Position numbers and translations under genes: made by a program | Origin: Cohaesibacter haloalkalitolerans | GTDB taxonomy: Bacteria > Pseudomonadota > Alphaproteobacteria > Rhizobiales > Cohaesibacteraceae | Direction of reading: 5' to 3' | Assembly: GCF_003574655.1 (NCBI RefSeq) | Contig: NZ_QNUM01000004.1 | Location: 124,001-188,000 of the forward strand | Length of the DNA stretch: 64,000 nucleotides | Part shown: in pieces, positions 1 through 64,000 of the stretch | Numbering within the stretch: position 1 is the first letter of the stretch | Layout of the letters: every line of letters starts with the position of its first letter | The notes under the pieces: model-generated | Told to the model about the DNA's origin: nothing | The model's input: only the letters and a program-made list of their open reading frames with translations | The model's database searches: none

Positions 1-2
1 AA

Positions 3-629
3 TACAAGGACAAGAACGTTGCCATCATCCAGGACAAGACCGCATACGGCAAGGGTCTGGCTGACGAAACCAAGGCTGCCTTCGAAGCTCTTGGTGGCAA
101 GGTTGCCATGTATGAAGCCTACACCGCTGGTGAAAAAGACTACACCGCTCTGGTTTCCAAGCTGAAGCAGGCCAAGATCGACGCCCTGTATGTTGGTGGC
201 TACCACACCGAAGCAGGCCTGATCGTCCGTCAGATGCGTGAACAGGGCATGGACACCGTCCTGATCTCTGGTGACGCTCTGGTTACCGACGAATACTGGT
301 CCATCACCGGCGACGCTGGCGAAGGCACCCTGATGACCTTCTCTCCTGATCCGTCCCTGAACCCTGAAGCAGCTCCGGTTGTTGAAGAATTCAAGGCAAA
401 GGGTCTGACCACCGAAGGGTATGTTCTCTACACCTATGCTGCCATCCAGGCTTATGTTGACGCTGTCAAGGCTGCCGGTTCCACCGACTATGACGCTGTC
501 ACCGAAGCTCTGAACTCCGGCGAATTCCCGACCGTTCTGGGCAACCTGTCCTTCGACGACAAGGGTGACGTCACCCTGCCGGGCTATGTCTGGTACAAGT
601 GGAGCAAAGGCAAATACGCCTACAAATAA
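3..629 (+). CDS. Branched-chain amino acid ABC transporter substrate-binding protein (5' truncated)
   Basis: The reading frame is open from the left edge and ends at 629, so only the C-terminal 208 residues are present and the signal peptide is outside the window. The visible part has the type-1 periplasmic binding fold of LivJ-like proteins: a stretch running YKDKNVAIIQDKTAYGKGLA, then a VGGYHTEAGLIVRQMRE segment, and a C-terminal LSFDDKGDV motif that is typical of the family. Such proteins capture leucine, isoleucine, valine or related ligands in the periplasm for a LivHMGF permease. No permease gene follows; a strong terminator lies 70 bases downstream, so any partner genes would be upstream of the window. 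Family assignment is firm, ligand is not known. Confidence 0.9.
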   Translation, partial: YKDKNVAIIQDKTAYGKGLADETKAAFEALGGKVAMYEAYTAGEKDYTALVSKLKQAKIDALYVGGYHTEAGLIVRQMREQGMDTVLISGDALVTDEYWSITGDAGEGTLMTFSPDPSLNPEAAPVVEEFKAKGLTTEGYVLYTYAAIQAYVDAVKAAGSTDYDAVTEALNSGEFPTVLGNLSFDDKGDVTLPGYVWYKWSKGKYAYK

Positions 630-700
630 GACGGCACAGCCTCTTATTGACGCTTGAACATGGCGCCCTAAAGCGTCATGAAAAGAAATGACAAGAAACG

Positions 701-732
701 AAAAGCCCCTCTGAGCCATCAGAGGGGCTTTT
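701..732 (+). terminator. Rho-independent terminator after the binding-protein gene
   Basis: A perfect 12-bp inverted repeat (AAAAGCCCCTCT / AGAGGGGCTTTT) encloses an 8-nt loop and ends in a T run. It lies between the binding-protein stop and the next gene, and also shows that the downstream transporter does not start at the in-frame ATG at 678. Confidence 0.9.
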
Positions 733-773
733 CAGCATTCCCCCATCGCCTTTTCCCAGCCGCCTTTCTCCTT

Positions 774-1691
774 ATGAGTGCCGCCATGAAAGCCTATCTT
801 GCGCTCGCTGCAGCCATGATTCTCACCGGAATCAACGTCGCCATCGGCAAGGTCATCGTGGCTGAAATCCCGCCGACCTCCTTCTCGATGCTGCGCTTCG
901 TTCTGGCAAGCCTGTGTCTGGTGCCGCTGGCATTGTTCGAACCGGGCGGACTGACGAGCCTTGCGCGTCTCTCCCGGCGCCAATGGGGTGAAATCATGCT
1001 GCTTGCGCTGTTTGGCGTCGTCGGCTTCACCACCCTGATGCTGATCGGCCTGCAATATACCACCGCCATCAATGCGGGCATCATCGCCTCATCACTGCCA
1101 GCGATCATCGCCCTGCTCAGTCTGCTGGTGCTCAAGGAGTTCATTTCGCGGCGCAAGGTGTTGTCGATCGGACTGGCAGTGCTTGGCATCGCATGCATCA
1201 ACCTGGCAAGACCCGATGATGGCAGCGGCGCGTCAGACTGGCTCGGCACCCTTCTGGGCAACAGCTTTGTGTTGATGGCTGCTTTCTCCGAGGCAGTCTT
1301 TGCCATTCTCACGCGCCGCTATTCGAGCATCATCCCGCCATGGACGCTGACCATGATTGTCCATCTGGTGGCAATTCCCATCACCCTGCCCATCCTCCTG
1401 TGGCTGGACGGCGGCTGGCAGCTTCCCCTCGATGGCCCCCTCTCCTTCTGGCTGCTGGCGGTCTATTATATCTTTGCGTCCAGCATCCTGTCCTTCTTCC
1501 TCTGGTGCATCGGCATCAAGTCGGTCACTGCCTCGTCCAGCGCGATATTCACTGCCCTCGTTCCCACCACCACCATGTTCGTTGCTGTCTTGGCATTGGG
1601 CGAAAGCATGGTTACTCTGCAAGTCATGGGGCTTGTGGCCGTCTTTGCTTCACTGGGCATCGGCCTGATAGCGCGACCGCAAGGAAACTGA
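774..1691 (+). CDS. EamA/DMT-family transporter
   Basis: A hydrophobic protein of about 305 residues with roughly ten transmembrane segments in two EamA halves, as in drug/metabolite exporters of the RhaT/YdcZ type. The first helix starts at KAYLALAAAMILTGINVAIG and the second half begins near GTLLGNSFVLMAAFSEAVFA. An in-frame ATG exists at 678, but that extension would translate the terminator hairpin at 701-732, so a start at 774 or 786 is preferred. The stop is one base before the ATG of the P1 peptidase gene, so the two are probably co-transcribed. Substrate cannot be inferred; export of an amino acid or peptide product would fit the neighbour but is speculation. Confidence 0.85.
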   Translation: MSAAMKAYLALAAAMILTGINVAIGKVIVAEIPPTSFSMLRFVLASLCLVPLALFEPGGLTSLARLSRRQWGEIMLLALFGVVGFTTLMLIGLQYTTAINAGIIASSLPAIIALLSLLVLKEFISRRKVLSIGLAVLGIACINLARPDDGSGASDWLGTLLGNSFVLMAAFSEAVFAILTRRYSSIIPPWTLTMIVHLVAIPITLPILLWLDGGWQLPLDGPLSFWLLAVYYIFASSILSFFLWCIGIKSVTASSSAIFTALVPTTTMFVAVLALGESMVTLQVMGLVAVFASLGIGLIARPQGN

Positions 1692-1692
1692 C

Positions 1693-2712
1693 ATGAACAA
1701 TCTCATCACCGACATCGACGGGCTGTTCGTAGGCAACGCCACCGACGAAGCGCTAAAATCAGGCACCACGACACTGGTTTGCCGGGAGGCCATGGTCGCC
1801 TCCTATGCCGTTCTTGGTGGCGCACCGGGAACGCGGGACACCGATCTTCTCAATCCCGACCAGACCGTCGAACGGATAGACGCGATTACCCTTTCGGGCG
1901 GCTCGGCCTTTGGTCTTGATGCCGCAGGGGGTGCGCAGGGCTGGCTCAAGCAGCAGGGCCGCGGCTTCGCCGTCGGGCCGATCCATGTGCCGATTGTTCC
2001 GGCAGCGATTCTGTTTGATCTGGCCAATGGCGGCAACAAGGACTGGGGCGACAGATCGCCCTACTGGGACCTTGGCTGGCAATCGGCTGAACAGGCGTCA
2101 ACACACTTCGAGCTAGGCAGTCACGGCGCCGGAGCCGGTGCCCTGATCGCCGGGATCAAGGGTGGGCTGGGCTCAGCCTCCACCCGGACCGCGTCCGGCA
2201 TCACCATCGGAGCTCTGGTGGCCGTCAACGCCCTTGGTCAGGCGACCATGGGCGAAAGCGCCCATTTCTGGGCGGCACCCTTTGAACAGGACGGAGAATT
2301 TGGTGGCATCGGTCTGCCCGGCTCTATGCCCGCCCACGTTGCCCGACCCTTCACCAAGATGGACGCCACAAAGGAGCAAGGCCCCGCCAATGGCAACACC
2401 ACCATTGGCATCATTGCAACAGACGCCAGCCTCACCAAGGCTGCGGCCAGACGACTGGCCATCATGGCCCATGACGGCTTTGCCCGCGCGCTCTGGCCTT
2501 CGCACACCCCGATGGATGGCGATCTGATCTTTGCCCTTTCCACAGGCGCAAAAGACCTCCCCGACGAGGACACAGCCTTCATCGAGTTGGGGGCCCTTGC
2601 TGCTGCTACCATGGCCCGCGCCATCGCAAGAGGGGTTTATTGCGCCACGCCGAGGGCCAATGATCGCTTCCCGACATGGCAGCAGAAGTTCGCCGCAGAA
2701 AGCTGCGCTTGA
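1693..2712 (+). CDS. P1-family peptidase (DmpA/L-aminopeptidase D-esterase type)
   Basis: This 339-residue protein matches the P1 (peptidase S58) family, self-processing N-terminal nucleophile hydrolases that release N-terminal amino acids or beta-amino acids from peptides and amides. Visible family features are VGNATD near residue 13, TLSGGSAFGLDAA near 67-77, a glycine-rich HGAGAGALIAGIKGGLGSAS segment, and NGNTTIGIIATDA near 233-245. By analogy with DmpA, whose nucleophile Ser lies in the last motif, Thr236 or Thr237 is the likely autoproteolysis site and catalytic residue. The gene starts two bases after the EamA transporter stop codon, suggesting an operon. Substrate is unknown. Confidence 0.88.
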   Translation: MNNLITDIDGLFVGNATDEALKSGTTTLVCREAMVASYAVLGGAPGTRDTDLLNPDQTVERIDAITLSGGSAFGLDAAGGAQGWLKQQGRGFAVGPIHVPIVPAAILFDLANGGNKDWGDRSPYWDLGWQSAEQASTHFELGSHGAGAGALIAGIKGGLGSASTRTASGITIGALVAVNALGQATMGESAHFWAAPFEQDGEFGGIGLPGSMPAHVARPFTKMDATKEQGPANGNTTIGIIATDASLTKAAARRLAIMAHDGFARALWPSHTPMDGDLIFALSTGAKDLPDEDTAFIELGALAAATMARAIARGVYCATPRANDRFPTWQQKFAAESCA

Positions 2713-2766
2713 GACCGGAACCACTCCCGTAGTAAGCCCCGACAACAGCCGAGCAGCACTGTAGCC

Positions 2767-2796
2767 ACCAAGGGTCACCCCGTTACGACCCTTGGT
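2767..2796. terminator. Inverted repeat downstream of the P1 peptidase gene, possible terminator
   Basis: A perfect 10-bp inverted repeat (ACCAAGGGTC / GACCCTTGGT) with a 10-nt loop lies 55 bases after the peptidase stop. It is followed by AAAACAGGA and only then by a T run, so it is a weak terminator; an operator for the Lrp gene downstream is the alternative. Confidence 0.5.
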
Positions 2797-2900
2797 AAAA
2801 CAGGATTTTTCTCCTTTTCTACAGCACAACCAAAATTGATATATACAAACCCGTATTTTCTGAGTAGCTTTGGAAGAAATCCTTCTCAAGAGAGTAAAAA

Positions 2901-3374
2901 ATGGAAAAAATGACACTCGATTCCGGGGACCTCCGGATCCTGAAGGTATTGCAGGATGATGCATCGCTTTCCATCGCGGAAATCGCCAAGCAATCCGGCA
3001 TGTCCCAGACCCCGTGCTGGCGCAGGATCAAGAAACTGAAAGAAACCGGCGTTCTCAAACAGATTACCGCAATTGTCGACCGGGAAGCGGTTGGCCTGGG
3101 CTTTGTTTCCTATGCCTTCGTCAAGCTGACGGTTCCCAGCCGCAAGAATATGGAAGAATTCGACCGCCTGACCCAGCTGTGGCCAGAGGTTGTGATTTGC
3201 GAGCGGATCACCGGGGCGGTTGACTATATGGTCAAGGTCGTCACCGAAGATATCAAGTCCTATGACAACTTCCTGCGCAACAAGCTCTTGAACTCCGAGC
3301 TGGTGTCCGATGTGCAATCTCGCATCGTGGTCTCCACTGTAAAGGACACCGCCTCACTGCCTCTGGAGGAATAG
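2901..3374 (+). CDS. Lrp/AsnC-family transcriptional regulator
   Basis: A 157-residue protein with the two-part Lrp layout. An N-terminal winged helix-turn-helix (LSIAEIAKQSGMSQTPCWRR at about residues 20-40, then IKKLKETGVL) is followed by a RAM/AsnC ligand-binding domain containing ERITGAVDYMVKVVTEDIKSYDNFL. Such proteins bind DNA as octamers or dimers and sense amino acids. The gene stands alone after an AT-rich stretch (2800-2900) that probably holds its promoter. The nearby EamA transporter and peptidase genes point in the same direction and could be its targets, since Lrp regulators often control adjacent amino acid exporters, but no site is proven here. Confidence 0.92.
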   Translation: MEKMTLDSGDLRILKVLQDDASLSIAEIAKQSGMSQTPCWRRIKKLKETGVLKQITAIVDREAVGLGFVSYAFVKLTVPSRKNMEEFDRLTQLWPEVVICERITGAVDYMVKVVTEDIKSYDNFLRNKLLNSELVSDVQSRIVVSTVKDTASLPLEE

Positions 3375-3591
3375 ATCCGACGAACGGCGCCACCCCGCAA
3401 CAAAAGCGCCGTCCGCCCCTGCACGCCCTCCTTTCAGGTTCGGTTCAACCGAGGACCTGCCCTCTTCTCAAAAACTGCGCCCAAAAAACTGCATCCGGCA
3501 AGACGAACATCTAAGGCTCTCTCCTTGCCCATATGAGCACAATGTGCTACCGCGTGGGCATCACTGAGATTAATCAAGGACAGCAGACATC

Positions 3592-4269
3592 ATGGTGCGA
3601 CCGATCAAAATCGCCCCGTCCATTCTCGCCTCCGATTTTGCACGGTTTGGCGAAGAAGTTCGGGCAATCGACGAAGCTGGGTGTGACTGGATCCATGTCG
3701 ACGTCATGGACGGCCATTTCGTTCCCAACATCACCTTTGGCCCCCAGGTCGTTCGAGCCATCCGGCCCCATACCGACAAGACCATCGACACCCACCTGAT
3801 GATCGCGCCCGCCGATCCCTATCTTCAGGAATTTGCCGATGCCGGATCTGACATGATCACGGTGCACGCGGAAGCTGGCCCGCATCTCGACCGCTCCCTG
3901 CAGGCCATCAAGGCCATGGGCAAGATGGCTGGCGTTTCGCTCAACCCGGGCACCCATGAGAGCGCCATCGAATATGTGCTCGACAAGGTGGACATGGTGC
4001 TCATCATGAGCGTCAACCCCGGCTTTGGCGGCCAGTCCTTCATCCCCACCACCATCGACAAGATCCGCAAGGTCCGGGCGCTGATCGGCGACCGCGACAT
4101 CGACATCCAGATCGACGGTGGCGTGACCACGGAAACCGCTCCGCTCATTGCCGCCGCTGGCGCCAATGTTCTGGTTGCCGGTTCCGCCGTGTTCAAGGGC
4201 AATTCCGTTGAAAGTTACCGCGAGAATATCGCACGCATCCGTGAAGCCGCTGAGAAGGCCCAGGCCTAA
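3592..4269 (+). CDS. rpe: Ribulose-phosphate 3-epimerase
   Basis: This protein of 225 residues is the cytosolic TIM-barrel enzyme that interconverts D-ribulose 5-phosphate and D-xylulose 5-phosphate in the pentose phosphate pathway. Family motifs are complete: [15 protein letters not shown] at the N-terminus, [12 protein letters not shown] with metal-binding His and Asp, [15 protein letters not shown], and QIDGGV near the C-terminus carrying the second catalytic Asp. Length equals the usual family size. An AAGGA ribosome binding sequence lies upstream of the ATG. purB follows 64 bases later on the same strand, so co-transcription is possible. Confidence 0.96.
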
Positions 4270-4333
4270 CAGACCCATTTCGACGCGCATCCAGAGGCTT
4301 GCGCGCGCCAACTAGCAAGAACAGGCAGACAAC

Positions 4334-5662
4334 ATGATCCCTCGTTATTCCCGCACCGAGATGACCTCCATCTGGTCTCCGGAAACCAAGTTCCGAATCT
4401 GGTTCGAAATTGAAGCCCACGCCTGCGACGCGCTGGCCAAACTGGGCGTCATTCCGGAAAGCGCCGCCAAGACCATCTGGGAAAAAGGCGGTTCGGCCAC
4501 CTTCGATATAGACCGCATCGATGAGATCGAACGCGAAACCAAGCATGACGTCATCGCCTTCCTCACCCATCTGGCCGAGTTCATCGGACCGGACTCCCGC
4601 TTCGTGCATCAGGGCATGACCTCCTCGGACGTTCTGGACACCTGCTTCAACGTCCAGCTGACCCGCGCAACCGACCTGCTGCTGGCCGACATCGACGCCC
4701 TGCTGGCCGCCCTCAAGCGCCGCGCCATGGAGCACAAGAACACCGTCTGCATTGGTCGCTCCCACGGCATCCACGCCGAGCCGGTCACCTTTGGTCTGAA
4801 GATGGCTGAAGCCTATGCCGAGTTCGATCGCTGCAAGGCCCGCCTCATCGCAGCCCGCAACGAGATTTCCACCTGCGCCATTTCCGGCGCGGTTGGCACC
4901 TTTGCCAACATCGACCCGAGCGTTGAAGAGCATGTGGCCGAAGCCATGGGCCTGAAGCCGGAGCCGGTCTCCACCCAGGTCATCCCGCGTGACCGTCACG
5001 CCATGTTCTTTGCAACCCTTGGCGTTGTCGCGTCTTCCGTCGAGCGCGTTGCAACCGAGATCCGCCACCTGCAGCGCACCGAAGTTCTGGAAGCTGAGGA
5101 ATTCTTCTCCAAGGGCCAGAAAGGCTCTTCGGCCATGCCGCACAAGCGCAACCCGGTTCTGACCGAAAACCTCACCGGCCTGTCGCGCATCGTCCGCTCG
5201 GCCGTGACCCCGGCGCTGGAAAACGTCGCCCTGTGGCACGAGCGCGATATCTCCCACTCCTCCGTCGAGCGGATGATTGGCCCGGATGCCACTGTCACCC
5301 TCGACTTCGCTCTGGTCCGCCTGACCAGCGTCATCGACAAGCTGCTGGTCTATCCGGAACGCATGGTCGGCAACATGGATCGCCTTGGCGGTCTCGTCCA
5401 TTCCCAGCGCATCCTGCTGGCTCTGACACAGGCAGGTTCCTCTCGCGAGGACGCCTATCGCCTCGTTCAGCGCAACGCCATGAAGGTCTGGGAAAGCTAC
5501 CACCATGCAGGCAATGCAGAGGTCGATTTCCTCACCGAGCTCTTGAATGACGCCGATGTGCGCCAATATCTGTCAGAAGATGAAATCAAGAGCCGCTTCG
5601 ATCTGGGCTATCACACCAAGAATGTGGATGTGATCTTCAAGCGTGTCTTCGGCGAAAGCTGA
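4334..5662 (+). CDS. purB: Adenylosuccinate lyase
   Basis: A 442-residue member of the fumarase/aspartase superfamily. It cleaves SAICAR to AICAR and adenylosuccinate to AMP, releasing fumarate, in purine synthesis. The signature GSSAMPHKRNP lies near residue 262 on the mobile catalytic loop. HQGMTSSDVLDT and RSHGIHAEPVTFG supply the other two active-site regions, including the catalytic His and Ser/Thr. Length and motifs match the short alphaproteobacterial PurB form. It sits apart from the purC-purS-purQ-purL group 3 kb downstream, with unrelated genes between. A small hydrolase gene follows after 32 bases. Confidence 0.96.
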   Translation: MIPRYSRTEMTSIWSPETKFRIWFEIEAHACDALAKLGVIPESAAKTIWEKGGSATFDIDRIDEIERETKHDVIAFLTHLAEFIGPDSRFVHQGMTSSDVLDTCFNVQLTRATDLLLADIDALLAALKRRAMEHKNTVCIGRSHGIHAEPVTFGLKMAEAYAEFDRCKARLIAARNEISTCAISGAVGTFANIDPSVEEHVAEAMGLKPEPVSTQVIPRDRHAMFFATLGVVASSVERVATEIRHLQRTEVLEAEEFFSKGQKGSSAMPHKRNPVLTENLTGLSRIVRSAVTPALENVALWHERDISHSSVERMIGPDATVTLDFALVRLTSVIDKLLVYPERMVGNMDRLGGLVHSQRILLALTQAGSSREDAYRLVQRNAMKVWESYHHAGNAEVDFLTELLNDADVRQYLSEDEIKSRFDLGYHTKNVDVIFKRVFGES

Positions 5663-5694
5663 ACCGGTCGCAAGCGCGAAAGAGAGGCAGATAA

Positions 5695-6249
5695 ATGAAG
5701 GCGTCTGAAGCAGACATTTTCATTATTCCCGGGCTGGACAACTCCGGCCCGGACCATTGGCAATCGCGCTGGGAAGACAAGATCCGGTCTGCCCGCCGTA
5801 TCGAGCAACTGGACTGGGCAAACCCGCAGATGGAAAGCTGGGTGAGCAAGATCATTGCCGATGTGGAACAGGCGACGCGGCCAGCGGTGCTCGTCGCCCA
5901 TTCCCTTGGGGTGGTCGCAACGGTCAAGGCGGCAGCAGCCATTGCCCCGGGTATCGTCCGGGGTGCCTTTCTGGTGGGCATGCCGAATGTCGAGAGCGAT
6001 GATCATGTCCCCGGACATATCCGCCATTTTGCGCCGATCCCGGAAGAGCAATTGCCCTTCCCGTCGATTCTCGTGGCGTCCCGCAGCGACCCCTATTGTG
6101 CCTTTGAAACCGCCGAGCATTTCGGTCGGAAATGGGGCTCTACCTTTGTTGATGCCGGTGACACCGGCCACATCAACGAGAAAAGCGGACAGGGCCCGTG
6201 GCCGGAAGGCCTGATGACCTTCGCCAATTTCATGACCAAGCTGTCCTAG
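5695..6249 (+). CDS. RBBP9/YdeN-family alpha/beta hydrolase
   Basis: This serine hydrolase-like protein is 184 residues long. The N-terminal IFIIPGLDNSGPDHWQSRWE is the hallmark of the RBBP9/YdeN group; VAHSLGVVAT near residue 66 holds the nucleophile Ser in the elbow; SRSDPYCAFETAEHF carries the likely acidic residue and GDTGHINEKSG the catalytic His. It starts 32 bases after purB behind a GAGAGG ribosome binding site, so it may be the last gene of an rpe-purB transcript. The natural substrate of bacterial YdeN-like enzymes is not established, and none can be assigned here. Confidence 0.88.
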   Translation: MKASEADIFIIPGLDNSGPDHWQSRWEDKIRSARRIEQLDWANPQMESWVSKIIADVEQATRPAVLVAHSLGVVATVKAAAAIAPGIVRGAFLVGMPNVESDDHVPGHIRHFAPIPEEQLPFPSILVASRSDPYCAFETAEHFGRKWGSTFVDAGDTGHINEKSGQGPWPEGLMTFANFMTKLS

Positions 6250-6292
6250 GCGAACCGGGACGAGCGGGCTCAAAGCGACACAAGAAATGAAC

Positions 6293-6317
6293 AAGGGCCT
6301 GACATTGTCAGGCCCTT
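6293..6317 (+). terminator. Hairpin terminator after the hydrolase gene
   Basis: Arms AAGGGCCTGA and TCAGGCCCTT with a 5-nt loop lie 44 bases after the hydrolase stop codon. The T run after the stem is short (TTTCT). It may also serve the converging small membrane protein gene. Confidence 0.75.
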
Positions 6318-6367
6318 TCTGCTGGTCCCCACTCTTGAAATCTTCCGCGAGCTGATCCTCATGCGGA

Positions 6368-6595
6368 TCATGCCGTGGCAGTTGGTCCCTTCGAAGAGAT
6401 CATCGCGTCCACCCTTTTGGCAACGAGCCAAGACACCGGCAAAGCCACAACAACCCCGGCCCCCACGAACGCCAGCAGCAGCCCCACATTGATGGAGAGC
6501 GTTCCGGACATGGTCAATGGTACGAGCGCAAAGATCCCCGCAAGTGTCGGTGCAATGACGATAAAGAACAGAGCCACAAGCTTGAGCATTTTCAT
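6368..6595 (-). CDS. Small two-helix membrane protein (the family often mislabelled CTP synthetase)
   Basis: About 75 residues with two hydrophobic helices: LKLVALFFIVIAPTLAGIFA and INVGLLLAFVGAGVVVALPV, ending in SWLVAKRV. Small proteins of this pattern occur singly in many alphaproteobacteria. From memory they are often annotated as CTP synthetase, although they are far too short and share nothing with PyrG. The start at 6595 is chosen because a G-rich ribosome binding stretch sits just upstream; the ATG at 6589 has better spacing and may be the true start. Function is unknown. The gene converges on the hydrolase gene. Confidence 0.7.
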   Translation of the reverse strand: MKMLKLVALFFIVIAPTLAGIFALVPLTMSGTLSINVGLLLAFVGAGVVVALPVSWLVAKRVDAMISSKGPTATA

Positions 6596-6825
6596 CCCCC
6601 CCGATGATAACTGGCCAACAATGCTGCAACGGCTCCCTTGTTTCCCGGCCGCCACATTGGTCGAAACCCGTGTTCAGGATGAATTCAAATTTCCATATGT
6701 TCGATGATATGGATCAATAAAGCAGCATATATTTTGCCTAATTCTAAACTACATGCATCGAAGAGCCTGCACCGGTTGCGCAGACCCTCCTGTCTTCATC
6801 CAAAGGGGCGGAGGAAAACCCCGGC

Positions 6826-7611
6826 CTAGCCCTTGAGATCAGCCGCCACTTGCTGCATGCCCGCCGCCAGATAGCCGCTGTCACTGCCCACGGCAATCAG
6901 GTTGAAGCCGAACCCGGCATAGCGCTTGGCATAGTCCACGCTGAAGGCATAGATCCCCGAGAATTTGCCCGCCTCGGCCGCCTTGTCAGCAATGAGCTTG
7001 TAGGCCTTGTTCGACATCTCGCAATCCATGTCGACCCGCTCGCCCTTCATCAGCGTCAGGGACAGATCTGCCGGACCGACAAACACACCATCAAGCCCTT
7101 CGACCGCCAGAATGTCGTCAAGATTGGCCAGCGCCCGCTCGGTTTCCACCATGGCAAAGACGAGGCAGGCACCATTGGCCTTGGCGGCATAATTGGCTGC
7201 GTCCGTTCCGTATAGGGAGCAGGCACCGAACGGCCCAAAGCTGCGCTCGCCGACCGGGGTGTATTTGGCTGCATTGACCAGAGCCTGTGCCTCGGCAGCA
7301 GTGTTGATCATCGGTGCCACGATGCCCTGCACCCCGAAATCCAGTGCCCGCGAGACGAAGGCAAAGTCACCCACCGGAATACGCAGCAGCGGCGCCTTGC
7401 CTGCGTGATGAATGGCTGCGGTCATTGCTTGAGCCGCAGCAAAATCCATATGACCATGCTGGGCATCGATCAGAACGGCATCAAACGGGCCGCTGGCCAC
7501 GGCACGAGCAACCAGCACATCGGCAAAAAGGCTCCAGGCGCTGTAAAGGGGTTGGCCCTCGGCCTTGGCGCGGGCAAGCTCATGAGAAAAGGTGGTAAAC
7601 GGCTCGGTCAT
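6826..7611 (-). CDS. HpcH/HpaI-family aldolase
   Basis: A class II, metal-dependent aldolase of the HpcH/HpaI family, 261 residues long, similar to 4-hydroxy-2-oxoheptanedioate and 2-dehydro-3-deoxyglucarate aldolases, which split 2-keto-3-deoxy acids into pyruvate and an aldehyde. DAQHGHMDF near residue 48 carries the catalytic His. RIPVGDF, GVQGIVAPMINTAAEA, MVETERALANLD (metal-binding Glu) and DGVFVGPADLSL follow in family order. A GGAGAG ribosome binding site lies before the ATG at 7611. The gene stands alone, with no hydroxyphenylacetate or glucarate genes beside it, so its substrate is open. Confidence 0.88.
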   Translation of the reverse strand: MTEPFTTFSHELARAKAEGQPLYSAWSLFADVLVARAVASGPFDAVLIDAQHGHMDFAAAQAMTAAIHHAGKAPLLRIPVGDFAFVSRALDFGVQGIVAPMINTAAEAQALVNAAKYTPVGERSFGPFGACSLYGTDAANYAAKANGACLVFAMVETERALANLDDILAVEGLDGVFVGPADLSLTLMKGERVDMDCEMSNKAYKLIADKAAEAGKFSGIYAFSVDYAKRYAGFGFNLIAVGSDSGYLAAGMQQVAADLKG

Positions 7612-7854
7612 TTGGCTCTCCGGTATAAACTGATAAAATACAGATGGTTAGCGCATCAAATCCAATCAATAGCTCATACGCCGTGCTGAAGCGACGCGCA
7701 ACCAAACCAATGGAGAGTAGCAGAATTTGTCACAGCCCGCCGAGGACTGCCAAAAGCCTATTGGATGAGCCGGACATACGTCAGGAGGCCATAGGAGATC
7801 GAAATCCCCGGAAAGAAAGACAAGAAGGAACCGGACGGGCTCACCGTCGCGGGG

Positions 7855-8178
7855 TCATGCACCCGCAGCAACCTCTTCCAGAGCCATCGACATGAAGCGG
7901 CTCAGTTTCTGCCGGATGCGGTGCTCGGAATAGCTCAGGTCGATGGCACGGAAGTCTTGGCTGATCTTCTCGACGACATCATCATCGTCGGTGCGTTTCA
8001 GACTGTGCCGGATCATGTCCGAGGCATATTGCTCGGCGTCATCGCCCGAAATGCCCAGCTTGCTTGCCGCCCAGTGGCCAATCAACTTGTTGCGTCGAAC
8101 AATGGCCTTGAACTGCAACTCCTGCTCATGTGCAAATTTGGCTTCATAGCCAGCTTCCCGATTGTCAAACGTGGTCAT
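7855..8178 (-). CDS. F1F0-ATPase zeta subunit (DUF1476)
   Basis: A 107-residue protein starting MTTFDNREAGYEAKFAHEQE, which is the conserved opening of DUF1476 proteins. In Paracoccus denitrificans this family is the zeta subunit that inhibits ATP hydrolysis by the F1F0-ATP synthase through its N-terminal region; it is restricted to Alphaproteobacteria. LIGHWAASKLGISGDDAEQYA and the C-terminal helical part also fit. The start at 8178 is favoured over the upstream ATG at 8214 by homology and by a GGGAGGGG ribosome binding site. It is a single gene away from any atp operon, which is normal for this family. Confidence 0.92.
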   Translation of the reverse strand: MTTFDNREAGYEAKFAHEQELQFKAIVRRNKLIGHWAASKLGISGDDAEQYASDMIRHSLKRTDDDDVVEKISQDFRAIDLSYSEHRIRQKLSRFMSMALEEVAAGA

Positions 8179-8796
8179 GGTACCCCTCCCAAAAGTGCCT
8201 TGCCGAATGAACAAATTTACAAAAACCGATCAATTTTCTGACAATTGGAACACGCCCTCAAAACACCCCTCACCGCCTCGTCCCGGCGAAGGCAAATACG
8301 CATCAAACCTTAGGTATATTCTACCATAGTTTCTACCAATTACAAAGAAGAGCTGACCGGAAATCCACCCGTCCACCGCTGTGACCCACCCTCCTTTGGA
8401 CGCATTTGGTTTGCTGCCAACCGGCGACTGATGCCACGAAGTCAGCACTTGACAAAGAATAAGCGAAGAACGACAAAAATCTGCCTCCGAAGCCGTTTCA
8501 AAGATTGTGTAACTGGCAGGAATTCGCTATTCAGCGGCCAACGGATTGCACTTGGCAGACTGCATGGCTGGTAAATCTTCGGAGGATGGACCAGACCGTC
8601 AGCAAATAGGCTATAGTGCAACAGCAAATGGCCTGATTCTCATTGCGCACAGTGCCGCCTCCGGCAGGGGCACAGCACCTTGGAACCACGCGCCGGACGA
8701 AGTCCAATTCAAAAGCCTCGCGCAGAACAGCAATTTCTGTCAGGCTTTGCCCCCTGAAAACCGCCCCTTTGGGCAGAACTGAATGGTAATACGCTC
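8179..8796. other. Intergenic region between the zeta gene and purC
   Basis: About 618 bases with no convincing gene. Short frames at 8230-8448 (minus) and 8546-8782 (plus) have no family features. The region should contain divergent promoters for the zeta gene and purC. A TATAGT at about 8611-8616 could be a -10 element for the pur operon, but no good -35 was found. No riboswitch structure was recognised by eye. Confidence 0.5.
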
Positions 8797-9564
8797 ATGA
8801 ATCGTCGTCGCAGGATCTACGAAGGAAAGGCCAAAATTCTTTATGAAGGCCCGGAACCAGGAACCCTTGTTTGCCATTTCAAGGACGATGCCACCGCTTT
8901 CAACGCCAAGAAGCACGAAATCATCGACGGCAAGGGCGTGCTGAACAACCGCATCTCCGAGTTCATTTTCACGGCCCTCAACGACCTTGGCATTCAGACG
9001 CATTTCATCAAACGCCTCAACATGCGCGAGCAGCTGATCAAGGAAGTGGAAATCATCCCGCTTGAGGTCATCGTGCGCAACGTGGCCGCCGGTTCCATCG
9101 CCAAGCGTCTCGGCATCGAGGAAGGCACCCAGCTGCCGCGCTCCGTCATCGAGTTCTGCTACAAGATGGACAGCCTCGACGACCCGATGGTTTCCGAAGA
9201 ACATATCACCGCATTCGGTTGGGCCTCCCCGCAGGAAATCGATGACATCATGGCTCTCGCCATCCGTATCAACGACTTCCTCTGCGGCATGTTCCGCGCC
9301 GTTGGCATCCGCCTCGTCGACTTCAAGATCGAATGCGGCCGCTATTTCGAGGGCGACACCATGCGGGTCATCCTGGCTGACGAGATCTCTCCAGACTCCT
9401 GCCGTCTCTGGGACATCAACACCAACGACAAGATGGACAAGGACCGCTTCCGCCGCGACATGGGTGGCATGATCGAAGCCTATCAGGAAGTCGCAAAGCG
9501 CCTCGGCATCATGATCGAGACCACACCCGAACGTAAGGGCCCCGGCCCGGTTCTGGTCAAATAA
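8797..9564 (+). CDS. purC: SAICAR synthetase (phosphoribosylaminoimidazole-succinocarboxamide synthase)
   Basis: This 255-residue enzyme performs the ATP-dependent addition of aspartate to CAIR in purine synthesis. [16 protein letters not shown] near the N-terminus is the nucleotide-binding start; [43 protein letters not shown], and the active-site stretches [10 protein letters not shown] and [14 protein letters not shown] are all intact. It is the first gene of a purC-purS-TM protein-purQ-purL run on the plus strand, the common order in Hyphomicrobiales. A hairpin just after its stop may partly end transcripts before purS. Confidence 0.97.
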
Positions 9565-9574
9565 CACCTATGAC

Positions 9575-9602
9575 AAGGCAGGGCGATGTGTCCTGCCTTT
9601 TC
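9575..9602 (+). terminator. Intra-operon hairpin between purC and purS
   Basis: Arms AAGGCAGG and CCTGCCTT enclose a 9-nt loop and are followed by TT and a short pyrimidine run. It sits 10 bases after the purC stop inside the pur cluster, so it may be a partial terminator or an mRNA-stabilising stem rather than an operon end. Confidence 0.6.
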
Positions 9603-9653
9603 CATTGTCTCTTCCCGGCAGGCATGCGCAAGGGCCGGAAAAACAAGGATAGC

Positions 9654-9899
9654 ATGAAGATGAAAGCACGCGTCACCGTCACACTGAAAACTGGCGTTCT
9701 GGATCCTCAGGGCAAGGCCATCGAAGGCGCTCTTGGTGCACTGGGATTTGACGGCATCGGCTCTGTTCGTCAGGGCAAGGTGATCGACATTGAACTCAAC
9801 GACGCCGACAAGACCGCTGCAGAAGCCAAACTGGCCGACATGTGCGAGAAGCTGCTGGCCAACACTGTCATCGAGAACTATCACATCGACATTCTCTGA
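9654..9899 (+). CDS. purS: Phosphoribosylformylglycinamidine synthase subunit PurS
   Basis: An 81-residue protein, KARVTVTLKTGVLDPQGKAIE at its N-terminus, matching PurS. PurS is the small bridging subunit that joins PurQ and PurL so that ammonia from glutamine reaches FGAR in the FGAM synthase reaction. The start at 9654 follows an AAGGAT ribosome binding site and gives the usual family length; an in-frame ATG at 9570 would run through the hairpin and is not used. Presence of purS agrees with the short, 732-residue PurL encoded downstream, which needs separate PurS and PurQ subunits. Confidence 0.95.
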   Translation: MKMKARVTVTLKTGVLDPQGKAIEGALGALGFDGIGSVRQGKVIDIELNDADKTAAEAKLADMCEKLLANTVIENYHIDIL

Positions 9900-9979
9900 C
9901 GGAGATTGCACGGAGCACCCCGCCCGAAACCACACGCTTCGGGTCCACTGGGGATCACATGATGGGAGAGAGAGGTTTC

Positions 9980-10243
9980 ATGGCTGAGAACAACGGACAG
10001 ATGGCAGCAAACGCCCCCCACCAGCCCGCTTCTTCAAATGCCCCCGAGACCAACACCTCCCCGGCGCCAGACAGTTCAATGTCAGACACTCTGATGTCAG
10101 ACACCCCGATGTCGGGCAGCCAGACACCCTATGATCACCGGCAGGAAACCGCAAAGGCAATCCGCTTCATGGTGATCAAGGCTGCGGTCTTCATTCTGAT
10201 CCCGGTGATAGCCTCCGTACTGGCAATCCTCATCCTCTTGTAA
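9980..10243 (+). CDS. Small single-pass membrane protein in the purS-purQ gap
   Basis: An 87-residue protein with a polar, proline- and serine-rich N-terminal half that includes the imperfect repeat SMSDTLMSDTPMSGS, and a C-terminal hydrophobic helix IKAAVFILIPVIASVLAILI. The ATG at 9980 follows GGGAGAGAGAGG. I recall similar short membrane proteins between purS and purQ in other Hyphomicrobiales, but know no function for them. It is placed between subunit genes of one enzyme, which suggests co-expression; a role in FGAM synthase assembly or membrane location would be a guess. Confidence 0.7.
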   Translation: MAENNGQMAANAPHQPASSNAPETNTSPAPDSSMSDTLMSDTPMSGSQTPYDHRQETAKAIRFMVIKAAVFILIPVIASVLAILILL

Positions 10244-10287
10244 CAGGACGCCGCTAGGCCTCCCCATTTCGTCAAGGAGCAGGACTT

Positions 10288-10977
10288 ATGAAAACTGCGA
10301 TCCTCGTATTCCCCGGAACCAACCGTGAGCATGACATGGCCGCTGCCGTGCGCTCCGTTTCCGGCAAGGACCCGATGATGGTCTGGCATGCCGAGACCGA
10401 AATCCCTCAAGCCGATCTGATCATTCTGCCCGGCGGCTTTTCCTACGGCGACTATCTGCGCTCCGGCGCCATTGCCGCCCGTTCGCCGATCGTTGCCGAC
10501 CTTCTGGAAAAGGCCAAGCAGGGCGTGCGCATTCTCGGCGTTTGCAACGGCTTCCAGATCCTAACGGAAACCGGCATCCTGCCCGGCGCCCTGATGCGCA
10601 ATGCTGGCCTCACCTTCATCTGCAAGGAAACCAAGCTGCGCATCGAGCGGGACGACACGATCTTCACCTCTTCCTACAAGAAGGGTCAGGTGATGCGTTG
10701 CCCGGTTGCCCATCATGACGGCAACTTCTTTGCCGATGACGACACCCTGAAAATGCTGGAAGACGATGGTCGCGTCCTGTTCCGTTACTGCGATGCAGCC
10801 GGACAAGCAACGCCGGAAGCCAACATCAACGGCTCGCGCAACAACATCGCCGGCATCATGAATGCCCGTGGCACCATCCTTGGCATGATGCCGCATCCTG
10901 AAAACCTCATTGAAGACCTGCACGGTGGCCTTGACGGTCGCGGCCTGTTTGAAAGCCTGTTGGAGAAAGTGGCATGA
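10288..10977 (+). CDS. purQ: Phosphoribosylformylglycinamidine synthase subunit PurQ (glutaminase)
   Basis: A class I glutamine amidotransferase of 229 residues that releases ammonia from glutamine for FGAM synthase. The Cys nucleophile is in GVCNGFQIL near residue 87, and the catalytic His and Glu are in [11 protein letters not shown] near the C-terminus. [14 protein letters not shown] is the oxyanion-strand motif of PurQ. The gene overlaps purL by four bases (ATGA), a sign of translational coupling and 1:1 expression of the two subunits. Confidence 0.97.
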
Positions 10978-13172
10978 GCAAGAACGAACCACAGATCACG
11001 CCGGAACTGATCGCCGCTCATGGCCTGAAACCTGAAGAATATAACCATATTCTCGAACTGATCGGCCGTGAGCCGACCTTCACCGAATTTGGCATCTTCT
11101 CGGCCATGTGGAACGAGCACTGTTCCTACAAGTCGTCCAAGAAATGGCTGCGCACCCTGCCGACCAAGGGTCCCCGCGTGCTGCAGGGCCCCGGCGAAAA
11201 CGCTGGCGTGGTTGACATCGATGATGGCCAGGCCGTTGTCTTCAAGATGGAAAGCCACAACCATCCCTCCTACATCGAACCCTATCAGGGCGCTGCAACC
11301 GGCGTTGGCGGCATCCTGCGTGACGTCTTCACCATGGGTGCCCGCCCGATCGCTGCCATGAACTCCCTGCGCTTCGGTGTGCCTGAACATGAGCGCACCC
11401 GCCACGTGGTTTCCGGCGTTGTCGCCGGTGTTGGCGGCTATGGCAACAGCTTCGGCGTGCCAACCGTTGGCGGCGAGGTGAACTTCCACGCCTCCTACAA
11501 TGGCAACTGCCTCGTCAACGCCTTCGCAGCCGGCCTTGCCGACAGCGACAAGATCTTCCTCTCGGAAGCCAAGGGCGTCGGCATGCCGGTCGTCTATCTC
11601 GGTGCCAAGACCGGTCGTGATGGCGTCGGCGGTGCCACCATGGCCTCTGCCGAATTCGACGATGACAGCGAAGAGAAGCGTCCTACCGTTCAGGTTGGCG
11701 ACCCGTTCAGCGAAAAGCGTCTGATGGAAGCCACCCTCGAACTGATGAAAACCGGCGCCGTGATCGCCATTCAGGACATGGGCGCTGCGGGCCTTACCTG
11801 CTCGGCCGTTGAAATGGGCGCCAAGGGCAACCTCGGTATCGATCTGGACCTCGACAAGGTGCCAAATCGTGAAGAGAACATGACCCCTTACGAAATGATG
11901 CTGTCCGAATCCCAGGAACGCATGCTGATGGTGCTGCATCCTGAGAAGCGCGAAGCAGCCGAAGCCGTGTTCCGCAAGTGGGAGCTGGACTTTGCCGAAT
12001 GCGGCATGACCACCGACACCCTCCGGTTCCGCATCTTCCATCAGGGCGAAATGGTTGCCGACCTGCCGATCAAGGAACTGGGCGACGAAGCGCCGGAGTA
12101 TGATCGTCCATGGGTCGAAACGCCGAAGGCTGCCAAGCTGGACAATGCCACCGTCGAAGCGCCGAAGGACCTTCTGGAAAGCCTCGTGGCGATGGTCGGT
12201 TGCAAGAACCTCAGCTCCCGCCGCTGGGTCTGGGAACAGTATGACACCATGATTCAGGGCAACACCAAGCAGCGCCCGGGTGGCGATGCCGGTGTGATCC
12301 GCGTTGATGGCGGCACCAAGGGTCTCGCCTTCACGGTTGACGTGACCCCGCGCTACTGCAAGGCTGATCCGTTCGAAGGGGGTAAGCAGGCCGTCGCCGA
12401 GGCATGGCGCAACCTCAACGCCGTTGGCGCCGAGCCATTGGCCACCACCGACAACCTCAACTTCGGCAACCCGGAAAAGCCGGAAATCATGGGCCAGTTC
12501 GTTGGCTGCATCAAGGGCGTGGGCGCAGCCTGTGAAGCCCTCGACATGCCGATCGTCTCGGGCAACGTTTCGCTTTACAACGAAACCTCCGGCGAAGCCA
12601 TTCTGCCAACCCCGGCCATCGGTGCCGTCGGCCTGCTGCCGGACGTCATGGTCTCCGTTGGCAACGGCTTTGTCGCTGAAGGCGATGCTATCCTGCTGGT
12701 TGGCGGTCATGGCTCGGAGATGGGCCAGAGCAGCTACCTCAGCGAACTCTGCGGTCGCGAGGAAGGGGCTCCTCCTCCGGTTGACCTCGCAGTCGAGAAA
12801 AAGCACGGCACCTTCGTCCGCGAAGCCATCCGCGCCGGTGAGATCAACGCCGCCCATGACATTTCCGATGGTGGCCTCGGTGTTGCTGTCGCTGAAATGG
12901 CAATCCGTACCGGTCTGGGCTGCACCATTGAACTGCCTTCCAAGGATACCCACATTGCTTTCTATGCAGAAGATCAGGCTCGTTACCTGATCACCTGTGA
13001 CAAGGACGGGGTGGAAGCCCTGATCGCCAAGGCGAAAGCTGCAGGCGTTCCTCTGGAGCAGATTGGCTCGGTTGCTGGAGAAAAGCTGACAGTTGCCGGA
13101 CAGGGCTCTGTCGACGTGTCCAAGCTGGCCACCGCCCATGAAAGCTGGTTCCCTGCTTACATGGCTCAATAA
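10974..13172 (+). CDS. purL: Phosphoribosylformylglycinamidine synthase subunit PurL
   Basis: The synthetase subunit of FGAM synthase, 732 residues, the small PurL type that works with PurS and PurQ. It uses ATP and ammonia to convert FGAR to FGAM. Visible features include [35 protein letters not shown] (ATP and metal site), a glycine-rich [20 protein letters not shown] stretch, and the second AIRS-like half with [15 protein letters not shown] near residue 630. The gene begins inside the last codons of purQ. The following 212 bases before bolA carry no gene. Confidence 0.97.
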
Positions 13173-13384
13173 AGGCTGGAGATGGTCAGGTGCGCAAAGT
13201 TTAGACTGGTGATTGTCCGAATTTTCAACTTGACCAACCCCCTCCTGAAAGAGGACGCTTGGACGACGGATCTTCCCGCCATCACCTAAAAAGGCGGGAT
13301 GAACCAAAGAATTGCCTGAAGCGGAAATACGAACAATTGCGTATTTCCGACTTCTCTGACAATATGTTCCTCGAGGAGACCAGC

Positions 13385-13618
13385 ATGCCAATGGACGCAC
13401 GCGAAATCGAAACCCTGATCAGAGAGTCATTGCCGGATGCCAAGGTTGTCATCCGCGACCTTGCAGGAGATGGCGATCATTTCGCCGCTGAAGTCGTCTC
13501 AGAGAGCTTCAGGGGTAAGTCTCGCGTCCAGCAGCATCAGCTGGTTTATGAAGCCCTGAAAGGCAACATGGGCGGAGCTTTGCATGCTCTGGCGTTGCAG
13601 ACGTCTGTGCCCGACTAG
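13385..13618 (+). CDS. BolA-family protein
   Basis: A 77-residue BolA-like protein. ETLIRESLPDAKVVIRDLAG is the family start, and HFAAEVVSESFRGKSRVQQHQLVYEAL contains the conserved Ser-Lys-Val-type region and the His that ligates an Fe-S cluster in BolA-glutaredoxin complexes. The ATG at 13385 follows GAGGAGACC and gives the normal length; longer in-frame options upstream lack support. A CGFS monothiol glutaredoxin gene follows 88 bases later. These two protein families are known partners in iron-sulfur trafficking, so the pairing supports both calls. Confidence 0.93.
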   Translation: MPMDAREIETLIRESLPDAKVVIRDLAGDGDHFAAEVVSESFRGKSRVQQHQLVYEALKGNMGGALHALALQTSVPD

Positions 13619-13706
13619 GCGCAACAAGGCTTCTGGCCCTCAGCACCGCCACTGACCGACCCACGCGTCAGGGCTGTGTAAACAGCAAAGTTTGAAGGAC
13701 GGACAT

Positions 13707-14030
13707 ATGAGCGATATCCAGGCCTGGATTGACAATGAGGTCAAATCCAACGAAATCGTGCTTTTCATGAAAGGCACGCCCACCTTCCCGCAGTGCGGCT
13801 TTTCCGGTCAGGTCGTCCAGATTCTGGACTATCTAGACGTGCCATACAAAGGCGTCAACGTGCTGGAAAATGACGATCTGCGTCAGGGCATCAAGGACTA
13901 TTCCAACTGGCCGACGATCCCTCAGCTTTATGTGAAGGGCGAATTCGTCGGCGGCTGCGACATCATCCGCGAAATGTTCCAGAATCAGGAATTGCAGGAA
14001 CTGCTCGGCTCTTCCAAGACCGTAGCCTGA
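13707..14030 (+). CDS. grxD: Monothiol glutaredoxin, CGFS type (Grx4/GrxD)
   Basis: A protein of 107 residues with [19 protein letters not shown], the CGFS active site that coordinates a [2Fe-2S] cluster together with glutathione. [19 protein letters not shown] supplies the glutathione-binding TIPQ loop and the GGCD motif. Such proteins store and transfer Fe-S clusters rather than reduce disulfides. The start MSDIQAW at 13707 is preferred over an in-frame start 15 bases upstream because of its spacing from GAAGGACGG. It follows the bolA gene and is ended by a strong hairpin. Confidence 0.95.
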
Positions 14031-14122
14031 TATTTTTGATCAGGACCCCTCAACATTCGAACATTCAGGAATATTGAGTCTTAAGAATCGCTTGGCGACA
14101 GTCTTTGAGACGTTGATTCAAG

Positions 14123-14156
14123 AAAACCCGGGTGCAGGCATCCGGGTTTTGCTTTT
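14123..14156 (+). terminator. Rho-independent terminator after the glutaredoxin gene
   Basis: Arms AAAACCCGG and CCGGGTTTT extend by a few more pairs to a 4-nt loop, followed by GCTTTTT. It closes the bolA-grxD unit. Because the left arm starts with AAAA it may also act on minus-strand transcripts from ttcA. Confidence 0.88.
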
Positions 14157-14322
14157 TCAACTTTTCATTGCAAGCAGAAGCGCTTCAAGGCGTTTGTTGC
14201 CAAAGTGAATCAATTGAGCCTAGCGCGCGTTCCGTTAAGTTGGCCTCGATTTAGCGAAAAGAATTCGCACCCAAACAAATAGACAGAGCAAGTCAAGTGA
14301 ATGCAAATGAACGCGACGAGCT

Positions 14323-15294
14323 CTAGTCTTCGTGCATCTGCAGAAAACTGCTCGACAGGGCGGAAACGGCCGCACAGCCTTCTGCATCGTCGCTGTCATC
14401 CCCAGCCCGGTCATCCTCCAGCGACAAGCCCTGAAAATCAAACAGCTTGGTGTCCAGCATGTGGGACGGGCGGATATTCGACAGCGCCCGGAACATCACC
14501 TGAGTGCGCCCCTTGTGCTGAGCCTCGAAGCCCTGCAGCATGGCCTTCACTTCCTGACGCTGTAGCCCGTCTTGCGAGCCACACAGGTCGCACGGAATGA
14601 TCGGGAACTGCATCAGCTCGGCAAACTTGGCCAGATCCTTTTCCTCGCAATAGGCCAGCGGGCGGAACAGCATCAGGTCGCCTTCCTCATTCTTCAGCTT
14701 GGGTGGCATGGTAGCCAGACGACCACCATGCAGCAGGTTGAGGAAGAAAGTCTCCAGAATGTCGTCGCGATGATGACCCAGAATGACCGCGTCACAGCCA
14801 TGCTCCCGCGCGATGCGATAGAGGTTGCCGCGTCTGAGACGCGAGCAGAGAGAACAATAGGTGTTCCCCGCCGGGATCTTGTCCTTGACGATGGAATAGG
14901 TGTCCTGCCGTTCGATATGATGAGGAATGTCATGCTGCTCGAAGAAGCGTGGCAGCACATCGGACGGGAACCCCGGCTGCGCCTGATCAAGGTTGCAGGC
15001 AAGCAGCTCGACATCAAGCAGCCCGCGCCATTTCAGATCCAGCAGGATGGCCAAAAGCCCGTAAGAGTCCTTGCCGCCAGAAAGACAGACAAGCCACTTC
15101 TGCCCCTTGGTCTGCATGTTGTAATCTTCAATGGCCGCCCGCACATTGCGCAGCAGCCGCTTGCGCAGCTTCTTGAAGGACACAGAGCTCGGCGCATCCC
15201 GGAACATCGGATGACAGAGATCATCCTCTTCCGGGAGGGCGGCTGGCCCGGCAGCGATCTGGTCTTCAGGGATGGACGTGGCGATGTCGCTCAT
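14323..15294 (-). CDS. ttcA: tRNA 2-thiocytidine(32) synthetase TtcA
   Basis: A 323-residue PP-loop ATPase that thiolates cytidine 32 of certain tRNAs using ATP and an Fe-S cluster. The PP-loop is [13 protein letters not shown] near residue 66. Two CxxC pairs, [12 protein letters not shown] near the middle and [11 protein letters not shown] further on, match the cluster-binding cysteines. [17 protein letters not shown] is the usual link between them. The last 40 or so residues, rich in Asp, Glu and Ser, extend beyond the conserved part. It is the last gene of a minus-strand run after rpsD. Confidence 0.95.
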
Positions 15295-15402
15295 GGTGAT
15301 GCTTCCCGGTGAACAGTTTGCCTTGCCTTAGCAAATGCCAGGGCAAGGCTCAACAACGCATTGGACCCTTTCCGAAAAGAAAAGGCCACGGCGCCTTAAA
15401 CG

Positions 15403-15429
15403 ACAAAAGGCTGCCACTGGGGCAGCCTT
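15403..15429 (-). terminator. Terminator after rpsD
   Basis: Read on the minus strand, arms AAGGCTGCC and GGCAGCCTT enclose a 5-nt loop and are followed by TTGTCG (a four-T run counting the stem end). It lies 28 bases after the rpsD stop and separates rpsD from ttcA. Confidence 0.8.
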
Positions 15430-15456
15430 CTGAAAAAGACGGACAATCCGTTTCCC

Positions 15457-16074
15457 TTAACGGGAATAGAATTCGACCACCAGGTTCGGTTCCATGACAA
15501 CAGGATACGGCACGTCGGCCAGCTGTGGCATGGCTTTGAAGGTAACAACCATCTTGTTGTGATCAGCTTCGATGTAATCAGGAACATCGCGCTCAGCCAT
15601 CTGGGAAGCTTCCAGAATGATGGCGAGCTGCTTGGAACGATCACGCACTTCAATCACGTCACCAACCTTGCAGCGGTAGGACGGGATGTTGACGCGCTGG
15701 CCATTGACCTTGAGGTGACCATGGCTGACAAACTGACGAGCAGCGAACACGGTCGGAACAAGCTTGGCGCGGTATACGATGGCATCCAGACGGGATTCCA
15801 GCAGACCGATCAGGTTTTCCGAAGTATCGCCTTTCAGACGGTTTGCTTCCTTGTAGATGCGCAGGAACTGCTTCTCGGAGATGTTGCCGTAGTAGCCCTT
15901 GAGCTTCTGCTTGGCGCGCAGCTGCAGACCGAAGTCAGACAGCTTGCCCTTGCGGCGCTGACCGTGCTGGCCCGGACCATATTCACGACGGTTGACCGGG
16001 GACTTCGGACGGCCCCAGATGTTTTCGCCGAGACGGCGGTCAATTTTGTATTTCTGAGAATGGCGCTTAGTCAT
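15457..16074 (-). CDS. rpsD: 30S ribosomal protein S4
   Basis: A protein of 205 residues starting [20 protein letters not shown], as alphaproteobacterial S4 does. S4 binds 16S rRNA early in small-subunit assembly. The N-terminal part has [20 protein letters not shown]; the S4 RNA-binding domain follows with [17 protein letters not shown] and [19 protein letters not shown]. The start at 16074 is fixed by homology; the frame is open further upstream. It is a stand-alone rpsD away from the rpsM-rpsK-rpoA operon, as usual in this class. Confidence 0.97.
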
Positions 16075-16290
16075 TCGCGTGTTTTCCTTGTTTTCGTTTT
16101 TAAGAAAACGCGCCCCTCCTGGGATCTTGGGCCAAAGCCGGATCCGACAGAAGACCATGGTTGCGCTCCTTGGTCTTCACGGGTGCGTCAAAAATCAAAG
16201 GGGGCCAACAACAGGCCCCGCAGAGATTGGATGGTGTTTAGAGCCTTTGCCCCGGCAAGTCAAATCGAATCCGCAGAATTTGGCGCAGAA

Positions 16291-17139
16291 TCATGAATTT
16301 GGTCCACAACTCGACGCCGGATCGGCTTTTTCCTCAATCAGAGCCTGCCAGGCCCGGCTCAACCGCAGCGCTTCGCCCCCCGTTGCCATGAAGCGAATGC
16401 GTCCCCTCGCCTCGACCTGCGCCGGAGTGGCACCCGCCAGACAGTCCTGCCACTCCTGCTCAAGCAGATGCATCACCCGGCGAGCGACTGCATGGGCGGG
16501 GTCAATCCACAGCACCGGGCGCGGCGCGACGGCATGCAGCACCGGCATCAGCAGTGGATAGTGGGTACAGCCGAGCACGATGACGTCGACATCATCCCCA
16601 TACTCGCCTTCAAACACCGCACGCACCTCTTCATATACAGCCGCTTCGTTGCGATCCCCTTCCAGCAGATAGGCTTCCGCCAGCCGAGCCAGCTGATTGC
16701 AGGCGACCAGATCAACCACACAGCCCGAGGCATAATCGCGGATCAGATCACGGGTGTAGGAGCGCCGGATGGTGCCCGGCGTAGCGATGACGGCAAAGTG
16801 GCCGGTGCGGGTCGCATGGGCCGCAGGCTTGATGGCTGGAACGATGCCAACGATGGGAAAGAAAAAGCGGGCCCGCAATGCCGTCAGCGCCACCGTGGAG
16901 GCGGTGTTGCAGGCAATCACCAGCAGATCCGGCATGGTGTCCATGCAAGTGTTCTCGATCAGAGCAATCAACCCCTCGATGAGCTCCTCGTCAGAGAGAT
17001 CGCCATAGGGAAAGCGCGCGTCATCCGCCAGAAACATGTAATTGGCGAATGGCAGCGTGGCCGTGAGGGCCGACAACACTGAAAGCCCTCCAAAGCCGGA
17101 GTCAAAAACCAGAATATTGGGGTCTTTCTTCCTGACCAT
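16291..17139 (-). CDS. murI: Glutamate racemase
   Basis: A 282-residue enzyme making D-glutamate for peptidoglycan. The two catalytic cysteines lie in LVIACNTASTVAL and VLGCTHYPLLMPVL, and the N-terminal VFDSGFGGLSVL and PYGDLSDEELIEG are family motifs. An in-frame GTG at 17148 would add three residues; the ATG at 17139 is chosen. The gene lies 42 bases downstream of the TrmJ-like gene on the same strand, and rpsD follows after 216 bases. The protein is slightly longer than many MurI proteins through its C-terminal tail. Confidence 0.94.
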   Translation of the reverse strand: MVRKKDPNILVFDSGFGGLSVLSALTATLPFANYMFLADDARFPYGDLSDEELIEGLIALIENTCMDTMPDLLVIACNTASTVALTALRARFFFPIVGIVPAIKPAAHATRTGHFAVIATPGTIRRSYTRDLIRDYASGCVVDLVACNQLARLAEAYLLEGDRNEAAVYEEVRAVFEGEYGDDVDVIVLGCTHYPLLMPVLHAVAPRPVLWIDPAHAVARRVMHLLEQEWQDCLAGATPAQVEARGRIRFMATGGEALRLSRAWQALIEEKADPASSCGPNS

Positions 17140-17181
17140 CTTCGTCACTCACATCGCCTGAGCCGACATCAGACCGAACGA

Positions 17182-17919
17182 CTACTGCCGGGGCCGCTCA
17201 TGCCGACGCTGAAGCGCAGCAACAACCCCGCGCAAGGTCCGCACTTCCTGCTCGGCCCAATCGCCCTTCTGCAGGATTGTACGCAGATTCTGGACCATGT
17301 GCTGGCGCTTTTCCGGCGGGCGGAAAAAGCCCACTTCATCGAGCGCCTCTTCAAAGTGATCAAACAGCCGCACCATGTCTTCCTTGCTGGCCCGCGGCAC
17401 ATCCGGCGTTTCAAACGGCAGAGCAGCCTCGCGGTCACTGCCAGACATCCGCCACTCATAGCAGATGATCAAAACCGCCTGGGCGATATTGAGGGACGAA
17501 AAATCCGGGTCGACCGGCAGCGTCAAAATCTCGTTGGACAGCGCAACTTCATCGTTGTTGAGCCCCCAGCGCTCGCGCCCGAACAGGATGCCGACCTTGC
17601 CGCCGTTGTTGATGGTCTTGCGCATGATCTGGGCGGCTTCAACCGGGTGACGCACTTCCTTGAGCATGTCGCGCTGGCGTGCTGTCGTCGCATAGACAAA
17701 ATCCAGATCGGCAACGGCTTCCTCGACGCTTTCGAAATTCAGGGTCTTGGCGATCACATGGTCGGCGCGGGAAGAGGCATTGCGCGCCTTCTCACTTGGC
17801 CATCCATCACGAGGCCGCACGAGGCGCAGATCAGTAACCCCGAAGTTCGCCATGGCACGCGCTGCCATACCGATATTCTCCCCCAATTGTGGCTCGACGA
17901 GAATGATGACCGGATCCAT
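17182..17919 (-). CDS. TrmJ-like tRNA/rRNA 2'-O-methyltransferase (SPOUT)
   Basis: A SpoU/TrmH-superfamily protein of 245 residues resembling TrmJ, which methylates the 2'-OH of nucleotide 32 in tRNAs. IILVEPQLGENIGMAARAMAN is the N-terminal motif, and the SAM-binding trefoil knot is formed by GILFGRERWGLNNDEVALSN and SSLNIAQAVLIICYEW. The C-terminal 80 residues form the extra helical domain of TrmJ. It shares its strand with murI and the distant ttcA, which also modifies tRNA position 32; this may be coincidence. The exact target RNA is inferred from family only. Confidence 0.9.
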   Translation of the reverse strand: MDPVIILVEPQLGENIGMAARAMANFGVTDLRLVRPRDGWPSEKARNASSRADHVIAKTLNFESVEEAVADLDFVYATTARQRDMLKEVRHPVEAAQIMRKTINNGGKVGILFGRERWGLNNDEVALSNEILTLPVDPDFSSLNIAQAVLIICYEWRMSGSDREAALPFETPDVPRASKEDMVRLFDHFEEALDEVGFFRPPEKRQHMVQNLRTILQKGDWAEQEVRTLRGVVAALQRRHERPRQ

Positions 17920-18368
17920 CTCTTCTTCTTTCTTTTATCCGAAAATCACCTGTTCTACCCTGCCGGACAGAGAAGAACAGACAAAGAAAACCAAAAGCTA
18001 GTGAAAGCGTGGGGGGAGTAGTGGCGCAAAGTTGGTGCGATTGCAAGGCCTGACGCCCAATTCCCTGTGCTTGAGAAGCATGACAGCCGTCGCACAACGA
18101 CAAAAGTTGACGCTGACCACCGAACGCAATCCGGATGAGGGCCACTCGTTAAACAGCGCCAACGCTGAAACAGCAATCCTCGGGCATCAGGTCTTCAGCA
18201 CAATCGAAAACAAGTCCATCAATCAATCGGTTGCGCGTCACGCTCCGTATAGGCTCATTCAATCGATTGTAATGATTAGAAACGATTCAGCTTTTCACAT
18301 TCAACCTGACGAAAGTGAAACCGAATAATATTGGCAACTTAGATATCGATTAGTAACCAAGATTAAGT

Positions 18369-18420
18369 GTGGCCACCTAATCAATCAAGGTGGTGGGCAA
18401 GCGGGTGATTAGGTGGCCAC
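18369..18420. repeat. Perfect 15-bp inverted repeat with 22-nt spacer
   Basis: Arms GTGGCCACCTAATCA (18369-18383) and TGATTAGGTGGCCAC (18406-18420) match perfectly. Neither side has a T run, so it is not a normal terminator. It sits in an AT-rich non-coding stretch. A small-RNA stem, a regulator site or the remains of a small mobile element are all possible. Confidence 0.75.
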
Positions 18421-18654
18421 TGGTCTGAACGACCAATATATTGGTACCGAAAAACAAAACTTCGGTAAATAGACAACACTATACTTTTCCGAGACTATTC
18501 ACTTAATAATTGTAGATGACTATTCTCATCACCATTTCGAATTAATATGAGGCTGGAAAAAATCAACAATTTCATCAGGCATTTTGTTAGCATCAACTCA
18601 GCAAAACCATAAAGCTTAGCTGCCGATCTTTTCTATAAGCAAGCATCACATTGA

Positions 18655-18686
18655 AATGCCACGCATTTTTACAAATACGTGGCATT
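18655..18686 (-). terminator. Hairpin after alaS, probable terminator
   Basis: Arms AATGCCACG and CGTGGCATT, extended across one mismatch by ATTT/AAAT, form a long stem around a short loop. It begins 30 bases after the alaS stop on the minus strand. The following T run is weak (ATTTC). Confidence 0.6.
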
Positions 18687-18716
18687 CTAAAATCTCAATA
18701 TGTCATCAAGTCTGTA

Positions 18717-21371
18717 TCAAACAAGCAGGGCCTCAATGGCTGCAATGGCTTCATCAGCCTTTTCACCATCCTTGCCGCCAGCCTGAGCCATATCGGGACG
18801 ACCGCCGCCGCCACGACCACCCAGAGATTCGGCAGCAACCTTGACCAGTTCCACTGCGTTGAAGCGATCCGTCAGATCGTCGGTCACACCGACCACGACA
18901 CCAACCTTGTTGTCCTCTGATACAGCAATCATGACGACAACACCGGAACCGATGCTTTCCTTGCCCTGATCGACCATGCCCTTGAGGTCTTTCGGAGAAA
19001 TGCCCTCTGCGACGCGCGCAAGGAATTTCACACCATTGACTTCCTTGACAGCATCCCCGCCTCCGGCGGAACCGCCCATCGCCAGTTTCCGACGGACATC
19101 GGCCAGTTCCTTTTCGAGCTTGCGACGATCAGCAACCAGTGCTTCAAGACGATCCAGCAGATCATTCGGAGCGACCTTCAGAATGCCAGCAGCATTGCGG
19201 ACGCGCTCGTCCTGCTGGTGCAGATAGCTGCGCGCTTCCTTGCCGGTCAACGCTTCGATACGACGAACACCGGAAGCAACCGCGCTTTCGGAAACCACGG
19301 TTACCAGCCCGACATCGCCGGTCCGGTAGACATGCGTACCACCGCAAAGCTCAACGGAATAGGTCTTGCCAGCCTTGTCACCATGGAGCGCCTTGCCCAT
19401 GGATACCACACGCACCTCATCACCGTATTTCTCGCCGAACAGCGCCATGGCACCGGCTTCGATGGCGTCATCGACAGCCATGATCCGGGTTTCAACCGGG
19501 CTGTTCTGCAGAACGATCTCGTTGACCATTTCCTCGATCTTGCCGAGTTCTTCGTCGCTGACCGGCTTCTGATGGGAGAAGTCGAACCGCAGACGCTCCG
19601 GCGTCACGAAGGAGCCCTTCTGGGCGACATGATCACCGAGCGTTTCCCGCAAGGCTTCATGCAACAGATGGGTCGCAGAGTGATTGGCGCGAATGGCTGA
19701 TCGGCGACCGTGATCGACAACCAGTTCCAGAGCATCACCAACCTTGAGGTTGCCTTCAACGAGCTTGCCCATATGGACAAACATGCCATTGTTCTTCTTG
19801 ACCGTATCGCTGACTTCAAAGCGAATGCCGTTGGCGATCATCACACCCGTGTCACCAACCTGACCACCTGATTCGCCATAGAATGGCGTCTGGTTCAGGA
19901 TGATACCAGCTTCATCGCCAGTCTTGAGGCTGTCGGCTTCGGCTCCGCCCTTGACCAACGCCACAATCGCCCCTTCGGTGCGTTCACGCTCATAGCCAAG
20001 AAAGTCGGTTGCGCCGACCTTTTCGCTGAGGTCGAACCAGATCGCTTCTGTTGCCGCTTCGCCCGAACCGGCCCAGTTGGCTCTGGCTTCCGCCTTCTGA
20101 CGAGCCATGGCCTTGTCGAACCCGCCAACATCCACTTCGATGCTACGCGCGCGCAGGGCGTCCTGAGTCAAATCGAGCGGGAAGCCATAGGTATCATAAA
20201 GCTTGAAGGCCGTATCACCATCAAGGCTGTCTCCCTTGCCCATGCCGTCGGTTGCGTCATCAAGCAACTGAAGACCACGGCTGAGAGTCTTGCCAAAGCG
20301 GGATTCTTCCAGCTTGATGGTTTCTGTGATCAGCGTTTCGGCACGGACGAGCTCAGGGAAGGCCTGACCCATTTCGCGCACCAGCGTCGGCACCATCTTG
20401 TAGATGATCGGATCCTGCGAACCAAGCAAACGAGCGTGACGCATAGCACGACGCATGATGCGGCGCAGCACATAACCACGCCCATCGGCAGATGGCAACA
20501 CACCATCGGCAATCAGGAAGCTGGTCGAACGCAGATGATCGGCAATGACGCGATGGCTGGCCTTGGCCGCCCCCTGCTCTTCGACGCCGGTCAAATCCAC
20601 GCTGTTCTGAATGAGCGAGCGGAATAGGTCGGTTTCGTAGTTGTCATGCGTGCCTTGCAGCACGGCAGCAATTCGCTCGAGCCCCATGCCCGTATCGATC
20701 GAAGGCCGAGGCAGATCGATACGCTCATCCTTGGTAATCTGCTCGTATTGCATGAAAACGAGGTTCCAGATCTCGATGAAGCGGTCACCATCTTCCTCAG
20801 GGCTGCCCGGAGGTCCACCCCAGATGTGATCGCCATGGTCATAGAAGATTTCCGAGCAAGGACCGCACGGACCGGTCTCGCCCATGGACCAGAAGTTGTC
20901 ACTGGTCGGAATGCGGATAATCTTGCTATCTGGCAGACCGGCAATTTTCTTCCACAGATCAAACGCTTCGTCATCCTCGTGATAGACGGTGACCAGCAGC
21001 TTTTCCTTTGGAAGGCAGAATTCCTTGGTGATGAGGTTCCATGCAAATTCGATGGCATGTTCCTTGAAATAGTCACCGAAAGAGAAGTTGCCGAGCATTT
21101 CAAAGAAGGTGTGATGGCGAGCAGTATAGCCGACATTGTCGAGGTCATTGTGCTTACCGCCAGCGCGCACGCATTTCTGCGAAGTCACGGCGCGCCTGTA
21201 GTCACGCTGTTCCAGACCAGTGAAGACATTCTTGAACTGCACCATCCCCGCGTTGGTAAACATCAGGGTCGGGTCATTTCGAGGAACGAGAGGACCAGAA
21301 TCAACGATGGCGTGGCCATGACTGTTGAAGTAATTCAAGAAGGTAGACCGAATTTCATTTACACCGCTCAT
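18717..21371 (-). CDS. alaS: Alanyl-tRNA synthetase
   Basis: A full-length, 884-residue class II synthetase that charges tRNA-Ala. The N-terminal catalytic part begins [20 protein letters not shown] and includes [17 protein letters not shown]. The editing domain has the zinc/editing motifs [11 protein letters not shown] and [15 protein letters not shown]. The C-terminal DHHA1 domain ends in [22 protein letters not shown]. It lies downstream of recA on the same strand, an order common in Hyphomicrobiales; a terminator between them suggests at least partly separate transcription. Confidence 0.97.
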
Positions 21372-21736
21372 GACACACCAATTTTTCCTGCCCCCGCGGA
21401 GGCTCAGAACCTTTCGTCCATTTCACTTTCTGCCACCTGGAAACAGCGACAGACAATTCTAGTGACCACCATGACACGCAGAAGGCCTCCCCCCGGGAGA
21501 CCATCAGGACAGAATGATCAAGTCACGCCACTCATCAACACCATGGAGCGCGACCGGGAACACTCGCCGAAAAGGGAAAAATCACGCTCTTCTTTGGCAA
21601 ATTTTGAACATACTCCCGGCGAGTTTTAGCGAGCATCACCGCACCTGTCTATCACTTTCAAGCAGAAAACCCAGAGCTATCATCAGCTTCTGTCAACAAT
21701 TGCCCATATATCGCCTGCAACGCCCATCCCATACGC
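21372..21736. other. Intergenic region between alaS and the recA terminator
   Basis: About 365 bases without a recognisable gene. It should hold the alaS promoter on the minus strand. No T-box or other leader structure was recognised; a plus-strand frame running through it has no family features. Confidence 0.5.
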
Positions 21737-21761
21737 AAAAGGGCCACCCATGGTGACCCTT
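21737..21761 (-). terminator. Terminator after recA
   Basis: On the minus strand, AAGGGTCACC and GGTGGCCCTT pair with one G-U wobble around a 3-nt loop and run into TT. It is 60 bases after the recA stop. Confidence 0.8.
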
Positions 21762-21821
21762 CAACAAGATTACAGTTGAATGAGTGGTCAGAGCCGGAAT
21801 TGCTCCTTCCGACCCCTTTCC

Positions 21822-22898
21822 TCATTCCGCATCATCAGCGTCACCGTCTTCGCTCGAAGCCTGATCGATGAGGTCAGGCTTGAGCCCGGCGCTCTGCCGG
21901 ATAGCCACTTCGATCTCATCGGCAATTTCCGGATTTTCCTTCAGGAAGGTCTTGGAATTCTCACGCCCTTGACCAAGCCGCTGACTGTCATAGGAGAACC
22001 AGGCACCGGACTTCTCGACAACACCAGCCTTGACACCCAAATCGAGCAATTCGCCAAGCTTGGAGATGCCCTCGCCATAGGTGATATCGAATTCGACCTG
22101 CTTGAACGGTGCGGCAACCTTGTTCTTGACGACCTTGACGCGCGTCTGGTTGCCAACAATTTCGTCCCGATCCTTGATCGAACCGATGCGACGAATATCC
22201 AGACGAACCGACGCATAGAATTTAAGCGCGTTACCACCAGTGGTCGTTTCAGGGCTACCAAACATCACACCGATCTTCATGCGGATCTGGTTGATGAAGA
22301 TGACCATACAGTTGGTGCGGGAAATGGACCCCGCCAGTTTGCGCATCGCCTGACTCATCAGACGAGCCTGAAGACCGGGAAGAGAATCCCCCATCTCGCC
22401 TTCCAGCTCCGCACGCGGCGTCAGCGCCGCAACGGAGTCGACCACCAGAACATCAATGGCACCGGACCGCACCAGCGTATCTGCAATTTCCAGAGCCTGT
22501 TCGCCTGCGTCCGGCTGCGAGATCAACAGATTGTCGATATCCACGCCAAGTTTGCGGGCATAGATCGGATCGAGCGCATGCTCGGCGTCCACAAAGGCGC
22601 AAATGCCGCCCCGCTTCTGCGACTCAGCAATCACATGCAGCGCCAGTGTTGTTTTACCTGACGATTCCGGACCATAAACCTCGACGATACGGCCTTTCGG
22701 CAATCCGCCAATGCCAAGTGCGATATCCAGCCCGAGCGAACCAGTTGGAATGGACTCGATTTCAACCACCTCACGCTGGCCCAGTTTCATCACGGAACCC
22801 TTGCCGAATGCGCGATCAATCTGCGACAGGGCGGCTTCCAATGCTTTTGTCTTGTCCATGCTGCTTCCTTCGACCAACCGGAGACTATTTTGTGCCAT
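21822..22898 (-). CDS. recA: Recombinase A
   Basis: A 358-residue RecA. It forms ATP-dependent filaments on single-stranded DNA for homologous recombination and triggers LexA self-cleavage. [20 protein letters not shown] is the alphaproteobacterial N-terminus. Walker A is [13 protein letters not shown] near residue 74, Walker B is [15 protein letters not shown], and loop 2 holds [19 protein letters not shown]. The C-terminal tail is acidic ([11 protein letters not shown]). An ATG 12 bases upstream (22910) is in frame but family alignment favours 22898. An SOS-box-like site lies about 50 bases upstream. Confidence 0.96.
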
Positions 22899-22947
22899 TT
22901 TGGGTTCCATTCTTCATAGCGGACACGCTTGTGCAACTGAGATTAAT

Positions 22948-22962
22948 GTACACTTTTTGTTC
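22948..22962. promoter_or_regulatory. Probable LexA (SOS) box of recA
   Basis: The plus strand reads GTAC-N7-GTTC, one mismatch from the GTTC-N7-GTTC LexA box known in Alphaproteobacteria. It lies 50 bases upstream of the recA start, where an operator overlapping the promoter is expected. Confidence 0.75.
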
Positions 22963-23263
22963 CCTCTTTCAAGACAACAATCAACCTACTGATCAAAAAA
23001 GTGAAATTGCCACGCGTTCTCACCTTGTTCCTGGGGGAAAACTTCCAGCACATCAAGGGCTTTCAACGAGGCAAGTTCAACCGTCGTCCGGGATTCGATT
23101 CGTGGAGAACTGATCGTCTTCCAGGCAGAAGTCAGGGCGGCCCCGACTGCAAGAAGAAGCCGTACAGGCGCAATAGGGAATTTGGATCCATCAGCAAAAA
23201 TGCCGCCAACAACTCCATGAAGACACGATTTCACAAAGGCATCTGCAGCATCTGCAGTGATCC
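22963..23263. other. Intergenic region between the recA promoter and the RTX gene terminator
   Basis: About 300 bases. A 99-residue minus-strand frame (22986-23285) spans it, but its start lies within the RTX gene terminator and it matches nothing I know. It is left as non-coding with doubt. Confidence 0.45.
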
Positions 23264-23265
23264 GG

Positions 23266-23303
23266 AAAAAGAAGGACATGATCACAGTGAGATCATGTCC
23301 TTC
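23266..23303 (-). terminator. Strong terminator of the RTX protein gene
   Basis: A perfect 13-bp inverted repeat, GAAGGACATGATC and GATCATGTCCTTC with a 7-nt loop, followed on the minus strand by TTTTTCC. It lies 13 bases after the RTX gene stop. Confidence 0.92.
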
Positions 23304-23315
23304 TACAGTCCAGTT

Positions 23316-26300
23316 CTATACGAAACTGAAATCATCGGCACTGATGAGTGCGTGGTCAAAGTTTTTGAGGGTCAGCGAGTTGCCATCAAACTGCAAGACC
23401 GTATCGGCGCCAACATCCGTTACCGTAACCTGAGCAAGAGAATTCACTCCCGTTCCGATTTCGAGAAGGTCAACCCCGTTCTGGAAGTCTGCAATGACGT
23501 CTGCTTCGCCATGTGTCAGGAAGACAAAGGTATCCACACCGGTACCACCGGTCATGGTGTCGTTACCGCCGCCACCGATCAGCCTATCATTGCCGGCGCC
23601 GCCAAGCAGGATGTCATTGCCATTGCCGCCATCTAGCAGGTTATTGCCAGCATTGCCGACAATGCCGTTATTCATGCCATTGCCCGCACCATCGATATTG
23701 GCTGTACCCGTCAGGATCAGATTTTCAATATGCTGGCTCTGTTCCCACAAGCGATAGGAAGCGGATGAAAACACACGGTCGGAGCCTCCATTAATCGCTT
23801 CGGTAATCGTGTCGCTGGCATTGTCGACATAGTAGGTATCGTTACCAACACCACCAGTCATGTTGTCCGCGCCAGTTCCCCCATCAAGGGTATCGTTGCC
23901 GGCGCCGCCAAGCAGGGAGTCATTGCCGTTGCCGCCTTCAAGATAGTTGTTACCGGAATTGCCAACAATGCCGTTGTTCATGCCATTACCCGCACCGTCG
24001 ATATTGGCTGTGCCTGTCAAGATCAGATTCTCAATATGCTGGCTCTGCTCCCACAAACGATAGGACACTGACGAGAACACTCGATCGGAACCGCTGTTGA
24101 TCGCTTCTGTGATCGTATCACCGGCATTGTCAACATAGTAGGTATCGTTGCCCGCGCCGCCATTCATGCTGTCGGCACCGGTGCCTCCATCAAGAGTATC
24201 GTTCCCTGCCCCACCAAGCAGGGTGTCATTGCCATAGCCGCCTTCAAGATAGTTGTTGCCGGAATTGCCAACAATGCCATTGTTCAGACCATTACCGGAA
24301 CCATTGATATTAGCCGTCCCCGTAAGGATCAGATTCTCAATATGCTGGCTCTGCTCCCACAAACGATAGGACACTGACGAGAACACACGATCGGAACCGC
24401 TGTTGATCGCTTCTGTGATCGTATCACCGGCATTGTCGACATAGTAGGTATCGTTGCCCGCGCCGCCATTCATGCTGTCGGCACCGGTGCCACCGTCAAG
24501 GGTATCGTTCCCTGCCCCACCAAGCAGGGTGTCATTGCCGTTGCCACCTTCAAGATAGTTGTTGCCGGAATTGCCAACAATGCCATTGTTCAGACCATTA
24601 CCGGAACCATTGATATTAGCCGTCCCCGTAAGGATCAGATTCTCGATATTCTGACTCTGCTCCCACAGACGATAGGAGACAGACGAGAGCACGCGGTCCA
24701 TACCACCATTGAATGCCTCTATGACCTTGTCACCGACGTTATCGACATAGTAGGTGTCGTTGCCGGTGCCACCATTCATGCTATCAGCACCGGCACCACC
24801 ATTCAGTGTGTCATTGCCAGCACCACCAATCATGGTGTCGTTGCCATAACCGCCATCCAGATTATTGTGACCCGAGTTGCCAACAATTCCGTTATTGAGA
24901 CCGTTGCCAGCACCATTCAGGTTGGCCGTCCCGGTGAGGATCAGGTTCTCGATATTCTGGCTATGCTCCCACAGGCGATAAGAAACGCCAGCAAACACGC
25001 GGTCAGTACCAGCGTTCCATCCCTCAAAGACAGTGTCTTCGCGCAGGTTGACATAATAGGTATCATCGCCTGCGCCCCCTTCCATGCGGTCAATGCCGCG
25101 ACCACCATCAAGCACATCATTACCAGCACCACCGAACAGCACATCACTGCCATCGCCGCCCAACAGCCGGTCATCACCACCATTGCCATAAAGGGTATCG
25201 TCTCCCTCATGGCCAAGCAGCACATCATCGCCCTCATCCGACGGCGCATTGGACAGGGTCACCGATGCCTGAGCCGTCGTTGCAGCTGCGTCGGAAGCAA
25301 CCATCCGCACAGTCACCACATCGTTGGCGGTCGTCGAAAGCCCCGATACGGTCGCGTTATACTGCAGACCAAACGGCGTCGAGGTAAATGAAGTCGGCAG
25401 AATCGTTCTGACCACATGACCATTAACCAGGACCTCAATCCGGGCAACTTCACTCGTCTCAACCGGCGTACCGCTCAGGCCAGCCGTCAGTTCACTCGGC
25501 GTCAACACACGTTCGGCAGAACTGTTGTCGATGCCGTCATCCAGCAGGTCAAGCCCGCCTTCAACGTCTGCATTCATGCCAAGCCCCACAGACCGTATCT
25601 CGGCATTGAGCCCAGTGGGGTCGAGCAGCGTGGCAACTTCATCTGCAAAAGTCGAGCTGGAAAAATTATTCGCCCCATCGGACAGGAAGAACACACGGTT
25701 CTCGCCACTTCCCATCTGTTTCAAAGCCGAGATGGCATACTGCAGGCCCGCCTCGAAGTTGGTTCCGCTCAAATCATTGAGGGACCGCAACGCACCGGAG
25801 ACATCCCCATAAACCGTAGAATTATAGATGTTATAGGCGTAGTCACTAAAGGAAACAATCGCGAGGTCCGACCCGGAAACACCAGCATCGATAAGAGACT
25901 TGGTCATGGCCTCGTAAGACGCGATGGCACCGTCCAGTAGCGTATTGGAAGATCCGTCCCCATTGAGGTCACCAACCGTTTCCGTGCCGACAAAGGAGCT
26001 GCTCATCGAACCGGACACGTCAATCACATAAACGATGTTGAAATCCGTGGTCTGCAGGCTTGCCCGGCTGATGTAACCACTGATTTCGATTTCACTGGCG
26101 TTGGAAGAACTTGGTAGCGTCGCAGTCAGAGACAATTGCTGTTGCGTGCTGGGCACCGTGACCGTATTGCTGATGGTCTGAGTCTGGAGGCCATCGCCAA
26201 ACAACTTGTCATTGCCGCTGCCACCGTCAACGACATCATCCCCGCCGTCGCCGCTCAGGGTGTCATCGTCATCGTCCCCCATGATGATGTCATTACCGCC

Positions 26301-27491
26301 AAGACCGTTGATTTCATCATCAAGCTCGGTACCGGTCAGAATGTCTGCATCATTGGTTCCGTTGATCGGCAGATTGCTCAAACCAACTTCAAACGTTGAC
26401 AAGCCATCATCATACTGACCCGACGAAATGATATAGGTATGCCCGTCAATCGTGGCGAACGTTGACTGGGCACTCCCGTTCAGGCTGAGGAACGTGTCAT
26501 CAACCAAAGAATCCGCCAGCGTGAGGGATCCATCGGTCCCGATCTTGTAATAGGAGAGACGGTCATAGCCATAGCCATTGGCCACCAGATAGTGGTCGCC
26601 AGCCATCTCGAATGTCTCCAATCCCTCAACATTGGACAGCAGTGTGCTGTCGCTCAGATTGAAGACATTGGTCAATGTGCCAGCGGCATCGACCGAGAAA
26701 ACGCTCACACCAGCGTCGCCATTGCCACCAACAAAAAGATAGGTCACGCCGCCAATGACAGCGGTCGCCATGTCAGCGGCTCTGTAAAGCTCCAGATCAC
26801 CTTCGTCGACAAGACTGTCAGTAAGGGCAAGCGTACCGTTGGCATTGAGGCGAAACACATTGACAGCATTCTCATAGTTGCCTGTCACGAACACATAGGA
26901 CACGCCTCCGATGACGGCACTCTCCACATGTGTTGCGCGATCCAGCCCATAGGCAAGCTCATCAGCGTCAAACACATTGTCCGTATTGGTTAGCGTTCCA
27001 TCCGTCGCGACGCGGAACACACTGACACCGTCTTCAGCCCCACCTGCAGCGATGAGATAGGTTTGCCCGCCGGCAACAGCAACAGCCATCTTGCCGCCAT
27101 CATTGGACAGAGCAAGTGTTGCATCATCGACAACCTGATCAACGGCAGTCAAATCCCCATCATCGCCGATCCGGAAAACGGAGATACTCTCGTCATAGAA
27201 ACTCTGAACAAAGAGATATTGGTCGGTCCCGACAACTGCAGAAGCAAGAGAAGACGCCCCGTTGAGCACGAGCGAACTGTCATCCACAACAGTCTTGATA
27301 TAGGTAAGCTCCCCATCAGCCCGAAGCTCGAAGATGACAATAGCATCGCTATTGGATCCCGCTGCATAAACATATGTCCGATCCTCGACCTGAACACTAT
27401 GAACGTCATAAACACCATCAAGCCCAATCGATGGACTTGATATGTTATATCTATTGACCAAATTTTCCCGAATTGTCGAAGACATTGCCAT
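23316..27491 (-). CDS. Large secreted RTX protein: beta-propeller, VWA domain, RTX repeats
   Basis: 1391 residues, acidic, with no N-terminal signal peptide. Residues about 25-365 hold six or seven beta-propeller-like repeats built on a [20 protein letters not shown] plus GTLTLTDSLVDD pattern, resembling lactonase-type propellers. A first RTX block ([20 protein letters not shown]) lies near 390-430. A VWA domain follows at about 480-650 with the MIDAS motif DVSGSMSS and FLSDGANN. Then come five tandem 102-residue RTX units, each with GGAGNDTL nonapeptides and [20 protein letters not shown]. The C-terminus ([15 protein letters not shown], ending FSFV) resembles type I secretion signals. Divergent secretion ATPase and adaptor genes lie 1.2 kb away. 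The ATG at 27485 has better ribosome-site spacing than 27491. Adhesion or surface interaction is inferred; no catalytic domain was seen. Confidence 0.9.
23600..25130 (-). repeat. Five tandem 306-bp coding repeats in the RTX gene
   Basis: The same anchor (TCCCAC followed by A/G-rich CGATAGG) recurs at 23743, 24049, 24355, 24661 and 24967, an exact 306-bp period (102 codons). The two copies around 24050-24660 differ at only about ten positions by eye; outer copies are more diverged. Outer boundaries are approximate. Confidence 0.93.
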
Positions 27492-28710
27492 CCCCCTTCA
27501 ATATAAACCTAAAAAATTGAAATATTACACAAATTCCCGCCAACGCTTATCTTTCGAAGCCCACACAAAAGGCAAACTTTGCCATGAGATCTGCATATGA
27601 ACACACAGATTAGGGTGTCAACAATTTTGAAACCCATTTTTCTTTCCGTCAAACCGTACAAGTGTATCTGTCTCGCAACAAATACTTCAGACTTGTCAAA
27701 ACGGCTCTGGCGATTTTCTTTCGCGACCAGATCTCATCCAAATAATCAGCAACACCATTGCCAAAATTCTACAAAACAGCAGCACAACCCACCAAGGCAA
27801 TCGAGATCTTCTTTAACGTAAACCTGTTGGCAGATTTGCGAATTGAACACCAGCCAATGGGCAAAAATCTTAAATATCGGATAAGTTGTAACATGTCCAA
27901 ATAGACACAAACAACAAAAATTAATGAAAAATTTACAATTTTTATAAAAATCGATGTAACAGCTTCTGACATTGCCTTTGAAATCGGCCTGAGTGGCCTT
28001 CAATTGCGGTTTTCCAACCTCCATGAACCAGAAAGGCAAGAATAACGGTTTGGCTTGTCTGAGCATCTCTCCTGATAGGCAGCCCGAAAAGCCAGCAGCA
28101 GATAAGGTGTCTTCTGGAGGCAACAGCGAACCTTTCCATCCGACCAGAAAAGATGAACAATTCCAGTCGACTACCAAAGAAGCCATTCTCGCAAGCAGAA
28201 GCATGAGGGGAATGGAAACATTCCATCGCGCGCAGTCGGCACAGGATTCACTTTGTTTGGCGATCCGTGTGAATGACCTGGAACGAATACAGAAAAGCGG
28301 TTGAAACGCGGTGTTTTTGTATGCCATAAATCATTTGTTAACCTGGAAATATCCGGAAAACAAAGGTCGTCACGTTAACCAAAGCAACGGACACCAAACT
28401 TTTTTAGAATACTTATTATTACTGAGATAAAGCTGTCTTCTTATTGAAAAGACTTGGCATTTGGGAGAGCCTGACAATTAGCAGGTCCGGATACCAGAAT
28501 GCTACAGGCAGACCACTCGAAATAGATGCAACCGGAAATGGTAAAAGTGTAATGACATTCCCCATTCCTTTGATTGGCACAATGGGCCTTCCTGAGAAGA
28601 TGACCGGTCTCGATAACGTAGCCAGACCCGTCCGTAACCTTGTCAGCCTGCGTCTGGTCTGCCGTCATCTGAACCGTCAGGAATTTCCAGCCTAACCGAG
28701 GAGCGATCCC
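27492..28710. other. 1.2-kb AT-rich intergenic region between the RTX gene and its divergent secretion genes
   Basis: No supported gene. Short frames on both strands (for instance 27746-28327 minus and 28444-28695 plus) are of odd composition and match no family. The left half is markedly AT-rich. GTTAACC appears twice (about 28338 and 28374). It must contain promoters for both the RTX gene and the secretion operon, and its length suggests complex regulation or a small RNA. Confidence 0.55.
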
Positions 28711-30423
28711 GTGCCAGCCCCGATCACCAAACGATACGCTCCGAGCGTTGGTTTCTTTGACAAGACGGCCTCCATCTGGTTCGGCGTTGCCGGTGTCAGC
28801 ATTGTCATCAACCTGCTGATGTTCACGGGGCCCCTGTTCATGCTGCAGGTCTATGACCGCGTCATTTCCAGTGGTTCGGTGCCGACACTCATCGTGCTCG
28901 CCATCCTTGCGCTGTCCCTCTATTGCTTTTATGGGCTGCTTGACCTGCTGCGCAACCGAGTATTGCTGCGCACCGGTCAGTTCGTTGACGCACGGGTTTC
29001 GGGCAGGATCTTCAAGCTCTCGACCAATGCCCAGTTGATCGCGGGCCAACAGGCCAGCCACATGCGCCCCGTCAGGGACCTGGACGTCATACGCCAGTTT
29101 GTTTCCGGCCCCGGACCGGCCGCCTTGTGCGATACCCCCTGGATGCCAGTCTATCTGTTGGTCGTCTATCTGTTTCACCCGCTGCTCGGCATTGTCGCGA
29201 CCTGTGGTGCTCTCGTCATTTGCGCATTGATTGCGCTGAACGAGTGGCTATCCCGCGCACCAAGCCTCGAAGCATCGACAGAAACGGCAAACCGTCAGCA
29301 AATGGTCGAGACCGCCCGCAACAACACCGAAGCCATCAATGCGATGGGCATGATTGGCGCCTTGCAGGCCCGTTGGCTTGATCGCAACACAGAATATCTG
29401 GCCAAGCAGAAGAAGGCAGCCGACAGGACGACCTTGTTTGCCGTCATGACGCGCACCATCCGCTTCATCTTGCAGTCGGCCATTCTGGGGGTCGGAGCAT
29501 GGCTAACCATCCGTCAGGAAACCAGTGGGGGCGTGATGATCGCCGCCTCCATCATGACCTCCCGCGCGCTGTCTCCGATCGAGGTGGCCATCGGCCAGTG
29601 GCGCAACTTCATCTCTGCCCGTCAGGCCTATGCCCGTCTCAGCGATCTGATCAAGCGCGTGCCTGAAAAGGCCGAGCAGATGGAATTGCCCCTGCCGACC
29701 CGGACCGTGAGCGCAGATCAGGTCAGTTGCGCCCCGATCGGCGCACGCAAGCCGGTGGTCCAGGGCATATCGCTCGAGCTTTTCGCCGGTCAGGCAATGG
29801 GCATCATTGGTCCCTCGGGGTCTGGCAAATCCACCTTTGCCAAGGCGCTCGTTGGCATTTTGCCCACGGCAACCGGATCCATCCGCCTCGACGGCGCCGA
29901 GCTTGGCCAGTGGAACGAAAGCCAGATCGGCAGCATCGTCGGCTTCCTGCCGCAGGATGTGCAGCTGATAGACGGAACGGTGGCAGAAGTCATTTCCCGC
30001 TTTGACCCGAACGCCACATCGGACGCTGTCATCGAGGCGGCATCGCTCGCCGACTTGCACGACATGATTACCGCCCTGCCGGAAGGCTACAACACCATAA
30101 TCGGCAACTCGGGCTATGCCCTTTCGGGAGGGCAGCGCCAGAGGATCGCATTGGCCCGTGCGCTTTATGGCAATCCCTTCCTGATCGTGCTCGATGAACC
30201 CAACTCCAATCTGGATGGACAGGGTGAAGCGGCGCTGACCGAAGCCCTGCTGGAAATGAAGAAAAAGGGATCCATCATCATCGTCATCGCCCACCGGCCC
30301 AGCGCCCTTGCTGCGGTCGACATGGTCCTGTGCCTCAATGAAGGCAAGATGCAGGCCTTCGGCCCCAAGAACGAGGTTCTTTCCAAAGTGCTGGCCCCGG
30401 TCAAGACACAAGGAGTGGCCTAG
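28711..30423 (+). CDS. Type I secretion system permease/ATPase (PrtD/HlyB-like)
   Basis: An inner-membrane ABC exporter subunit, 570 residues, of the PrtD/AprD type that lacks a C39-like domain. Transmembrane segments occupy about residues 20-290, with GPLFMLQVYDRVISSGSVPTL typical of the family. The nucleotide-binding domain has Walker A GPSGSGKSTFAKAL near 370, Q-loop GFLPQDVQLIDGTV, signature ALSGGQRQRIALARAL and Walker B FLIVLDEPNSNLD, with switch His in VIAHRPSAL. It starts at GTG behind CGAGGAG. The adaptor gene follows two bases after the stop. The RTX protein encoded divergently is the likely cargo. Confidence 0.93.
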   Translation: MPAPITKRYAPSVGFFDKTASIWFGVAGVSIVINLLMFTGPLFMLQVYDRVISSGSVPTLIVLAILALSLYCFYGLLDLLRNRVLLRTGQFVDARVSGRIFKLSTNAQLIAGQQASHMRPVRDLDVIRQFVSGPGPAALCDTPWMPVYLLVVYLFHPLLGIVATCGALVICALIALNEWLSRAPSLEASTETANRQQMVETARNNTEAINAMGMIGALQARWLDRNTEYLAKQKKAADRTTLFAVMTRTIRFILQSAILGVGAWLTIRQETSGGVMIAASIMTSRALSPIEVAIGQWRNFISARQAYARLSDLIKRVPEKAEQMELPLPTRTVSADQVSCAPIGARKPVVQGISLELFAGQAMGIIGPSGSGKSTFAKALVGILPTATGSIRLDGAELGQWNESQIGSIVGFLPQDVQLIDGTVAEVISRFDPNATSDAVIEAASLADLHDMITALPEGYNTIIGNSGYALSGGQRQRIALARALYGNPFLIVLDEPNSNLDGQGEAALTEALLEMKKKGSIIIVIAHRPSALAAVDMVLCLNEGKMQAFGPKNEVLSKVLAPVKTQGVA

Positions 30424-30425
30424 TC

Positions 30426-31745
30426 ATGACAGCGATGGAAACAGCGACCGAACAGGCCCTTTATCGCGAAGTCAAGCGCACGCTTCTTGTCGCCGGTCTC
30501 TTCATTCTTCTCATTGTCGGCGGGGTCTTCGTCTGGGGCAGTTTTGCCGAGATCTCGAGCGCCGTCGTGGCTCAGGGAACGATCGTCGTTCAGGGCAACA
30601 CCAAGAAGGTGCAGCATCGTGAAGGCGGCATCGTCAAGGACATTTTGGTCAACGAGGGCGATCTGGTGGAAAGCGGCGACATTCTGATCCGCCTTGACGA
30701 TACGCGGACGCAGGCCAACCTCGCCATCGTGACAAAACAGCTGGTGGAACTGCGCGCCCAGGCTGCCCGTCTGTTGGCAGAACGCGACGGGCGCAGCAAT
30801 ATCTCCTTCCCCCAACAGACAGAGACCCCTTTCGATGCCAGCGAGCTGGCTGATATCCACAATGGCCACATCCAGTTGATGGAATCGCGCAGGAAGTCGC
30901 TTGAAGGACGCAAGAACCAGCTCAAGGAACAGATCAAACAGCTGAACAGCCAGATCTCCGGTCTGATGGTGCAGCGGGATGCCAAGGCTGATGAAATCCG
31001 CTTTGTCCAACAGACCATTGCAGCCAATGAAACGCTCATCGAGAAGAAACTGGTCACCCAGTCCTATCTCAACGAGATGAAACGGGAGAAGGCGGAACTG
31101 GAAGGCGACTATGGCGGCTTTGTTTCCCAACTGGCCCAGATCCGTCAGGCCGTCAGCGAGAAGGAGTTGCAGTTGCTGCAAATCGCGGACGATGCACAGG
31201 CCGGGATCCTTGAGGAATACCAGACGGTGCGATCCAAGATCACCCAGCTTGAAGAGCAGGAGATCTCCGCCCGCGACCAGCTCAAGCACATTCTGATCAG
31301 AGCGCCGCAAACAGGCGTCGTCCACCAGCTCGCCATTCACACCATCGGCGCCGTGATCACCCCCGGCGAGACGGTGATGATGATCGTACCGCGAGAAGAC
31401 AGGCTGATCGTTCAGGCCAAGGTGAACCCCTCCGAGATCGACCGGCTTTCCCCGGATCAGGAAGCCCGATTGCGCTTCCCGGCCTTTGACCGCCGCACCA
31501 CCCCGGAGATAAAGGCTCATCTTGACGTCATTTCTGCCGACAGGATCACCGACCAGATGTCAGGACAGGCCTATTATGAGGTTCTCCTGCGCTTTTCGGA
31601 TGAGGAACTTGGCAAGCTGGAAGGCAAGACGCTCGTCCCCGGCATGCCGGTGGAAGTCTATCTGCAAACCGGCTACCGCAGCGTTCTTTCCTATCTTGTC
31701 AAGCCGATGGTCGATCAGATCGAGCACGCTCTCAAGGAAAGATAG
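30426..31745 (+). CDS. Type I secretion membrane-fusion protein (HlyD/PrtE family)
   Basis: A 439-residue periplasmic adaptor with one N-terminal membrane helix (LLVAGLFILLIVGGVFVWGS, about residues 19-40). A biotinyl-lipoyl-like region follows, VQHREGGIVKDILVNEGDLV, then a long coiled coil (about 100-290, rich in Gln, Glu and Lys). The C-terminal beta-barrel has LIRAPQTGVVHQLAIHTIGAVITPGE. It bridges the ATPase to a TolC-like outer membrane channel; no tolC gene is in the window, as is common. Its start lies two bases after the ATPase stop, so the two are one operon. Confidence 0.93.
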   Translation: MTAMETATEQALYREVKRTLLVAGLFILLIVGGVFVWGSFAEISSAVVAQGTIVVQGNTKKVQHREGGIVKDILVNEGDLVESGDILIRLDDTRTQANLAIVTKQLVELRAQAARLLAERDGRSNISFPQQTETPFDASELADIHNGHIQLMESRRKSLEGRKNQLKEQIKQLNSQISGLMVQRDAKADEIRFVQQTIAANETLIEKKLVTQSYLNEMKREKAELEGDYGGFVSQLAQIRQAVSEKELQLLQIADDAQAGILEEYQTVRSKITQLEEQEISARDQLKHILIRAPQTGVVHQLAIHTIGAVITPGETVMMIVPREDRLIVQAKVNPSEIDRLSPDQEARLRFPAFDRRTTPEIKAHLDVISADRITDQMSGQAYYEVLLRFSDEELGKLEGKTLVPGMPVEVYLQTGYRSVLSYLVKPMVDQIEHALKER

Positions 31746-32099
31746 GGCAAGGCAGCACTCATAAGGACCTTGACTTGTGAACGGCGGAGCAATCGCGCCG
31801 CCAAACGGCCTCTGGCAAGAACAGCGCAAGAGAATGGCCAGGCCGGAGCCAAGACCGGAGCCAGACCCCGGAGCCCTGCCGTTGTCAGGCCGTTGTCAGG
31901 CCGTCGCTTTCCACATCCCCGCATGACTGCGCCGCGAGCATGACCCACCCCGAAGCACAAATGGCAGGCACTCCCCGAAGAAAGCGGCACCTGATCTTGT
32001 CGCAAAACTGCCAAACGCATCTGAAGCTTGTCAGCTTCGCGACAAAGCAATTTCCACAAAATCGGAAAAACGTCTCATTTTGCGCAACACTATACCCAA
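31746..32099. other. Intergenic region before the mod operon
   Basis: About 350 bases without a gene. It has short tandem duplications: CCGGAGCCA-type units near 31843-31872 and GCCGTTGTCAG repeated twice near 31876-31900. No clear terminator for the secretion operon was found. Confidence 0.5.
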
Positions 32100-32163
32100 T
32101 TGACACTTGGCACAGGATTTGCTCTCTATTGTTCCAAGCGATATGAAGTTGAACTACATAACG
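32100..32163 (+). promoter_or_regulatory. mod operon promoter and ModE operator
   Basis: A TTGACA (32100-32105) with a TCTATT at 32125-32130 (19-base spacing) could be the promoter. At 32139-32163 arms CGATATGAA and TACATAACG, 7 bases apart, form an imperfect palindrome (7 of 9 pairs). The right arm equals, as I recall, the right half of the E. coli modA operator. It ends 15 bases before the modE ATG, so ModE probably represses its own operon when molybdate is present. Confidence 0.75.
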
Positions 32164-32178
32164 AAGAGAGCACCCCCA

Positions 32179-32994
32179 ATGGCCAACCAGCCACAATCCG
32201 TCCGGCCCGTTCTGTCCTTCCTCGACAAGGCAGGCCATCGCGCCAGCGAGGAGCGTTTCAGGCTATTATCCGAGATCGATCGGGAAGGGTCAATCTCGGC
32301 AGCGGCCAAGCGCCTCAATATAAGCTACAAGGCCGCATGGGACGCCGTCAACGCCCTCAACAACCTCTTCAGCACACCTCTGGTCGACGCCCAGCCCGGC
32401 GGTCGCAAGGGCGGCGGCGCCGTCCTCACAGATGAAGGCCGCAGGGCGCTGGAAGCCCACCGCCATCTCACCGACCGCCTCAACCAGTTCATTGCCGAAA
32501 TCGAACGCGAGATTTCCGGCAACCCGGGAGCCACCTCCCTTTCCAACCCCCTTCTATGGAGTTTTGCCATGCGCACCAGCGCCCGCAATGTCTTTCACGG
32601 CATCATCGAAGAGATCATCCCCGGCGCAGTCAATTCCGAAGTCTGCCTCAGGGTATCCGATCGCACTGTGCTGACCGTCATCATCACCAACAAGAGCATC
32701 GAGTCGCTGGATTTGCGCAAAGGCTCCGAGGCCTTTGCCCTCATCAAGGCATCAACCCCCATCCTGATGGCAGAGACAGAAACAGTCCGGCTGTCGGCCC
32801 GCAACCAGATTCAGGGCACCGTGATCTCGCTGGAGATGGGGGCCGTGAACAGCGAGGTGCTGCTTGATATCGGCAACAGCAAAACCCTCACCGTCGTGAT
32901 CACCAAACAGAGCGCCCTCTCCCTCGACATCAAGACCGGAGACAGAATGTGCGCCATGATCAAGGCCTCCCAGATCATTCTCGGCGTCGAGTAG
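32179..32994 (+). CDS. modE: Molybdate-responsive regulator ModE
   Basis: A 271-residue regulator. The N-terminal winged helix has ERFRLLSEIDREGSISAAAK then LNISYKAAWDAVNALNNLF, typical of ModE. The C-terminal half carries two molbindin (Mop/TOBE) domains, around residues 125-195 and 198-268, each with a SARN start and a TVIITNKSIESLDLRKG or TVVITKQSALSLDIKTG core. ModE dimers bind molybdate and repress molybdate uptake genes. The start at 32179 is chosen because an earlier ATG (32143) lies inside the operator. It heads a modE-modA-modB-modC cluster on one strand. Confidence 0.94.
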   Translation: MANQPQSVRPVLSFLDKAGHRASEERFRLLSEIDREGSISAAAKRLNISYKAAWDAVNALNNLFSTPLVDAQPGGRKGGGAVLTDEGRRALEAHRHLTDRLNQFIAEIEREISGNPGATSLSNPLLWSFAMRTSARNVFHGIIEEIIPGAVNSEVCLRVSDRTVLTVIITNKSIESLDLRKGSEAFALIKASTPILMAETETVRLSARNQIQGTVISLEMGAVNSEVLLDIGNSKTLTVVITKQSALSLDIKTGDRMCAMIKASQIILGVE

Positions 32995-33065
32995 ATCCCT
33001 CCGACGAACCACAGCTCAATGAACCAGGCAAGCCAACTCCATTCATGCAAAAAGGACACTGTTCC

Positions 33066-33827
33066 ATGAAGCCATCAATCCAGTCTCTGTTGTCCGCCTC
33101 GATCCTGGCCCTTTCGCTCACCATCGGCGCAGCCGCTCAGGCGGCCGAAACGAAAGTGGCTGTCGCAGCCAACTTCACCGCCGCAGCCAAGGAAATCGCC
33201 ACGGCCTTCGAAGCGGAAACCGGCCACACCGCCGTCCTCAGCTTCGGCTCGACCGGCAAGATCTACACCCAGATCGCCAACGGCGCCCCCTTCTCGCTGT
33301 TCCTTGCCGCCGACCAGGCCCGCCCGATCAAGGCCGAGAAGGAAGGCCTTGCCGTTGCAGACACCCGCTTCACCTATGCTCAGGGCAAGATCGTGCTGTA
33401 CAGCACAGACCCGGCTCTCGTCGACAGTGAAGGCGCAGTTCTGCAGTCACCGGACAAGTTCGACAAACTGGCCATCGCCAACCCCAAGACGGCTCCTTAC
33501 GGTGCGGCAGCCATGGAAACGCTCGCCAACCTGAAGGTTCCATCCGCCGTCATGGATGCTCTGGTGCAAGGGGACAGCATTTCCCAGACCCATCAGTTTG
33601 TCGCCTCCGGCAACGCCCAGCTCGGGTTTGTCGCCCTCTCGCAGGTGGTGGACAGCAAGGAAGGCTCGCAGTGGGTCGTGCCGTCTGACCTTTACACACC
33701 GATCAAGCAGGACGTCGTTCTGTTGAAGACCGGCGCCGATGATGAAGCCGCCAAGGCCTTCCTTGCCTTCCTCAAGAGCGACACGGCCAAGGCAATCATT
33801 CTCAAATTCGGCTATGGTGTCGAATAA
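33066..33827 (+). CDS. modA: Molybdate ABC transporter substrate-binding protein
   Basis: A 253-residue periplasmic protein. A signal peptide ([20 protein letters not shown], cleavage near AQAAE) is followed by the ModA motifs [19 protein letters not shown] and [20 protein letters not shown], with the oxyanion-binding Ser residues. Later motifs include [16 protein letters not shown] and [13 protein letters not shown]. It binds molybdate or tungstate for the ModBC importer. It lies 71 bases after modE and 47 bases before modB, in the same operon. Confidence 0.95.
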
Positions 33828-33874
33828 CCCATTGCCGAATCCTGCCTGACAAGGCCGAGGAAGGGAGAAACACA

Positions 33875-34540
33875 GTGCTGGAAGCGATCACCCTGACACT
33901 GGAGCTGGCGATAACCGTCACCATTCTGCTGCTGTTGATCGGCACCCCCATCGCATGGTGGCTGGCCCGGTCAAAGAGCTGGTGGAAAGAGGTGGTCGGG
34001 ACGCTGGTCTCCCTGCCTCTGGTGCTGCCGCCAACCGTCCTCGGCTTCTATCTGCTGCTGGCCCTCGGGCCAAACAGCCTGCTGGGGCGCTCCATCGCCT
34101 CGGTTATTGGCCACACCCTGCCCTTCACCTTTGCAGGGCTGGTTGTGGCCTCCATCATCTATTCGCTGCCCTTCATGGTGCAGCCGGTGCGCAATGCCTT
34201 CGAAGCCATCGGCGAGCGGCCGCTTGAGGTGGCCTCCACCCTGCGCGCCTCGCCACTGGACTGCTTCTTCTCCGTCGTCCTGCCGCTGGCAAGACCGGGC
34301 CTCATCACCGGCACCATTCTCAGCTTTGCCCACACAGTGGGTGAATTCGGCGTGGTGCTGATGATCGGCGGCAACATCCCCGGCGAGACCAAGGTCCTGT
34401 CCATTGCCATCTATGACTATGTCGAGACGCTGGAATGGAACAAGGCCCACATTCTGGCAGGCGGCATGCTCGTCTTCTCCTTCCTCGTCATCTTCAGCAC
34501 GACCACAATCGAGAAGCGTCTGAGGAGGCGCATGCAATGA
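33875..34540 (+). CDS. modB: Molybdate ABC transporter permease
   Basis: A 221-residue inner-membrane permease with about five helices. [22 protein letters not shown] is characteristic of ModB, and the cytoplasmic EAA loop that contacts ModC is near residues 125-150 ([20 protein letters not shown]). [21 protein letters not shown] is another family segment. The start is a GTG at 33875 behind GAAGGGAG. Its stop overlaps the modC start (ATGA), implying translational coupling. Confidence 0.95.
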
Positions 34541-35664
34541 GCCGCACCCTCACCGACCAGCCAGAGATGATCACAGCCAGCTTCAAGGGCCTTCAGGGCG
34601 CCTTCGAACTCGACGCATCCTTCAGGCTTTCCGCATCTGGCGTCACCGCCCTGTTCGGCCCATCCGGCTGCGGCAAGACCAGCGTCTTGCGCTGCATTGC
34701 CGGTCTCAACCAGATGAAGGAAGGCTATTTCTCGCTCAAGGGCGAGGTCTGGCAGGATGGCGAAAGCTTCCTGCCCGCCCACAAGCGCCCCGTCGGCTAT
34801 GTCTTTCAGGAGGCAAGCCTGTTTCCCCACCTGTCGGTCGAGCAGAATCTCATCTACGGCCAGAAACGCAGCCGCTCGGCCCCTGCCCCGGATCAGACCG
34901 TTCTCAATCAGGCCGATGTGGTCGAGCTGCTCGGCATTGGCCCGCTGCTCAGGCGCTCCCCCAACAAGCTTTCCGGCGGCGAACGTCAGCGGGTCGCCAT
35001 TGGCCGCGCGCTGCTGTCCCGCCCGCGCATCCTGCTGATGGACGAACCCATGGCAGCGCTGGACCGCTTCAGCAAGAACGAGATCCTGCCCTATCTGGAA
35101 CGCCTGCATGACGAGCTGAAAATTCCCATGCTCTACGTCAGCCATGACATCACCGAGGTCGAGCGGCTCGCCGACCAGATGGTGCTGATGGAAATGGGCA
35201 AGGTGAAAGCCGCAGGCTCTCTGCAAACACTGCTGTCCGACCCGAGCCTTTCCCTCTCCAGCATGCCCGAAGCTGCCTCGGTTCTCACCGGCACTCTCAC
35301 CGCCATGGACGATGCCTTTGGCATCAGCACCATCGTGGTGTCGGGACAACGTTTTCAGATCCCCGGTGTCAAGGGCCCCATCGGACGCTCCGTGCGCCTC
35401 CGCATCGAAGCCAGCGACGTGGCCCTGTCCCGCCACATGCCGGAGGGAACATCCTCGATCCTCAACACACCGTCGGTAACCATCGAGACGATCCAGTCCT
35501 TTGGCCAGCACATGACCAACGTCTTCCTCGGACTGGGGGAGGATCTAGACCGCCAGACCCTCATCGCCCGCATTTCCAGAAAGAGCCTTCATGCCCTCGA
35601 TTTAAGGGTCGGAGACCGGCTGCAGGCGATGATCAAGTCCGTCTCCATGGTGAGAGACGTTTAA
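34537..35664 (+). CDS. modC: Molybdate ABC transporter ATP-binding protein
   Basis: A 375-residue ATPase. Walker A is [14 protein letters not shown] near residue 43, the signature is [16 protein letters not shown], Walker B is [12 protein letters not shown], and the switch His is in YVSHDITE. The last 80 residues form a TOBE/Mop domain (near 290-365, ending [20 protein letters not shown]) that can bind molybdate and regulate transport. A GAGGAGG ribosome binding site precedes the ATG, which overlaps the modB stop codon. It is the final gene of the mod operon. Confidence 0.95.
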
Positions 35665-35710
35665 AAGCGCGCCGATCGAGAAGACCAAAGCGAACAGTCC
35701 CCAAAACAGA

Positions 35711-35744
35711 AAATGCCCGCGCCTTGCAAAAGACGCGGGCATTT
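35711..35744. terminator. Bidirectional terminator between modC and the TRAP permease gene
   Basis: A perfect 11-bp inverted repeat, AAATGCCCGCG and CGCGGGCATTT, with a 12-nt loop. It lies in the 100-base gap between converging genes and has A or T tracts on both sides. Confidence 0.85.
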
Positions 35745-35766
35745 GATTTCAGACCGGATCTTGCGA

Positions 35767-37638
35767 TCAGAAGTAGGGTTCGGTCACCCACGGAACGCAG
35801 GCCACGATGATCACCGACACGAGGATGGCGAACATGTAGGGCCAGATGGCTTTCATCGCCTTGTCGGGCTCGATGCCACCAATCGCACAGGCCTGATAGA
35901 AGCCGATGCCGAGAGGCGGAACAAACAGGCCAAGGCTCATGGACAGAACCATCATGATGGCATAGTGCACACCACCGATACCGAGTTCCAGAGCAATCGG
36001 GAACAGCAGCGGAGCAAACACCACGACCGCCGGGATGCCTTCAAGCACACTGCCAAGGATCGCAAAGACCACGATCGACAGCGCCATGTATCCGGCAGCA
36101 CCACCAGGCATCTGCTCCATCATGGCAGCAAGCTGATGGGAGAAGCCAGACTGGGTCAACGCCCAGGCCATGGCGGTCGCCGTGCCCAGAATGATCATGA
36201 TCGCACCGGACAGCGCCAGCGAGTTGCACAGCATCTTCCACATTCTGGCTGCCGGGAACTTGCGATAGAGCAGGATCGAGACCAGCAAGGTATAGACGAT
36301 ACCAACGGTGGCCACTTCGGTTGCCGTCGCGATACCGGCCACCACCGCCACGCGGATGACCGCAAGCAGCAGGAAGGCAGGAAGCGCATTCAGCAGGGCA
36401 AGCACGATCTGCTTGCGGCTGGCCCGCTTGGCTTCCGTGACGTCTTCATCACGAGAGCGGAAGTAGGCAACGATCAGCAGGCCGATGGCACCAAGAGCTG
36501 CCGGGATCAGGCCACCCGTAAACAGGGCCGCAATGGAAACACCCGTTACCGACCCCACGGTGATGAGCACGATGGACGGCGGAATGGTTTCACCCATGGC
36601 TGCAGAGGAAGACAGCAGGCCGATGAGCTCGCCCGGTTCCTTGCCACGTTTCTGCATTTCAGGCAGCAGCACCGGAGCAATGGCAGCCATGTCGGCAGCC
36701 TTCGAACCGGAGATACCGGAAACCAGATACATCGCACCGACGAGCACGTAGGACAGGCCGCCCTTGAAGTGGGCAACCAGCGCCGCCAGCACGTTGACCA
36801 GAGCCGCAGCCAGCCCCGTCACCTCGATCAGCAGACCAAGCAGCACGAACAGCGGGATCGACAGCAGCACGAAACCGGACATGCCCTCGTCCATACGGCT
36901 GATCACAATAACCATCGGCATGTAGGTCATGAACTTGAGGTAGACGACCGTGGCCAGACCAAAGGCAACCGCGATGGGTGCTCCGCCGAACACCAGCGCA
37001 GCAAGGCCGATGCCGAAGAAGATGATCAGGTTGAAGTTTTCCATTTCCTCAAGCTGCGGCAGGAAGACCGTCAGCAGTACACCGCACACAGCGATCACCA
37101 CCGCACCAAAGATCAGATCCGAGATTTTGACCTTCTGCACGAGCTGCAGAATGGCAACAATCATCATCAGGGTCAGACCGACGAACATCGCCGCCGAGCG
37201 CACCGTATCCGGCAACTGAAGGGCCGGAGTAGTGATCATCATCTGACCTTCGGCATGTTCCAGGGCGGGTGGTACGAGCAATCCCAGGAACAGGATGACA
37301 CACATGGATGCCAGGGTGTTGATACGGGATTGCCAGCGTTTTGGCGCCAATCCGACAACCACAGTCAGATGCATGTGGCCACCCTTGTGTTGAGCCACAA
37401 CGGCCCCGAACATGCTCAGCCACAAAAACAGGATGGTAGCCAATTCATCCGACCAGACCAGTGGGGAATGCAGGGCGTAGCGAAATGCTACGCCAGCAAA
37501 GAGAACCACGACCTCCAACCCCAGGAAAATGGCCCCAGGAATTTCGACAACGAGCGCAATCCATTTTTCAAGCTTTGCGCAAAAGTCACGAAAAGAGGAC
37601 AGTCCATCTTCCGAATTCGTTTCAACGATAGTCGACAT
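35767..37638 (-). CDS. TRAP transporter permease, fused small and large subunits (DctQM)
   Basis: 623 residues. Residues about 25-175 are a four-helix DctQ-like domain (LVWSDELATILFLWLSMFGA, then HLTVVVGLAPKRWQ). Residues about 200-623 are a DctM-like domain with some twelve helices; ISGSKAADMAAIAPVLLPEM and GLFVPPLGIGFYQACAIGG are typical of the large subunit. TRAP systems use ion gradients to import acids such as sugar acids. The start lies 9 bases after the stop of the binding protein gene, so they form an operon. The cluster context (kinase and PdxA2-type dehydrogenase) points to a tetronate such as D-threonate as substrate; this is inference. Confidence 0.93.
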   Translation of the reverse strand: MSTIVETNSEDGLSSFRDFCAKLEKWIALVVEIPGAIFLGLEVVVLFAGVAFRYALHSPLVWSDELATILFLWLSMFGAVVAQHKGGHMHLTVVVGLAPKRWQSRINTLASMCVILFLGLLVPPALEHAEGQMMITTPALQLPDTVRSAAMFVGLTLMMIVAILQLVQKVKISDLIFGAVVIAVCGVLLTVFLPQLEEMENFNLIIFFGIGLAALVFGGAPIAVAFGLATVVYLKFMTYMPMVIVISRMDEGMSGFVLLSIPLFVLLGLLIEVTGLAAALVNVLAALVAHFKGGLSYVLVGAMYLVSGISGSKAADMAAIAPVLLPEMQKRGKEPGELIGLLSSSAAMGETIPPSIVLITVGSVTGVSIAALFTGGLIPAALGAIGLLIVAYFRSRDEDVTEAKRASRKQIVLALLNALPAFLLLAVIRVAVVAGIATATEVATVGIVYTLLVSILLYRKFPAARMWKMLCNSLALSGAIMIILGTATAMAWALTQSGFSHQLAAMMEQMPGGAAGYMALSIVVFAILGSVLEGIPAVVVFAPLLFPIALELGIGGVHYAIMMVLSMSLGLFVPPLGIGFYQACAIGGIEPDKAMKAIWPYMFAILVSVIIVACVPWVTEPYF

Positions 37639-37647
37639 AACTAATCC

Positions 37648-38667
37648 TTAGCCGAGCTTGCCAGAGTATTTTTCAAGAAGGCTCCAGGCCTTGTCACCAA
37701 ACTTCTCTTGCCACTTGGAATAGAAGTCGGTCTTGTTCAGAGCTTCAACAAACGGCTTCGGATCCGGCTGCGTGATGGTCATGCCCTTGGCTTCCAGATC
37801 AGCACGAACAGAATCATTAAGCTTGGCGATATCATCGCGCTGCTTCAGGCCGCAGTCGTTGAGGATGTCTTCTGCAATCTTCTGGATGTCGGCAGGCAGG
37901 CGTTTCCAGGTCAGACCACTGGCAACGAACAGATAGCCGTCCCAGATGTGGTTGGTCAGCATGGCATATTTCTGGACTTCATAGAGCTTGGCGGTCTGAA
38001 TGATCGGCAGCGGGTTCTCCTGAGCGTCCATGACATGCGTCTGCAGGGAGGTGTAAACCTCGGAGAACTGCATGCTGGTCGGAGCAGCACCCAGAGCTTC
38101 AAACAGGCTGATGGACAGCTGGCTGACCGGCACGCGGATCTTGATGCCATGCAGGTCTTCCGGAGAGTTGACCGGAGCCTCGGAGGTAGTCAGCTGACGG
38201 AAGCCGTTGTCCCAGACCGTGCGCATCATGTGCAGGCCGGCCTTTTCGATTTCCTCACCGACGAACCCGCCAAGGTCGCCATCCATGGCCGCCCAGACAT
38301 GGTCATAATCAGGGAATGCGAAACCCACTGCGTTGATCGGAGCAACAGGCACGAGCGTTGCAATCACGAGAGCAGACGGGGTGAAAAAGTCGATCGCGCC
38401 GAAACGGACCTGATTGAGCATGTCGGTATCACCGCCAAGCTGGTTGCTTGGGAAGATCTTGATATCGAAATCGCCGTTGGTTTCCTCCTTGATTCGCTTG
38501 GAAGCCTCGGCAGCGCGCACGTTCAACGGATGAGACAGAGGAAGGTTGTTACCATATTTATAAACAAACTTGGATTTTGCCTCTGCACGGATATGCGGCA
38601 TTGCCAATGTGGCCGGAACGGCCAGGGCTGCGGACTTCAACAGATTTCGTCTGCTAATGATTGCCAT
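37648..38667 (-). CDS. TRAP transporter substrate-binding protein (DctP)
   Basis: This DctP-family periplasmic protein is 339 residues long. The N-terminus, SRRNLLKSAALAVPATLAMP, has a twin-arginine pattern, so export may be by Tat. The family ligand-contact region is near VNSPEDLHGIKIRVPVSQLS, with the carboxylate-binding Arg in KIRVP, and YTSLQTHVMDAQENPLPII follows. It precedes the fused permease gene and is the first gene of a minus-strand operon whose upstream region carries the 19-bp cluster palindrome. The ligand is probably an acid sugar, by context. Confidence 0.93.
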   Translation of the reverse strand: MAIISRRNLLKSAALAVPATLAMPHIRAEAKSKFVYKYGNNLPLSHPLNVRAAEASKRIKEETNGDFDIKIFPSNQLGGDTDMLNQVRFGAIDFFTPSALVIATLVPVAPINAVGFAFPDYDHVWAAMDGDLGGFVGEEIEKAGLHMMRTVWDNGFRQLTTSEAPVNSPEDLHGIKIRVPVSQLSISLFEALGAAPTSMQFSEVYTSLQTHVMDAQENPLPIIQTAKLYEVQKYAMLTNHIWDGYLFVASGLTWKRLPADIQKIAEDILNDCGLKQRDDIAKLNDSVRADLEAKGMTITQPDPKPFVEALNKTDFYSKWQEKFGDKAWSLLEKYSGKLG

Positions 38668-38735
38668 GTTTTCTTCTCCCTAAATAAGGCATCAAATATG
38701 GGTTCAGTTCGCAACTGCGTGACGCCTCTAGATTT

Positions 38736-38754
38736 GTAACATAATATCTGTTAC
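38736..38754. promoter_or_regulatory. Palindromic operator, site 1 (TRAP / VOC divergent region)
   Basis: GTAACA-TAATATC-TGTTAC, with perfect 6-bp arms. It lies 69 bases before the binding-protein gene and 43 before the VOC gene, between divergent starts. The same pattern recurs at 40576-40594. Confidence 0.8.
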
Positions 38755-38796
38755 GTTCCTTGTCCATAGATGTTTTATTCTCTCGGGAGTTAAAAA

Positions 38797-39366
38797 ATGA
38801 GTAGGTTCTTCGGTGAGGTCCGCCAGATCGGCTATGTCGTCAGGAATATTGAAGAAGCAATGGAGTTCTGGTCCAAGACACTTGGCATAGGCCCTTGGTT
38901 TTACGCAGAAAAAATCGCTGATAAGGACTTTTACTATAAAGGCGAATTATCCCCTATCGAGCGTTCGGTTGCCCTGGCAAATTCTGGGTATATTCAAATG
39001 GAACTTGTGCAACAGCTCAATGATGCGCCTTCCATGTACCTCGACTTTCTCAACGCAGGCCGCACAGGAGCGCAGCATTTCGCCTATTGGACGCGCAATT
39101 ACACCGAAGATCTGGCCCGCCTGACCAAGCAGGGACTGACCGTCGGCATGAACGGTGCAGTGGGAGATGACGGCCGTTACTGCTACTTCGAAACCGAGTT
39201 TCATCCGGGCACGGTCATTGAATTATCTGAGGTAAACGGGCCAAAAGGCACGCTTTTCAAGACCATTCGCGACGCCAGCATCAACTGGGATGGCAGCGAC
39301 CCGATCCGTCCGTTCCCGGATCTTTCCACACTGCCTTATACCGCTCCGGAAGACTTCCCGATCTAG
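38797..39366 (+). CDS. VOC-family (glyoxalase-like) protein in the acid-sugar cluster
   Basis: A 189-residue protein of the vicinal oxygen chelate superfamily, closest in feel to methylmalonyl-CoA epimerase or glyoxalase_4 domains. RQIGYVVRNIEEAMEFWSKT is the first beta-alpha motif, but the usual metal His appears as Gln (RQIG). IQMELVQQL, AQHFAYW and TVIELSEVNG hold the other three probable ligands (Glu, His, Glu). A GGGAG ribosome binding site precedes the ATG. The gene is divergent from the TRAP operon and shares its palindromic operator. A function in the sugar-acid pathway, such as epimerisation or isomerisation, is suggested by context but not shown. Confidence 0.85.
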   Translation: MSRFFGEVRQIGYVVRNIEEAMEFWSKTLGIGPWFYAEKIADKDFYYKGELSPIERSVALANSGYIQMELVQQLNDAPSMYLDFLNAGRTGAQHFAYWTRNYTEDLARLTKQGLTVGMNGAVGDDGRYCYFETEFHPGTVIELSEVNGPKGTLFKTIRDASINWDGSDPIRPFPDLSTLPYTAPEDFPI

Positions 39367-39404
39367 GTTTAAGAAGCCCCAGAAGATCACAACAAGCCTG
39401 TTGA

Positions 39405-39440
39405 TAAAAAAGCCCCCTCAAACGCCGTTTGAGGGGGCTT
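39405..39440. terminator. Terminator between the VOC and PdxA2-type genes
   Basis: A perfect 14-bp inverted repeat, AAGCCCCCTCAAAC and GTTTGAGGGGGCTT, with a 3-nt loop. On the minus strand a TTTTTTATC run follows, so it mainly serves the PdxA2-type gene; it may act on both. Confidence 0.92.
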
Positions 39441-39521
39441 ACTTAATTCTGACTATGGTAATATCACATATTTGGCGTGACAAATACCAATATCTCACAC
39501 ATCACGTGAGATCGAAGAACA

Positions 39522-40496
39522 TCACTTAACAGGCTTCATGCGACGCGCCATGGCAATGGCAGCTTTCATGTTGCCGGGACGTGCAAGACCGCCCTTCCAG
39601 GCGATGTCGAAGGCCGTACCGTGGTCAACGGATGTCCGCAGGATCGGCAGACCGGCGGTGATGTTCACGCAGTCATGACCACCAATCAGCTTGGCAGGAA
39701 TGTGCCCCTGATCATGATATTGGGCCACGACAATATCGAACCGCCCCTCGATCGCCTGTTCAAACACGATATCGCCAGGAATCGGCCCCGTCACGTTGAT
39801 TCCCTCAGCCCGCGCAGCTTCAATTGCCGGGATCACCTGGGTATCGTCCTCAGTGCCATAATGGCCGTTTTCCCCGCAATGCGGGTTGATTCCAGCCACC
39901 CCGATCCGCGGCTCGGCAACGCCAGTGGTCAGAACATGCTGGTTCGCAATCCGGATGGTTTCCAGCACGGTTTCCGTCGTGCAATAGCGCACGGCATCAG
40001 CCAGCGAGATGTGGGTGGAAACGTGGATAACCGACAGTTTTGGCCCGGCCAAAACGGCGAAATTCTTTTTCACGCCAGTGAAAAGCTTCAGCAATCCGGC
40101 GTGCCCACTGAGATTGTAACCAGCTTCCCGCAACGCCGTCTTGTGCAGGGACGCCGTGCAAACCACATCGATTTCCCCAGCCAACGCCATATCCACCGCC
40201 TTTTTCACACAGCGGCAGGCAGCCTCCCCGGCATCTGGCTGGATCTCGCCAGGACGGATGGATTCGGCATTCGGCGCATCCACCTGCACCAGCGGCACAG
40301 CGCCGCTTGGAACCTCGCCTTCCGAGACAAACTGAAAGTCCGCACCGATCATGTCACGGGCCCGCTCCATGAACAGACGATCACCGATAACAATCACCCC
40401 GGCCCGTTCTTCTGCCGTCATATCCTGCAAGGACTTGCAAATAACCTCCGGCCCGATGCCCGCAGGATCACCCATAGTCAGACCAATCTTGTTCAT
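39522..40496 (-). CDS. pdxA2: PdxA2-type 4-phospho-D-threonate 3-dehydrogenase
   Basis: A 324-residue NAD-dependent enzyme of the PdxA family. IGLTMGDPAGIGPEVICKSL is the N-terminal motif, and metal-binding His residues are found in HVSTHISLADAVRY and VAQYHDQGHIPAKL. GINPHCGENGHYG is another family stretch. In tetronate degradation PdxA2 oxidises and decarboxylates 4-phospho-D-threonate to dihydroxyacetone phosphate. The adjoining DUF1537 kinase gene is the known partner, which supports this over vitamin B6 synthesis. The start at 40496 follows GGAG; the in-frame ATG at 40520 is less well placed. Confidence 0.88.
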   Translation of the reverse strand: MNKIGLTMGDPAGIGPEVICKSLQDMTAEERAGVIVIGDRLFMERARDMIGADFQFVSEGEVPSGAVPLVQVDAPNAESIRPGEIQPDAGEAACRCVKKAVDMALAGEIDVVCTASLHKTALREAGYNLSGHAGLLKLFTGVKKNFAVLAGPKLSVIHVSTHISLADAVRYCTTETVLETIRIANQHVLTTGVAEPRIGVAGINPHCGENGHYGTEDDTQVIPAIEAARAEGINVTGPIPGDIVFEQAIEGRFDIVVAQYHDQGHIPAKLIGGHDCVNITAGLPILRTSVDHGTAFDIAWKGGLARPGNMKAAIAMARRMKPVK

Positions 40497-40575
40497 ATCT
40501 TCAACTCCAAACGTTGCCACTCGCCCGCATGGGGCATGCCTCTGAGTGCATTATACACACCCTGCGATGATAAAC

Positions 40576-40594
40576 ATAACATGATATCTGTTAT
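40576..40594. promoter_or_regulatory. Palindromic operator, site 2 (pdxA2 / kinase divergent region)
   Basis: ATAACA-TGATATC-TGTTAT, with perfect 6-bp arms and 16 of 19 positions equal to site 1 at 38736-38754. It lies 80 bases before pdxA2 and about 100 before the kinase gene. The consensus is RTAACA-TRATATC-TGTTAY. Confidence 0.8.
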
Positions 40595-40698
40595 ATTTTA
40601 CGCCAAGGCTGTTGTCTATCGTGATTTTTGTGATACAAATCGATTATCCAAGGCGTGACGATCGCCTCCTTTCCTTAATGCAGAGGCCTATTCAGATC

Positions 40699-42066
40699 AT
40701 GACAGTTTCAGGCGAAAAGCAGGATTTGCTTCTTTCCTTTTATGGCGACGATTTCACCGGCTCGACCGATGCACTGGAATCCGTCACCATGGCAGGCATT
40801 CCGGCCATGCTCTTTCTGTCCCCACCCACAGTGGACGACCTGAAAGCCTACCCGCATATCCGCGCCGTCGGCGTTGCCGGCACCAGCCGCAGCCAGTCAC
40901 CGGCATGGATGGACGTTCACCTGCGCGAAAGTTTTGCCGGGCTGAAGGCCCTTGGCGCCCCGATCTGTCACTACAAGACCTGCTCGACATTCGATTCTGC
41001 CCCGACCATCGGCAACATCGGCAAGGCAATTGAGCTGGGCCATGACATTTTCGGCACCGCCGTGCCGGTCGTTGTCGGCGTCACCCGCCTCAAGCGCTAT
41101 GTGGTCTTTTCCAACCTGTTCGCCGCCGCCAGTGTCGCCGGAGACAGCGAGGCTTTCCGCATCGACCGTCACCCCACCATGAGCAAGCATCCATCCACCC
41201 CGATGAATGAAGCCGACCTGCGAGTGCATCTGGCGCGCCAGACCGGCCGCAAGATCGAGGGCATGGATTTCCGCCGCATGCTGGCCGACAACGCTTCCGA
41301 AGCCTTCGCCAAACTGTGCGAGGACAATGACGCGGTCATCCTCGACACTTTCGACGATGCCACGACCACCAGAACCGGACAGCTGCTGCATGAACGCAGC
41401 CTGTTGCAGCCGACCTTCGTGGTCGGGTCTTCAGGCGTTGAATATGCGCTGGCCGACTATCTTACCAAACAGGGCACCCTGCCGCTGGTCGAACCGCCGC
41501 TGCCGCGCGGTCCGGTCGAACGCACGATTGCCATCTGCGGCAGTTGCTCGCCAACCACCGACCGGCAGATCGAGTGGGCCAAGGCCAACGGCTTCTTCGT
41601 CAGCGCGATCGATACGGTAGCACTGGTCGAAAAGGGCGAGGAAGAGGAAATGCGGCTGGCTGAAGAACTGGTCCGGCTCACCTCAGAACACAAGGGCATC
41701 GTCCTTCACACGGCGCGTGGCCCGAATGATCCACAGATTGCCGCAACCCGTGCAGCCCTCGAACGCAAGGGCCTGACGTCGGCGGACAGCTCCCCCGTCA
41801 TGGGCTCTGCCACCGGCCGCATTCTCAAACATGCCATCAAGGCAACCGGCCTCAAACGTACCATTCTGGCGGGCGGTGACAGCTCAAGCCACGCCGTCTC
41901 AGCCATGGGCATCACCAATCTCGAAGTAGCCGGTCCGCTCGTTCCGGGTGCACCGCTCTGCCGCGTCCATTCCGCCGATAGTGCTATCGACGGCACCGAG
42001 ATTTCTCTTAAAGGTGGCCAGGTGGGAGAAGATAACTTCTTCGGGCGCGTTATGAGTGGGAAATAG
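40699..42066 (+). CDS. dtnK: Four-carbon acid sugar kinase (DUF1537 family, D-threonate kinase-like)
   Basis: A two-domain ATP-dependent kinase of about 455 residues. LSFYGDDFTGSTDALESVTM is the N-terminal substrate-domain motif. The C-terminal nucleotide domain has MGSATGRILKHAI and ILAGGDSSSHAVSAMGI. DUF1537 enzymes phosphorylate D-threonate, D-erythronate and related acids; with a PdxA2-type dehydrogenase next door, D-threonate is the leading candidate. Earlier in-frame starts exist (ATG 40678, TTG 40612); ATG at 40699 is preferred because it gives the family N-terminus. It is followed two bases later by the DeoR regulator gene. Confidence 0.87.
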   Translation: MTVSGEKQDLLLSFYGDDFTGSTDALESVTMAGIPAMLFLSPPTVDDLKAYPHIRAVGVAGTSRSQSPAWMDVHLRESFAGLKALGAPICHYKTCSTFDSAPTIGNIGKAIELGHDIFGTAVPVVVGVTRLKRYVVFSNLFAAASVAGDSEAFRIDRHPTMSKHPSTPMNEADLRVHLARQTGRKIEGMDFRRMLADNASEAFAKLCEDNDAVILDTFDDATTTRTGQLLHERSLLQPTFVVGSSGVEYALADYLTKQGTLPLVEPPLPRGPVERTIAICGSCSPTTDRQIEWAKANGFFVSAIDTVALVEKGEEEEMRLAEELVRLTSEHKGIVLHTARGPNDPQIAATRAALERKGLTSADSSPVMGSATGRILKHAIKATGLKRTILAGGDSSSHAVSAMGITNLEVAGPLVPGAPLCRVHSADSAIDGTEISLKGGQVGEDNFFGRVMSGK

Positions 42067-42068
42067 TC

Positions 42069-42893
42069 ATGGCCAGTTCCAAAACATCATCCAGTCGAGA
42101 AGCCGAGTTGCAGGACGCCGACGGCAAGCAGCCGATGAAGGCGGAAGATCGCCGTCAGCAGATCCTGACGATGGTCCAGAGCCAGAAGACCGTGCAGCTT
42201 GATCATCTGGCCAGAGAACTGGGCGTCAGCCGCATGACAGTTCACCGGGATCTGGATCTTCTGGAAAGCCGGGGTCTTCTGCGCAAGGAGCGGGGCGGTG
42301 CGACCGCCGAGAGCTCGCTGCTGTTCGAAAGCAATTTTCACTACCGCCGCCAGACTGATGAAAGCGTCAAACGGGAGCTGGCCCGCGCCGCCTCCGAACT
42401 GATCGAGCCGGGCAGCGCCATCATGCTGGATGACAGCACGACAACCCTGTTGATGTGCGAGCATATCGAGTTGATCGAGAATGTCACGGTGATCACCAAT
42501 TCCCTCGCCGTGTGCGAACGGCTGAAGGGATCGTCCAACGTCCAGTTGATCGTGACCGGCGGCAATTACAGCGACACTCACAAGAGCTTTTCCGGCCTGA
42601 TCTGCGAACAGGCGCTCAGCCAGCTCCGTTCCGATTGGGTCTTCATGTCCGCCTCGTCGGTCATCGACAATCGGCTGTTTCATCAGGATCAGGAAATCGT
42701 CCGCGTCAAACGCGCCCTCATGGCAGCGTCCGAACGCAAGGCGCTCCTGTTGACCTCACGAAAATTCAAGACACGTGCCCTCACCCAGTTCGCCGATCTC
42801 ACTGAATTCGACAAGCTTTTCATAGACCGCCAACTGGATGACGCCACAAAACAACGACTTAATCTTTCGAGAATTGATTTCGATCTCGTTTAG
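42069..42893 (+). CDS. DeoR-family transcriptional regulator
   Basis: A regulator of 274 residues. The helix-turn-helix is at about residues 40-62 (VQLDHLARELGVSRMTVHRD, then LDLLESRGLLRKERGG). The C-terminal DeoR sensor domain begins near residue 90 and has IMLDDSTTTLLMCEHIE, TNSLAVCERL and VTGGNYSDTHKSFSG, which bind phosphorylated sugars in this family. The N-terminal 20 residues are an extra polar tail. It lies between the kinase and the aldolase genes and is the natural candidate to bind the two palindromes at 38736 and 40576, with 4-phosphothreonate or DHAP as possible effector (inference). Confidence 0.93.
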   Translation: MASSKTSSSREAELQDADGKQPMKAEDRRQQILTMVQSQKTVQLDHLARELGVSRMTVHRDLDLLESRGLLRKERGGATAESSLLFESNFHYRRQTDESVKRELARAASELIEPGSAIMLDDSTTTLLMCEHIELIENVTVITNSLAVCERLKGSSNVQLIVTGGNYSDTHKSFSGLICEQALSQLRSDWVFMSASSVIDNRLFHQDQEIVRVKRALMAASERKALLLTSRKFKTRALTQFADLTEFDKLFIDRQLDDATKQRLNLSRIDFDLV

Positions 42894-42907
42894 CAAGGAT
42901 AAGAGCA

Positions 42908-43765
42908 ATGCTTCAGAAACTGGGCCAGCAAGTGCGCCTCTCCCGCATCCTGAATCCGAAAACGCAACGGGGCTTCTGCATCGCCTTTGACCATTCGTTG
43001 CAGTTGGGAACATGCAAGGGAATGGACCAACCCGAACTGATGCTCGACTATATGGCGGAAGCTGGCGTAGATGCTGTCATCCTGCCGCTCGGCTCGGCCC
43101 TTCATTACGGTCCGCATCTGGTGCGCAATGGTGGCCCGGCTCTCATCCTGCGTCTCGACCAGACCACCATGTGGCGCGAAGGCACCCCGCTGGCCTACAA
43201 GGATGGCTACACCCGCCTCATCGCCTCGGTTGATGACGCCGTTGCCCTCGGCGCCGAAGCCGTGATCACCTATCTGTTCGTTGGCCACAATGATCCAGAT
43301 GTTGAAACCGCTGCTTTCCGTGCCAATGCCGACGTCAACACCGCAGCCCGCGAGCGCGGCATCGTCCATATCATCGAAACCATGGGGGCCCGCCACGCCC
43401 TTGCCGCCGACATCAACGATGGCGAATTCGTCGGCTTCCATGCCCGTATCGGTGTGGAAATGGGTGCAGACATCATCAAGACCGACTGGCCGGGCAGCCC
43501 CGAAGCCCTCAAGACCATCGCCAACCAGTTGCCGGTGCCCATCATGCTCGCCGGTGGTCCCAGGACCGACAGCGACTACGGCACGCTCAATCTGGTTTCC
43601 CAGATCGTCAACGCCGGTGCCGCAGGCATCCTGTTCGGTCGCTCGATCTTCCAGTCCGACGACCCGCTGGCCCTGATGAAGGCCTGCCGCTCGGTCATCC
43701 ACGACAATGCTTCAGCCGATGAAGCCGCTGAACTTGCCAAGCTGCAATTGCCGATAGCCTCATGA
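42908..43765 (+). CDS. DhnA-type class I aldolase of unknown substrate
   Basis: A TIM-barrel protein of 285 residues from the DeoC/LacD/DhnA group. RGFCIAFDHSLQLGTCKGM is the first motif, and GADIIKTDWPGSPEALK near residue 190 has the Lys expected to form the Schiff base. MLAGGPRTDSDYGTLNLVSQ and AGAAGILFGRSIFQ resemble the phosphate-binding end of fructose-bisphosphate aldolases and LsrF. It starts 14 bases after the regulator gene behind AAGGAT. In the cluster it may split or join phosphorylated sugars with DHAP, the product of PdxA2; no such step is needed for D-threonate alone, so its role is unclear. Confidence 0.82.
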   Translation: MLQKLGQQVRLSRILNPKTQRGFCIAFDHSLQLGTCKGMDQPELMLDYMAEAGVDAVILPLGSALHYGPHLVRNGGPALILRLDQTTMWREGTPLAYKDGYTRLIASVDDAVALGAEAVITYLFVGHNDPDVETAAFRANADVNTAARERGIVHIIETMGARHALAADINDGEFVGFHARIGVEMGADIIKTDWPGSPEALKTIANQLPVPIMLAGGPRTDSDYGTLNLVSQIVNAGAAGILFGRSIFQSDDPLALMKACRSVIHDNASADEAAELAKLQLPIAS

Positions 43766-43831
43766 TCGCAAGCTGCAGCAAACTCAGGACCGCGTCCCCA
43801 ACCCCAAAATCCAAGGTGTCCTGAATGGCAC

Positions 43832-43867
43832 GAAGCCCGCAAGTGCAGGACTTGCGGGCTTCTTTTT
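43832..43867 (+). terminator. Terminator after the aldolase gene
   Basis: Arms GAAGCCCGCAAGT and ACTTGCGGGCTTC, perfect over 13 bp, with a 5-nt loop and then TTTTT. It ends the kinase-regulator-aldolase operon. Confidence 0.93.
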
Positions 43868-44021
43868 GCTCCAATCTCTGGGAGGAGATGGCCAGAGCCA
43901 GCCATTTTAATGGGGGGACAGGCTCACGTGTGGGCAATGCCATCAGGCAGATTGAAGCAAAACGCGTCATGCCGCCGGCCGGTCAGACGCGAAAAGTCCG
44001 GCCGACAGCAATCCCGGTATC

Positions 44022-44867
44022 TCAGTCGTTACCCGGAATCTCAGGTTTCTGAACGAGAAGCCTTTCGAAATAGACCGACAGTTCGGTGAGAAGGTCATTG
44101 GAGATGGTCTGTCGTTCACCGCCTGCGGACAGCACCTTGCGGTGAATGCCTGCGGCCTTCTCGATGGTCTCGACAAGACCGAAGACGGAATCCGGGGTTG
44201 CTTCCGAGGCAAAGATGCCGTGGTGGGTCCAGGAGATGATCCGGCCGTGCTCCATTTCCTTGATCGATGCATCGGCAATGTCCGTGGTGCCGGGCAGCAT
44301 CGGCGGAACGATGCGAACGCCATCGGGGAAGATCACAATGCATTCGGGCATCTTGGTCCACAGTGCCATCGTCAGCTCCTTGCTGTCCAGCGGCAGGATG
44401 TAGCTGAGCGCGATGAACTCGGGCGCATGGCAATGCATGATGATCCGCTCGCGGCCCTTGGAGACGCGCTTGCGCACCGCATGACCGGCAAGATGGGTGG
44501 CAAATTCCGAGGTCGGCCGCCCGCCGTTGCTGAAGCCCCAGACGGTCTGATAGGCCGAACCGCCCTCGACAATCCGGACAATGCCGAAAACCTGATCGGG
44601 GAATTCTGTTGCGTGGCGGAAATACTGCCCGGTGCCGGTGACAATGAAATACTCCCCGTCCAGTGTTGGCTGCGGCTGCGGCAGCTTGACGGGCTCGGCC
44701 GGTGTCACATTCGGATAGCGGCGCGCCAGCACGCTTTCCACTTCATCGGTCGGCAGACGCCAGGAGATGTTGCCACCGTTGGCTTCGTTCCAGCCCATTT
44801 CCCAGCACAGGCGTGCCAGCGAGGCGACTTGCTGAACAAAGGGGATCGGGTGCGAAAATACAGTCAT
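44022..44867 (-). CDS. rhaD: L-rhamnulose-1-phosphate aldolase
   Basis: This class II zinc-dependent aldolase, 281 residues long, cleaves L-rhamnulose 1-phosphate to DHAP and L-lactaldehyde. NEANGGNISWRLPTDE near residue 28 is the phosphate-binding region, IIMHCHAPEFIALSY carries the zinc His pair, and SWTHHGIFASEATPDSVFG the third His. GTGQYFRHA also fits RhaD. It is the last gene of a rhaB-rhaA-rhaD minus-strand operon, 12 bases after rhaA, behind an AAGGAT ribosome binding site. Confidence 0.94.
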   Translation of the reverse strand: MTVFSHPIPFVQQVASLARLCWEMGWNEANGGNISWRLPTDEVESVLARRYPNVTPAEPVKLPQPQPTLDGEYFIVTGTGQYFRHATEFPDQVFGIVRIVEGGSAYQTVWGFSNGGRPTSEFATHLAGHAVRKRVSKGRERIIMHCHAPEFIALSYILPLDSKELTMALWTKMPECIVIFPDGVRIVPPMLPGTTDIADASIKEMEHGRIISWTHHGIFASEATPDSVFGLVETIEKAAGIHRKVLSAGGERQTISNDLLTELSVYFERLLVQKPEIPGND

Positions 44868-44879
44868 TGTGCGAAATCC

Positions 44880-46127
44880 TTATCCGCGAGCGGCCACACT
44901 GGCCTGATAGCTGTTGAGGTCGGCGATCAGCGCCTTGCCTGTTGGAACATTGTTGCGGGCGCAGAACTCATCCCAGATCACGCCATAGGGCAGATCCTTG
45001 AGCTCCTCGGTCATCAGGAAGCGCTGGGTGAAGTCGAGCTTCGTCTCGATAGCCTTGAGTTCAGCCTGCGGCATCAGCAGCGCCCGCAGCAGCGCCTTCT
45101 GCATGTTGCGCGTACCGATCACCCAGGCGGAGGTCCGGGCGATGGTCGCATCGAAGAAATCGAGCCCGATGTGGGTGCGGCCCAGAAGATTGCCGAATAC
45201 CAGTTCCTGCGCCATGGCCAGAATGTCGTCATTGAGCAGGATCACATGATCACTGTCCCAACGCATCGGACGGCTGACATGCAGCAGGATTTCCTTGACC
45301 GACAGGGAAACCGACGACAGCTTGTCGGCGATATTCTCGGTCGGGTGGAAATGGCCCATGTCGAGGCACAAAAGCGTGCCCTTGCGGATGGCATAGCCCA
45401 TGTAGAATTCATGGCTGCCCACCGTGCAGGCCTCGACGCCAATGCCGAACAGCTTGCTTTCGACCGCGTCCAGCATGTGGGCCGGATCATACGGCGTGGC
45501 GATCATCTCGTCGATGGCGCTTTCCAGTCGCTCGCGGGCCGCCAGACGGTCGACCGGCGTATCCTTGTAGCCATCCGGCACCCAGATATTGTCAACGCAT
45601 GGCGTGCCGAGTTCCTCGCCGAATTTGGCGGCGATGGCGCGGCAGCACTGGCCATGACGGATCCAGAAATCGCGGATCCCCTTGTCCGGGTGGGAAAGCG
45701 TCAGATTCTCGTGCACCTTGGGATGGGAAAAGAAGGTCGGGTTGAAATCGAGCCCGAGGCCGTTGTCCTTAGCCCAGTCCACCCAGCTGGCAAAGTGGCG
45801 GTAATCGAGTTCGTCACGGGCCGGTTTCTCGTCCGTATCGAGATAGCTTGCGTGCAGGCTGAGGCGATGCTTGCCAGGAAGCTTGCCATAGGCGAACTCC
45901 AGATCGGCGCGCAACTCGGCAGCGTTGCGGGCCCGGCCGGGATAGTTGCCGGTTGACTGAATGCCCCCGGCGCTGCCCCCTTCATTGTCTTCAAAGCCGA
46001 CGACGTCATCTCCCTGCCAGCAATGCATGGAAATGGGAATGCCGGCCAGGGTTTGCATGGCGGCTTCCGCATCAACGCCCCATTCCGCAAAGGCGTCGCG
46101 GGCGGCATCATAGTCTAGGCGTGTCAT
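44880..46127 (-). CDS. rhaA: L-rhamnose isomerase (RhaA type)
   Basis: A 415-residue enzyme converting L-rhamnose to L-rhamnulose. It is of the E. coli RhaA type: PISMHCWQGDDVVGFEDNEG near residue 30, NPTFFSHPKVHENLTLSHPD with metal and substrate ligands, CVDNIWVPDGYKDTPVDR, and LCLDMGHFHPTENIADKLSS. VILLNDDILAMAQELV and HIGLDFFDATIARTSAW complete the active site. Its start overlaps the last codon of rhaB by four bases (ATGA). Length is the same as its family. Confidence 0.95.
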   Translation of the reverse strand: MTRLDYDAARDAFAEWGVDAEAAMQTLAGIPISMHCWQGDDVVGFEDNEGGSAGGIQSTGNYPGRARNAAELRADLEFAYGKLPGKHRLSLHASYLDTDEKPARDELDYRHFASWVDWAKDNGLGLDFNPTFFSHPKVHENLTLSHPDKGIRDFWIRHGQCCRAIAAKFGEELGTPCVDNIWVPDGYKDTPVDRLAARERLESAIDEMIATPYDPAHMLDAVESKLFGIGVEACTVGSHEFYMGYAIRKGTLLCLDMGHFHPTENIADKLSSVSLSVKEILLHVSRPMRWDSDHVILLNDDILAMAQELVFGNLLGRTHIGLDFFDATIARTSAWVIGTRNMQKALLRALLMPQAELKAIETKLDFTQRFLMTEELKDLPYGVIWDEFCARNNVPTGKALIADLNSYQASVAARG

Positions 46128-47623
46128 TTGGCCTGTTCCTTCTGTCTGTCAAAAAGCGCGTGATAGCGCTGGCGAATGTCTGTCTGGGCGCGCGAGGTCT
46201 GCGGCTGATAGCGCGGCAGATCCTCACTGTCGCGAATGATCCGGCGGCCTTCCTCAAGATTGGCAATCCAGCCAAGGCCGATCATCTGCACCACCGCATT
46301 GCCCAGCGCCGAGGCCTCGAACGGTCCGGCAATGACCGGCCTGCCTAGGAAGTCGGCGGTCAACTGGCACAAGAGGGCGTTGCGTCCGCCACCGCCGACG
46401 ATGTGCAGCTCGGGGATCGGCTCGCCCTTGGCAAAGTCTTCCAGCACGTCGGCGAAGTTGAGCGCCAGGCTCTCGAAGATGCAGCGGGCCAGCTCGCCCC
46501 GGCTGGTCGGAACCGGTTGGCCGGTCTCGCGACAGGCGGCCTGAATCTCCTCGACCATCGACAGGGCGCGGAAATAGCGATCATCCATCGGATAGATCAG
46601 CGACCGCCCCGGTTCGGCCTGTTCCGCATCGGCAACCCAGTCGGCAAAATCACTGTCGGGCGCCATTTCCTCGCGCACTCGCTGGATCAGCCAGAGCCCG
46701 GAAACATTGCGCAGCTGGCGATAGGTATCGAACACCCCGCCTTCGTTGGAAAGGCCATGGCGGAAGGCATAGTCGGACAGATCCGGCACCAGAGCCTCGC
46801 GCCCCACCAGTGCCCATGTTCCCATGGAAATGAAATACGGCCCCCTGGTCAGGGAGGGCAGAGCAGCCACCGCCGAGGCAGTATCATGGGTGCCGCATAG
46901 CACAACCTTCGGTGCCTGGCCGGCGCCTGTGGGAAGCCCCCATTCGGAGCACCAGTCCGCCTTGAGCGGCCCCAGCACATCGCCAGCATTGCGAATGCGG
47001 GGCATCACCCTGGCGGGCAGACCGACCTGTTGCAACAGATCCGGATCCCAGTCCCGGTCGTGGACGCTGAGCATCTGGGTGGTGGTCGCATTGGTGTATT
47101 CGCTCGACCAGATGTCGGTCAGCTGGAAATGGATCCAGTCCGGTAGCAACATGAACCGGTCAAGACGGCTGTAGCTCTCCAAAGGCTGCCCCTTGAGGGC
47201 ATAGAGCTGATAGAGGCTGTTGAGCTCCAGCGACTGGATACCCGTCTTCTCGAACAGCTCGTGATTGCTGATGCCACTGTTGCGATAAAACTCCGGCATG
47301 ATGCCTTCGGTGCGGGCGTCGCGGTAGCTGACAAACGGCAACAGCGCGTTGCCGTCCGCATCGACGGGCACAAAGTCCACCGCCCAGCTGTCCACCCCGA
47401 TGGCGGCAAGGGATGGCGTCTCGGCAAAGGCCCTGGCCAACCCGGCGCGAATGCCGCCCCACAGATAGTCGAGATCCCAGCACAGATGATCGCCGCTGAG
47501 GGTCGGTCCATGCGGAAACCGGTTGACCTCCTCCAGCGACAGTCGACCATCCGCCAGCGTGATCCTGACAACCCGCCCGGACGATGCGCCCAGATCAACC
47601 GCCAAAACGGCCCCAGACACCAT
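46124..47623 (-). CDS. rhaB: Rhamnulokinase
   Basis: An FGGY-family kinase of 499 residues that phosphorylates L-rhamnulose at C1. The N-terminal VLAVDLGASSGRVVRITLA is the ATPase motif of RhaB; IGVDSWAVDFVPVD holds the catalytic Asp region; GTHDTASAVAALP and FISMGTWALVGRE are further ATP-site segments, and HIVGGGGRNALLCQLTAD is near residue 410. It is the first gene of the rha operon, with AGGAGGATAGT before the ATG at 47623. Gene order rhaB-rhaA-rhaD equals the enterobacterial order rhaBAD. Confidence 0.95.
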   Translation of the reverse strand: MVSGAVLAVDLGASSGRVVRITLADGRLSLEEVNRFPHGPTLSGDHLCWDLDYLWGGIRAGLARAFAETPSLAAIGVDSWAVDFVPVDADGNALLPFVSYRDARTEGIMPEFYRNSGISNHELFEKTGIQSLELNSLYQLYALKGQPLESYSRLDRFMLLPDWIHFQLTDIWSSEYTNATTTQMLSVHDRDWDPDLLQQVGLPARVMPRIRNAGDVLGPLKADWCSEWGLPTGAGQAPKVVLCGTHDTASAVAALPSLTRGPYFISMGTWALVGREALVPDLSDYAFRHGLSNEGGVFDTYRQLRNVSGLWLIQRVREEMAPDSDFADWVADAEQAEPGRSLIYPMDDRYFRALSMVEEIQAACRETGQPVPTSRGELARCIFESLALNFADVLEDFAKGEPIPELHIVGGGGRNALLCQLTADFLGRPVIAGPFEASALGNAVVQMIGLGWIANLEEGRRIIRDSEDLPRYQPQTSRAQTDIRQRYHALFDRQKEQAK

Positions 47624-47635
47624 ACTATCCTCCTA

Positions 47636-47671
47636 AATTCGCAACGTATGCTCTCTTCCTTGCTGCGAATT
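47636..47671. promoter_or_regulatory. Palindrome in the rhaB / AraC regulator divergent region
   Basis: Perfect 8-bp arms AATTCGCA and TGCGAATT, 20 bases apart, between the divergent rhaB and AraC-type genes. It begins 13 bases before the rhaB start. It may be a regulator site, though AraC proteins often use direct repeats. Confidence 0.5.
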
Positions 47672-47788
47672 CACCATGAATGACGTTGAAGAGACAGGGT
47701 TGAAATGGGTGGATTTTTCAGTTTGATGGCGTAGAATGACCAGAACATGTCATCAGAGGCATCAGCCTCAGGCAGAAACGAGGGCCCG

Positions 47789-48865
47789 ATGCTTTCCCAG
47801 CTCCACCTTGATATCGCCTTTCCAGACCAGCTGACGAAAGTCACCCGGTCGCGCTATTTCCATAACCTTTGGCTGCCAATCCAGATTTCCCGCAGGGACC
47901 CGCAGCCACTGTTTCCCCTTCACAATCATGATTTTGACGAGGTGGCCTATATCATAAAGGGCCATGGAGTGACCTTCATGGACGGTCGTTTCCAGCTGCT
48001 GTTGCCGGGCAATGTGACCTATCTGCGCGCCGACGACGCCCACGCCTACCCGATGGTTTCGTCCTTGCGGCTGCTCAACATTTTCTTCGAACATGAGCGA
48101 CTGATTGAAAGCTTCCCGAAACTCACAAGTCTCATCGAGGATTTCCACGCCCTGCAGTCTTCGCGCAGCCAGTTGTTCACCGACTATACCGCCTACGCCC
48201 GCCTCAAGAGCCTTGCCGACCTGCTGGACATGGAAACCTTCCGTTCCGACGACTATTCGGAATACACAGCCATGGCGCATCTGGTGGAGTTTTTCGTGCT
48301 GGTGCTGCGCCAGTATCAGCGGCAGGGCGAGTTCACCCTGACCGACCCGGAGCATCTGGCCCGCAACAAGATCCTGACGATCTTTGCTGACCCGCATCTG
48401 GCCGAAGCCACCAGCCGCAAGGCACTGGAGGGGCTGGTGCGCCAGCATGCCCTGTCATGGCGCAGCTTCGAGCGCATCCTGCCGGAAATGGCAGGCCTGA
48501 CGCCGCACGATCTCTGCGTCTGCAATCGCTTCATCCACCTGCTCAACCTGCTGATGGACGCACCGGACCGCAATCTGGAAGAGGCAAGCCTAGCCGCAGG
48601 TTTCCCGGACTATCGCTCCATGGCTCGCAACTGTCGCCAGTTTTTCGCCCTGCCACCGAAAACGGTAAGGGACAGGATCCAGCAGTTCAAGGCACAACCA
48701 CCGGCAGTGGCGGACCTTGCCCATTACGAGCCCGATGCCGACCAGCCAACAACGGCCGCCGGGTTGGCGCTTGCAGGACGGCAGATTGCGTTGGAATGCC
48801 CCCCGAACGAGACGCAGCACCAAAGAGCAGCGATGAAAGCCAGAGAGCGCTGTCTCAGAGAATGA
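47789..48865 (+). CDS. AraC-family regulator of the rhamnose genes (RhaS/RhaR-like)
   Basis: A protein of about 358 residues. The N-terminal cupin region has PLFPLHNHDFDEVAYIIKGHG and LLPGNVTYLRADDAHAY, as in RhaS and RhaR. The C-terminal AraC DNA-binding domain spans about residues 205-310 (LVRQHALSWRSFERILPEMA and the second helix-turn-helix near EEASLAAGFPDYRSMARNCR). A polar tail of about 45 residues follows. The ATG at 47747 is also in frame; 47789 is preferred for its GAGGG ribosome binding site. It is divergent from rhaBAD, so it probably activates it with L-rhamnose. Its last 11 bases overlap the converging lactonase gene. Confidence 0.9.
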   Translation: MLSQLHLDIAFPDQLTKVTRSRYFHNLWLPIQISRRDPQPLFPLHNHDFDEVAYIIKGHGVTFMDGRFQLLLPGNVTYLRADDAHAYPMVSSLRLLNIFFEHERLIESFPKLTSLIEDFHALQSSRSQLFTDYTAYARLKSLADLLDMETFRSDDYSEYTAMAHLVEFFVLVLRQYQRQGEFTLTDPEHLARNKILTIFADPHLAEATSRKALEGLVRQHALSWRSFERILPEMAGLTPHDLCVCNRFIHLLNLLMDAPDRNLEEASLAAGFPDYRSMARNCRQFFALPPKTVRDRIQQFKAQPPAVADLAHYEPDADQPTTAAGLALAGRQIALECPPNETQHQRAAMKARERCLRE

Positions 48866-49709
48866 CCTGATGTTCGGCCTGACCGACAAAATCGAGCTTT
48901 GTAGCAAAGGTCGCTCCGGCCAGCGGCTGCTGGACCAGTTCTTCTTCCGATGCGCCACTCCGGGCGGAAGTGACAAAAAGTGTGCAGAAGCCCTCACCGC
49001 CAAAGGCCGGGCAGGAAACACGGCTCACCGGGTAGGTCTCTTCATGCAGGATTGAGCCATCCGAAGCATAGGCCCTGACGGCATGGATACCCCAGTGGGC
49101 AATCCAGATCGCGCCGTTGGCATCGCAGACAGCCCCGTCGATATTGATATTCTCCTTGCGAAAATCGAGATAGACCTCGGGCTCGCCCACCGGCCAGCCA
49201 TCCTTGCCCAGCGCCACTCGATGCATCAGGCGGCTGCGGGTATCGGTGAAGAAAGCCCATTTGCCATCGACAGAAAAGCAGGTGCCATTGCTGACGGAAA
49301 TGTCCCCATAGAGCTTGCGCAGCTCGCCACGATAATAGCGATAAAAGGCCCCGGCTCCCTGCTCTGTCTTCAGCCCCATCGTGCCGATCCAGAAGCCGCC
49401 ATAGGGGTCGGCGCGGCCATCATTGCTGCGATTGCCCGGCACGTCCGCTTCCAGATCACACAGCCGCTGCTGTTCACCGGTTTCCAGATTGAAGACAAAC
49501 AGACAGGTCGAACTTGCAATCAGGATCCTGTCGTGATCAACCCAGCCACCGGCGCTGACATAGTCATCAAAGTTCCATTGCTGCGTCCTGTCGCCGACGC
49601 GGGTTAGCAGCGCCTTGCCCATGATATCAAACCAGAACAGCTGTTTGCGCAGCGGGTGCCAGAGCGGCCCTTCCCCAAGCGAGCAGAGGCGATCATCAAA
49701 AAGCGACAT
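48855..49709 (-). CDS. SMP-30/gluconolactonase-family protein
   Basis: A six-bladed beta-propeller of 284 residues, metal-dependent lactonase type. LGEGPLWHPLRKQLFWFDIMG has the metal Glu; GNRSNDGRADPYGGFWIGTMG, ISVSNGTCFSVDGKWAFFTD with metal Asn, and NIDGAVCDANGAIWIAHWGI with the catalytic Asp follow in family order. The start at 49709 behind GGGAGTTCGCC is preferred to an in-frame ATG at 49820. It converges on the AraC regulator gene. Beside rhaBAD an L-rhamnono- or other aldonolactonase role is conceivable, but no dehydrogenase of a non-phosphorylated route is seen nearby. Confidence 0.88.
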   Translation of the reverse strand: MSLFDDRLCSLGEGPLWHPLRKQLFWFDIMGKALLTRVGDRTQQWNFDDYVSAGGWVDHDRILIASSTCLFVFNLETGEQQRLCDLEADVPGNRSNDGRADPYGGFWIGTMGLKTEQGAGAFYRYYRGELRKLYGDISVSNGTCFSVDGKWAFFTDTRSRLMHRVALGKDGWPVGEPEVYLDFRKENINIDGAVCDANGAIWIAHWGIHAVRAYASDGSILHEETYPVSRVSCPAFGGEGFCTLFVTSARSGASEEELVQQPLAGATFATKLDFVGQAEHQVIL

Positions 49710-49887
49710 GGCGAACTCCCGAAAGACAATGAATTGAAGAATGAATGCAACGAGGCAGGACGTGCACGAACCAAGGCGCCCACCAGACGGCAGCTCATGG
49801 CAATCGAACCGATAACCCATCTATATCTCATGGGCACCCATCGGGCCACCCTGATCGCTCTTGTCGGTGGAAGGAAATCGCTACCGC

Positions 49888-51312
49888 CTAGCCAAGCGCG
49901 TGATAGGCCTCAAGTGCCGCGTCCCGGCTGGCCTTGAGATCGACAATCGGCAGAGGATAGGTGTCACCAAGGCGAACACCAGCTCCAGTCAGAACATCCC
50001 CGGGGGCAGTCCATGGCTGGAACAGATATTTGTTCGGCAATTGCGAGAGCTCCGGCACATAGGTGCGGATATAGAGGCCATCGGGATCGAATTTCCCGGC
50101 CTGCAACACCGGATTGAAAATCCTGAAATAGGGTGCAGCGTCGGCACCACAGCCTGCTACCCATTGCCAACTCGCCGCATTGTTGGCCAGATCCGCATCC
50201 ACCAGCGTATCCCAGAACCACGCTTCACCGAGCCGCCAGTCCGTGCGCAGGTTCTTGATCAGGAAAGATGCAACAATCATCCGCACCCGATTGTGCATGT
50301 AGCCGGTCTGCCAAAGCTCACGCATGCCCGCATCGACAATCGGAATACCCGTCTGCCCCATCTGCCAGGCTGCAAGCACCTCAGGGTCATTACGCCATTC
50401 AAGGTCGGCAAATTTCGACTGCAGCGGCACATGGGACAGCTCTTCGTTGTAATAGAGCAGCGAATAGGAAAACTCGCGCCAGGCTAGCTCACTGCGGAAA
50501 TGGTCCACGTCCGAGGCCGGGATACCATCGCCCTCAATCGCTTCCAGCGCGTGCCAGATCTGGTTGGGAGAAACATGCCCCCAATGCAGATAGGGTGACA
50601 GGCGGGACACGTTGGGCCGTGAGGGAAAATCACGACCCGACTTGTATCCGCGCAACCCCTCATCCAGAAAGCGACCCAGCGCCCTCTGAGCCCCATCCTC
50701 GCCGATCTCCCAATGCGGCTCCATCTGCTTGTGCCATGGAATGTCCGGAAGCAGGCCGAGGCCTTCGAGCGGCACGGCACCATCTTCTTTCGCCTTGGCA
50801 AAGGGGATGCCCTCGGGCCCATCCATGGGAGCAGCCGGAGGCGGAGCCTGCAGGCAGCCCTTGCGAAAAAAGGGAGTGAACACCTTGTAGGGCCCACCGT
50901 CCTGCTTGCGGATTGCCCAAGGCTCCCACAACAGCGATCCATTGACGCGAACGCTGGCGCATCCCATGGCTTCGAGACGGGCAGCGATCTCCTTGTCCCG
51001 CTTCACCCGCCAGGGTTCATAGCAGCGAGTCCAGCTCACTGTGCGTGCGCCATAGACCTCGACCAGAGCCGGAACTATGATGCGGGCATCTCCCCTGAAG
51101 AGGCGCAGATGCCCACCGAGCTGTTCATTCAGCACCGAGAGGGCCTCATGCAGCCACCAGCGGCTCGCCCCGCCCATGGCGTCGCGCCCGGCAGTCTCGT
51201 CGTCGAGAATGTAGACCGGCAATACCGCCCCCTTCTCGATCGCCTTGCACAGCGCAGGATTATCGGACAGGCGCAAATCCTGACGAAACCAGTGAATGGC
51301 AATGTCGCTCAC
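49888..51312 (-). CDS. phr: Deoxyribodipyrimidine photolyase
   Basis: A 474-residue member of the cryptochrome/photolyase family. It repairs cyclobutane pyrimidine dimers using FADH- and light. The N-terminal antenna domain begins IHWFRQDLRLSDNPALCKAI. The FAD-binding part has FRSELAWREFSYSLLYYNEE, TGYMHNRVRMIVASFLIKNL and LVDADLANNAASWQWVAGCG, with the lesion-binding Trp and Asn. It starts with GTG at 51312 behind GGAG. It lies downstream of rpoE-chrR on the same strand; photolyase genes belong to the RpoE-ChrR regulon in Rhodobacter, so a shared function in light stress is likely. Confidence 0.93.
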   Translation of the reverse strand: MSDIAIHWFRQDLRLSDNPALCKAIEKGAVLPVYILDDETAGRDAMGGASRWWLHEALSVLNEQLGGHLRLFRGDARIIVPALVEVYGARTVSWTRCYEPWRVKRDKEIAARLEAMGCASVRVNGSLLWEPWAIRKQDGGPYKVFTPFFRKGCLQAPPPAAPMDGPEGIPFAKAKEDGAVPLEGLGLLPDIPWHKQMEPHWEIGEDGAQRALGRFLDEGLRGYKSGRDFPSRPNVSRLSPYLHWGHVSPNQIWHALEAIEGDGIPASDVDHFRSELAWREFSYSLLYYNEELSHVPLQSKFADLEWRNDPEVLAAWQMGQTGIPIVDAGMRELWQTGYMHNRVRMIVASFLIKNLRTDWRLGEAWFWDTLVDADLANNAASWQWVAGCGADAAPYFRIFNPVLQAGKFDPDGLYIRTYVPELSQLPNKYLFQPWTAPGDVLTGAGVRLGDTYPLPIVDLKASRDAALEAYHALG

Positions 51313-51487
51313 GGCTCAATCTCCCTATTGACCTTCATGCCGGACAGGGTCTCGCACAGCCGAGGGAAAAGCGAGCAACACTGTCCAACCGGCGACCAGA
51401 TCAGCACGCTGAAATCTCCCGCGCCACCTGCGCCCGGAAAAATATGTTCCATAACAATGTCCGATTATCAGCCCGCCACCAGACCCA

Positions 51488-52174
51488 TCATATGCCGATG
51501 ATCGGCTGCAACAGACGGGTGATCACACCCTTGAACTCAAGCGGAGCGTCGGTGCAGACCAGACAGATGCAATCCTCTTCGGTGTCTGCAATCGGCTGAT
51601 GATGCATATCTTCCTCGGCATCCTGAATATCACCAACCCGATAGCGGCCAGCGTCATCGGAGAAAGACCCCTTGAGCACCAGTGTCAGCTCGCTACCATG
51701 GTGACTGTGATCGGGCGTCACAAAGCCTGGCGACAGCTTCAGAAGCCGCACCTTCTCGCCTTCCGAGCCCTGCAGGGGCAAGAGATACTGCTTGATACCC
51801 GGCCCGGCGGTGCGCCAGCGGACGGCATCGAAGTCACTGCCGATCATGTTGGCCAGCAATCGCGGCACCCGCAAATCGGTTGGATCACACAGCATCTGGT
51901 CCTGTTCCGGAACAGGGGCCAATGGACCTTCCGGCTCGGGAAAGCTCTGGCCTTCGTTGACATCCAACATGATCTGCTCGAACAGCTCATCAGCCACCGG
52001 ACTGAGTTCGACCTCTTGGATCATCGCGCCACCGATCACCTCGGCCTCGGCCACACGGGCCGCGCAGTCAGGACAGAGATCCAGATGGCAGGCAACAACC
52101 ATCGCCTGCCCGGCGGAGAGGCTACCTGCGGCAAAGGCCAGAATCATTTCATCGCTCAAGTGATGGTGAATCAT
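51488..52174 (-). CDS. chrR: ChrR-type zinc anti-sigma factor
   Basis: A 228-residue anti-sigma factor. The N-terminal zinc-binding domain has ACHLDLCPDCAARVAEAEV, matching the HxxxCxxC of ZAS proteins, with further His near residue 5. The C-terminal cupin domain (about residues 90-195) has DHSHHGSELTLVLKGSFSDD. ChrR holds RpoE inactive and releases it on singlet oxygen stress. Its ATG overlaps the rpoE stop codon, the usual sigma/anti-sigma coupling. Confidence 0.95.
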   Translation of the reverse strand: MIHHHLSDEMILAFAAGSLSAGQAMVVACHLDLCPDCAARVAEAEVIGGAMIQEVELSPVADELFEQIMLDVNEGQSFPEPEGPLAPVPEQDQMLCDPTDLRVPRLLANMIGSDFDAVRWRTAGPGIKQYLLPLQGSEGEKVRLLKLSPGFVTPDHSHHGSELTLVLKGSFSDDAGRYRVGDIQDAEEDMHHQPIADTEEDCICLVCTDAPLEFKGVITRLLQPIIGI

Positions 52175-52725
52175 GCTTCCACCTCCGACAGGATATTTCT
52201 AAGGCGCGCAAAGGCCAGTCTCATGCGGGATTTCACCGTACCAAGAGGCAGGGAAAGCGTCTTGGCAATCTCGGCATGGGTTGCGTCATCATAGAAGGCC
52301 ATGCTGACGATTTCGGCCTGATTGCTGGGCAGCAGCGACAGGGCCCTGGACACGCGCTCGACCAGTTCGTTGCGATGCACCTCGGTGGTCTGGGCTTCGT
52401 CCGATACAAGTTCTGCCGCGAAATAGGCCTGATCCTTGTAGACAAAGCTCTTTTCCGAGCGTAGCCGGTCGATGCGCTGATTGCGCGCAATGGTGAAGAT
52501 CCAGGTCGAGGCAGCGGCCTTCTCCGGGATGTAGAGATGAGCCTTGCGCCAGATCTGGGTGAAGGTTTCCTGAACCAGCTCTTCCGCCATCTGCGGACTG
52601 GTTCCAGCTTTGAGATAGAAACTTTTCAGGCGGGGTGCGAAATGATCAAACAACTGCCGGAAGGCATCCCGATCATGCGTTTCCCCCAACGCAACAAGCA
52701 AGGCACTGAGCTGGCCAGCGGTCAT
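52171..52725 (-). CDS. rpoE: ECF sigma factor RpoE (singlet oxygen response, ECF11-like)
   Basis: A 184-residue extracytoplasmic-function sigma factor. The sigma-2 region has LVQETFTQIWRKAHLYIPEK and STWIFTIARNQRIDRLRSEK. The sigma-4 region has LPSNQAEIVSMAFYDDATHA and SLPLGTVKSRMRLAFARLR. It is paired with a ChrR-type anti-sigma factor, which marks the singlet oxygen RpoE rather than the E. coli RpoE. The start at 52725 is preferred, behind GGGAGGCGGGAG, over an in-frame start at 52785. A TGATCC promoter element lies about 100 bases upstream, suggesting autoregulation. Confidence 0.94.
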   Translation of the reverse strand: MTAGQLSALLVALGETHDRDAFRQLFDHFAPRLKSFYLKAGTSPQMAEELVQETFTQIWRKAHLYIPEKAAASTWIFTIARNQRIDRLRSEKSFVYKDQAYFAAELVSDEAQTTEVHRNELVERVSRALSLLPSNQAEIVSMAFYDDATHAEIAKTLSLPLGTVKSRMRLAFARLRNILSEVEA

Positions 52726-52804
52726 ACTCCCGCCTCCCTTTGAACTTTTGCAGAGAGCTTGCACCATTGTCATTGTCAAATCCATCCAAAAATAGGTCTC
52801 ATGC

Positions 52805-52834
52805 CTTCTACTGATTAAGGGAAAAAACGGATCA
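52805..52834 (-). promoter_or_regulatory. Candidate RpoE-dependent promoter of rpoE-chrR
   Basis: On the minus strand a TGATCC (52829-52834) is followed after 18 bases by TAGAAG (52805-52810). TGATCC is, as I recall, the -35 element of RpoE promoters in Rhodobacter. A start about 52798 would leave a leader of some 73 bases before rpoE. Confidence 0.6.
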
Positions 52835-52950
52835 CAGAAAGTCAGACCTGATCATGAAAAAATCTGGTGTAGGATGAAACATCATCGCCCATCGGATGTG
52901 ATCCACTTGCGCGGCTCATACGAACAAGAAGAAAAATCGCGGAGTTCACC

Positions 52951-54351
52951 ATGCAGATTGCAGTTATCGGATCAGGGATTTCCGGCCTCTCGGCGGCCTG
53001 GCTTCTGTCGCGGAACCATACCGTCGACTTGTACGAGAAGGACGACCGGCTCGGCGGCCACGCCAACACCCAAAGGGTCATGACGTCCAGCGGACCGGTG
53101 GATGTTGACACCGGCTTCATCGTCTACAATGAGCAGACCTACCCCAATCTCACCCGCCTGTTCGATCACCTTCAGGTCGACACGGCAGCATCGGACATGT
53201 CCTTCTCCGCCTCGCTGCGCGACAGTGATCAGGAATATAGCGGCCAGGGTCTCAAGGGTCTTTTTGCCAAGCCATCCAATGCCCTCAACCCGCGCTTCCT
53301 GAGAATGCTGACGGACATACGGCGCTTCTATATGGAAGCCCCGCGCGACATCCTCTCTCCCGCCTCCGGTCAGCAGGACCCAAAATCCATGACGCTGGAA
53401 GCCTATCTCAAGGCCAACCACTATTCGGATGCCTTCATCCACGATCATCTTGTGCCCATGGGCGCGGCCATTTGGTGCATCCCTTCCGAAGAGATGATGA
53501 AGTTTCCCTTCGAGGCCTTCATGCGCTTTTCCATCAACCATGGCCTCGTGCAGTTTCGCAACCGGCCGCAGTGGCGCACCATCCCCGGCGGCTCAAGGCG
53601 CTATGTCGAAAAGATCTCGGCGCTCGTCTCGGGTGACATTCACCTCAACCAGGCAATCACGGAACTGGTTCGTCGCCCCGGCTCGGTGACCATCCGCACG
53701 CGTCAGGGGCCGGAAAAGCGCTATGACCATGTCGTATTGGCCTGCCACGCCGATCAGGCGCTACAGATCCTTGGTGCGGGACAAGGCGACATCGACGAGC
53801 AAGAGCGCGCCACTCTGGCTGCCATTCCCTATCACAAGAATCTCGCCATCCTGCACAAGGATCCTTCCCTGATGCCGCGCCGCCGCGCCGCTTGGGCCAG
53901 CTGGAACTATATTCAGGATAGCGGCGCCCGCTCCGACGCGGAAGACACCGATCCCCGGCTTTGTGTGACCTACTGGATGAACAAGCTGCAACCGCTGGCC
54001 ACAAAGGACGATCTGTTCGTCACACTCAACCCCATTGCGCAACCGGCCGAAGGCACCGTTCTACGCACCCAGCTCTATCATCACCCGGTCTTTTCCATGC
54101 AGGCGATCGAAGCCCAGAAGAGGATCTGGCGCCTGCAAGGCAACCGGCGCACCTGGTTCTGCGGCGCCTATTTCGGCTATGGCTTCCACGAGGATGGCAT
54201 TCAGGCAGGCCTCGCTGTCGCAGAACAGCTGGGCGGTGTCAGCCGTCCATGGTCGCTGAACAATCCCTCGAACCGCATCTGCGTCTCCTCCCCTGCGCTT
54301 ACGGGCCCGGACAGGTCGGGCTCGTCGGCCAGCAAAGCGGCAACGGCATGA
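52951..54351 (+). CDS. FAD/NAD-binding oxidoreductase (COG2907 type)
   Basis: A 466-residue amine-oxidase-like flavoprotein. The N-terminal dinucleotide fold is AVIGSGISGLSAAWLLSRNH, followed by YEKDDRLGGHANTQ. The C-terminal FAD contact is RRTWFCGAYFGYGFHEDGIQ. Proteins of this group sit with DUF1365 and Cfa-like methyltransferase genes, as here, and in Rhodobacter that group belongs to the singlet oxygen regulon and is linked to modified (for example furan) fatty acids; I state this from memory. It starts the operon divergent from rpoE-chrR, with a GGAG site before the ATG. Its stop overlaps the next start (ATGA). Confidence 0.88.
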   Translation: MQIAVIGSGISGLSAAWLLSRNHTVDLYEKDDRLGGHANTQRVMTSSGPVDVDTGFIVYNEQTYPNLTRLFDHLQVDTAASDMSFSASLRDSDQEYSGQGLKGLFAKPSNALNPRFLRMLTDIRRFYMEAPRDILSPASGQQDPKSMTLEAYLKANHYSDAFIHDHLVPMGAAIWCIPSEEMMKFPFEAFMRFSINHGLVQFRNRPQWRTIPGGSRRYVEKISALVSGDIHLNQAITELVRRPGSVTIRTRQGPEKRYDHVVLACHADQALQILGAGQGDIDEQERATLAAIPYHKNLAILHKDPSLMPRRRAAWASWNYIQDSGARSDAEDTDPRLCVTYWMNKLQPLATKDDLFVTLNPIAQPAEGTVLRTQLYHHPVFSMQAIEAQKRIWRLQGNRRTWFCGAYFGYGFHEDGIQAGLAVAEQLGGVSRPWSLNNPSNRICVSSPALTGPDRSGSSASKAATA

Positions 54352-55199
54352 TGGCGGAACAGGACCTCAGATTTGCTCCCGATGTCTGCCTCTATGAGGG
54401 AATTGTCACGCATGTGCGCGAGGGTGAAGTCAACCATCGACTTGCCTACCGGGTGACCTCACTACTGTTGCCGCTCGATGCCCTCGGGGACGCGGACAGG
54501 CGCTCGGTACTCTTTTCCGTCAACCGCCTCAACCTCATGAGCTTTCACGAGGCCGATCACATTGAGGGCCCGTTTGACAGCCTCGGCGACTATGTCGCCG
54601 ACCTCATTGCCAATTCAGGGGCGTTTCCCGATGCTGCCGAACGCCCGACCCGCTTCAGCATCCTCGCCTTCCCGCGGGTGCTCGGACGAGCCTTCAATCC
54701 CCTCTCGATCTTCTTCTGCTGCGATGACAGCGACAGGCTCAAAGCCATTCTCTATCAGGTCAACAACACCTTCGGGGAGCGTCATCACTATCTCTACCGG
54801 TTGACCGAGGAGGATGCCAGTTTGTCACAATCCGCCCGACTGCACCACGAAGGAAAAAAGAGATTCTACGTATCACCATTTCTGGACATCAAGGGGCAAT
54901 ATGATTTCTCCATTCGCCTGCCACACGACAAATTGTCCTACCAGATCACCCTGCATGGCGATCAGCCATCCTCCCTGATGGCCTCCTTTGCCGCAAAAAA
55001 AATGGCATTTAGCACTGGAAATCTGCTTGTCACATTTGTTAGGCTCATGCAGAGCGGTTGGAAGATCCTGGCAGCCATACACCTTGAGGCCCTGAAATTG
55101 TGGCGCAAGGGCGCTCCATTCCACAAACGCCCCCCTTTGCCCACCGACCCCGTTTCAGCTCTTCACCGCTCGGTAATTGGTAAAGGATTGCATCAATGA
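54348..55199 (+). CDS. DUF1365-family protein
   Basis: A 283-residue protein with the DUF1365 landmarks CLYEGIVTHVREGEVNHRLAYR at the N-terminus (given here in part), LLPLDAL, RVLGRAFNPLSIFFCCDDS, and NTFGERHHYLYRL. KRFYVSPFLDIKGQYDFSI and MSQ-type loops complete the family. The first ATG (54348) overlaps the flavoprotein stop, and an ATG follows immediately, so the start is either of the two. The gene overlaps the downstream methyltransferase start by four bases, so three genes are tightly coupled. Biochemical activity is unknown; lipid modification together with its neighbours is the best guess. Confidence 0.88.
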   Translation: MMAEQDLRFAPDVCLYEGIVTHVREGEVNHRLAYRVTSLLLPLDALGDADRRSVLFSVNRLNLMSFHEADHIEGPFDSLGDYVADLIANSGAFPDAAERPTRFSILAFPRVLGRAFNPLSIFFCCDDSDRLKAILYQVNNTFGERHHYLYRLTEEDASLSQSARLHHEGKKRFYVSPFLDIKGQYDFSIRLPHDKLSYQITLHGDQPSSLMASFAAKKMAFSTGNLLVTFVRLMQSGWKILAAIHLEALKLWRKGAPFHKRPPLPTDPVSALHRSVIGKGLHQ

Positions 55200-56452
55200 G
55201 TCTGCAAAAGAACTTTTCGCACACTGAGGTTGATCGGTCTGGTTCCTTGTCAGGTCCGATTGTGCCCGCCATGCAGCGGCACGTCTGGCAACGCTTCCTG
55301 AGCCCGATTTTCTCCGGTCTCGACTATGGACGCCTGGAATTCACACTTCCTTATGGAGAAACGCTCGTTTTCGGAACCGGCAACGAACGGGAGCCATCGG
55401 TACACGTTCATATTCACCACAATCGCACGCTCTGGAGCATCATCAGCGGCGGCATGCTCGGCGTCGCCGAAAGCTTCATGTCAGCGCACTGGAGCTGTGA
55501 CAATCTGGCGAAACTGTTCGATCTGTGTCTGAAGAACCGTTCGATCTACAACAATCTTTACGCCCATGGCAAAGTCGCCCGATGGATCGCCCATCTCAAG
55601 CACCTGACCCGTGCCAACAGCATTCGCGGCAGCCGCCGCAACATCTCGTTCCACTATGATCTGGGCAACGACTTCTACCGACTCTGGCTCGATCCGACGA
55701 TGACCTATTCATCGGCCTATCGCACGAGCGAGAGCGAGACGCTGGAAGATTCCCAGATCCGCAAGCTGGATCGCGTGCTGGAGCTGAGCAACGCCCGTGC
55801 CGGCCAGACCATTCTGGAAATCGGCTGTGGCTGGGGAGCCTTTGCCGAGCGCGCAGCCAACATGGGCTGCAAGGTGGAAGGCCTCACCCTGTCGACCGAA
55901 CAGCTGGCCTATTCGGTCGACCGCGCCAAATCCGGCGGTTTCGAAGAGCTGGCCCGCTTCCATCTGCGCGACTATCGTCATGAGACGGGGCAGTATGACG
56001 CCATCGCCTCCATCGAAATGATCGAGGCAGTGGGCGAAGAGCACTGGCCGACCTATTTCCGGCAACTGCATGACAATTTGCGCCCCGGAGGCCGCGCCGC
56101 CCTGCAGGCAATCACAATCGACAAGAAGGGCTACGAACAATATCGCTCCGGTGCAGATTTCATCCAGACCTTCATCTTCCCAGGAGGCATGCTGCCAACC
56201 GAGGATCATCTTGACCACCACGCACGCAAGGCTGGACTGATACCGGTTTTCAAGGAAACCTTTGCCCCGGACTACGCCAAGACCCTTGCCCGCTGGAGCA
56301 AGTCCTTTCTCGCCCAATGGCCGCAGATCGCCAAACTCGGCTATGACGAGCGGTTCAAGCGCATGTGGCTGTTCTATCTGGCCTATTGCGAAGCGGGATT
56401 TGCCAATGACACGATCAATGTTGGTCATTACTGCTACGAGAGACCGGCATAG
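55196..56452 (+). CDS. Cyclopropane-fatty-acyl-phospholipid synthase-family methyltransferase
   Basis: A SAM-dependent methyltransferase of 418 residues acting on unsaturated phospholipid acyl chains. The N-terminal lipid-binding region has GGMLGVAESFMSAHWSCDNL. The core begins ISFHYDLGNDFYRLWLDPTM, then TYSSAYRTS; the SAM motif is ILEIGCGWGAFAERA near residue 205, and VEGLTLSTEQLAYS follows. FIFPGGMLPTEDHL is another Cfa motif. In the flavoprotein-DUF1365-Cfa operon it may make cyclopropane or methylated precursors of furan fatty acids. A terminator ends the operon 33 bases after the stop. Confidence 0.92.
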   Translation: MSLQKNFSHTEVDRSGSLSGPIVPAMQRHVWQRFLSPIFSGLDYGRLEFTLPYGETLVFGTGNEREPSVHVHIHHNRTLWSIISGGMLGVAESFMSAHWSCDNLAKLFDLCLKNRSIYNNLYAHGKVARWIAHLKHLTRANSIRGSRRNISFHYDLGNDFYRLWLDPTMTYSSAYRTSESETLEDSQIRKLDRVLELSNARAGQTILEIGCGWGAFAERAANMGCKVEGLTLSTEQLAYSVDRAKSGGFEELARFHLRDYRHETGQYDAIASIEMIEAVGEEHWPTYFRQLHDNLRPGGRAALQAITIDKKGYEQYRSGADFIQTFIFPGGMLPTEDHLDHHARKAGLIPVFKETFAPDYAKTLARWSKSFLAQWPQIAKLGYDERFKRMWLFYLAYCEAGFANDTINVGHYCYERPA

Positions 56453-56484
56453 GGGCCATCGACGGACCGATCGATCAGAAAAAG

Positions 56485-56510
56485 AAAAAGGGGCCTTCAA
56501 ACCCCTTTTT
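56485..56510. terminator. Terminator after the Cfa-family gene
   Basis: Arms AAAAAGGGG and CCCCTTTTT with an 8-nt loop. Being flanked by A and T tracts it can work both for the Cfa-family gene and for the converging NTF2-like gene. Confidence 0.9.
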
Positions 56511-56559
56511 ATGTCGACAGGACCGCCTCTCCCTGCCTCAGCCTTCCGATAGCTCTGCC

Positions 56560-57009
56560 CTAAAGACTCGCTTTTTGCGCCACCTTGCGCAACAGCCAAC
56601 CAATGATCGGCAGGCGGGCATAGAAATGCCGACTCGCATCCCAATAGTCATAGTGTGCGCAGATGACATCATCCTCGTTGAAGCGTATTTCGGTAACACC
56701 GCGAACCGTCCAGTCGCCAATGACCGGCGCGTTGCAGGAAAAATCCCAGCGCATCAGACAGAGATCATTGCTCTGCTCCGACCATGACAGGTCCAGAATG
56801 TGAAAGCGCGGCTCTTGCACATCGTCGAACATCTTCTCGATGATCCGGTGAAACGTCTCCCGGCCCTGCACATCATTGAACGGGTCGACGAAATGAACAT
56901 CATCGCTGATCAAAACATCGACATCGGCAATGCTGTCCGGCCGCAGGGTTTCGAAATAGTCGGCATAGCGCCGAGCGACTTTTTTTCTGTGAGACAGGTC
57001 GGAGGTCAA
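56560..57009 (-). CDS. NTF2-like/SnoaL-fold protein
   Basis: About 149 residues with an NTF2-like fold: RRYADYFETLRPDSIADVDV, HFVDPFNDVQGRETFHRIIE, and VTEIRFNEDDVICAHYDYWD. The frame is open upstream but has no ATG at a sensible place. A TTG at 57009, overlapping the SDR stop (TTGA) and preceded by GAGGAG, is the best start. In the singlet oxygen gene clusters similar SnoaL-like proteins accompany the SDR and Cfa genes. Function unknown; a cofactor or substrate carrier for lipid modification is only a guess. Confidence 0.78.
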   Translation of the reverse strand: MTSDLSHRKKVARRYADYFETLRPDSIADVDVLISDDVHFVDPFNDVQGRETFHRIIEKMFDDVQEPRFHILDLSWSEQSNDLCLMRWDFSCNAPVIGDWTVRGVTEIRFNEDDVICAHYDYWDASRHFYARLPIIGWLLRKVAQKASL

Positions 57010-57767
57010 GAGATCAGTCTCCTCATCAAAAGGAAATACAGGGAATAGGGCAAGGAACGCAGCAGGCGCAACGCCAAAGCCATGGGAAAGGGAAAGGCGA
57101 TTTCGAACGCCTTCTTGCAAAGCCCATCAAACATACGCTGTGCAGCTGCTTCATCGGACATCAGGAAGGGCATGGGAAAGCTGTTGCGGGCCGTCAGCGG
57201 CGTTTTGACAAAACCGGGATTGATCAGATGCAACACCAGGCCCGCGGCATCGAATTCCGGCTTCAACGTTTCGCAAAGGCTGGCAAGCGCCGCCTTCGTC
57301 GGGCCGTAATGAGCGGCCATCGGAAGACCACAATAGGAGGTGAGCGAGGAAACGATCGCAATCCCGCCGCGTCCCTGCTGCTTCAGTCTGGGAAAAAGTC
57401 CTGCAATCACACCGACAGCACCGAGATAGTTGACCTGCATGTGGCGCGTCGCCTCGTAATGGCTTAGCGCCTCCACACCGCCCGGCTCGTAAACCGCGGC
57501 ACAATAGACGGTGAGGTCAGGCAGTTGGTCATTGCTGGCAAGCTGGTTGATGGCTTCTGCGACCGCCTCGCCATTCTGCACATCCAGCGGCAGCGCAACC
57601 ATGCGTTCGTGGAGCCGGGATAGCTCGTCAAGTTTGTCGGCGCTGCGGGCACTGACGATCACCTCTGCACCGGCTCTGGCAAACAGCACCGCCAGCCGCG
57701 CCCCCATGCCCGAGCTCGCGCCGATAATCCAGACCCGTCGCCATTTACCTTGGTCAGATATTGTCAT
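57006..57767 (-). CDS. Short-chain dehydrogenase/reductase
   Basis: A classical SDR of 253 residues. The cofactor motif is VWIIGASSGMGARLAVLFAR near the N-terminus. VYCAAVYEPGG replaces the usual NAG motif. The active site is SSLTSYCGLPMAAHYGPTKA, with Ser and the YxxxK pair. The C-terminal third is hydrophobic (FPFPMALALRLLRSLPYSLY), suggesting membrane association. The ATG at 57767 follows GGAGGCAGG; an in-frame ATG further upstream (57794) is less likely. The NTF2-like gene overlaps its stop. Both converge on the flavoprotein operon and probably belong to the same response. Confidence 0.88.
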   Translation of the reverse strand: MTISDQGKWRRVWIIGASSGMGARLAVLFARAGAEVIVSARSADKLDELSRLHERMVALPLDVQNGEAVAEAINQLASNDQLPDLTVYCAAVYEPGGVEALSHYEATRHMQVNYLGAVGVIAGLFPRLKQQGRGGIAIVSSLTSYCGLPMAAHYGPTKAALASLCETLKPEFDAAGLVLHLINPGFVKTPLTARNSFPMPFLMSDEAAAQRMFDGLCKKAFEIAFPFPMALALRLLRSLPYSLYFLLMRRLIS

Positions 57768-57920
57768 TCCGTCCTGCCTCCTTTTGAGAGACATACGGGC
57801 AAGGGGCGGCTGTGGATCACTCCCATCTTGGGGGTAAGGCCCGCCATTGGACAACTCACCCCTGCTCCCCTGAACGGAGGAACAGGAGAGCAAGGCCATC
57901 AAGCCCCTTGATACGCCGGA

Positions 57921-58448
57921 TCAGCCAACCATCAGCTGCTTGAGGCGGAGGGTCTCGAACTCCACTTCCTTGACCCGGTGCATGACAATGTCCCGGATGG
58001 AGATCACCCCTTCAACCGCAGCGCCATCAACCACAGGCATATGGCGGAAGCGGCTTTCGGTCATGATCCGCATGACATCGACAATCTTGTCTTCCCGTGA
58101 GCAGGTTCTCGGATTGCGCGTCATGAAGTCCTTGACCGGCCGCGCCATCGCGGTTTCCCCGAACTCTCCAATCGCCCGCATCACGTCACGTTCAGACACA
58201 ACCCCAACCAAACCGGTATTGAGGTCAACCACGGGCATGTTGCCGATCTTGTGAATATCCAGCTCTGCAATCACCGCAGCAAGGCTCGTTGTCACGGTGA
58301 CCGAGAAGACAACACTCTCCTTCTCGGCGAGAAGTTCCCCGACAGTCGTCTGGGAATAAGCATGCTCAAAGGCAATATGGGCGTCCTGTGACATGCTTTT
58401 TTGGCCTTGATGCTCAGCGCGAGGGCCTTGGTATGAAGTAGGTGCCAT
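57921..58448 (-). CDS. CBS-domain pair protein
   Basis: A 175-residue protein with two CBS domains, residues about 35-90 (AVIAELDIHKIGNMPVVDLN, then GVVSERDVMRAI) and about 108-165 (DVMRIMTESRFRHMPVVDGA, then GVISIRDIVMHRV). Such stand-alone pairs bind adenosine nucleotides and act as sensors. An AAGGAGAGA site precedes the ATG. Its neighbours do not suggest a target. Confidence 0.92.
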   Translation of the reverse strand: MAPTSYQGPRAEHQGQKSMSQDAHIAFEHAYSQTTVGELLAEKESVVFSVTVTTSLAAVIAELDIHKIGNMPVVDLNTGLVGVVSERDVMRAIGEFGETAMARPVKDFMTRNPRTCSREDKIVDVMRIMTESRFRHMPVVDGAAVEGVISIRDIVMHRVKEVEFETLRLKQLMVG

Positions 58449-58647
58449 GGTGTCTCTCCTTCGGCCTCACACAACGTGCCCGGGATACGAACCCTTGTGA
58501 GGACTTTGCTTCTGGAAGGAAAGCGTAGCAAAGGGTGCGACAATTGTGCAATTCGCCCTTCGCTTTAGGACGGCCCGCCCGAGATCACTTTCTGTTGAAG
58601 AGCCCGACGGGGGAAGGCCTTCCTGACAGCCCGTGCCGACCAGTCAC

Positions 58648-58694
58648 AAAAAGGCCCGCCGGACAGCGCCTATTGGCAACCGTCGGGCAGGCCT
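58648..58694 (-). terminator. Probable terminator after mbfA
   Basis: On the minus strand, AGGCCTGCCCGAC pairs with GTCCGGCGGGCCT at 11 of 13 positions plus one wobble, followed by TTTTTG. It lies about 30 bases after the mbfA stop. Confidence 0.7.
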
Positions 58695-58722
58695 GATCAG
58701 GAACAGGAGACCCTGTCACCCC

Positions 58723-59706
58723 TCAGCCACTGCCAATGACGATACCGGCAGCCAGCACGAGGGCACCACCAAGCACGACCTGGAAGGCGGCGCGCATGAA
58801 CGGGGTTTCCATATATTTGTTCTGGATCCAGGCGATTGCCCAAAGCTCGATGAACACGATCACCACGGCGATGATCGTTGCAGTCCAGAAATAGGGGATG
58901 AGATAGGGCAGCGCGTGACCAAGGCCACCGACCATGGTCATCACGCCGGATGCGATGCCGCGTTTGAGCGGTGAGCCGCGACCGGAGATCTTGCCGTCAT
59001 CATGGGCTGCTTCCGTAAAGCCCATGGAAATACCGGCACCAACGGCGGCAGAAAGACCGATGAGAAAGGTAGACCAGGTATCCTGCGTCGCAAAGGCTGC
59101 AGCAAAGATTGGCGCCAGGGTTGAAACGGAGCCATCCATCAGACCGGCCAGACCGGGCTGTACCCATGTCAGCACGAACTGCTTGTGCTCGTGGCTTGCC
59201 TCGTCGTCCTTGACAGCATCAGGGGTGTGCTCGTCCTGAAGCTCGCGGGCAATGTCCTCGTGCCCTTCTTCGGCCAATGCCAGATCCCCAAGCAGCCGGC
59301 GGGTGTCGGCATTGCTGACCTGATCAATCGCTGCGCGATAGAAACGGGCGGACTGGTCTTCCATCGCAATCGTCTCATTGCGAATCTTTTCCAGCGACAG
59401 TGACTTCATCAGCCAGTCGGGCTTGCGATCATAGAAGCCACGGACATGATCCCGTCGAATCAGCGGAATGACGTCGCCAAACTGGCTCTTGTACATCTCG
59501 ATGAGATTGCAGCGGTGCTGATCCTCGACGGCGGCCATATCTTCGTAGATCTTGGCGGATTGCGGATAATCGGTGCGTAAATGCTCAGCGTAAGCCCTGT
59601 AGATGCGCGCATCGTCCTCCTCGGAGGAAATTGCCAGCGCCAACACTTCCCGCTCGGACAGGGACGTGAAGGACCGTTTGCTGTTGGTGAAAAGACTCAA
59701 GACCAT
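58723..59706 (-). CDS. mbfA: Membrane-bound ferritin / VIT1-like iron exporter MbfA
   Basis: 327 residues. The N-terminal half (about 1-160) is a ferritin-like di-iron domain: ISSEEDDARIYRAYAEHLR, AAVEDQHRCNLIEMY, AMEDQSARFYRAAIDQ and LALAEEGHEDIAREL supply Glu and His ligands. The C-terminal half is a VIT1/CCC1-like transporter: WVQPGLAGLMDGSVSTLAPI, GLSAAVGAGISMGFTEAAHD, and three further helices. This is MbfA, an iron exporter in Bradyrhizobium and Agrobacterium that is repressed by Irr at low iron. A perfect Irr-type box is placed just before the ATG. Confidence 0.94.
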   Translation of the reverse strand: MVLSLFTNSKRSFTSLSEREVLALAISSEEDDARIYRAYAEHLRTDYPQSAKIYEDMAAVEDQHRCNLIEMYKSQFGDVIPLIRRDHVRGFYDRKPDWLMKSLSLEKIRNETIAMEDQSARFYRAAIDQVSNADTRRLLGDLALAEEGHEDIARELQDEHTPDAVKDDEASHEHKQFVLTWVQPGLAGLMDGSVSTLAPIFAAAFATQDTWSTFLIGLSAAVGAGISMGFTEAAHDDGKISGRGSPLKRGIASGVMTMVGGLGHALPYLIPYFWTATIIAVVIVFIELWAIAWIQNKYMETPFMRAAFQVVLGGALVLAAGIVIGSG

Positions 59707-59722
59707 GTGGGGATAACCTTAA

Positions 59723-59739
59723 TTTAGAATTATTCTAAA
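59723..59739. promoter_or_regulatory. Irr box (iron control element) of mbfA
   Basis: TTTAGAA-TTA-TTCTAAA, a perfect palindrome that matches the iron control element bound by Irr in Rhizobiales. It lies 17 bases upstream of the mbfA ATG. Confidence 0.88.
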
Positions 59740-59836
59740 TATGACGTCTGTACCATTCGGTTGTCAACCATGTATTGCTGTCGAAGACATTCAAAAGCGG
59801 CATGGCTGCGCAGGCGGAGGGAAAGCAATAGGCGTG

Positions 59837-60718
59837 TTATTGAAAAATAGCGCGCTCCTGCTCGACAAGACTATAAACAAAATCGGAAACCGCTTTGATA
59901 CGTCTCAACTGCCGCGTGCTTTCGTGATAGACGGCCCAATATGCTCGCTGAATTCTGTGTTCAGACAGGATTTCGACGAGCTCGGGGTCTTCGCGCGCCA
60001 GAAAGCCATGCAGGATTCCGATTCCCAGCCCCGCCCGCACCGCTTCGGTCTGCCCCAGTGCGCTGGCGCATTCGAACTGTGGTTGATGGCCGCGCAGCAT
60101 TTCCCCCTGATAGTTGAGCGAGGGCGAATAGATGAGATCCTCCACGAAGCCGATGAGCCGATGGTGTTCAAGCTCCTCCCGTGAGGCCGGACACCCATGT
60201 TCAGCGATATAGGATCGAGAGGCATAATAGCCCAAGCTGTAATCCACAAGCTTGCGCGCTACCAGACGCCCCTGAGCGGGCCGCTCCACCGTGATGACGA
60301 TGTCGGCTTCCCGTCGGTCCAGCGAGAAGGATCGGGGCACCGGCACCAGCTGCACCGTCAAATCGGGATATTGCTCCAGCAGTGGCACCAGACGCGGCGC
60401 CAGAAAGGCGACCCCGAAACCATCCGGCGCACCAATGCGCACAACACCGGACACCGTGACATCGGTCGCTCCAATATCGGCGCGAGCCGCCAGCATTTCG
60501 GTTTCCATGCGCTCGGCCGCCAACAGGAAGGTTTCCCCTTCCGGCGTCAACTCACATCCCGTGGTGTGCCGCTTGACCAGTTTGGCCTGCAGAGCCTCTT
60601 CAAGGGCCGTCAGCCGCCGGGCCACCGTGGCATGATTGACCCCCAACCGCCGCGCCGCCTGCAGGATCTGACCCGCCCGGGCCACCGCCAGAAAGATCCT
60701 CACATCATCCCAGTTCAT
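59837..60718 (-). CDS. LysR-family transcriptional regulator
   Basis: A 293-residue regulator. The winged helix is at residues about 3-60 (WDDVRIFLAVARAGQILQAA, RRLGVNHATVARRLTALEEA). The LysR substrate domain starts near residue 90 (VSGVVRIGAPDGFGVAFLAP). The start at 60718 is chosen because it gives the normal LysR N-terminus; a GTG at 60796 is in frame. The gene is divergent from mmsA with 167 bases between, so it probably controls mmsA, perhaps through a valine-derived effector. Confidence 0.92.
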   Translation of the reverse strand: MNWDDVRIFLAVARAGQILQAARRLGVNHATVARRLTALEEALQAKLVKRHTTGCELTPEGETFLLAAERMETEMLAARADIGATDVTVSGVVRIGAPDGFGVAFLAPRLVPLLEQYPDLTVQLVPVPRSFSLDRREADIVITVERPAQGRLVARKLVDYSLGYYASRSYIAEHGCPASREELEHHRLIGFVEDLIYSPSLNYQGEMLRGHQPQFECASALGQTEAVRAGLGIGILHGFLAREDPELVEILSEHRIQRAYWAVYHESTRQLRRIKAVSDFVYSLVEQERAIFQ

Positions 60719-60885
60719 CCACACGCTCCCTGTCACACACTCCCTGTCGCCGACCAGGCCAAACACCCCGCTCTTACGTGACTTCAATATTTGCACAACG
60801 GATGCGTTTTTGCGAGCGTTGAAATTCGAAAATTATTGAGACACTATGGCACCAATCACAACAATCCCCACATTGGGAGGATCTC

Positions 60886-62388
60886 ATGACCCGCGAATAC
60901 GGCCATTACATCAACGGCAAGCACGTCTCCGGCACATCCGGTCGCTTCGCCGACATCTACAACCCGGCAACCGGCGAAATTCAGGCCAAGGTGGCTCTGG
61001 CAACCGTCGAAGAACTCAACAGCGCCGTTGAAGCTGCCGCCAAGGCTCAGCCTGCCTGGGCTGCAACCAACCCGCAGCGCCGCGCCCGCGTGATGATGCG
61101 GTTCGGAGCACTGATCAACGAGCACATGGAAGAGCTGGCCGAACTCGTCAGCCTTGAACACGGCAAGACCATTCCCGATTCCCGCGGCGACGTACAGCGT
61201 GGCCTCGAAGTGGTCGAGGTCTGCATGGGTGCCCCTCACCTTCTCAAGGGTGAATACACCGACAATGGCGGCCCGGGCATCGACCTTTACTCCATGCGCC
61301 AGCCTCTCGGCGTTGTGGCAGGCATTGCCCCGTTCAACTTCCCGGCCATGATTCCGCTCTGGCAGATGGCTCCGGCTCTGGTCTGTGGCAACGCCATGAT
61401 CCTCAAACCGTCCGAGCGGGTTCCCTCCACCTCCTTCCGCCTTGCGGAACTGCTCAAGGAAGCCGGTCTTCCCGATGGTGTGCTGCAGATCGTCAATGGC
61501 GACAAGGTCACCGTCGACGCCATCCTCGACAATGAGACCGTTCAGGCTGTCGGCTTTGTCGGCTCCACCCCGATTGCCCAATATATCTATGGCCGCGCAG
61601 CAGCCAATGGCAAACGCGCCCAGTGCTTCGGTGGGGCCAAGAACCACATGATCATCATGCCGGATGCAGATATGGACAAGGCCGCCGACGCCCTGATCGG
61701 CGCTGGCTACGGCGCTGCCGGTGAACGCTGCATGGCAGTTTCCGTCGCTGTTCCCGTTGGCAAGAAGACCGCTGACATCCTCACCGAGAAGCTCGTTGAA
61801 CGCATCGCCAAGCTGAAGGTCGGCGCCTACACCCAGGGCGAGGACATTGACTACGGCCCGGTCATCACCTCTCAGGCAAAGGCCCGTATTCTCGGCCTCA
61901 TCAACAGCGGTGTTGAGCAGGGCGCCAGCCTTGTCGTCGACGGCCGTAACTTCACCCTTGATGGCTTCGAGAACGGCTTCTTCATTGGCCCATCGCTGTT
62001 CGACAACGTCACCAAGGAGATGGATATCTACAAGGAAGAAATCTTTGGTCCTGTACTCTGTCAGGTGCGTGCCGAAACCTATGAAGAGGCCCTCAAGCTG
62101 GTCATGGACAATGCCTATGGCAACGGCACGGCCATCTACACCGCCGATGGCGACACCGCCCGCGACTTTGCACACCGGGTGAATGTCGGCATGGTCGGCA
62201 TCAACTTCCCGATTCCAGTGCCGCTCAGCTACTTCACCTTCGGCGGCTGGAAGAAGTCCGCCTTTGGCGATCTCAACCAGTATGGCCCGGATGCCTTCCG
62301 CTTCTATTCCAAGACCAAGACGGTCACAGCCCGCTGGTTCTCCGGCATCAAGGAAGGCGGGGAATTCAACTTCAAGGCCATGGATTAA
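60886..62388 (+). CDS. mmsA: Methylmalonate-semialdehyde dehydrogenase (CoA-acylating)
   Basis: An aldehyde dehydrogenase of 500 residues. HYINGKHVSGTSGRFADIYN is the N-terminal pattern of MmsA. PFNFPAMIPLWQMAPALVCG is the cofactor segment, GFVGSTPIAQYIY the Rossmann turn, GGAKNHMIIMPDADMDKAAD the MmsA-specific stretch, and AAGERCMAVSVAVPVG has the catalytic Cys near 285. It converts methylmalonate semialdehyde to propionyl-CoA in valine degradation and inositol-derived malonate semialdehyde to acetyl-CoA. A GGGAGG site precedes the ATG. No mmsB or iol genes are adjacent in the window. Confidence 0.94.
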   Translation: MTREYGHYINGKHVSGTSGRFADIYNPATGEIQAKVALATVEELNSAVEAAAKAQPAWAATNPQRRARVMMRFGALINEHMEELAELVSLEHGKTIPDSRGDVQRGLEVVEVCMGAPHLLKGEYTDNGGPGIDLYSMRQPLGVVAGIAPFNFPAMIPLWQMAPALVCGNAMILKPSERVPSTSFRLAELLKEAGLPDGVLQIVNGDKVTVDAILDNETVQAVGFVGSTPIAQYIYGRAAANGKRAQCFGGAKNHMIIMPDADMDKAADALIGAGYGAAGERCMAVSVAVPVGKKTADILTEKLVERIAKLKVGAYTQGEDIDYGPVITSQAKARILGLINSGVEQGASLVVDGRNFTLDGFENGFFIGPSLFDNVTKEMDIYKEEIFGPVLCQVRAETYEEALKLVMDNAYGNGTAIYTADGDTARDFAHRVNVGMVGINFPIPVPLSYFTFGGWKKSAFGDLNQYGPDAFRFYSKTKTVTARWFSGIKEGGEFNFKAMD

Positions 62389-62454
62389 GAGCAAGCTCCG
62401 ACGAGCCTCTTTACAATCAGGGCCGAAAAGCACTATACCCCAAGACAGGAACCG

Positions 62455-62486
62455 ACCGCCGCTCCACCAAGCGGCGGTTTTCTTTT
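62455..62486 (+). terminator. Terminator after mmsA
   Basis: Arms ACCGCCGC and GCGGCGGT with an 8-nt loop, followed by TTTCTTTTTG, 66 bases after the mmsA stop. Confidence 0.85.
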
Positions 62487-62570
62487 TGCGAGGCCCGGTC
62501 CCATTCTTTCCTCGCAGAAAGCCTGCAAGTCTGATATTCCTGCCTGCACTGAAAAGAGCTTGATGAGAGC

Positions 62571-63503
62571 ATGACGTCCGATCCCTTCACACCTGATATT
62601 TTTGTCATTGGCGGTGCCCATATTGATCGCATCGGCCGGTCCACTGCACGTCTGGAACCGGGGCAATCCAATCCCGGAGCCCTTAGTCGCAATGTCGGCG
62701 GCGTGGCTGGCAACATCGCCCGCTGTCTGGCCAAACTTCAGTGGAAGGTGGCCCTTTCGACCATCTCGGGGCAGGACGATGACGCGACATTGCTCAAGCA
62801 ACAGTTGCAGGATGCCGGGATCGACATTTCCCTGTTGCTCGAAAGCCCATCCCATCGCAGCGCCACCTACACGGCGATAGAAGACAGCGACGGCTCTCTG
62901 GTCGCCGCCATCGCCGACATGGCGATCTATGAATCCTATCCGGTAGGAGAGATCATCAACTGCCTCGATGCCCTGCCGTCCGCAACGCGACTTATCGCCG
63001 ACACCAACCTGTCGGCAACCGCCCTTGAGGCGCTGGCCCTGCACAAGGGTACCCACCCGCTCGCCATAAGCGCCGTCTCCGGCCCCAAGGCCAACCGGGC
63101 GCAGAATATCCTCAAGCACATCGACCTGCTCTTCTGCAACGAGGCAGAGGCCGCCATTCTGGCCGATGAATATGCCGACCTTGCCGCCCTGCCGGAAATC
63201 CTCATGGAGGCCGGTGTGACCTCGGGGATCATCACCAAGGGCAACGCAGGCCTCAGCGCCTGGAAGGATGGCCAGCAATGGTCCCTGCCTGCGCCGCCTG
63301 TGAAAGTCAAATCCACCAACGGAGCGGGCGACACCCTGACAGCCTGCGTCCTGCACGCCCTGCTGCAGGCAGCGACCTTTGAAAAGGCGCTCAGATATGG
63401 CATGGCGGGCGCAAGCCTGAGCCTGATGAGCGATCAGGCCGTTCCCGACATTTTGAACAGACCCGTTCTGGAATCCTGCATTGCAGACATTCCCCAAAGC
63501 TGA
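62571..63503 (+). CDS. psuK: PfkB-family kinase, probable pseudouridine kinase
   Basis: A 310-residue ribokinase-family enzyme. FVIGGAHIDRIGRST is the N-terminal motif, NVGGVAGNIARCLAKL the glycine pair region that binds the sugar, and VKVKSTNGAGDTLTACVLHA near residue 245 has the catalytic Asp in GAGD. The downstream psuG gene, 19 bases later, makes pseudouridine the likely substrate: PsuK phosphorylates pseudouridine and PsuG splits the product into uracil and ribose 5-phosphate. On sequence alone it could be another PfkB nucleoside kinase. Confidence 0.87.
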   Translation: MTSDPFTPDIFVIGGAHIDRIGRSTARLEPGQSNPGALSRNVGGVAGNIARCLAKLQWKVALSTISGQDDDATLLKQQLQDAGIDISLLLESPSHRSATYTAIEDSDGSLVAAIADMAIYESYPVGEIINCLDALPSATRLIADTNLSATALEALALHKGTHPLAISAVSGPKANRAQNILKHIDLLFCNEAEAAILADEYADLAALPEILMEAGVTSGIITKGNAGLSAWKDGQQWSLPAPPVKVKSTNGAGDTLTACVLHALLQAATFEKALRYGMAGASLSLMSDQAVPDILNRPVLESCIADIPQS

Positions 63504-63522
63504 ACAGAAAGCCAACGACGTC

Positions 63523-64000
63523 ATGAGCATTGATTCCTCCACCTTGCCAATCATCTACAGCGAAGAAGTCGCAGCGGCCCGTGCGGCAGGCAAGCCCATC
63601 GTGGCCCTCGAATCCACCATCATCACCCACGGTATGCCCTATCCGGAAAACGTCTCCACGGCCCTCGAAGTGGAAGCCATCATCCGTGAGGAAGGCGCCT
63701 GCCCGGCAACCATCGCCATCCTGGACGGCGTCATCAATGTCGGCCTCACCCGGCAGCAGATCGAAGCGCTGGCCCAGCGTGACGATATCCTGAAGCTCTC
63801 CCGCGCCGATCTGGCCTATTCACTGGTGGCTGGCAAGAGTGGCTCCACCACGGTTGCCGCAACCATGATCTGCGCCTCCATCGCCGGGATCGCAACCTTT
63901 GCCACCGGCGGCATCGGCGGCGTCCATCGCGGAGCCGAGGAAACCTTCGACATCTCCGCCGACCTGCAGGAACTGGCCAAGACCCCGGTCATGGTCGTCT
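63523..64000 (+). CDS. psuG: Pseudouridine-5'-phosphate glycosidase (3' truncated by window edge)
   Basis: The first 159 residues are present; the family length is about 300. IVALESTIITHGMPYPENV with the catalytic Glu, CPATIAILDGVINVGLT, KLSRADLAYSLVAGKSGSTT, and IATFATGGIGGVHRGAEET are conserved PsuG motifs, including the lysines of the active site. It cleaves the C-glycosidic bond of pseudouridine 5'-phosphate. It follows psuK by 19 bases on the same strand, so the pair is an operon that continues beyond the window. Confidence 0.94.
   Translation, partial: MSIDSSTLPIIYSEEVAAARAAGKPIVALESTIITHGMPYPENVSTALEVEAIIREEGACPATIAILDGVINVGLTRQQIEALAQRDDILKLSRADLAYSLVAGKSGSTTVAATMICASIAGIATFATGGIGGVHRGAEETFDISADLQELAKTPVMVV

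Follow-up and report, generated by a model that had tools for sequence, protein, structure and literature searches.

Seven genes in the 64,000-nucleotide stretch of Cohaesibacter haloalkalitolerans DNA analysed here (the window) form one unit, beyond chance adjacency. The unit may well serve the DeoR-controlled import and catabolism of a sugar with its carboxyl at a branched carbon that also bears a hydroxyl, with L-aceric acid (3-C-carboxy-5-deoxy-L-xylose, from the pectin rhamnogalacturonan II) as the most likely candidate. Among related loci, the exchange of a RuBisCO-like protein (RLP) for a PdxA and aldolase pair is well supported, and clearly shows one pathway module being replaced by another.

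Gene content, conservation and operator-like sites

All seven genes exceed the Pfam cut-off (Table 1), the kinase having two candidate start codons, 40678 or 40699. Scanning the window for Rfam families and tRNAs returned nothing.

Table 1. Genes of the unit and palindromes in its divergent promoters, in window coordinates.
Feature	Position	Strand	Family evidence or context
Fused TRAP permease DctQ-DctM	35767..37638	-	Pfam DctM 325.8 bits, DctQ 90.2 bits
DctP, TRAP solute-binding protein	37648..38667	-	Pfam DctP 266.5 bits
Palindromic operator-like site GTAACATAATATCTGTTAC	38736-38754	.	DctP/VOC divergent promoter
VOC-fold protein, putative enediolate-type aldose-ketose isomerase acting on the acid sugar	38797..39366	+	Pfam Glyoxalase_4
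PdxA family, distinct clade, proposed NAD-dependent (oxidative) decarboxylase	39522..40496	-	Pfam PdxA PF04166 305.8 bits
Palindromic operator-like site ATAACATGATATCTGTTAT	40576-40594	.	PdxA/kinase divergent promoter
DUF1537 kinase, similar to the 3-oxo-isoapionate kinase OiaK	about 40678..42066	+	Pfam SBD_N and NBD_C; NCBIfam OiaK
DeoR-family regulator	42069..42893	+	Pfam DeoRC and HTH_DeoR
DhnA/LsrF/MJ0400-family class I (Schiff base) aldolase or thiolase	42908..43765	+	Pfam DeoC (DeoC/LacD family)

The PdxA, kinase, DeoR and aldolase genes are grouped in 6 of the 80 named kinase loci, and also on an Azospirillum thermophilum plasmid. In L009 and L010, the kinase and DeoR genes are separated by TRAP genes and AGrac, an Asp/Glu-racemase-like protein. 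Within the genus, the kinase is found in 11 of 18 genomes (12 copies, the window's own genome included); DeoR and aldolase adjoin every copy, and PdxA adjoins 11 of them as well. In the clade of the window, which has 15 kinase rows, one of them (L011) stopping at a contig end, the neighbours are aldolase (15), DeoR (15), PdxA (14), VOC (11) and AGrac (2); in L118, PdxA and VOC stand elsewhere in the same genome. The fused permease keeps its position in L006, L120 and L131-L133. The rhamnose genes at 44022-47623 adjoin the cluster in L131 and are absent beside it in L120, L132 and L133; as the seven genes are intact without them in these three loci, they lie outside the unit.

A 19-bp palindrome, RTAACATRATATCTGTTAY, is present in both divergent promoters of the cluster, with no third copy in the window at up to 3 mismatches and one further place in the 5-Mb genome at up to 2 mismatches. 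The pair was recovered from 9 of 14 genus genomes searched (own included) with a looser pattern allowing up to 2 mismatches. DeoR would bind both sites, and the description of the cluster as a regulon holds. A third operator-like site, differing from the strict pattern at 2 positions, covers the beginning of adhE (acetaldehyde-CoA/alcohol dehydrogenase), which seemed to support acetaldehyde as a product. However, this site overlaps the start codon and a pattern search found no counterpart in G385 and G388, two closely related strains; it was thus judged to be chance, and adhE was rejected as a regulon member. The looser pattern gave one more site in the own genome (C4:52934, 2 mismatches), with the same letters in G385 and G388. 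With reversed patterns as controls, each strand of a genome had 0 or 1 site; a lone site with two mismatches is thus what chance would give.

A sequence-only reading of this DNA had described an acid-sugar regulon with transporter, kinase, dehydrogenase, regulator and two further enzymes, and the seven genes and shared palindrome bear this out in full. It had also pointed to the VOC protein and the aldolase as superfluous to the two-step D-threonate route; both are conserved parts of the cluster, and the neighbourhood check that it proposed did not find them absent from most related clusters (VOC beside 11/15 and aldolase beside 15/15 clade kinases).

Family assignment of the proteins

The best curated match of the kinase is the OiaK model NF042436 (479.4 bits, cut-off 700); a second kinase in the own genome, near an OiaX that is over its cut-off, reaches only 464.8 bits with this model. 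Cut-offs are not reached with the D-threonate kinase model NF047819 (50.5 bits, cut-off 450) or the 3-oxo-tetronate kinase (OtnK/OxoTetrKin) model NF043035 (145.9 bits, cut-off 350). In a quick tree, the PdxA-form kinases (15/15) make up one clade (SH-aLRT 100), nested in a set (support 99) with RLP- and ApnO-linked kinases. The cluster kinase is predicted to be OiaK-like, not DtnK.

The PdxA protein fails to reach the cut-off of the D-threonate-4-phosphate dehydrogenase model NF002891 (311.3 bits, cut-off 583) and passes that of the vitamin B6 model TIGR00557 (318.9 bits, cut-off 290.35); automatic annotation would label it a vitamin B6 enzyme. Its nearest solved structures are 2hi1 and 6e85, and it matches the PdxA2 group with 275 and 267 bits, versus 168 for the PdxA1 entry 1yxo. 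The His and Lys motifs are kept, while the GHTE motif reads GHAG. The His motifs of the superfamily's metal site, which would hold the metal-binding histidines, are kept in 15/15 aligned clade members. The pair of kinase and dehydrogenase known from D-threonate catabolism, proposed in the sequence-only reading, does not stand: D-threonate is rejected as the substrate on the curated scores of both enzymes, and the kinase is nested among RLP-linked ones. The alternative offered in that reading, a branched acid, is probably right.

In the aldolase, Lys191 (K in ADIIKTDWPG) falls opposite the Lys of LsrF, replaced by Ala in 4p2v, and the Schiff-base lysine of LsrF/DhnA class I aldolases is kept in 15/15 clade members. 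The clade has the motifs LDQTTMWR and IETMGAR, each with variants at single positions. No curated model cut-off is reached by this protein, including that of LsrF (NF006081, 131.4 bits, cut-off 297).

The cluster protein has the VOC fold expected of the methylmalonyl-CoA epimerase-like VOC type. Many HPPD dioxygenases rank under 3gm5 in the fold search, and the protein may have a dioxygenase role. Linked VOCs form their own clade and unlinked relatives a separate one (95/93). In 385 class genomes, 23 of 23 other VOC relatives (49-57%) lack RLP, kinase, PdxA, aldolase and TRAP over a distance of about 1.5 kb; VOC linkage is thus not constant across the family at large. Seven generic VOC loci, viewed by eye over longer stretches, suggested no function.

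The nearest solved relative of DctP is 4oan (58% identity), which corresponds to gene RPB_2686 and in the tree groups with the unlinked set and not with the VOC-linked binding proteins, which form a clade. This structure was reportedly modelled with 2-acetolactate, a branched acid. Passages of PMC5812351 include 2-acetolactate among the ligands of a TRAP screen. A literature search on 4oan, RPB_2686 and the target number found no paper. The 4oan ligand was dropped as proof of the substrate, since the entry falls in the unlinked group. DctP was also rejected as a cluster marker, as 9/9 other relatives in the class (47-56%) lack VOC, RLP, PdxA and kinase in stretches of 11-19 kb.

Module exchange among related loci

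Of 80 loci with kinase relatives, 68 have RLP next to the kinase; the 6 that belong to the clade of the window have PdxA, DeoR and aldolase in its place. In a set of 98 kinase loci, some of them near-identical copies within one genus or plasmids retrieved through their VOC, RLP never co-occurs with the PdxA and aldolase pair, and VOC never co-occurs with AGrac. VOC is found with RLP in 9 loci and with the pair in 11, and AGrac in 18 and 2, respectively. VOC and ApnO share no locus. Single relatives occur in a few RLP loci: PdxA in L058 (42%) and L081 (50%), and aldolase in L023 and L031 (25-26%). No recognised partner gene was found in 25 of 74 non-PdxA kinase loci.

The VOCs of the RLP and PdxA forms are interleaved in the tree, with at least 3 changes, and the AU test rejects a single clade for the PdxA-type VOC (p-AU 4.8e-7 and 2.3e-7). 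The VOC plasmid loci that were opened are all ordered LacI-TRAP-VOC-RLP-kinase (8/8), one with an extra dehydrogenase gene. Clusters of this kind with LacI and TRAP (A. brasilense and others) share the VOC clade of the window, and those of the fused-permease type share its binding-protein clade. However, RLP replaces PdxA, DeoR and aldolase in them, LacI adjoins the transporter and, in 8/9 cases, the kinase falls outside the 90-row set containing the window's kinase in the tree. Thus, VOC partners two kinase lineages. No published function was found for the VOC-RLP-kinase clusters.

AGrac keeps the first cysteine and lacks the second (Q-x-S there) in 22/22 aligned copies, which rules it out as a two-cysteine Asp/Glu racemase; true racemases presumably read GCT at this position.

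Possible link to aceric acid

GH127 is present in 12/19 AGrac loci versus 0/29 ApnO loci (Fisher p 7e-7, inflated by kinship, as the GH127-bearing loci are mostly Bacteroidota). Eleven of the 12 belong to a single type (at least 53% identity to the GH127 of L045), and in 9/11 loci of this type GH127 ends 8-146 bp upstream of the RLP match on the same strand. Their nearest solved relative is 5mqo (885 bits versus 411 for the next), which we take to be BT_1003. Passages of PMC5698469 and PMC10850190 present BT1003 as an aceric acid hydrolase. AGrac loci additionally carry relatives of SASA esterase (5/19) and GH106 (5/19).

The aceric type of GH127 was found in none of 9 VOC-RLP loci and none of 14 PdxA loci scanned, and the GH127 of the own genome is 31% identical to that of L045. 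The window is reached by the aceric link only via AGrac in L009 and L010 and via the mutual exclusion of VOC and AGrac; from these sister operons, we infer the substrate of the window cluster. In favour of the reading, OiaX and the polygalacturonase PglA are over cut-off in the own genome, and rhamnose genes adjoin the cluster. Aceric acid is rare among plant sugars, and literature titles and abstract openings gave no description of its catabolism in any organism. Rhamnogalacturonan II is a land-plant polymer; several cluster carriers are marine, at odds with this origin.

Proposed pathway and alternatives

The analysis shows which genes are present and conserved, their protein families, the operator-like sites that the two promoters share and the exchange of modules. 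The scheme below builds on these observations; its substrate, each reaction and the step order we infer. The acid sugar would be taken up by the TRAP transporter, and VOC would move a proton via a metal-bound enediolate, converting the aldose to the ketose HOCH2-CO-C(OH)(COOH)-CHOH-CH3, which would be 3-oxo-isoapionate with one more methyl. The OiaK-like kinase would phosphorylate the CH2OH group. PdxA would then oxidise the C4 hydroxyl, beta to the carboxyl, with loss of CO2, to give 3-hydroxy-5-phosphonooxypentane-2,4-dione, for which it would have to accept the phosphate at the opposite side of its substrate. By hand balance, the C4-oxidised, decarboxylated ketose phosphate is C5H9O7P, the compound in the family name of LsrF (NF006081). 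The LsrF-family enzyme would split it via its lysine into DHAP and acetyl-CoA. Should PdxA only decarboxylate, aldol cleavage of a 5-deoxypentulose 1-phosphate would instead yield DHAP and acetaldehyde.

We propose only tentatively that this is the first L-aceric acid route, free of RLP, in which VOC isomerase, OiaK-like kinase, PdxA oxidative decarboxylase and LsrF-like thiolase lead to DHAP and acetyl-CoA through an intermediate common to autoinducer-2 breakdown, with GH127-RLP-kinase-AGrac sister operons as the polymer-linked form. If so, the VOC clade and the one-cysteine Asp/Glu-racemase-like family would gain a testable function, one group of RLPs a substrate, and PdxA a new reaction. 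Autoinducer-2 is broken down by LsrK-LsrG-LsrF, which has in common with the cluster an LsrF-family aldolase and the proposed dione intermediate, but the cluster's aldolase misses the LsrF cut-off and its kinase is of the DUF1537 family.

The D-apionate pathway ApnO-OiaK-OiaX was reportedly described by Carter et al. in 2018, and resembles the proposed route in its OiaK-type DUF1537 kinase and in a branched beta-keto acid phosphate as logical intermediate. This pathway is touched on in a passage of PMC6302742. The window differs in having PdxA, VOC and a DhnA/LsrF-type aldolase and no ApnO-like or RLP genes: two RLP (OiaX) queries had no match in its 64 kb at E 1e-3, nor did the ApnO-like protein of L148. 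The latter, to which we give the name ApnO by presumption, is NAD-binding and phosphogluconate-dehydrogenase-like by search. Another 2-C-branched acid near apionate (an apionate stereoisomer, 2-keto-apionate or 2-C-methyl tetronate) is a rather unlikely substrate. VOC would replace ApnO, and after the kinase, PdxA and aldolase would give DHAP and a C1 or C2 fragment, in keeping with the OiaK match, the shared set with ApnO/RLP kinases and the lack of any locus with both VOC and ApnO. However, the own genome has a separate TRAP cluster with OiaX over cut-off, an OiaK-like kinase and a gene which we take to be ApnO, an erythrulose 1-phosphate product would force the aldolase to release formaldehyde, and GH127 accompanies AGrac, not ApnO.

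In the D-threonate pathway DtnK-PdxA2, said to have been described by Zhang et al. in 2016, a DUF1537 kinase likewise adjoins a PdxA-family enzyme and a TRAP transporter, but here both enzymes are under curated cut-offs and two more conserved enzymes are present. It is improbable that the cluster serves a linear tetronate or 2-oxo-tetronate, with VOC as OtnI (2-oxo to 3-oxo acid), the kinase as OtnK, the Schiff-base aldolase decarboxylating and PdxA admitting D-threonate-like acids. A glyoxalase-type fold suits 2-oxo/3-oxo isomerisation and the solved structures place PdxA nearest the PdxA2 group; against this, the kinase scores far under both tetronate-type cut-offs, a separate OtnK and OtnC pair in the own genome is over cut-off, and a dedicated aldolase would be without reason. 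Ten proteins scanned with the OtnC model NF043034 (cut-off 250 bits) gave RhaD as the sole match (21.2 bits). Generic VOC relatives do occur in other contexts (the unlinked class relatives and the 7 loci viewed by eye), as would be expected if VOC and aldolase were passengers clearing by-products such as reactive aldehydes around a core of kinase and PdxA. This is very improbable, as VOC is retained through several module exchanges and the aldolase adjoins every clade kinase.

Cluster organization and regulation

All seven genes expected in the cluster are present in the window (see table). A 19-base palindrome (GTAACATAATATCTGTTAC and ATAACATGATATCTGTTAT) occurs once in each of the two divergent promoters, that of DctP/VOC and that of PdxA/kinase. 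No further copies were found in the window at up to 3 mismatches, and none in shuffled controls. The window's own 5.0-Mb genome has one extra match with 2 mismatches, and a looser pattern adds one further site, also with 2 mismatches, the letters of which are identical in the near strains G385 and G388. The pair is found 1.83-1.85 kb apart in 9 of the 14 genus genomes searched (own counted), with the second site carrying 1 mismatch in G395 and 2 in G400. G390 and G391 both have LacI-type clusters; G390 has a 2-mismatch site upstream of the kinase, and G391 no site near its cluster. The kinase-free genomes G394, G396 and G397 have sites with two mismatches only. As the palindrome lies in both promoters and the pair is kept in 9/14 genomes, the cluster is one regulon, in agreement with the sequence-only reading, and its regulator is most likely its own DeoR, which would bind these operators. 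The extra genome match to the strict pattern overlaps the adhE start codon and was not found in G385 or G388.

Features of the window, the rest of its genome and related loci (RLP, RuBisCO-like protein; AGrac, Asp/Glu-racemase-like protein)
Feature	Sequence	Position	Direction or remark
permease and DctP	window		leftward
VOC	window		rightward
PdxA	window		leftward
kinase-DeoR-aldolase	window		rightward, gaps 2 and 14 bases
molybdate ABC transporter modA-modB-modC	window	32949-35664	each above curated cut-off; upstream of cluster
TRAP, ApnO-like, OiaK-like kinase, OiaX, DeoR, triosephosphate isomerase	L148 (own genome C11:72000-90000)	4266-14918	OiaX over cut-off
looser-pattern palindrome	own genome C4	52934-52952	
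operator-like palindrome	L193 (own genome C22:82568-82586)	8569-8587	overlaps adhE start codon
polygalacturonase PglA	L193	2794-4386	above cut-off
GH106, GH127, RLP, kinase, AGrac, putative MFS membrane protein, SASA esterase, DUF5703	L045, L063, L083, L085	1-16000	
second DUF1537 kinase, PdxA relative, AGrac, RLP, OiaK-like kinase	L081 (Paenibacillus lautus)	1962-17289	GH106 and GH78 adjoin

Acid-sugar systems of the genome

The kinase and PdxA had been proposed as the D-threonate pair, a substrate rejected on their curated scores: the kinase has 479 bits with OiaK (3-oxo-isoapionate kinase; cut-off 700), and 146 and 50 with the 3-oxo-tetronate and D-threonate kinase models, respectively, and PdxA reaches 311 of the 583 bits needed for D-threonate 4-phosphate dehydrogenase. 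Apart from the cluster, the genome carries OtnK and OtnC of the 3-oxo-tetronate pathway, both above cut-off, and OiaX, the RuBisCO-like enzyme of the apionate pathway, above cut-off with an OiaK-like kinase. The gene beside these, with an NAD-binding domain and a phosphogluconate-dehydrogenase C-terminus in a domain search, is presumably ApnO; "ApnO" in the locus counts below denotes its relatives. Thus, the strain probably also uses apionate. PglA points to pectin use by the strain.

Exchange of downstream modules

Among 80 named kinase loci, 68 have an RLP within 7 kb without the PdxA + aldolase pair, six have the pair without RLP, and six have neither. The last group, defined after a length filter, consists of L030, L032 and L073 (cut-off RLP match), L014 and L029 (kinase at contig end) and L080, with neither RLP nor the pair near its kinase. 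RLP and the pair occur together in none of 98 loci, a set that also takes in the window, plasmids and congeners; four RLP loci do contain an isolated distant relative of PdxA or of the aldolase. The 74 non-PdxA loci carry as partner ApnO (28), AGrac (19), both (1) or VOC (1), with none found in 25. The VOC and aldolase that had been singled out beside kinase and PdxA do recur with them: VOC is found in 11 pair loci, AGrac in two, and neither in L011, the contig of which stops at the permease. Eight VOC plasmid loci, opened from 19 matches of at least 52%, have the order LacI-TRAP-VOC-RLP-kinase. Partnerless RLP loci (for example L040, L053, L067 and L068) perhaps serve further substrates; a short-chain dehydrogenase relative is nearby in L053 and L067, and L040 has a GntR regulator and zinc-type dehydrogenase.

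In a quick tree, the PdxA-form kinases make up a single clade nested inside the RLP form, which makes the PdxA form look derived. In the VOC tree the forms are interleaved, with at least three changes between them, and a single PdxA-type VOC clade is rejected (p 4.8e-7 and 2.3e-7). The A. thermophilum VOC (PdxA) groups with that of A. brasilense (RLP), those of three split-TRAP/LacI congeners (PdxA) sit within Rhodobacterales (RLP), and L036 (RLP) is the partner of the window's group (PdxA). To judge from this interleaving, the import-plus-VOC module has been joined to both downstream modules more than once. Such repeated combination is as expected if the VOC product feeds both modules; however, another lineage holds 8 of the 9 kinases of VOC-RLP loci, which counts against this.

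VOC and AGrac never share a locus across the 98 and each combine with both downstream modules, from which we infer that they do the same job. True racemases have two cysteines; AGrac keeps one of them (22/22 aligned copies), as would fit a proton shift by one base better than a racemisation by two. The predicted VOC model is similar to methylmalonyl-CoA epimerase; another enzyme with this fold, glyoxalase I, proceeds via an enediolate bound to its metal. Both proteins would be ketose-aldose type isomerases.

Aceric acid as candidate sugar

GH127 at least 53% identical to the L045 copy is found in 11 of the 19 AGrac loci (a twelfth at 26%), an association the test for which is inflated by kinship of these loci; a Pfam check of the assignment covered three copies. 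In 9 of the 11, the GH127 gene lies on the strand of the RLP match and ends 8-146 bases ahead of it. None is found in 29 ApnO, 25 partnerless, 9 VOC or 14 PdxA loci, nor in the window in an own-genome search, where the genome's GH127 is of another type (31% identical to the L045 copy). The L045 copy scores 885 bits against 5mqo, which we take to be BT_1003, the aceric acid hydrolase, and at most 411 against other solved GH127s. SASA esterase and GH106 relatives are each found in 5/19 AGrac loci, and one ApnO locus has a SASA relative too. A carboxylated sugar freed by GH127 would account for an acid-sugar kinase and a RuBisCO-like decarboxylase; arabinose would not. From structures drawn from names, the aceric acid ketose HOCH2-CO-C(OH)(COOH)-CHOH-CH3 differs from 3-oxo-isoapionate, the substrate of OiaK, by one additional methyl. 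Aceric acid is a candidate by analogy with sister operons rather than from the window. Across the class, most members of the VOC and binding-protein families lack such linkage, and the binding-protein tree ruled out 4oan, the solved structure nearest DctP, as evidence on the window's substrate.

The L045, L063, L083 and L085 stretch likely serves rhamnogalacturonan II side chains and carries a sugar pathway of its own. A 574-aa protein between the L081 genes has no Pfam match at E 1e-8. By title, none of the literature matches listed describes the gene set or free aceric acid catabolism; background is found in parts of PMC10580937, PMC6302742, PMC5812351, PMC12168206, PMC7939467, PMC6353982 and PMC12282258.

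Proposed chemistry

In the window's form, the C4 hydroxyl of the phosphorylated ketose would be oxidised and CO2 lost, giving 3-hydroxy-5-phosphonooxypentane-2,4-dione (by hand balance, C6H11O9P - 2H - CO2 = C5H9O7P). PdxA enzymes oxidise a hydroxyl beta to a carboxylate and release CO2. The LsrF family, whose name includes this dione, counts the window aldolase among its relatives, although the aldolase is closer to MJ0400 than to LsrF (129 vs 94 bits); the Schiff-base lysine of the aldolase is retained in the alignment. Plain aldol cleavage to acetaldehyde is an alternative last step. The PdxA histidine and lysine motifs are retained, but GHTE of five aligned solved relatives is replaced by GHAG in 14/15 clade members (GHTG in L009), so the pocket may have changed.

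Distribution

The aldolase is found at E 1e-60 or better in one of 337 class genomes, the window's own. A kinase search of 41 relatives (E 1e-100 or better) gave 11 carriers, the window's own genome counted, all among the 18 genomes of the genus. Named carriers are Cohaesibacter marisflavi, Rhodovulum sp. PH10, a Rhodoplanes MAG, two Rhodospirillales MAGs, an Acetobacteraceae MAG and an Azospirillum thermophilum plasmid. The G390 unit is split, with aldolase-DeoR-kinase at 3.45 Mb and PdxA-VOC-TRAP-LacI at 4.08 Mb. In the congener loci L119 and L121 the PdxA module comes with another TRAP transporter, of split type, and with a LacI regulator, and G400 has both this type and that of the window.
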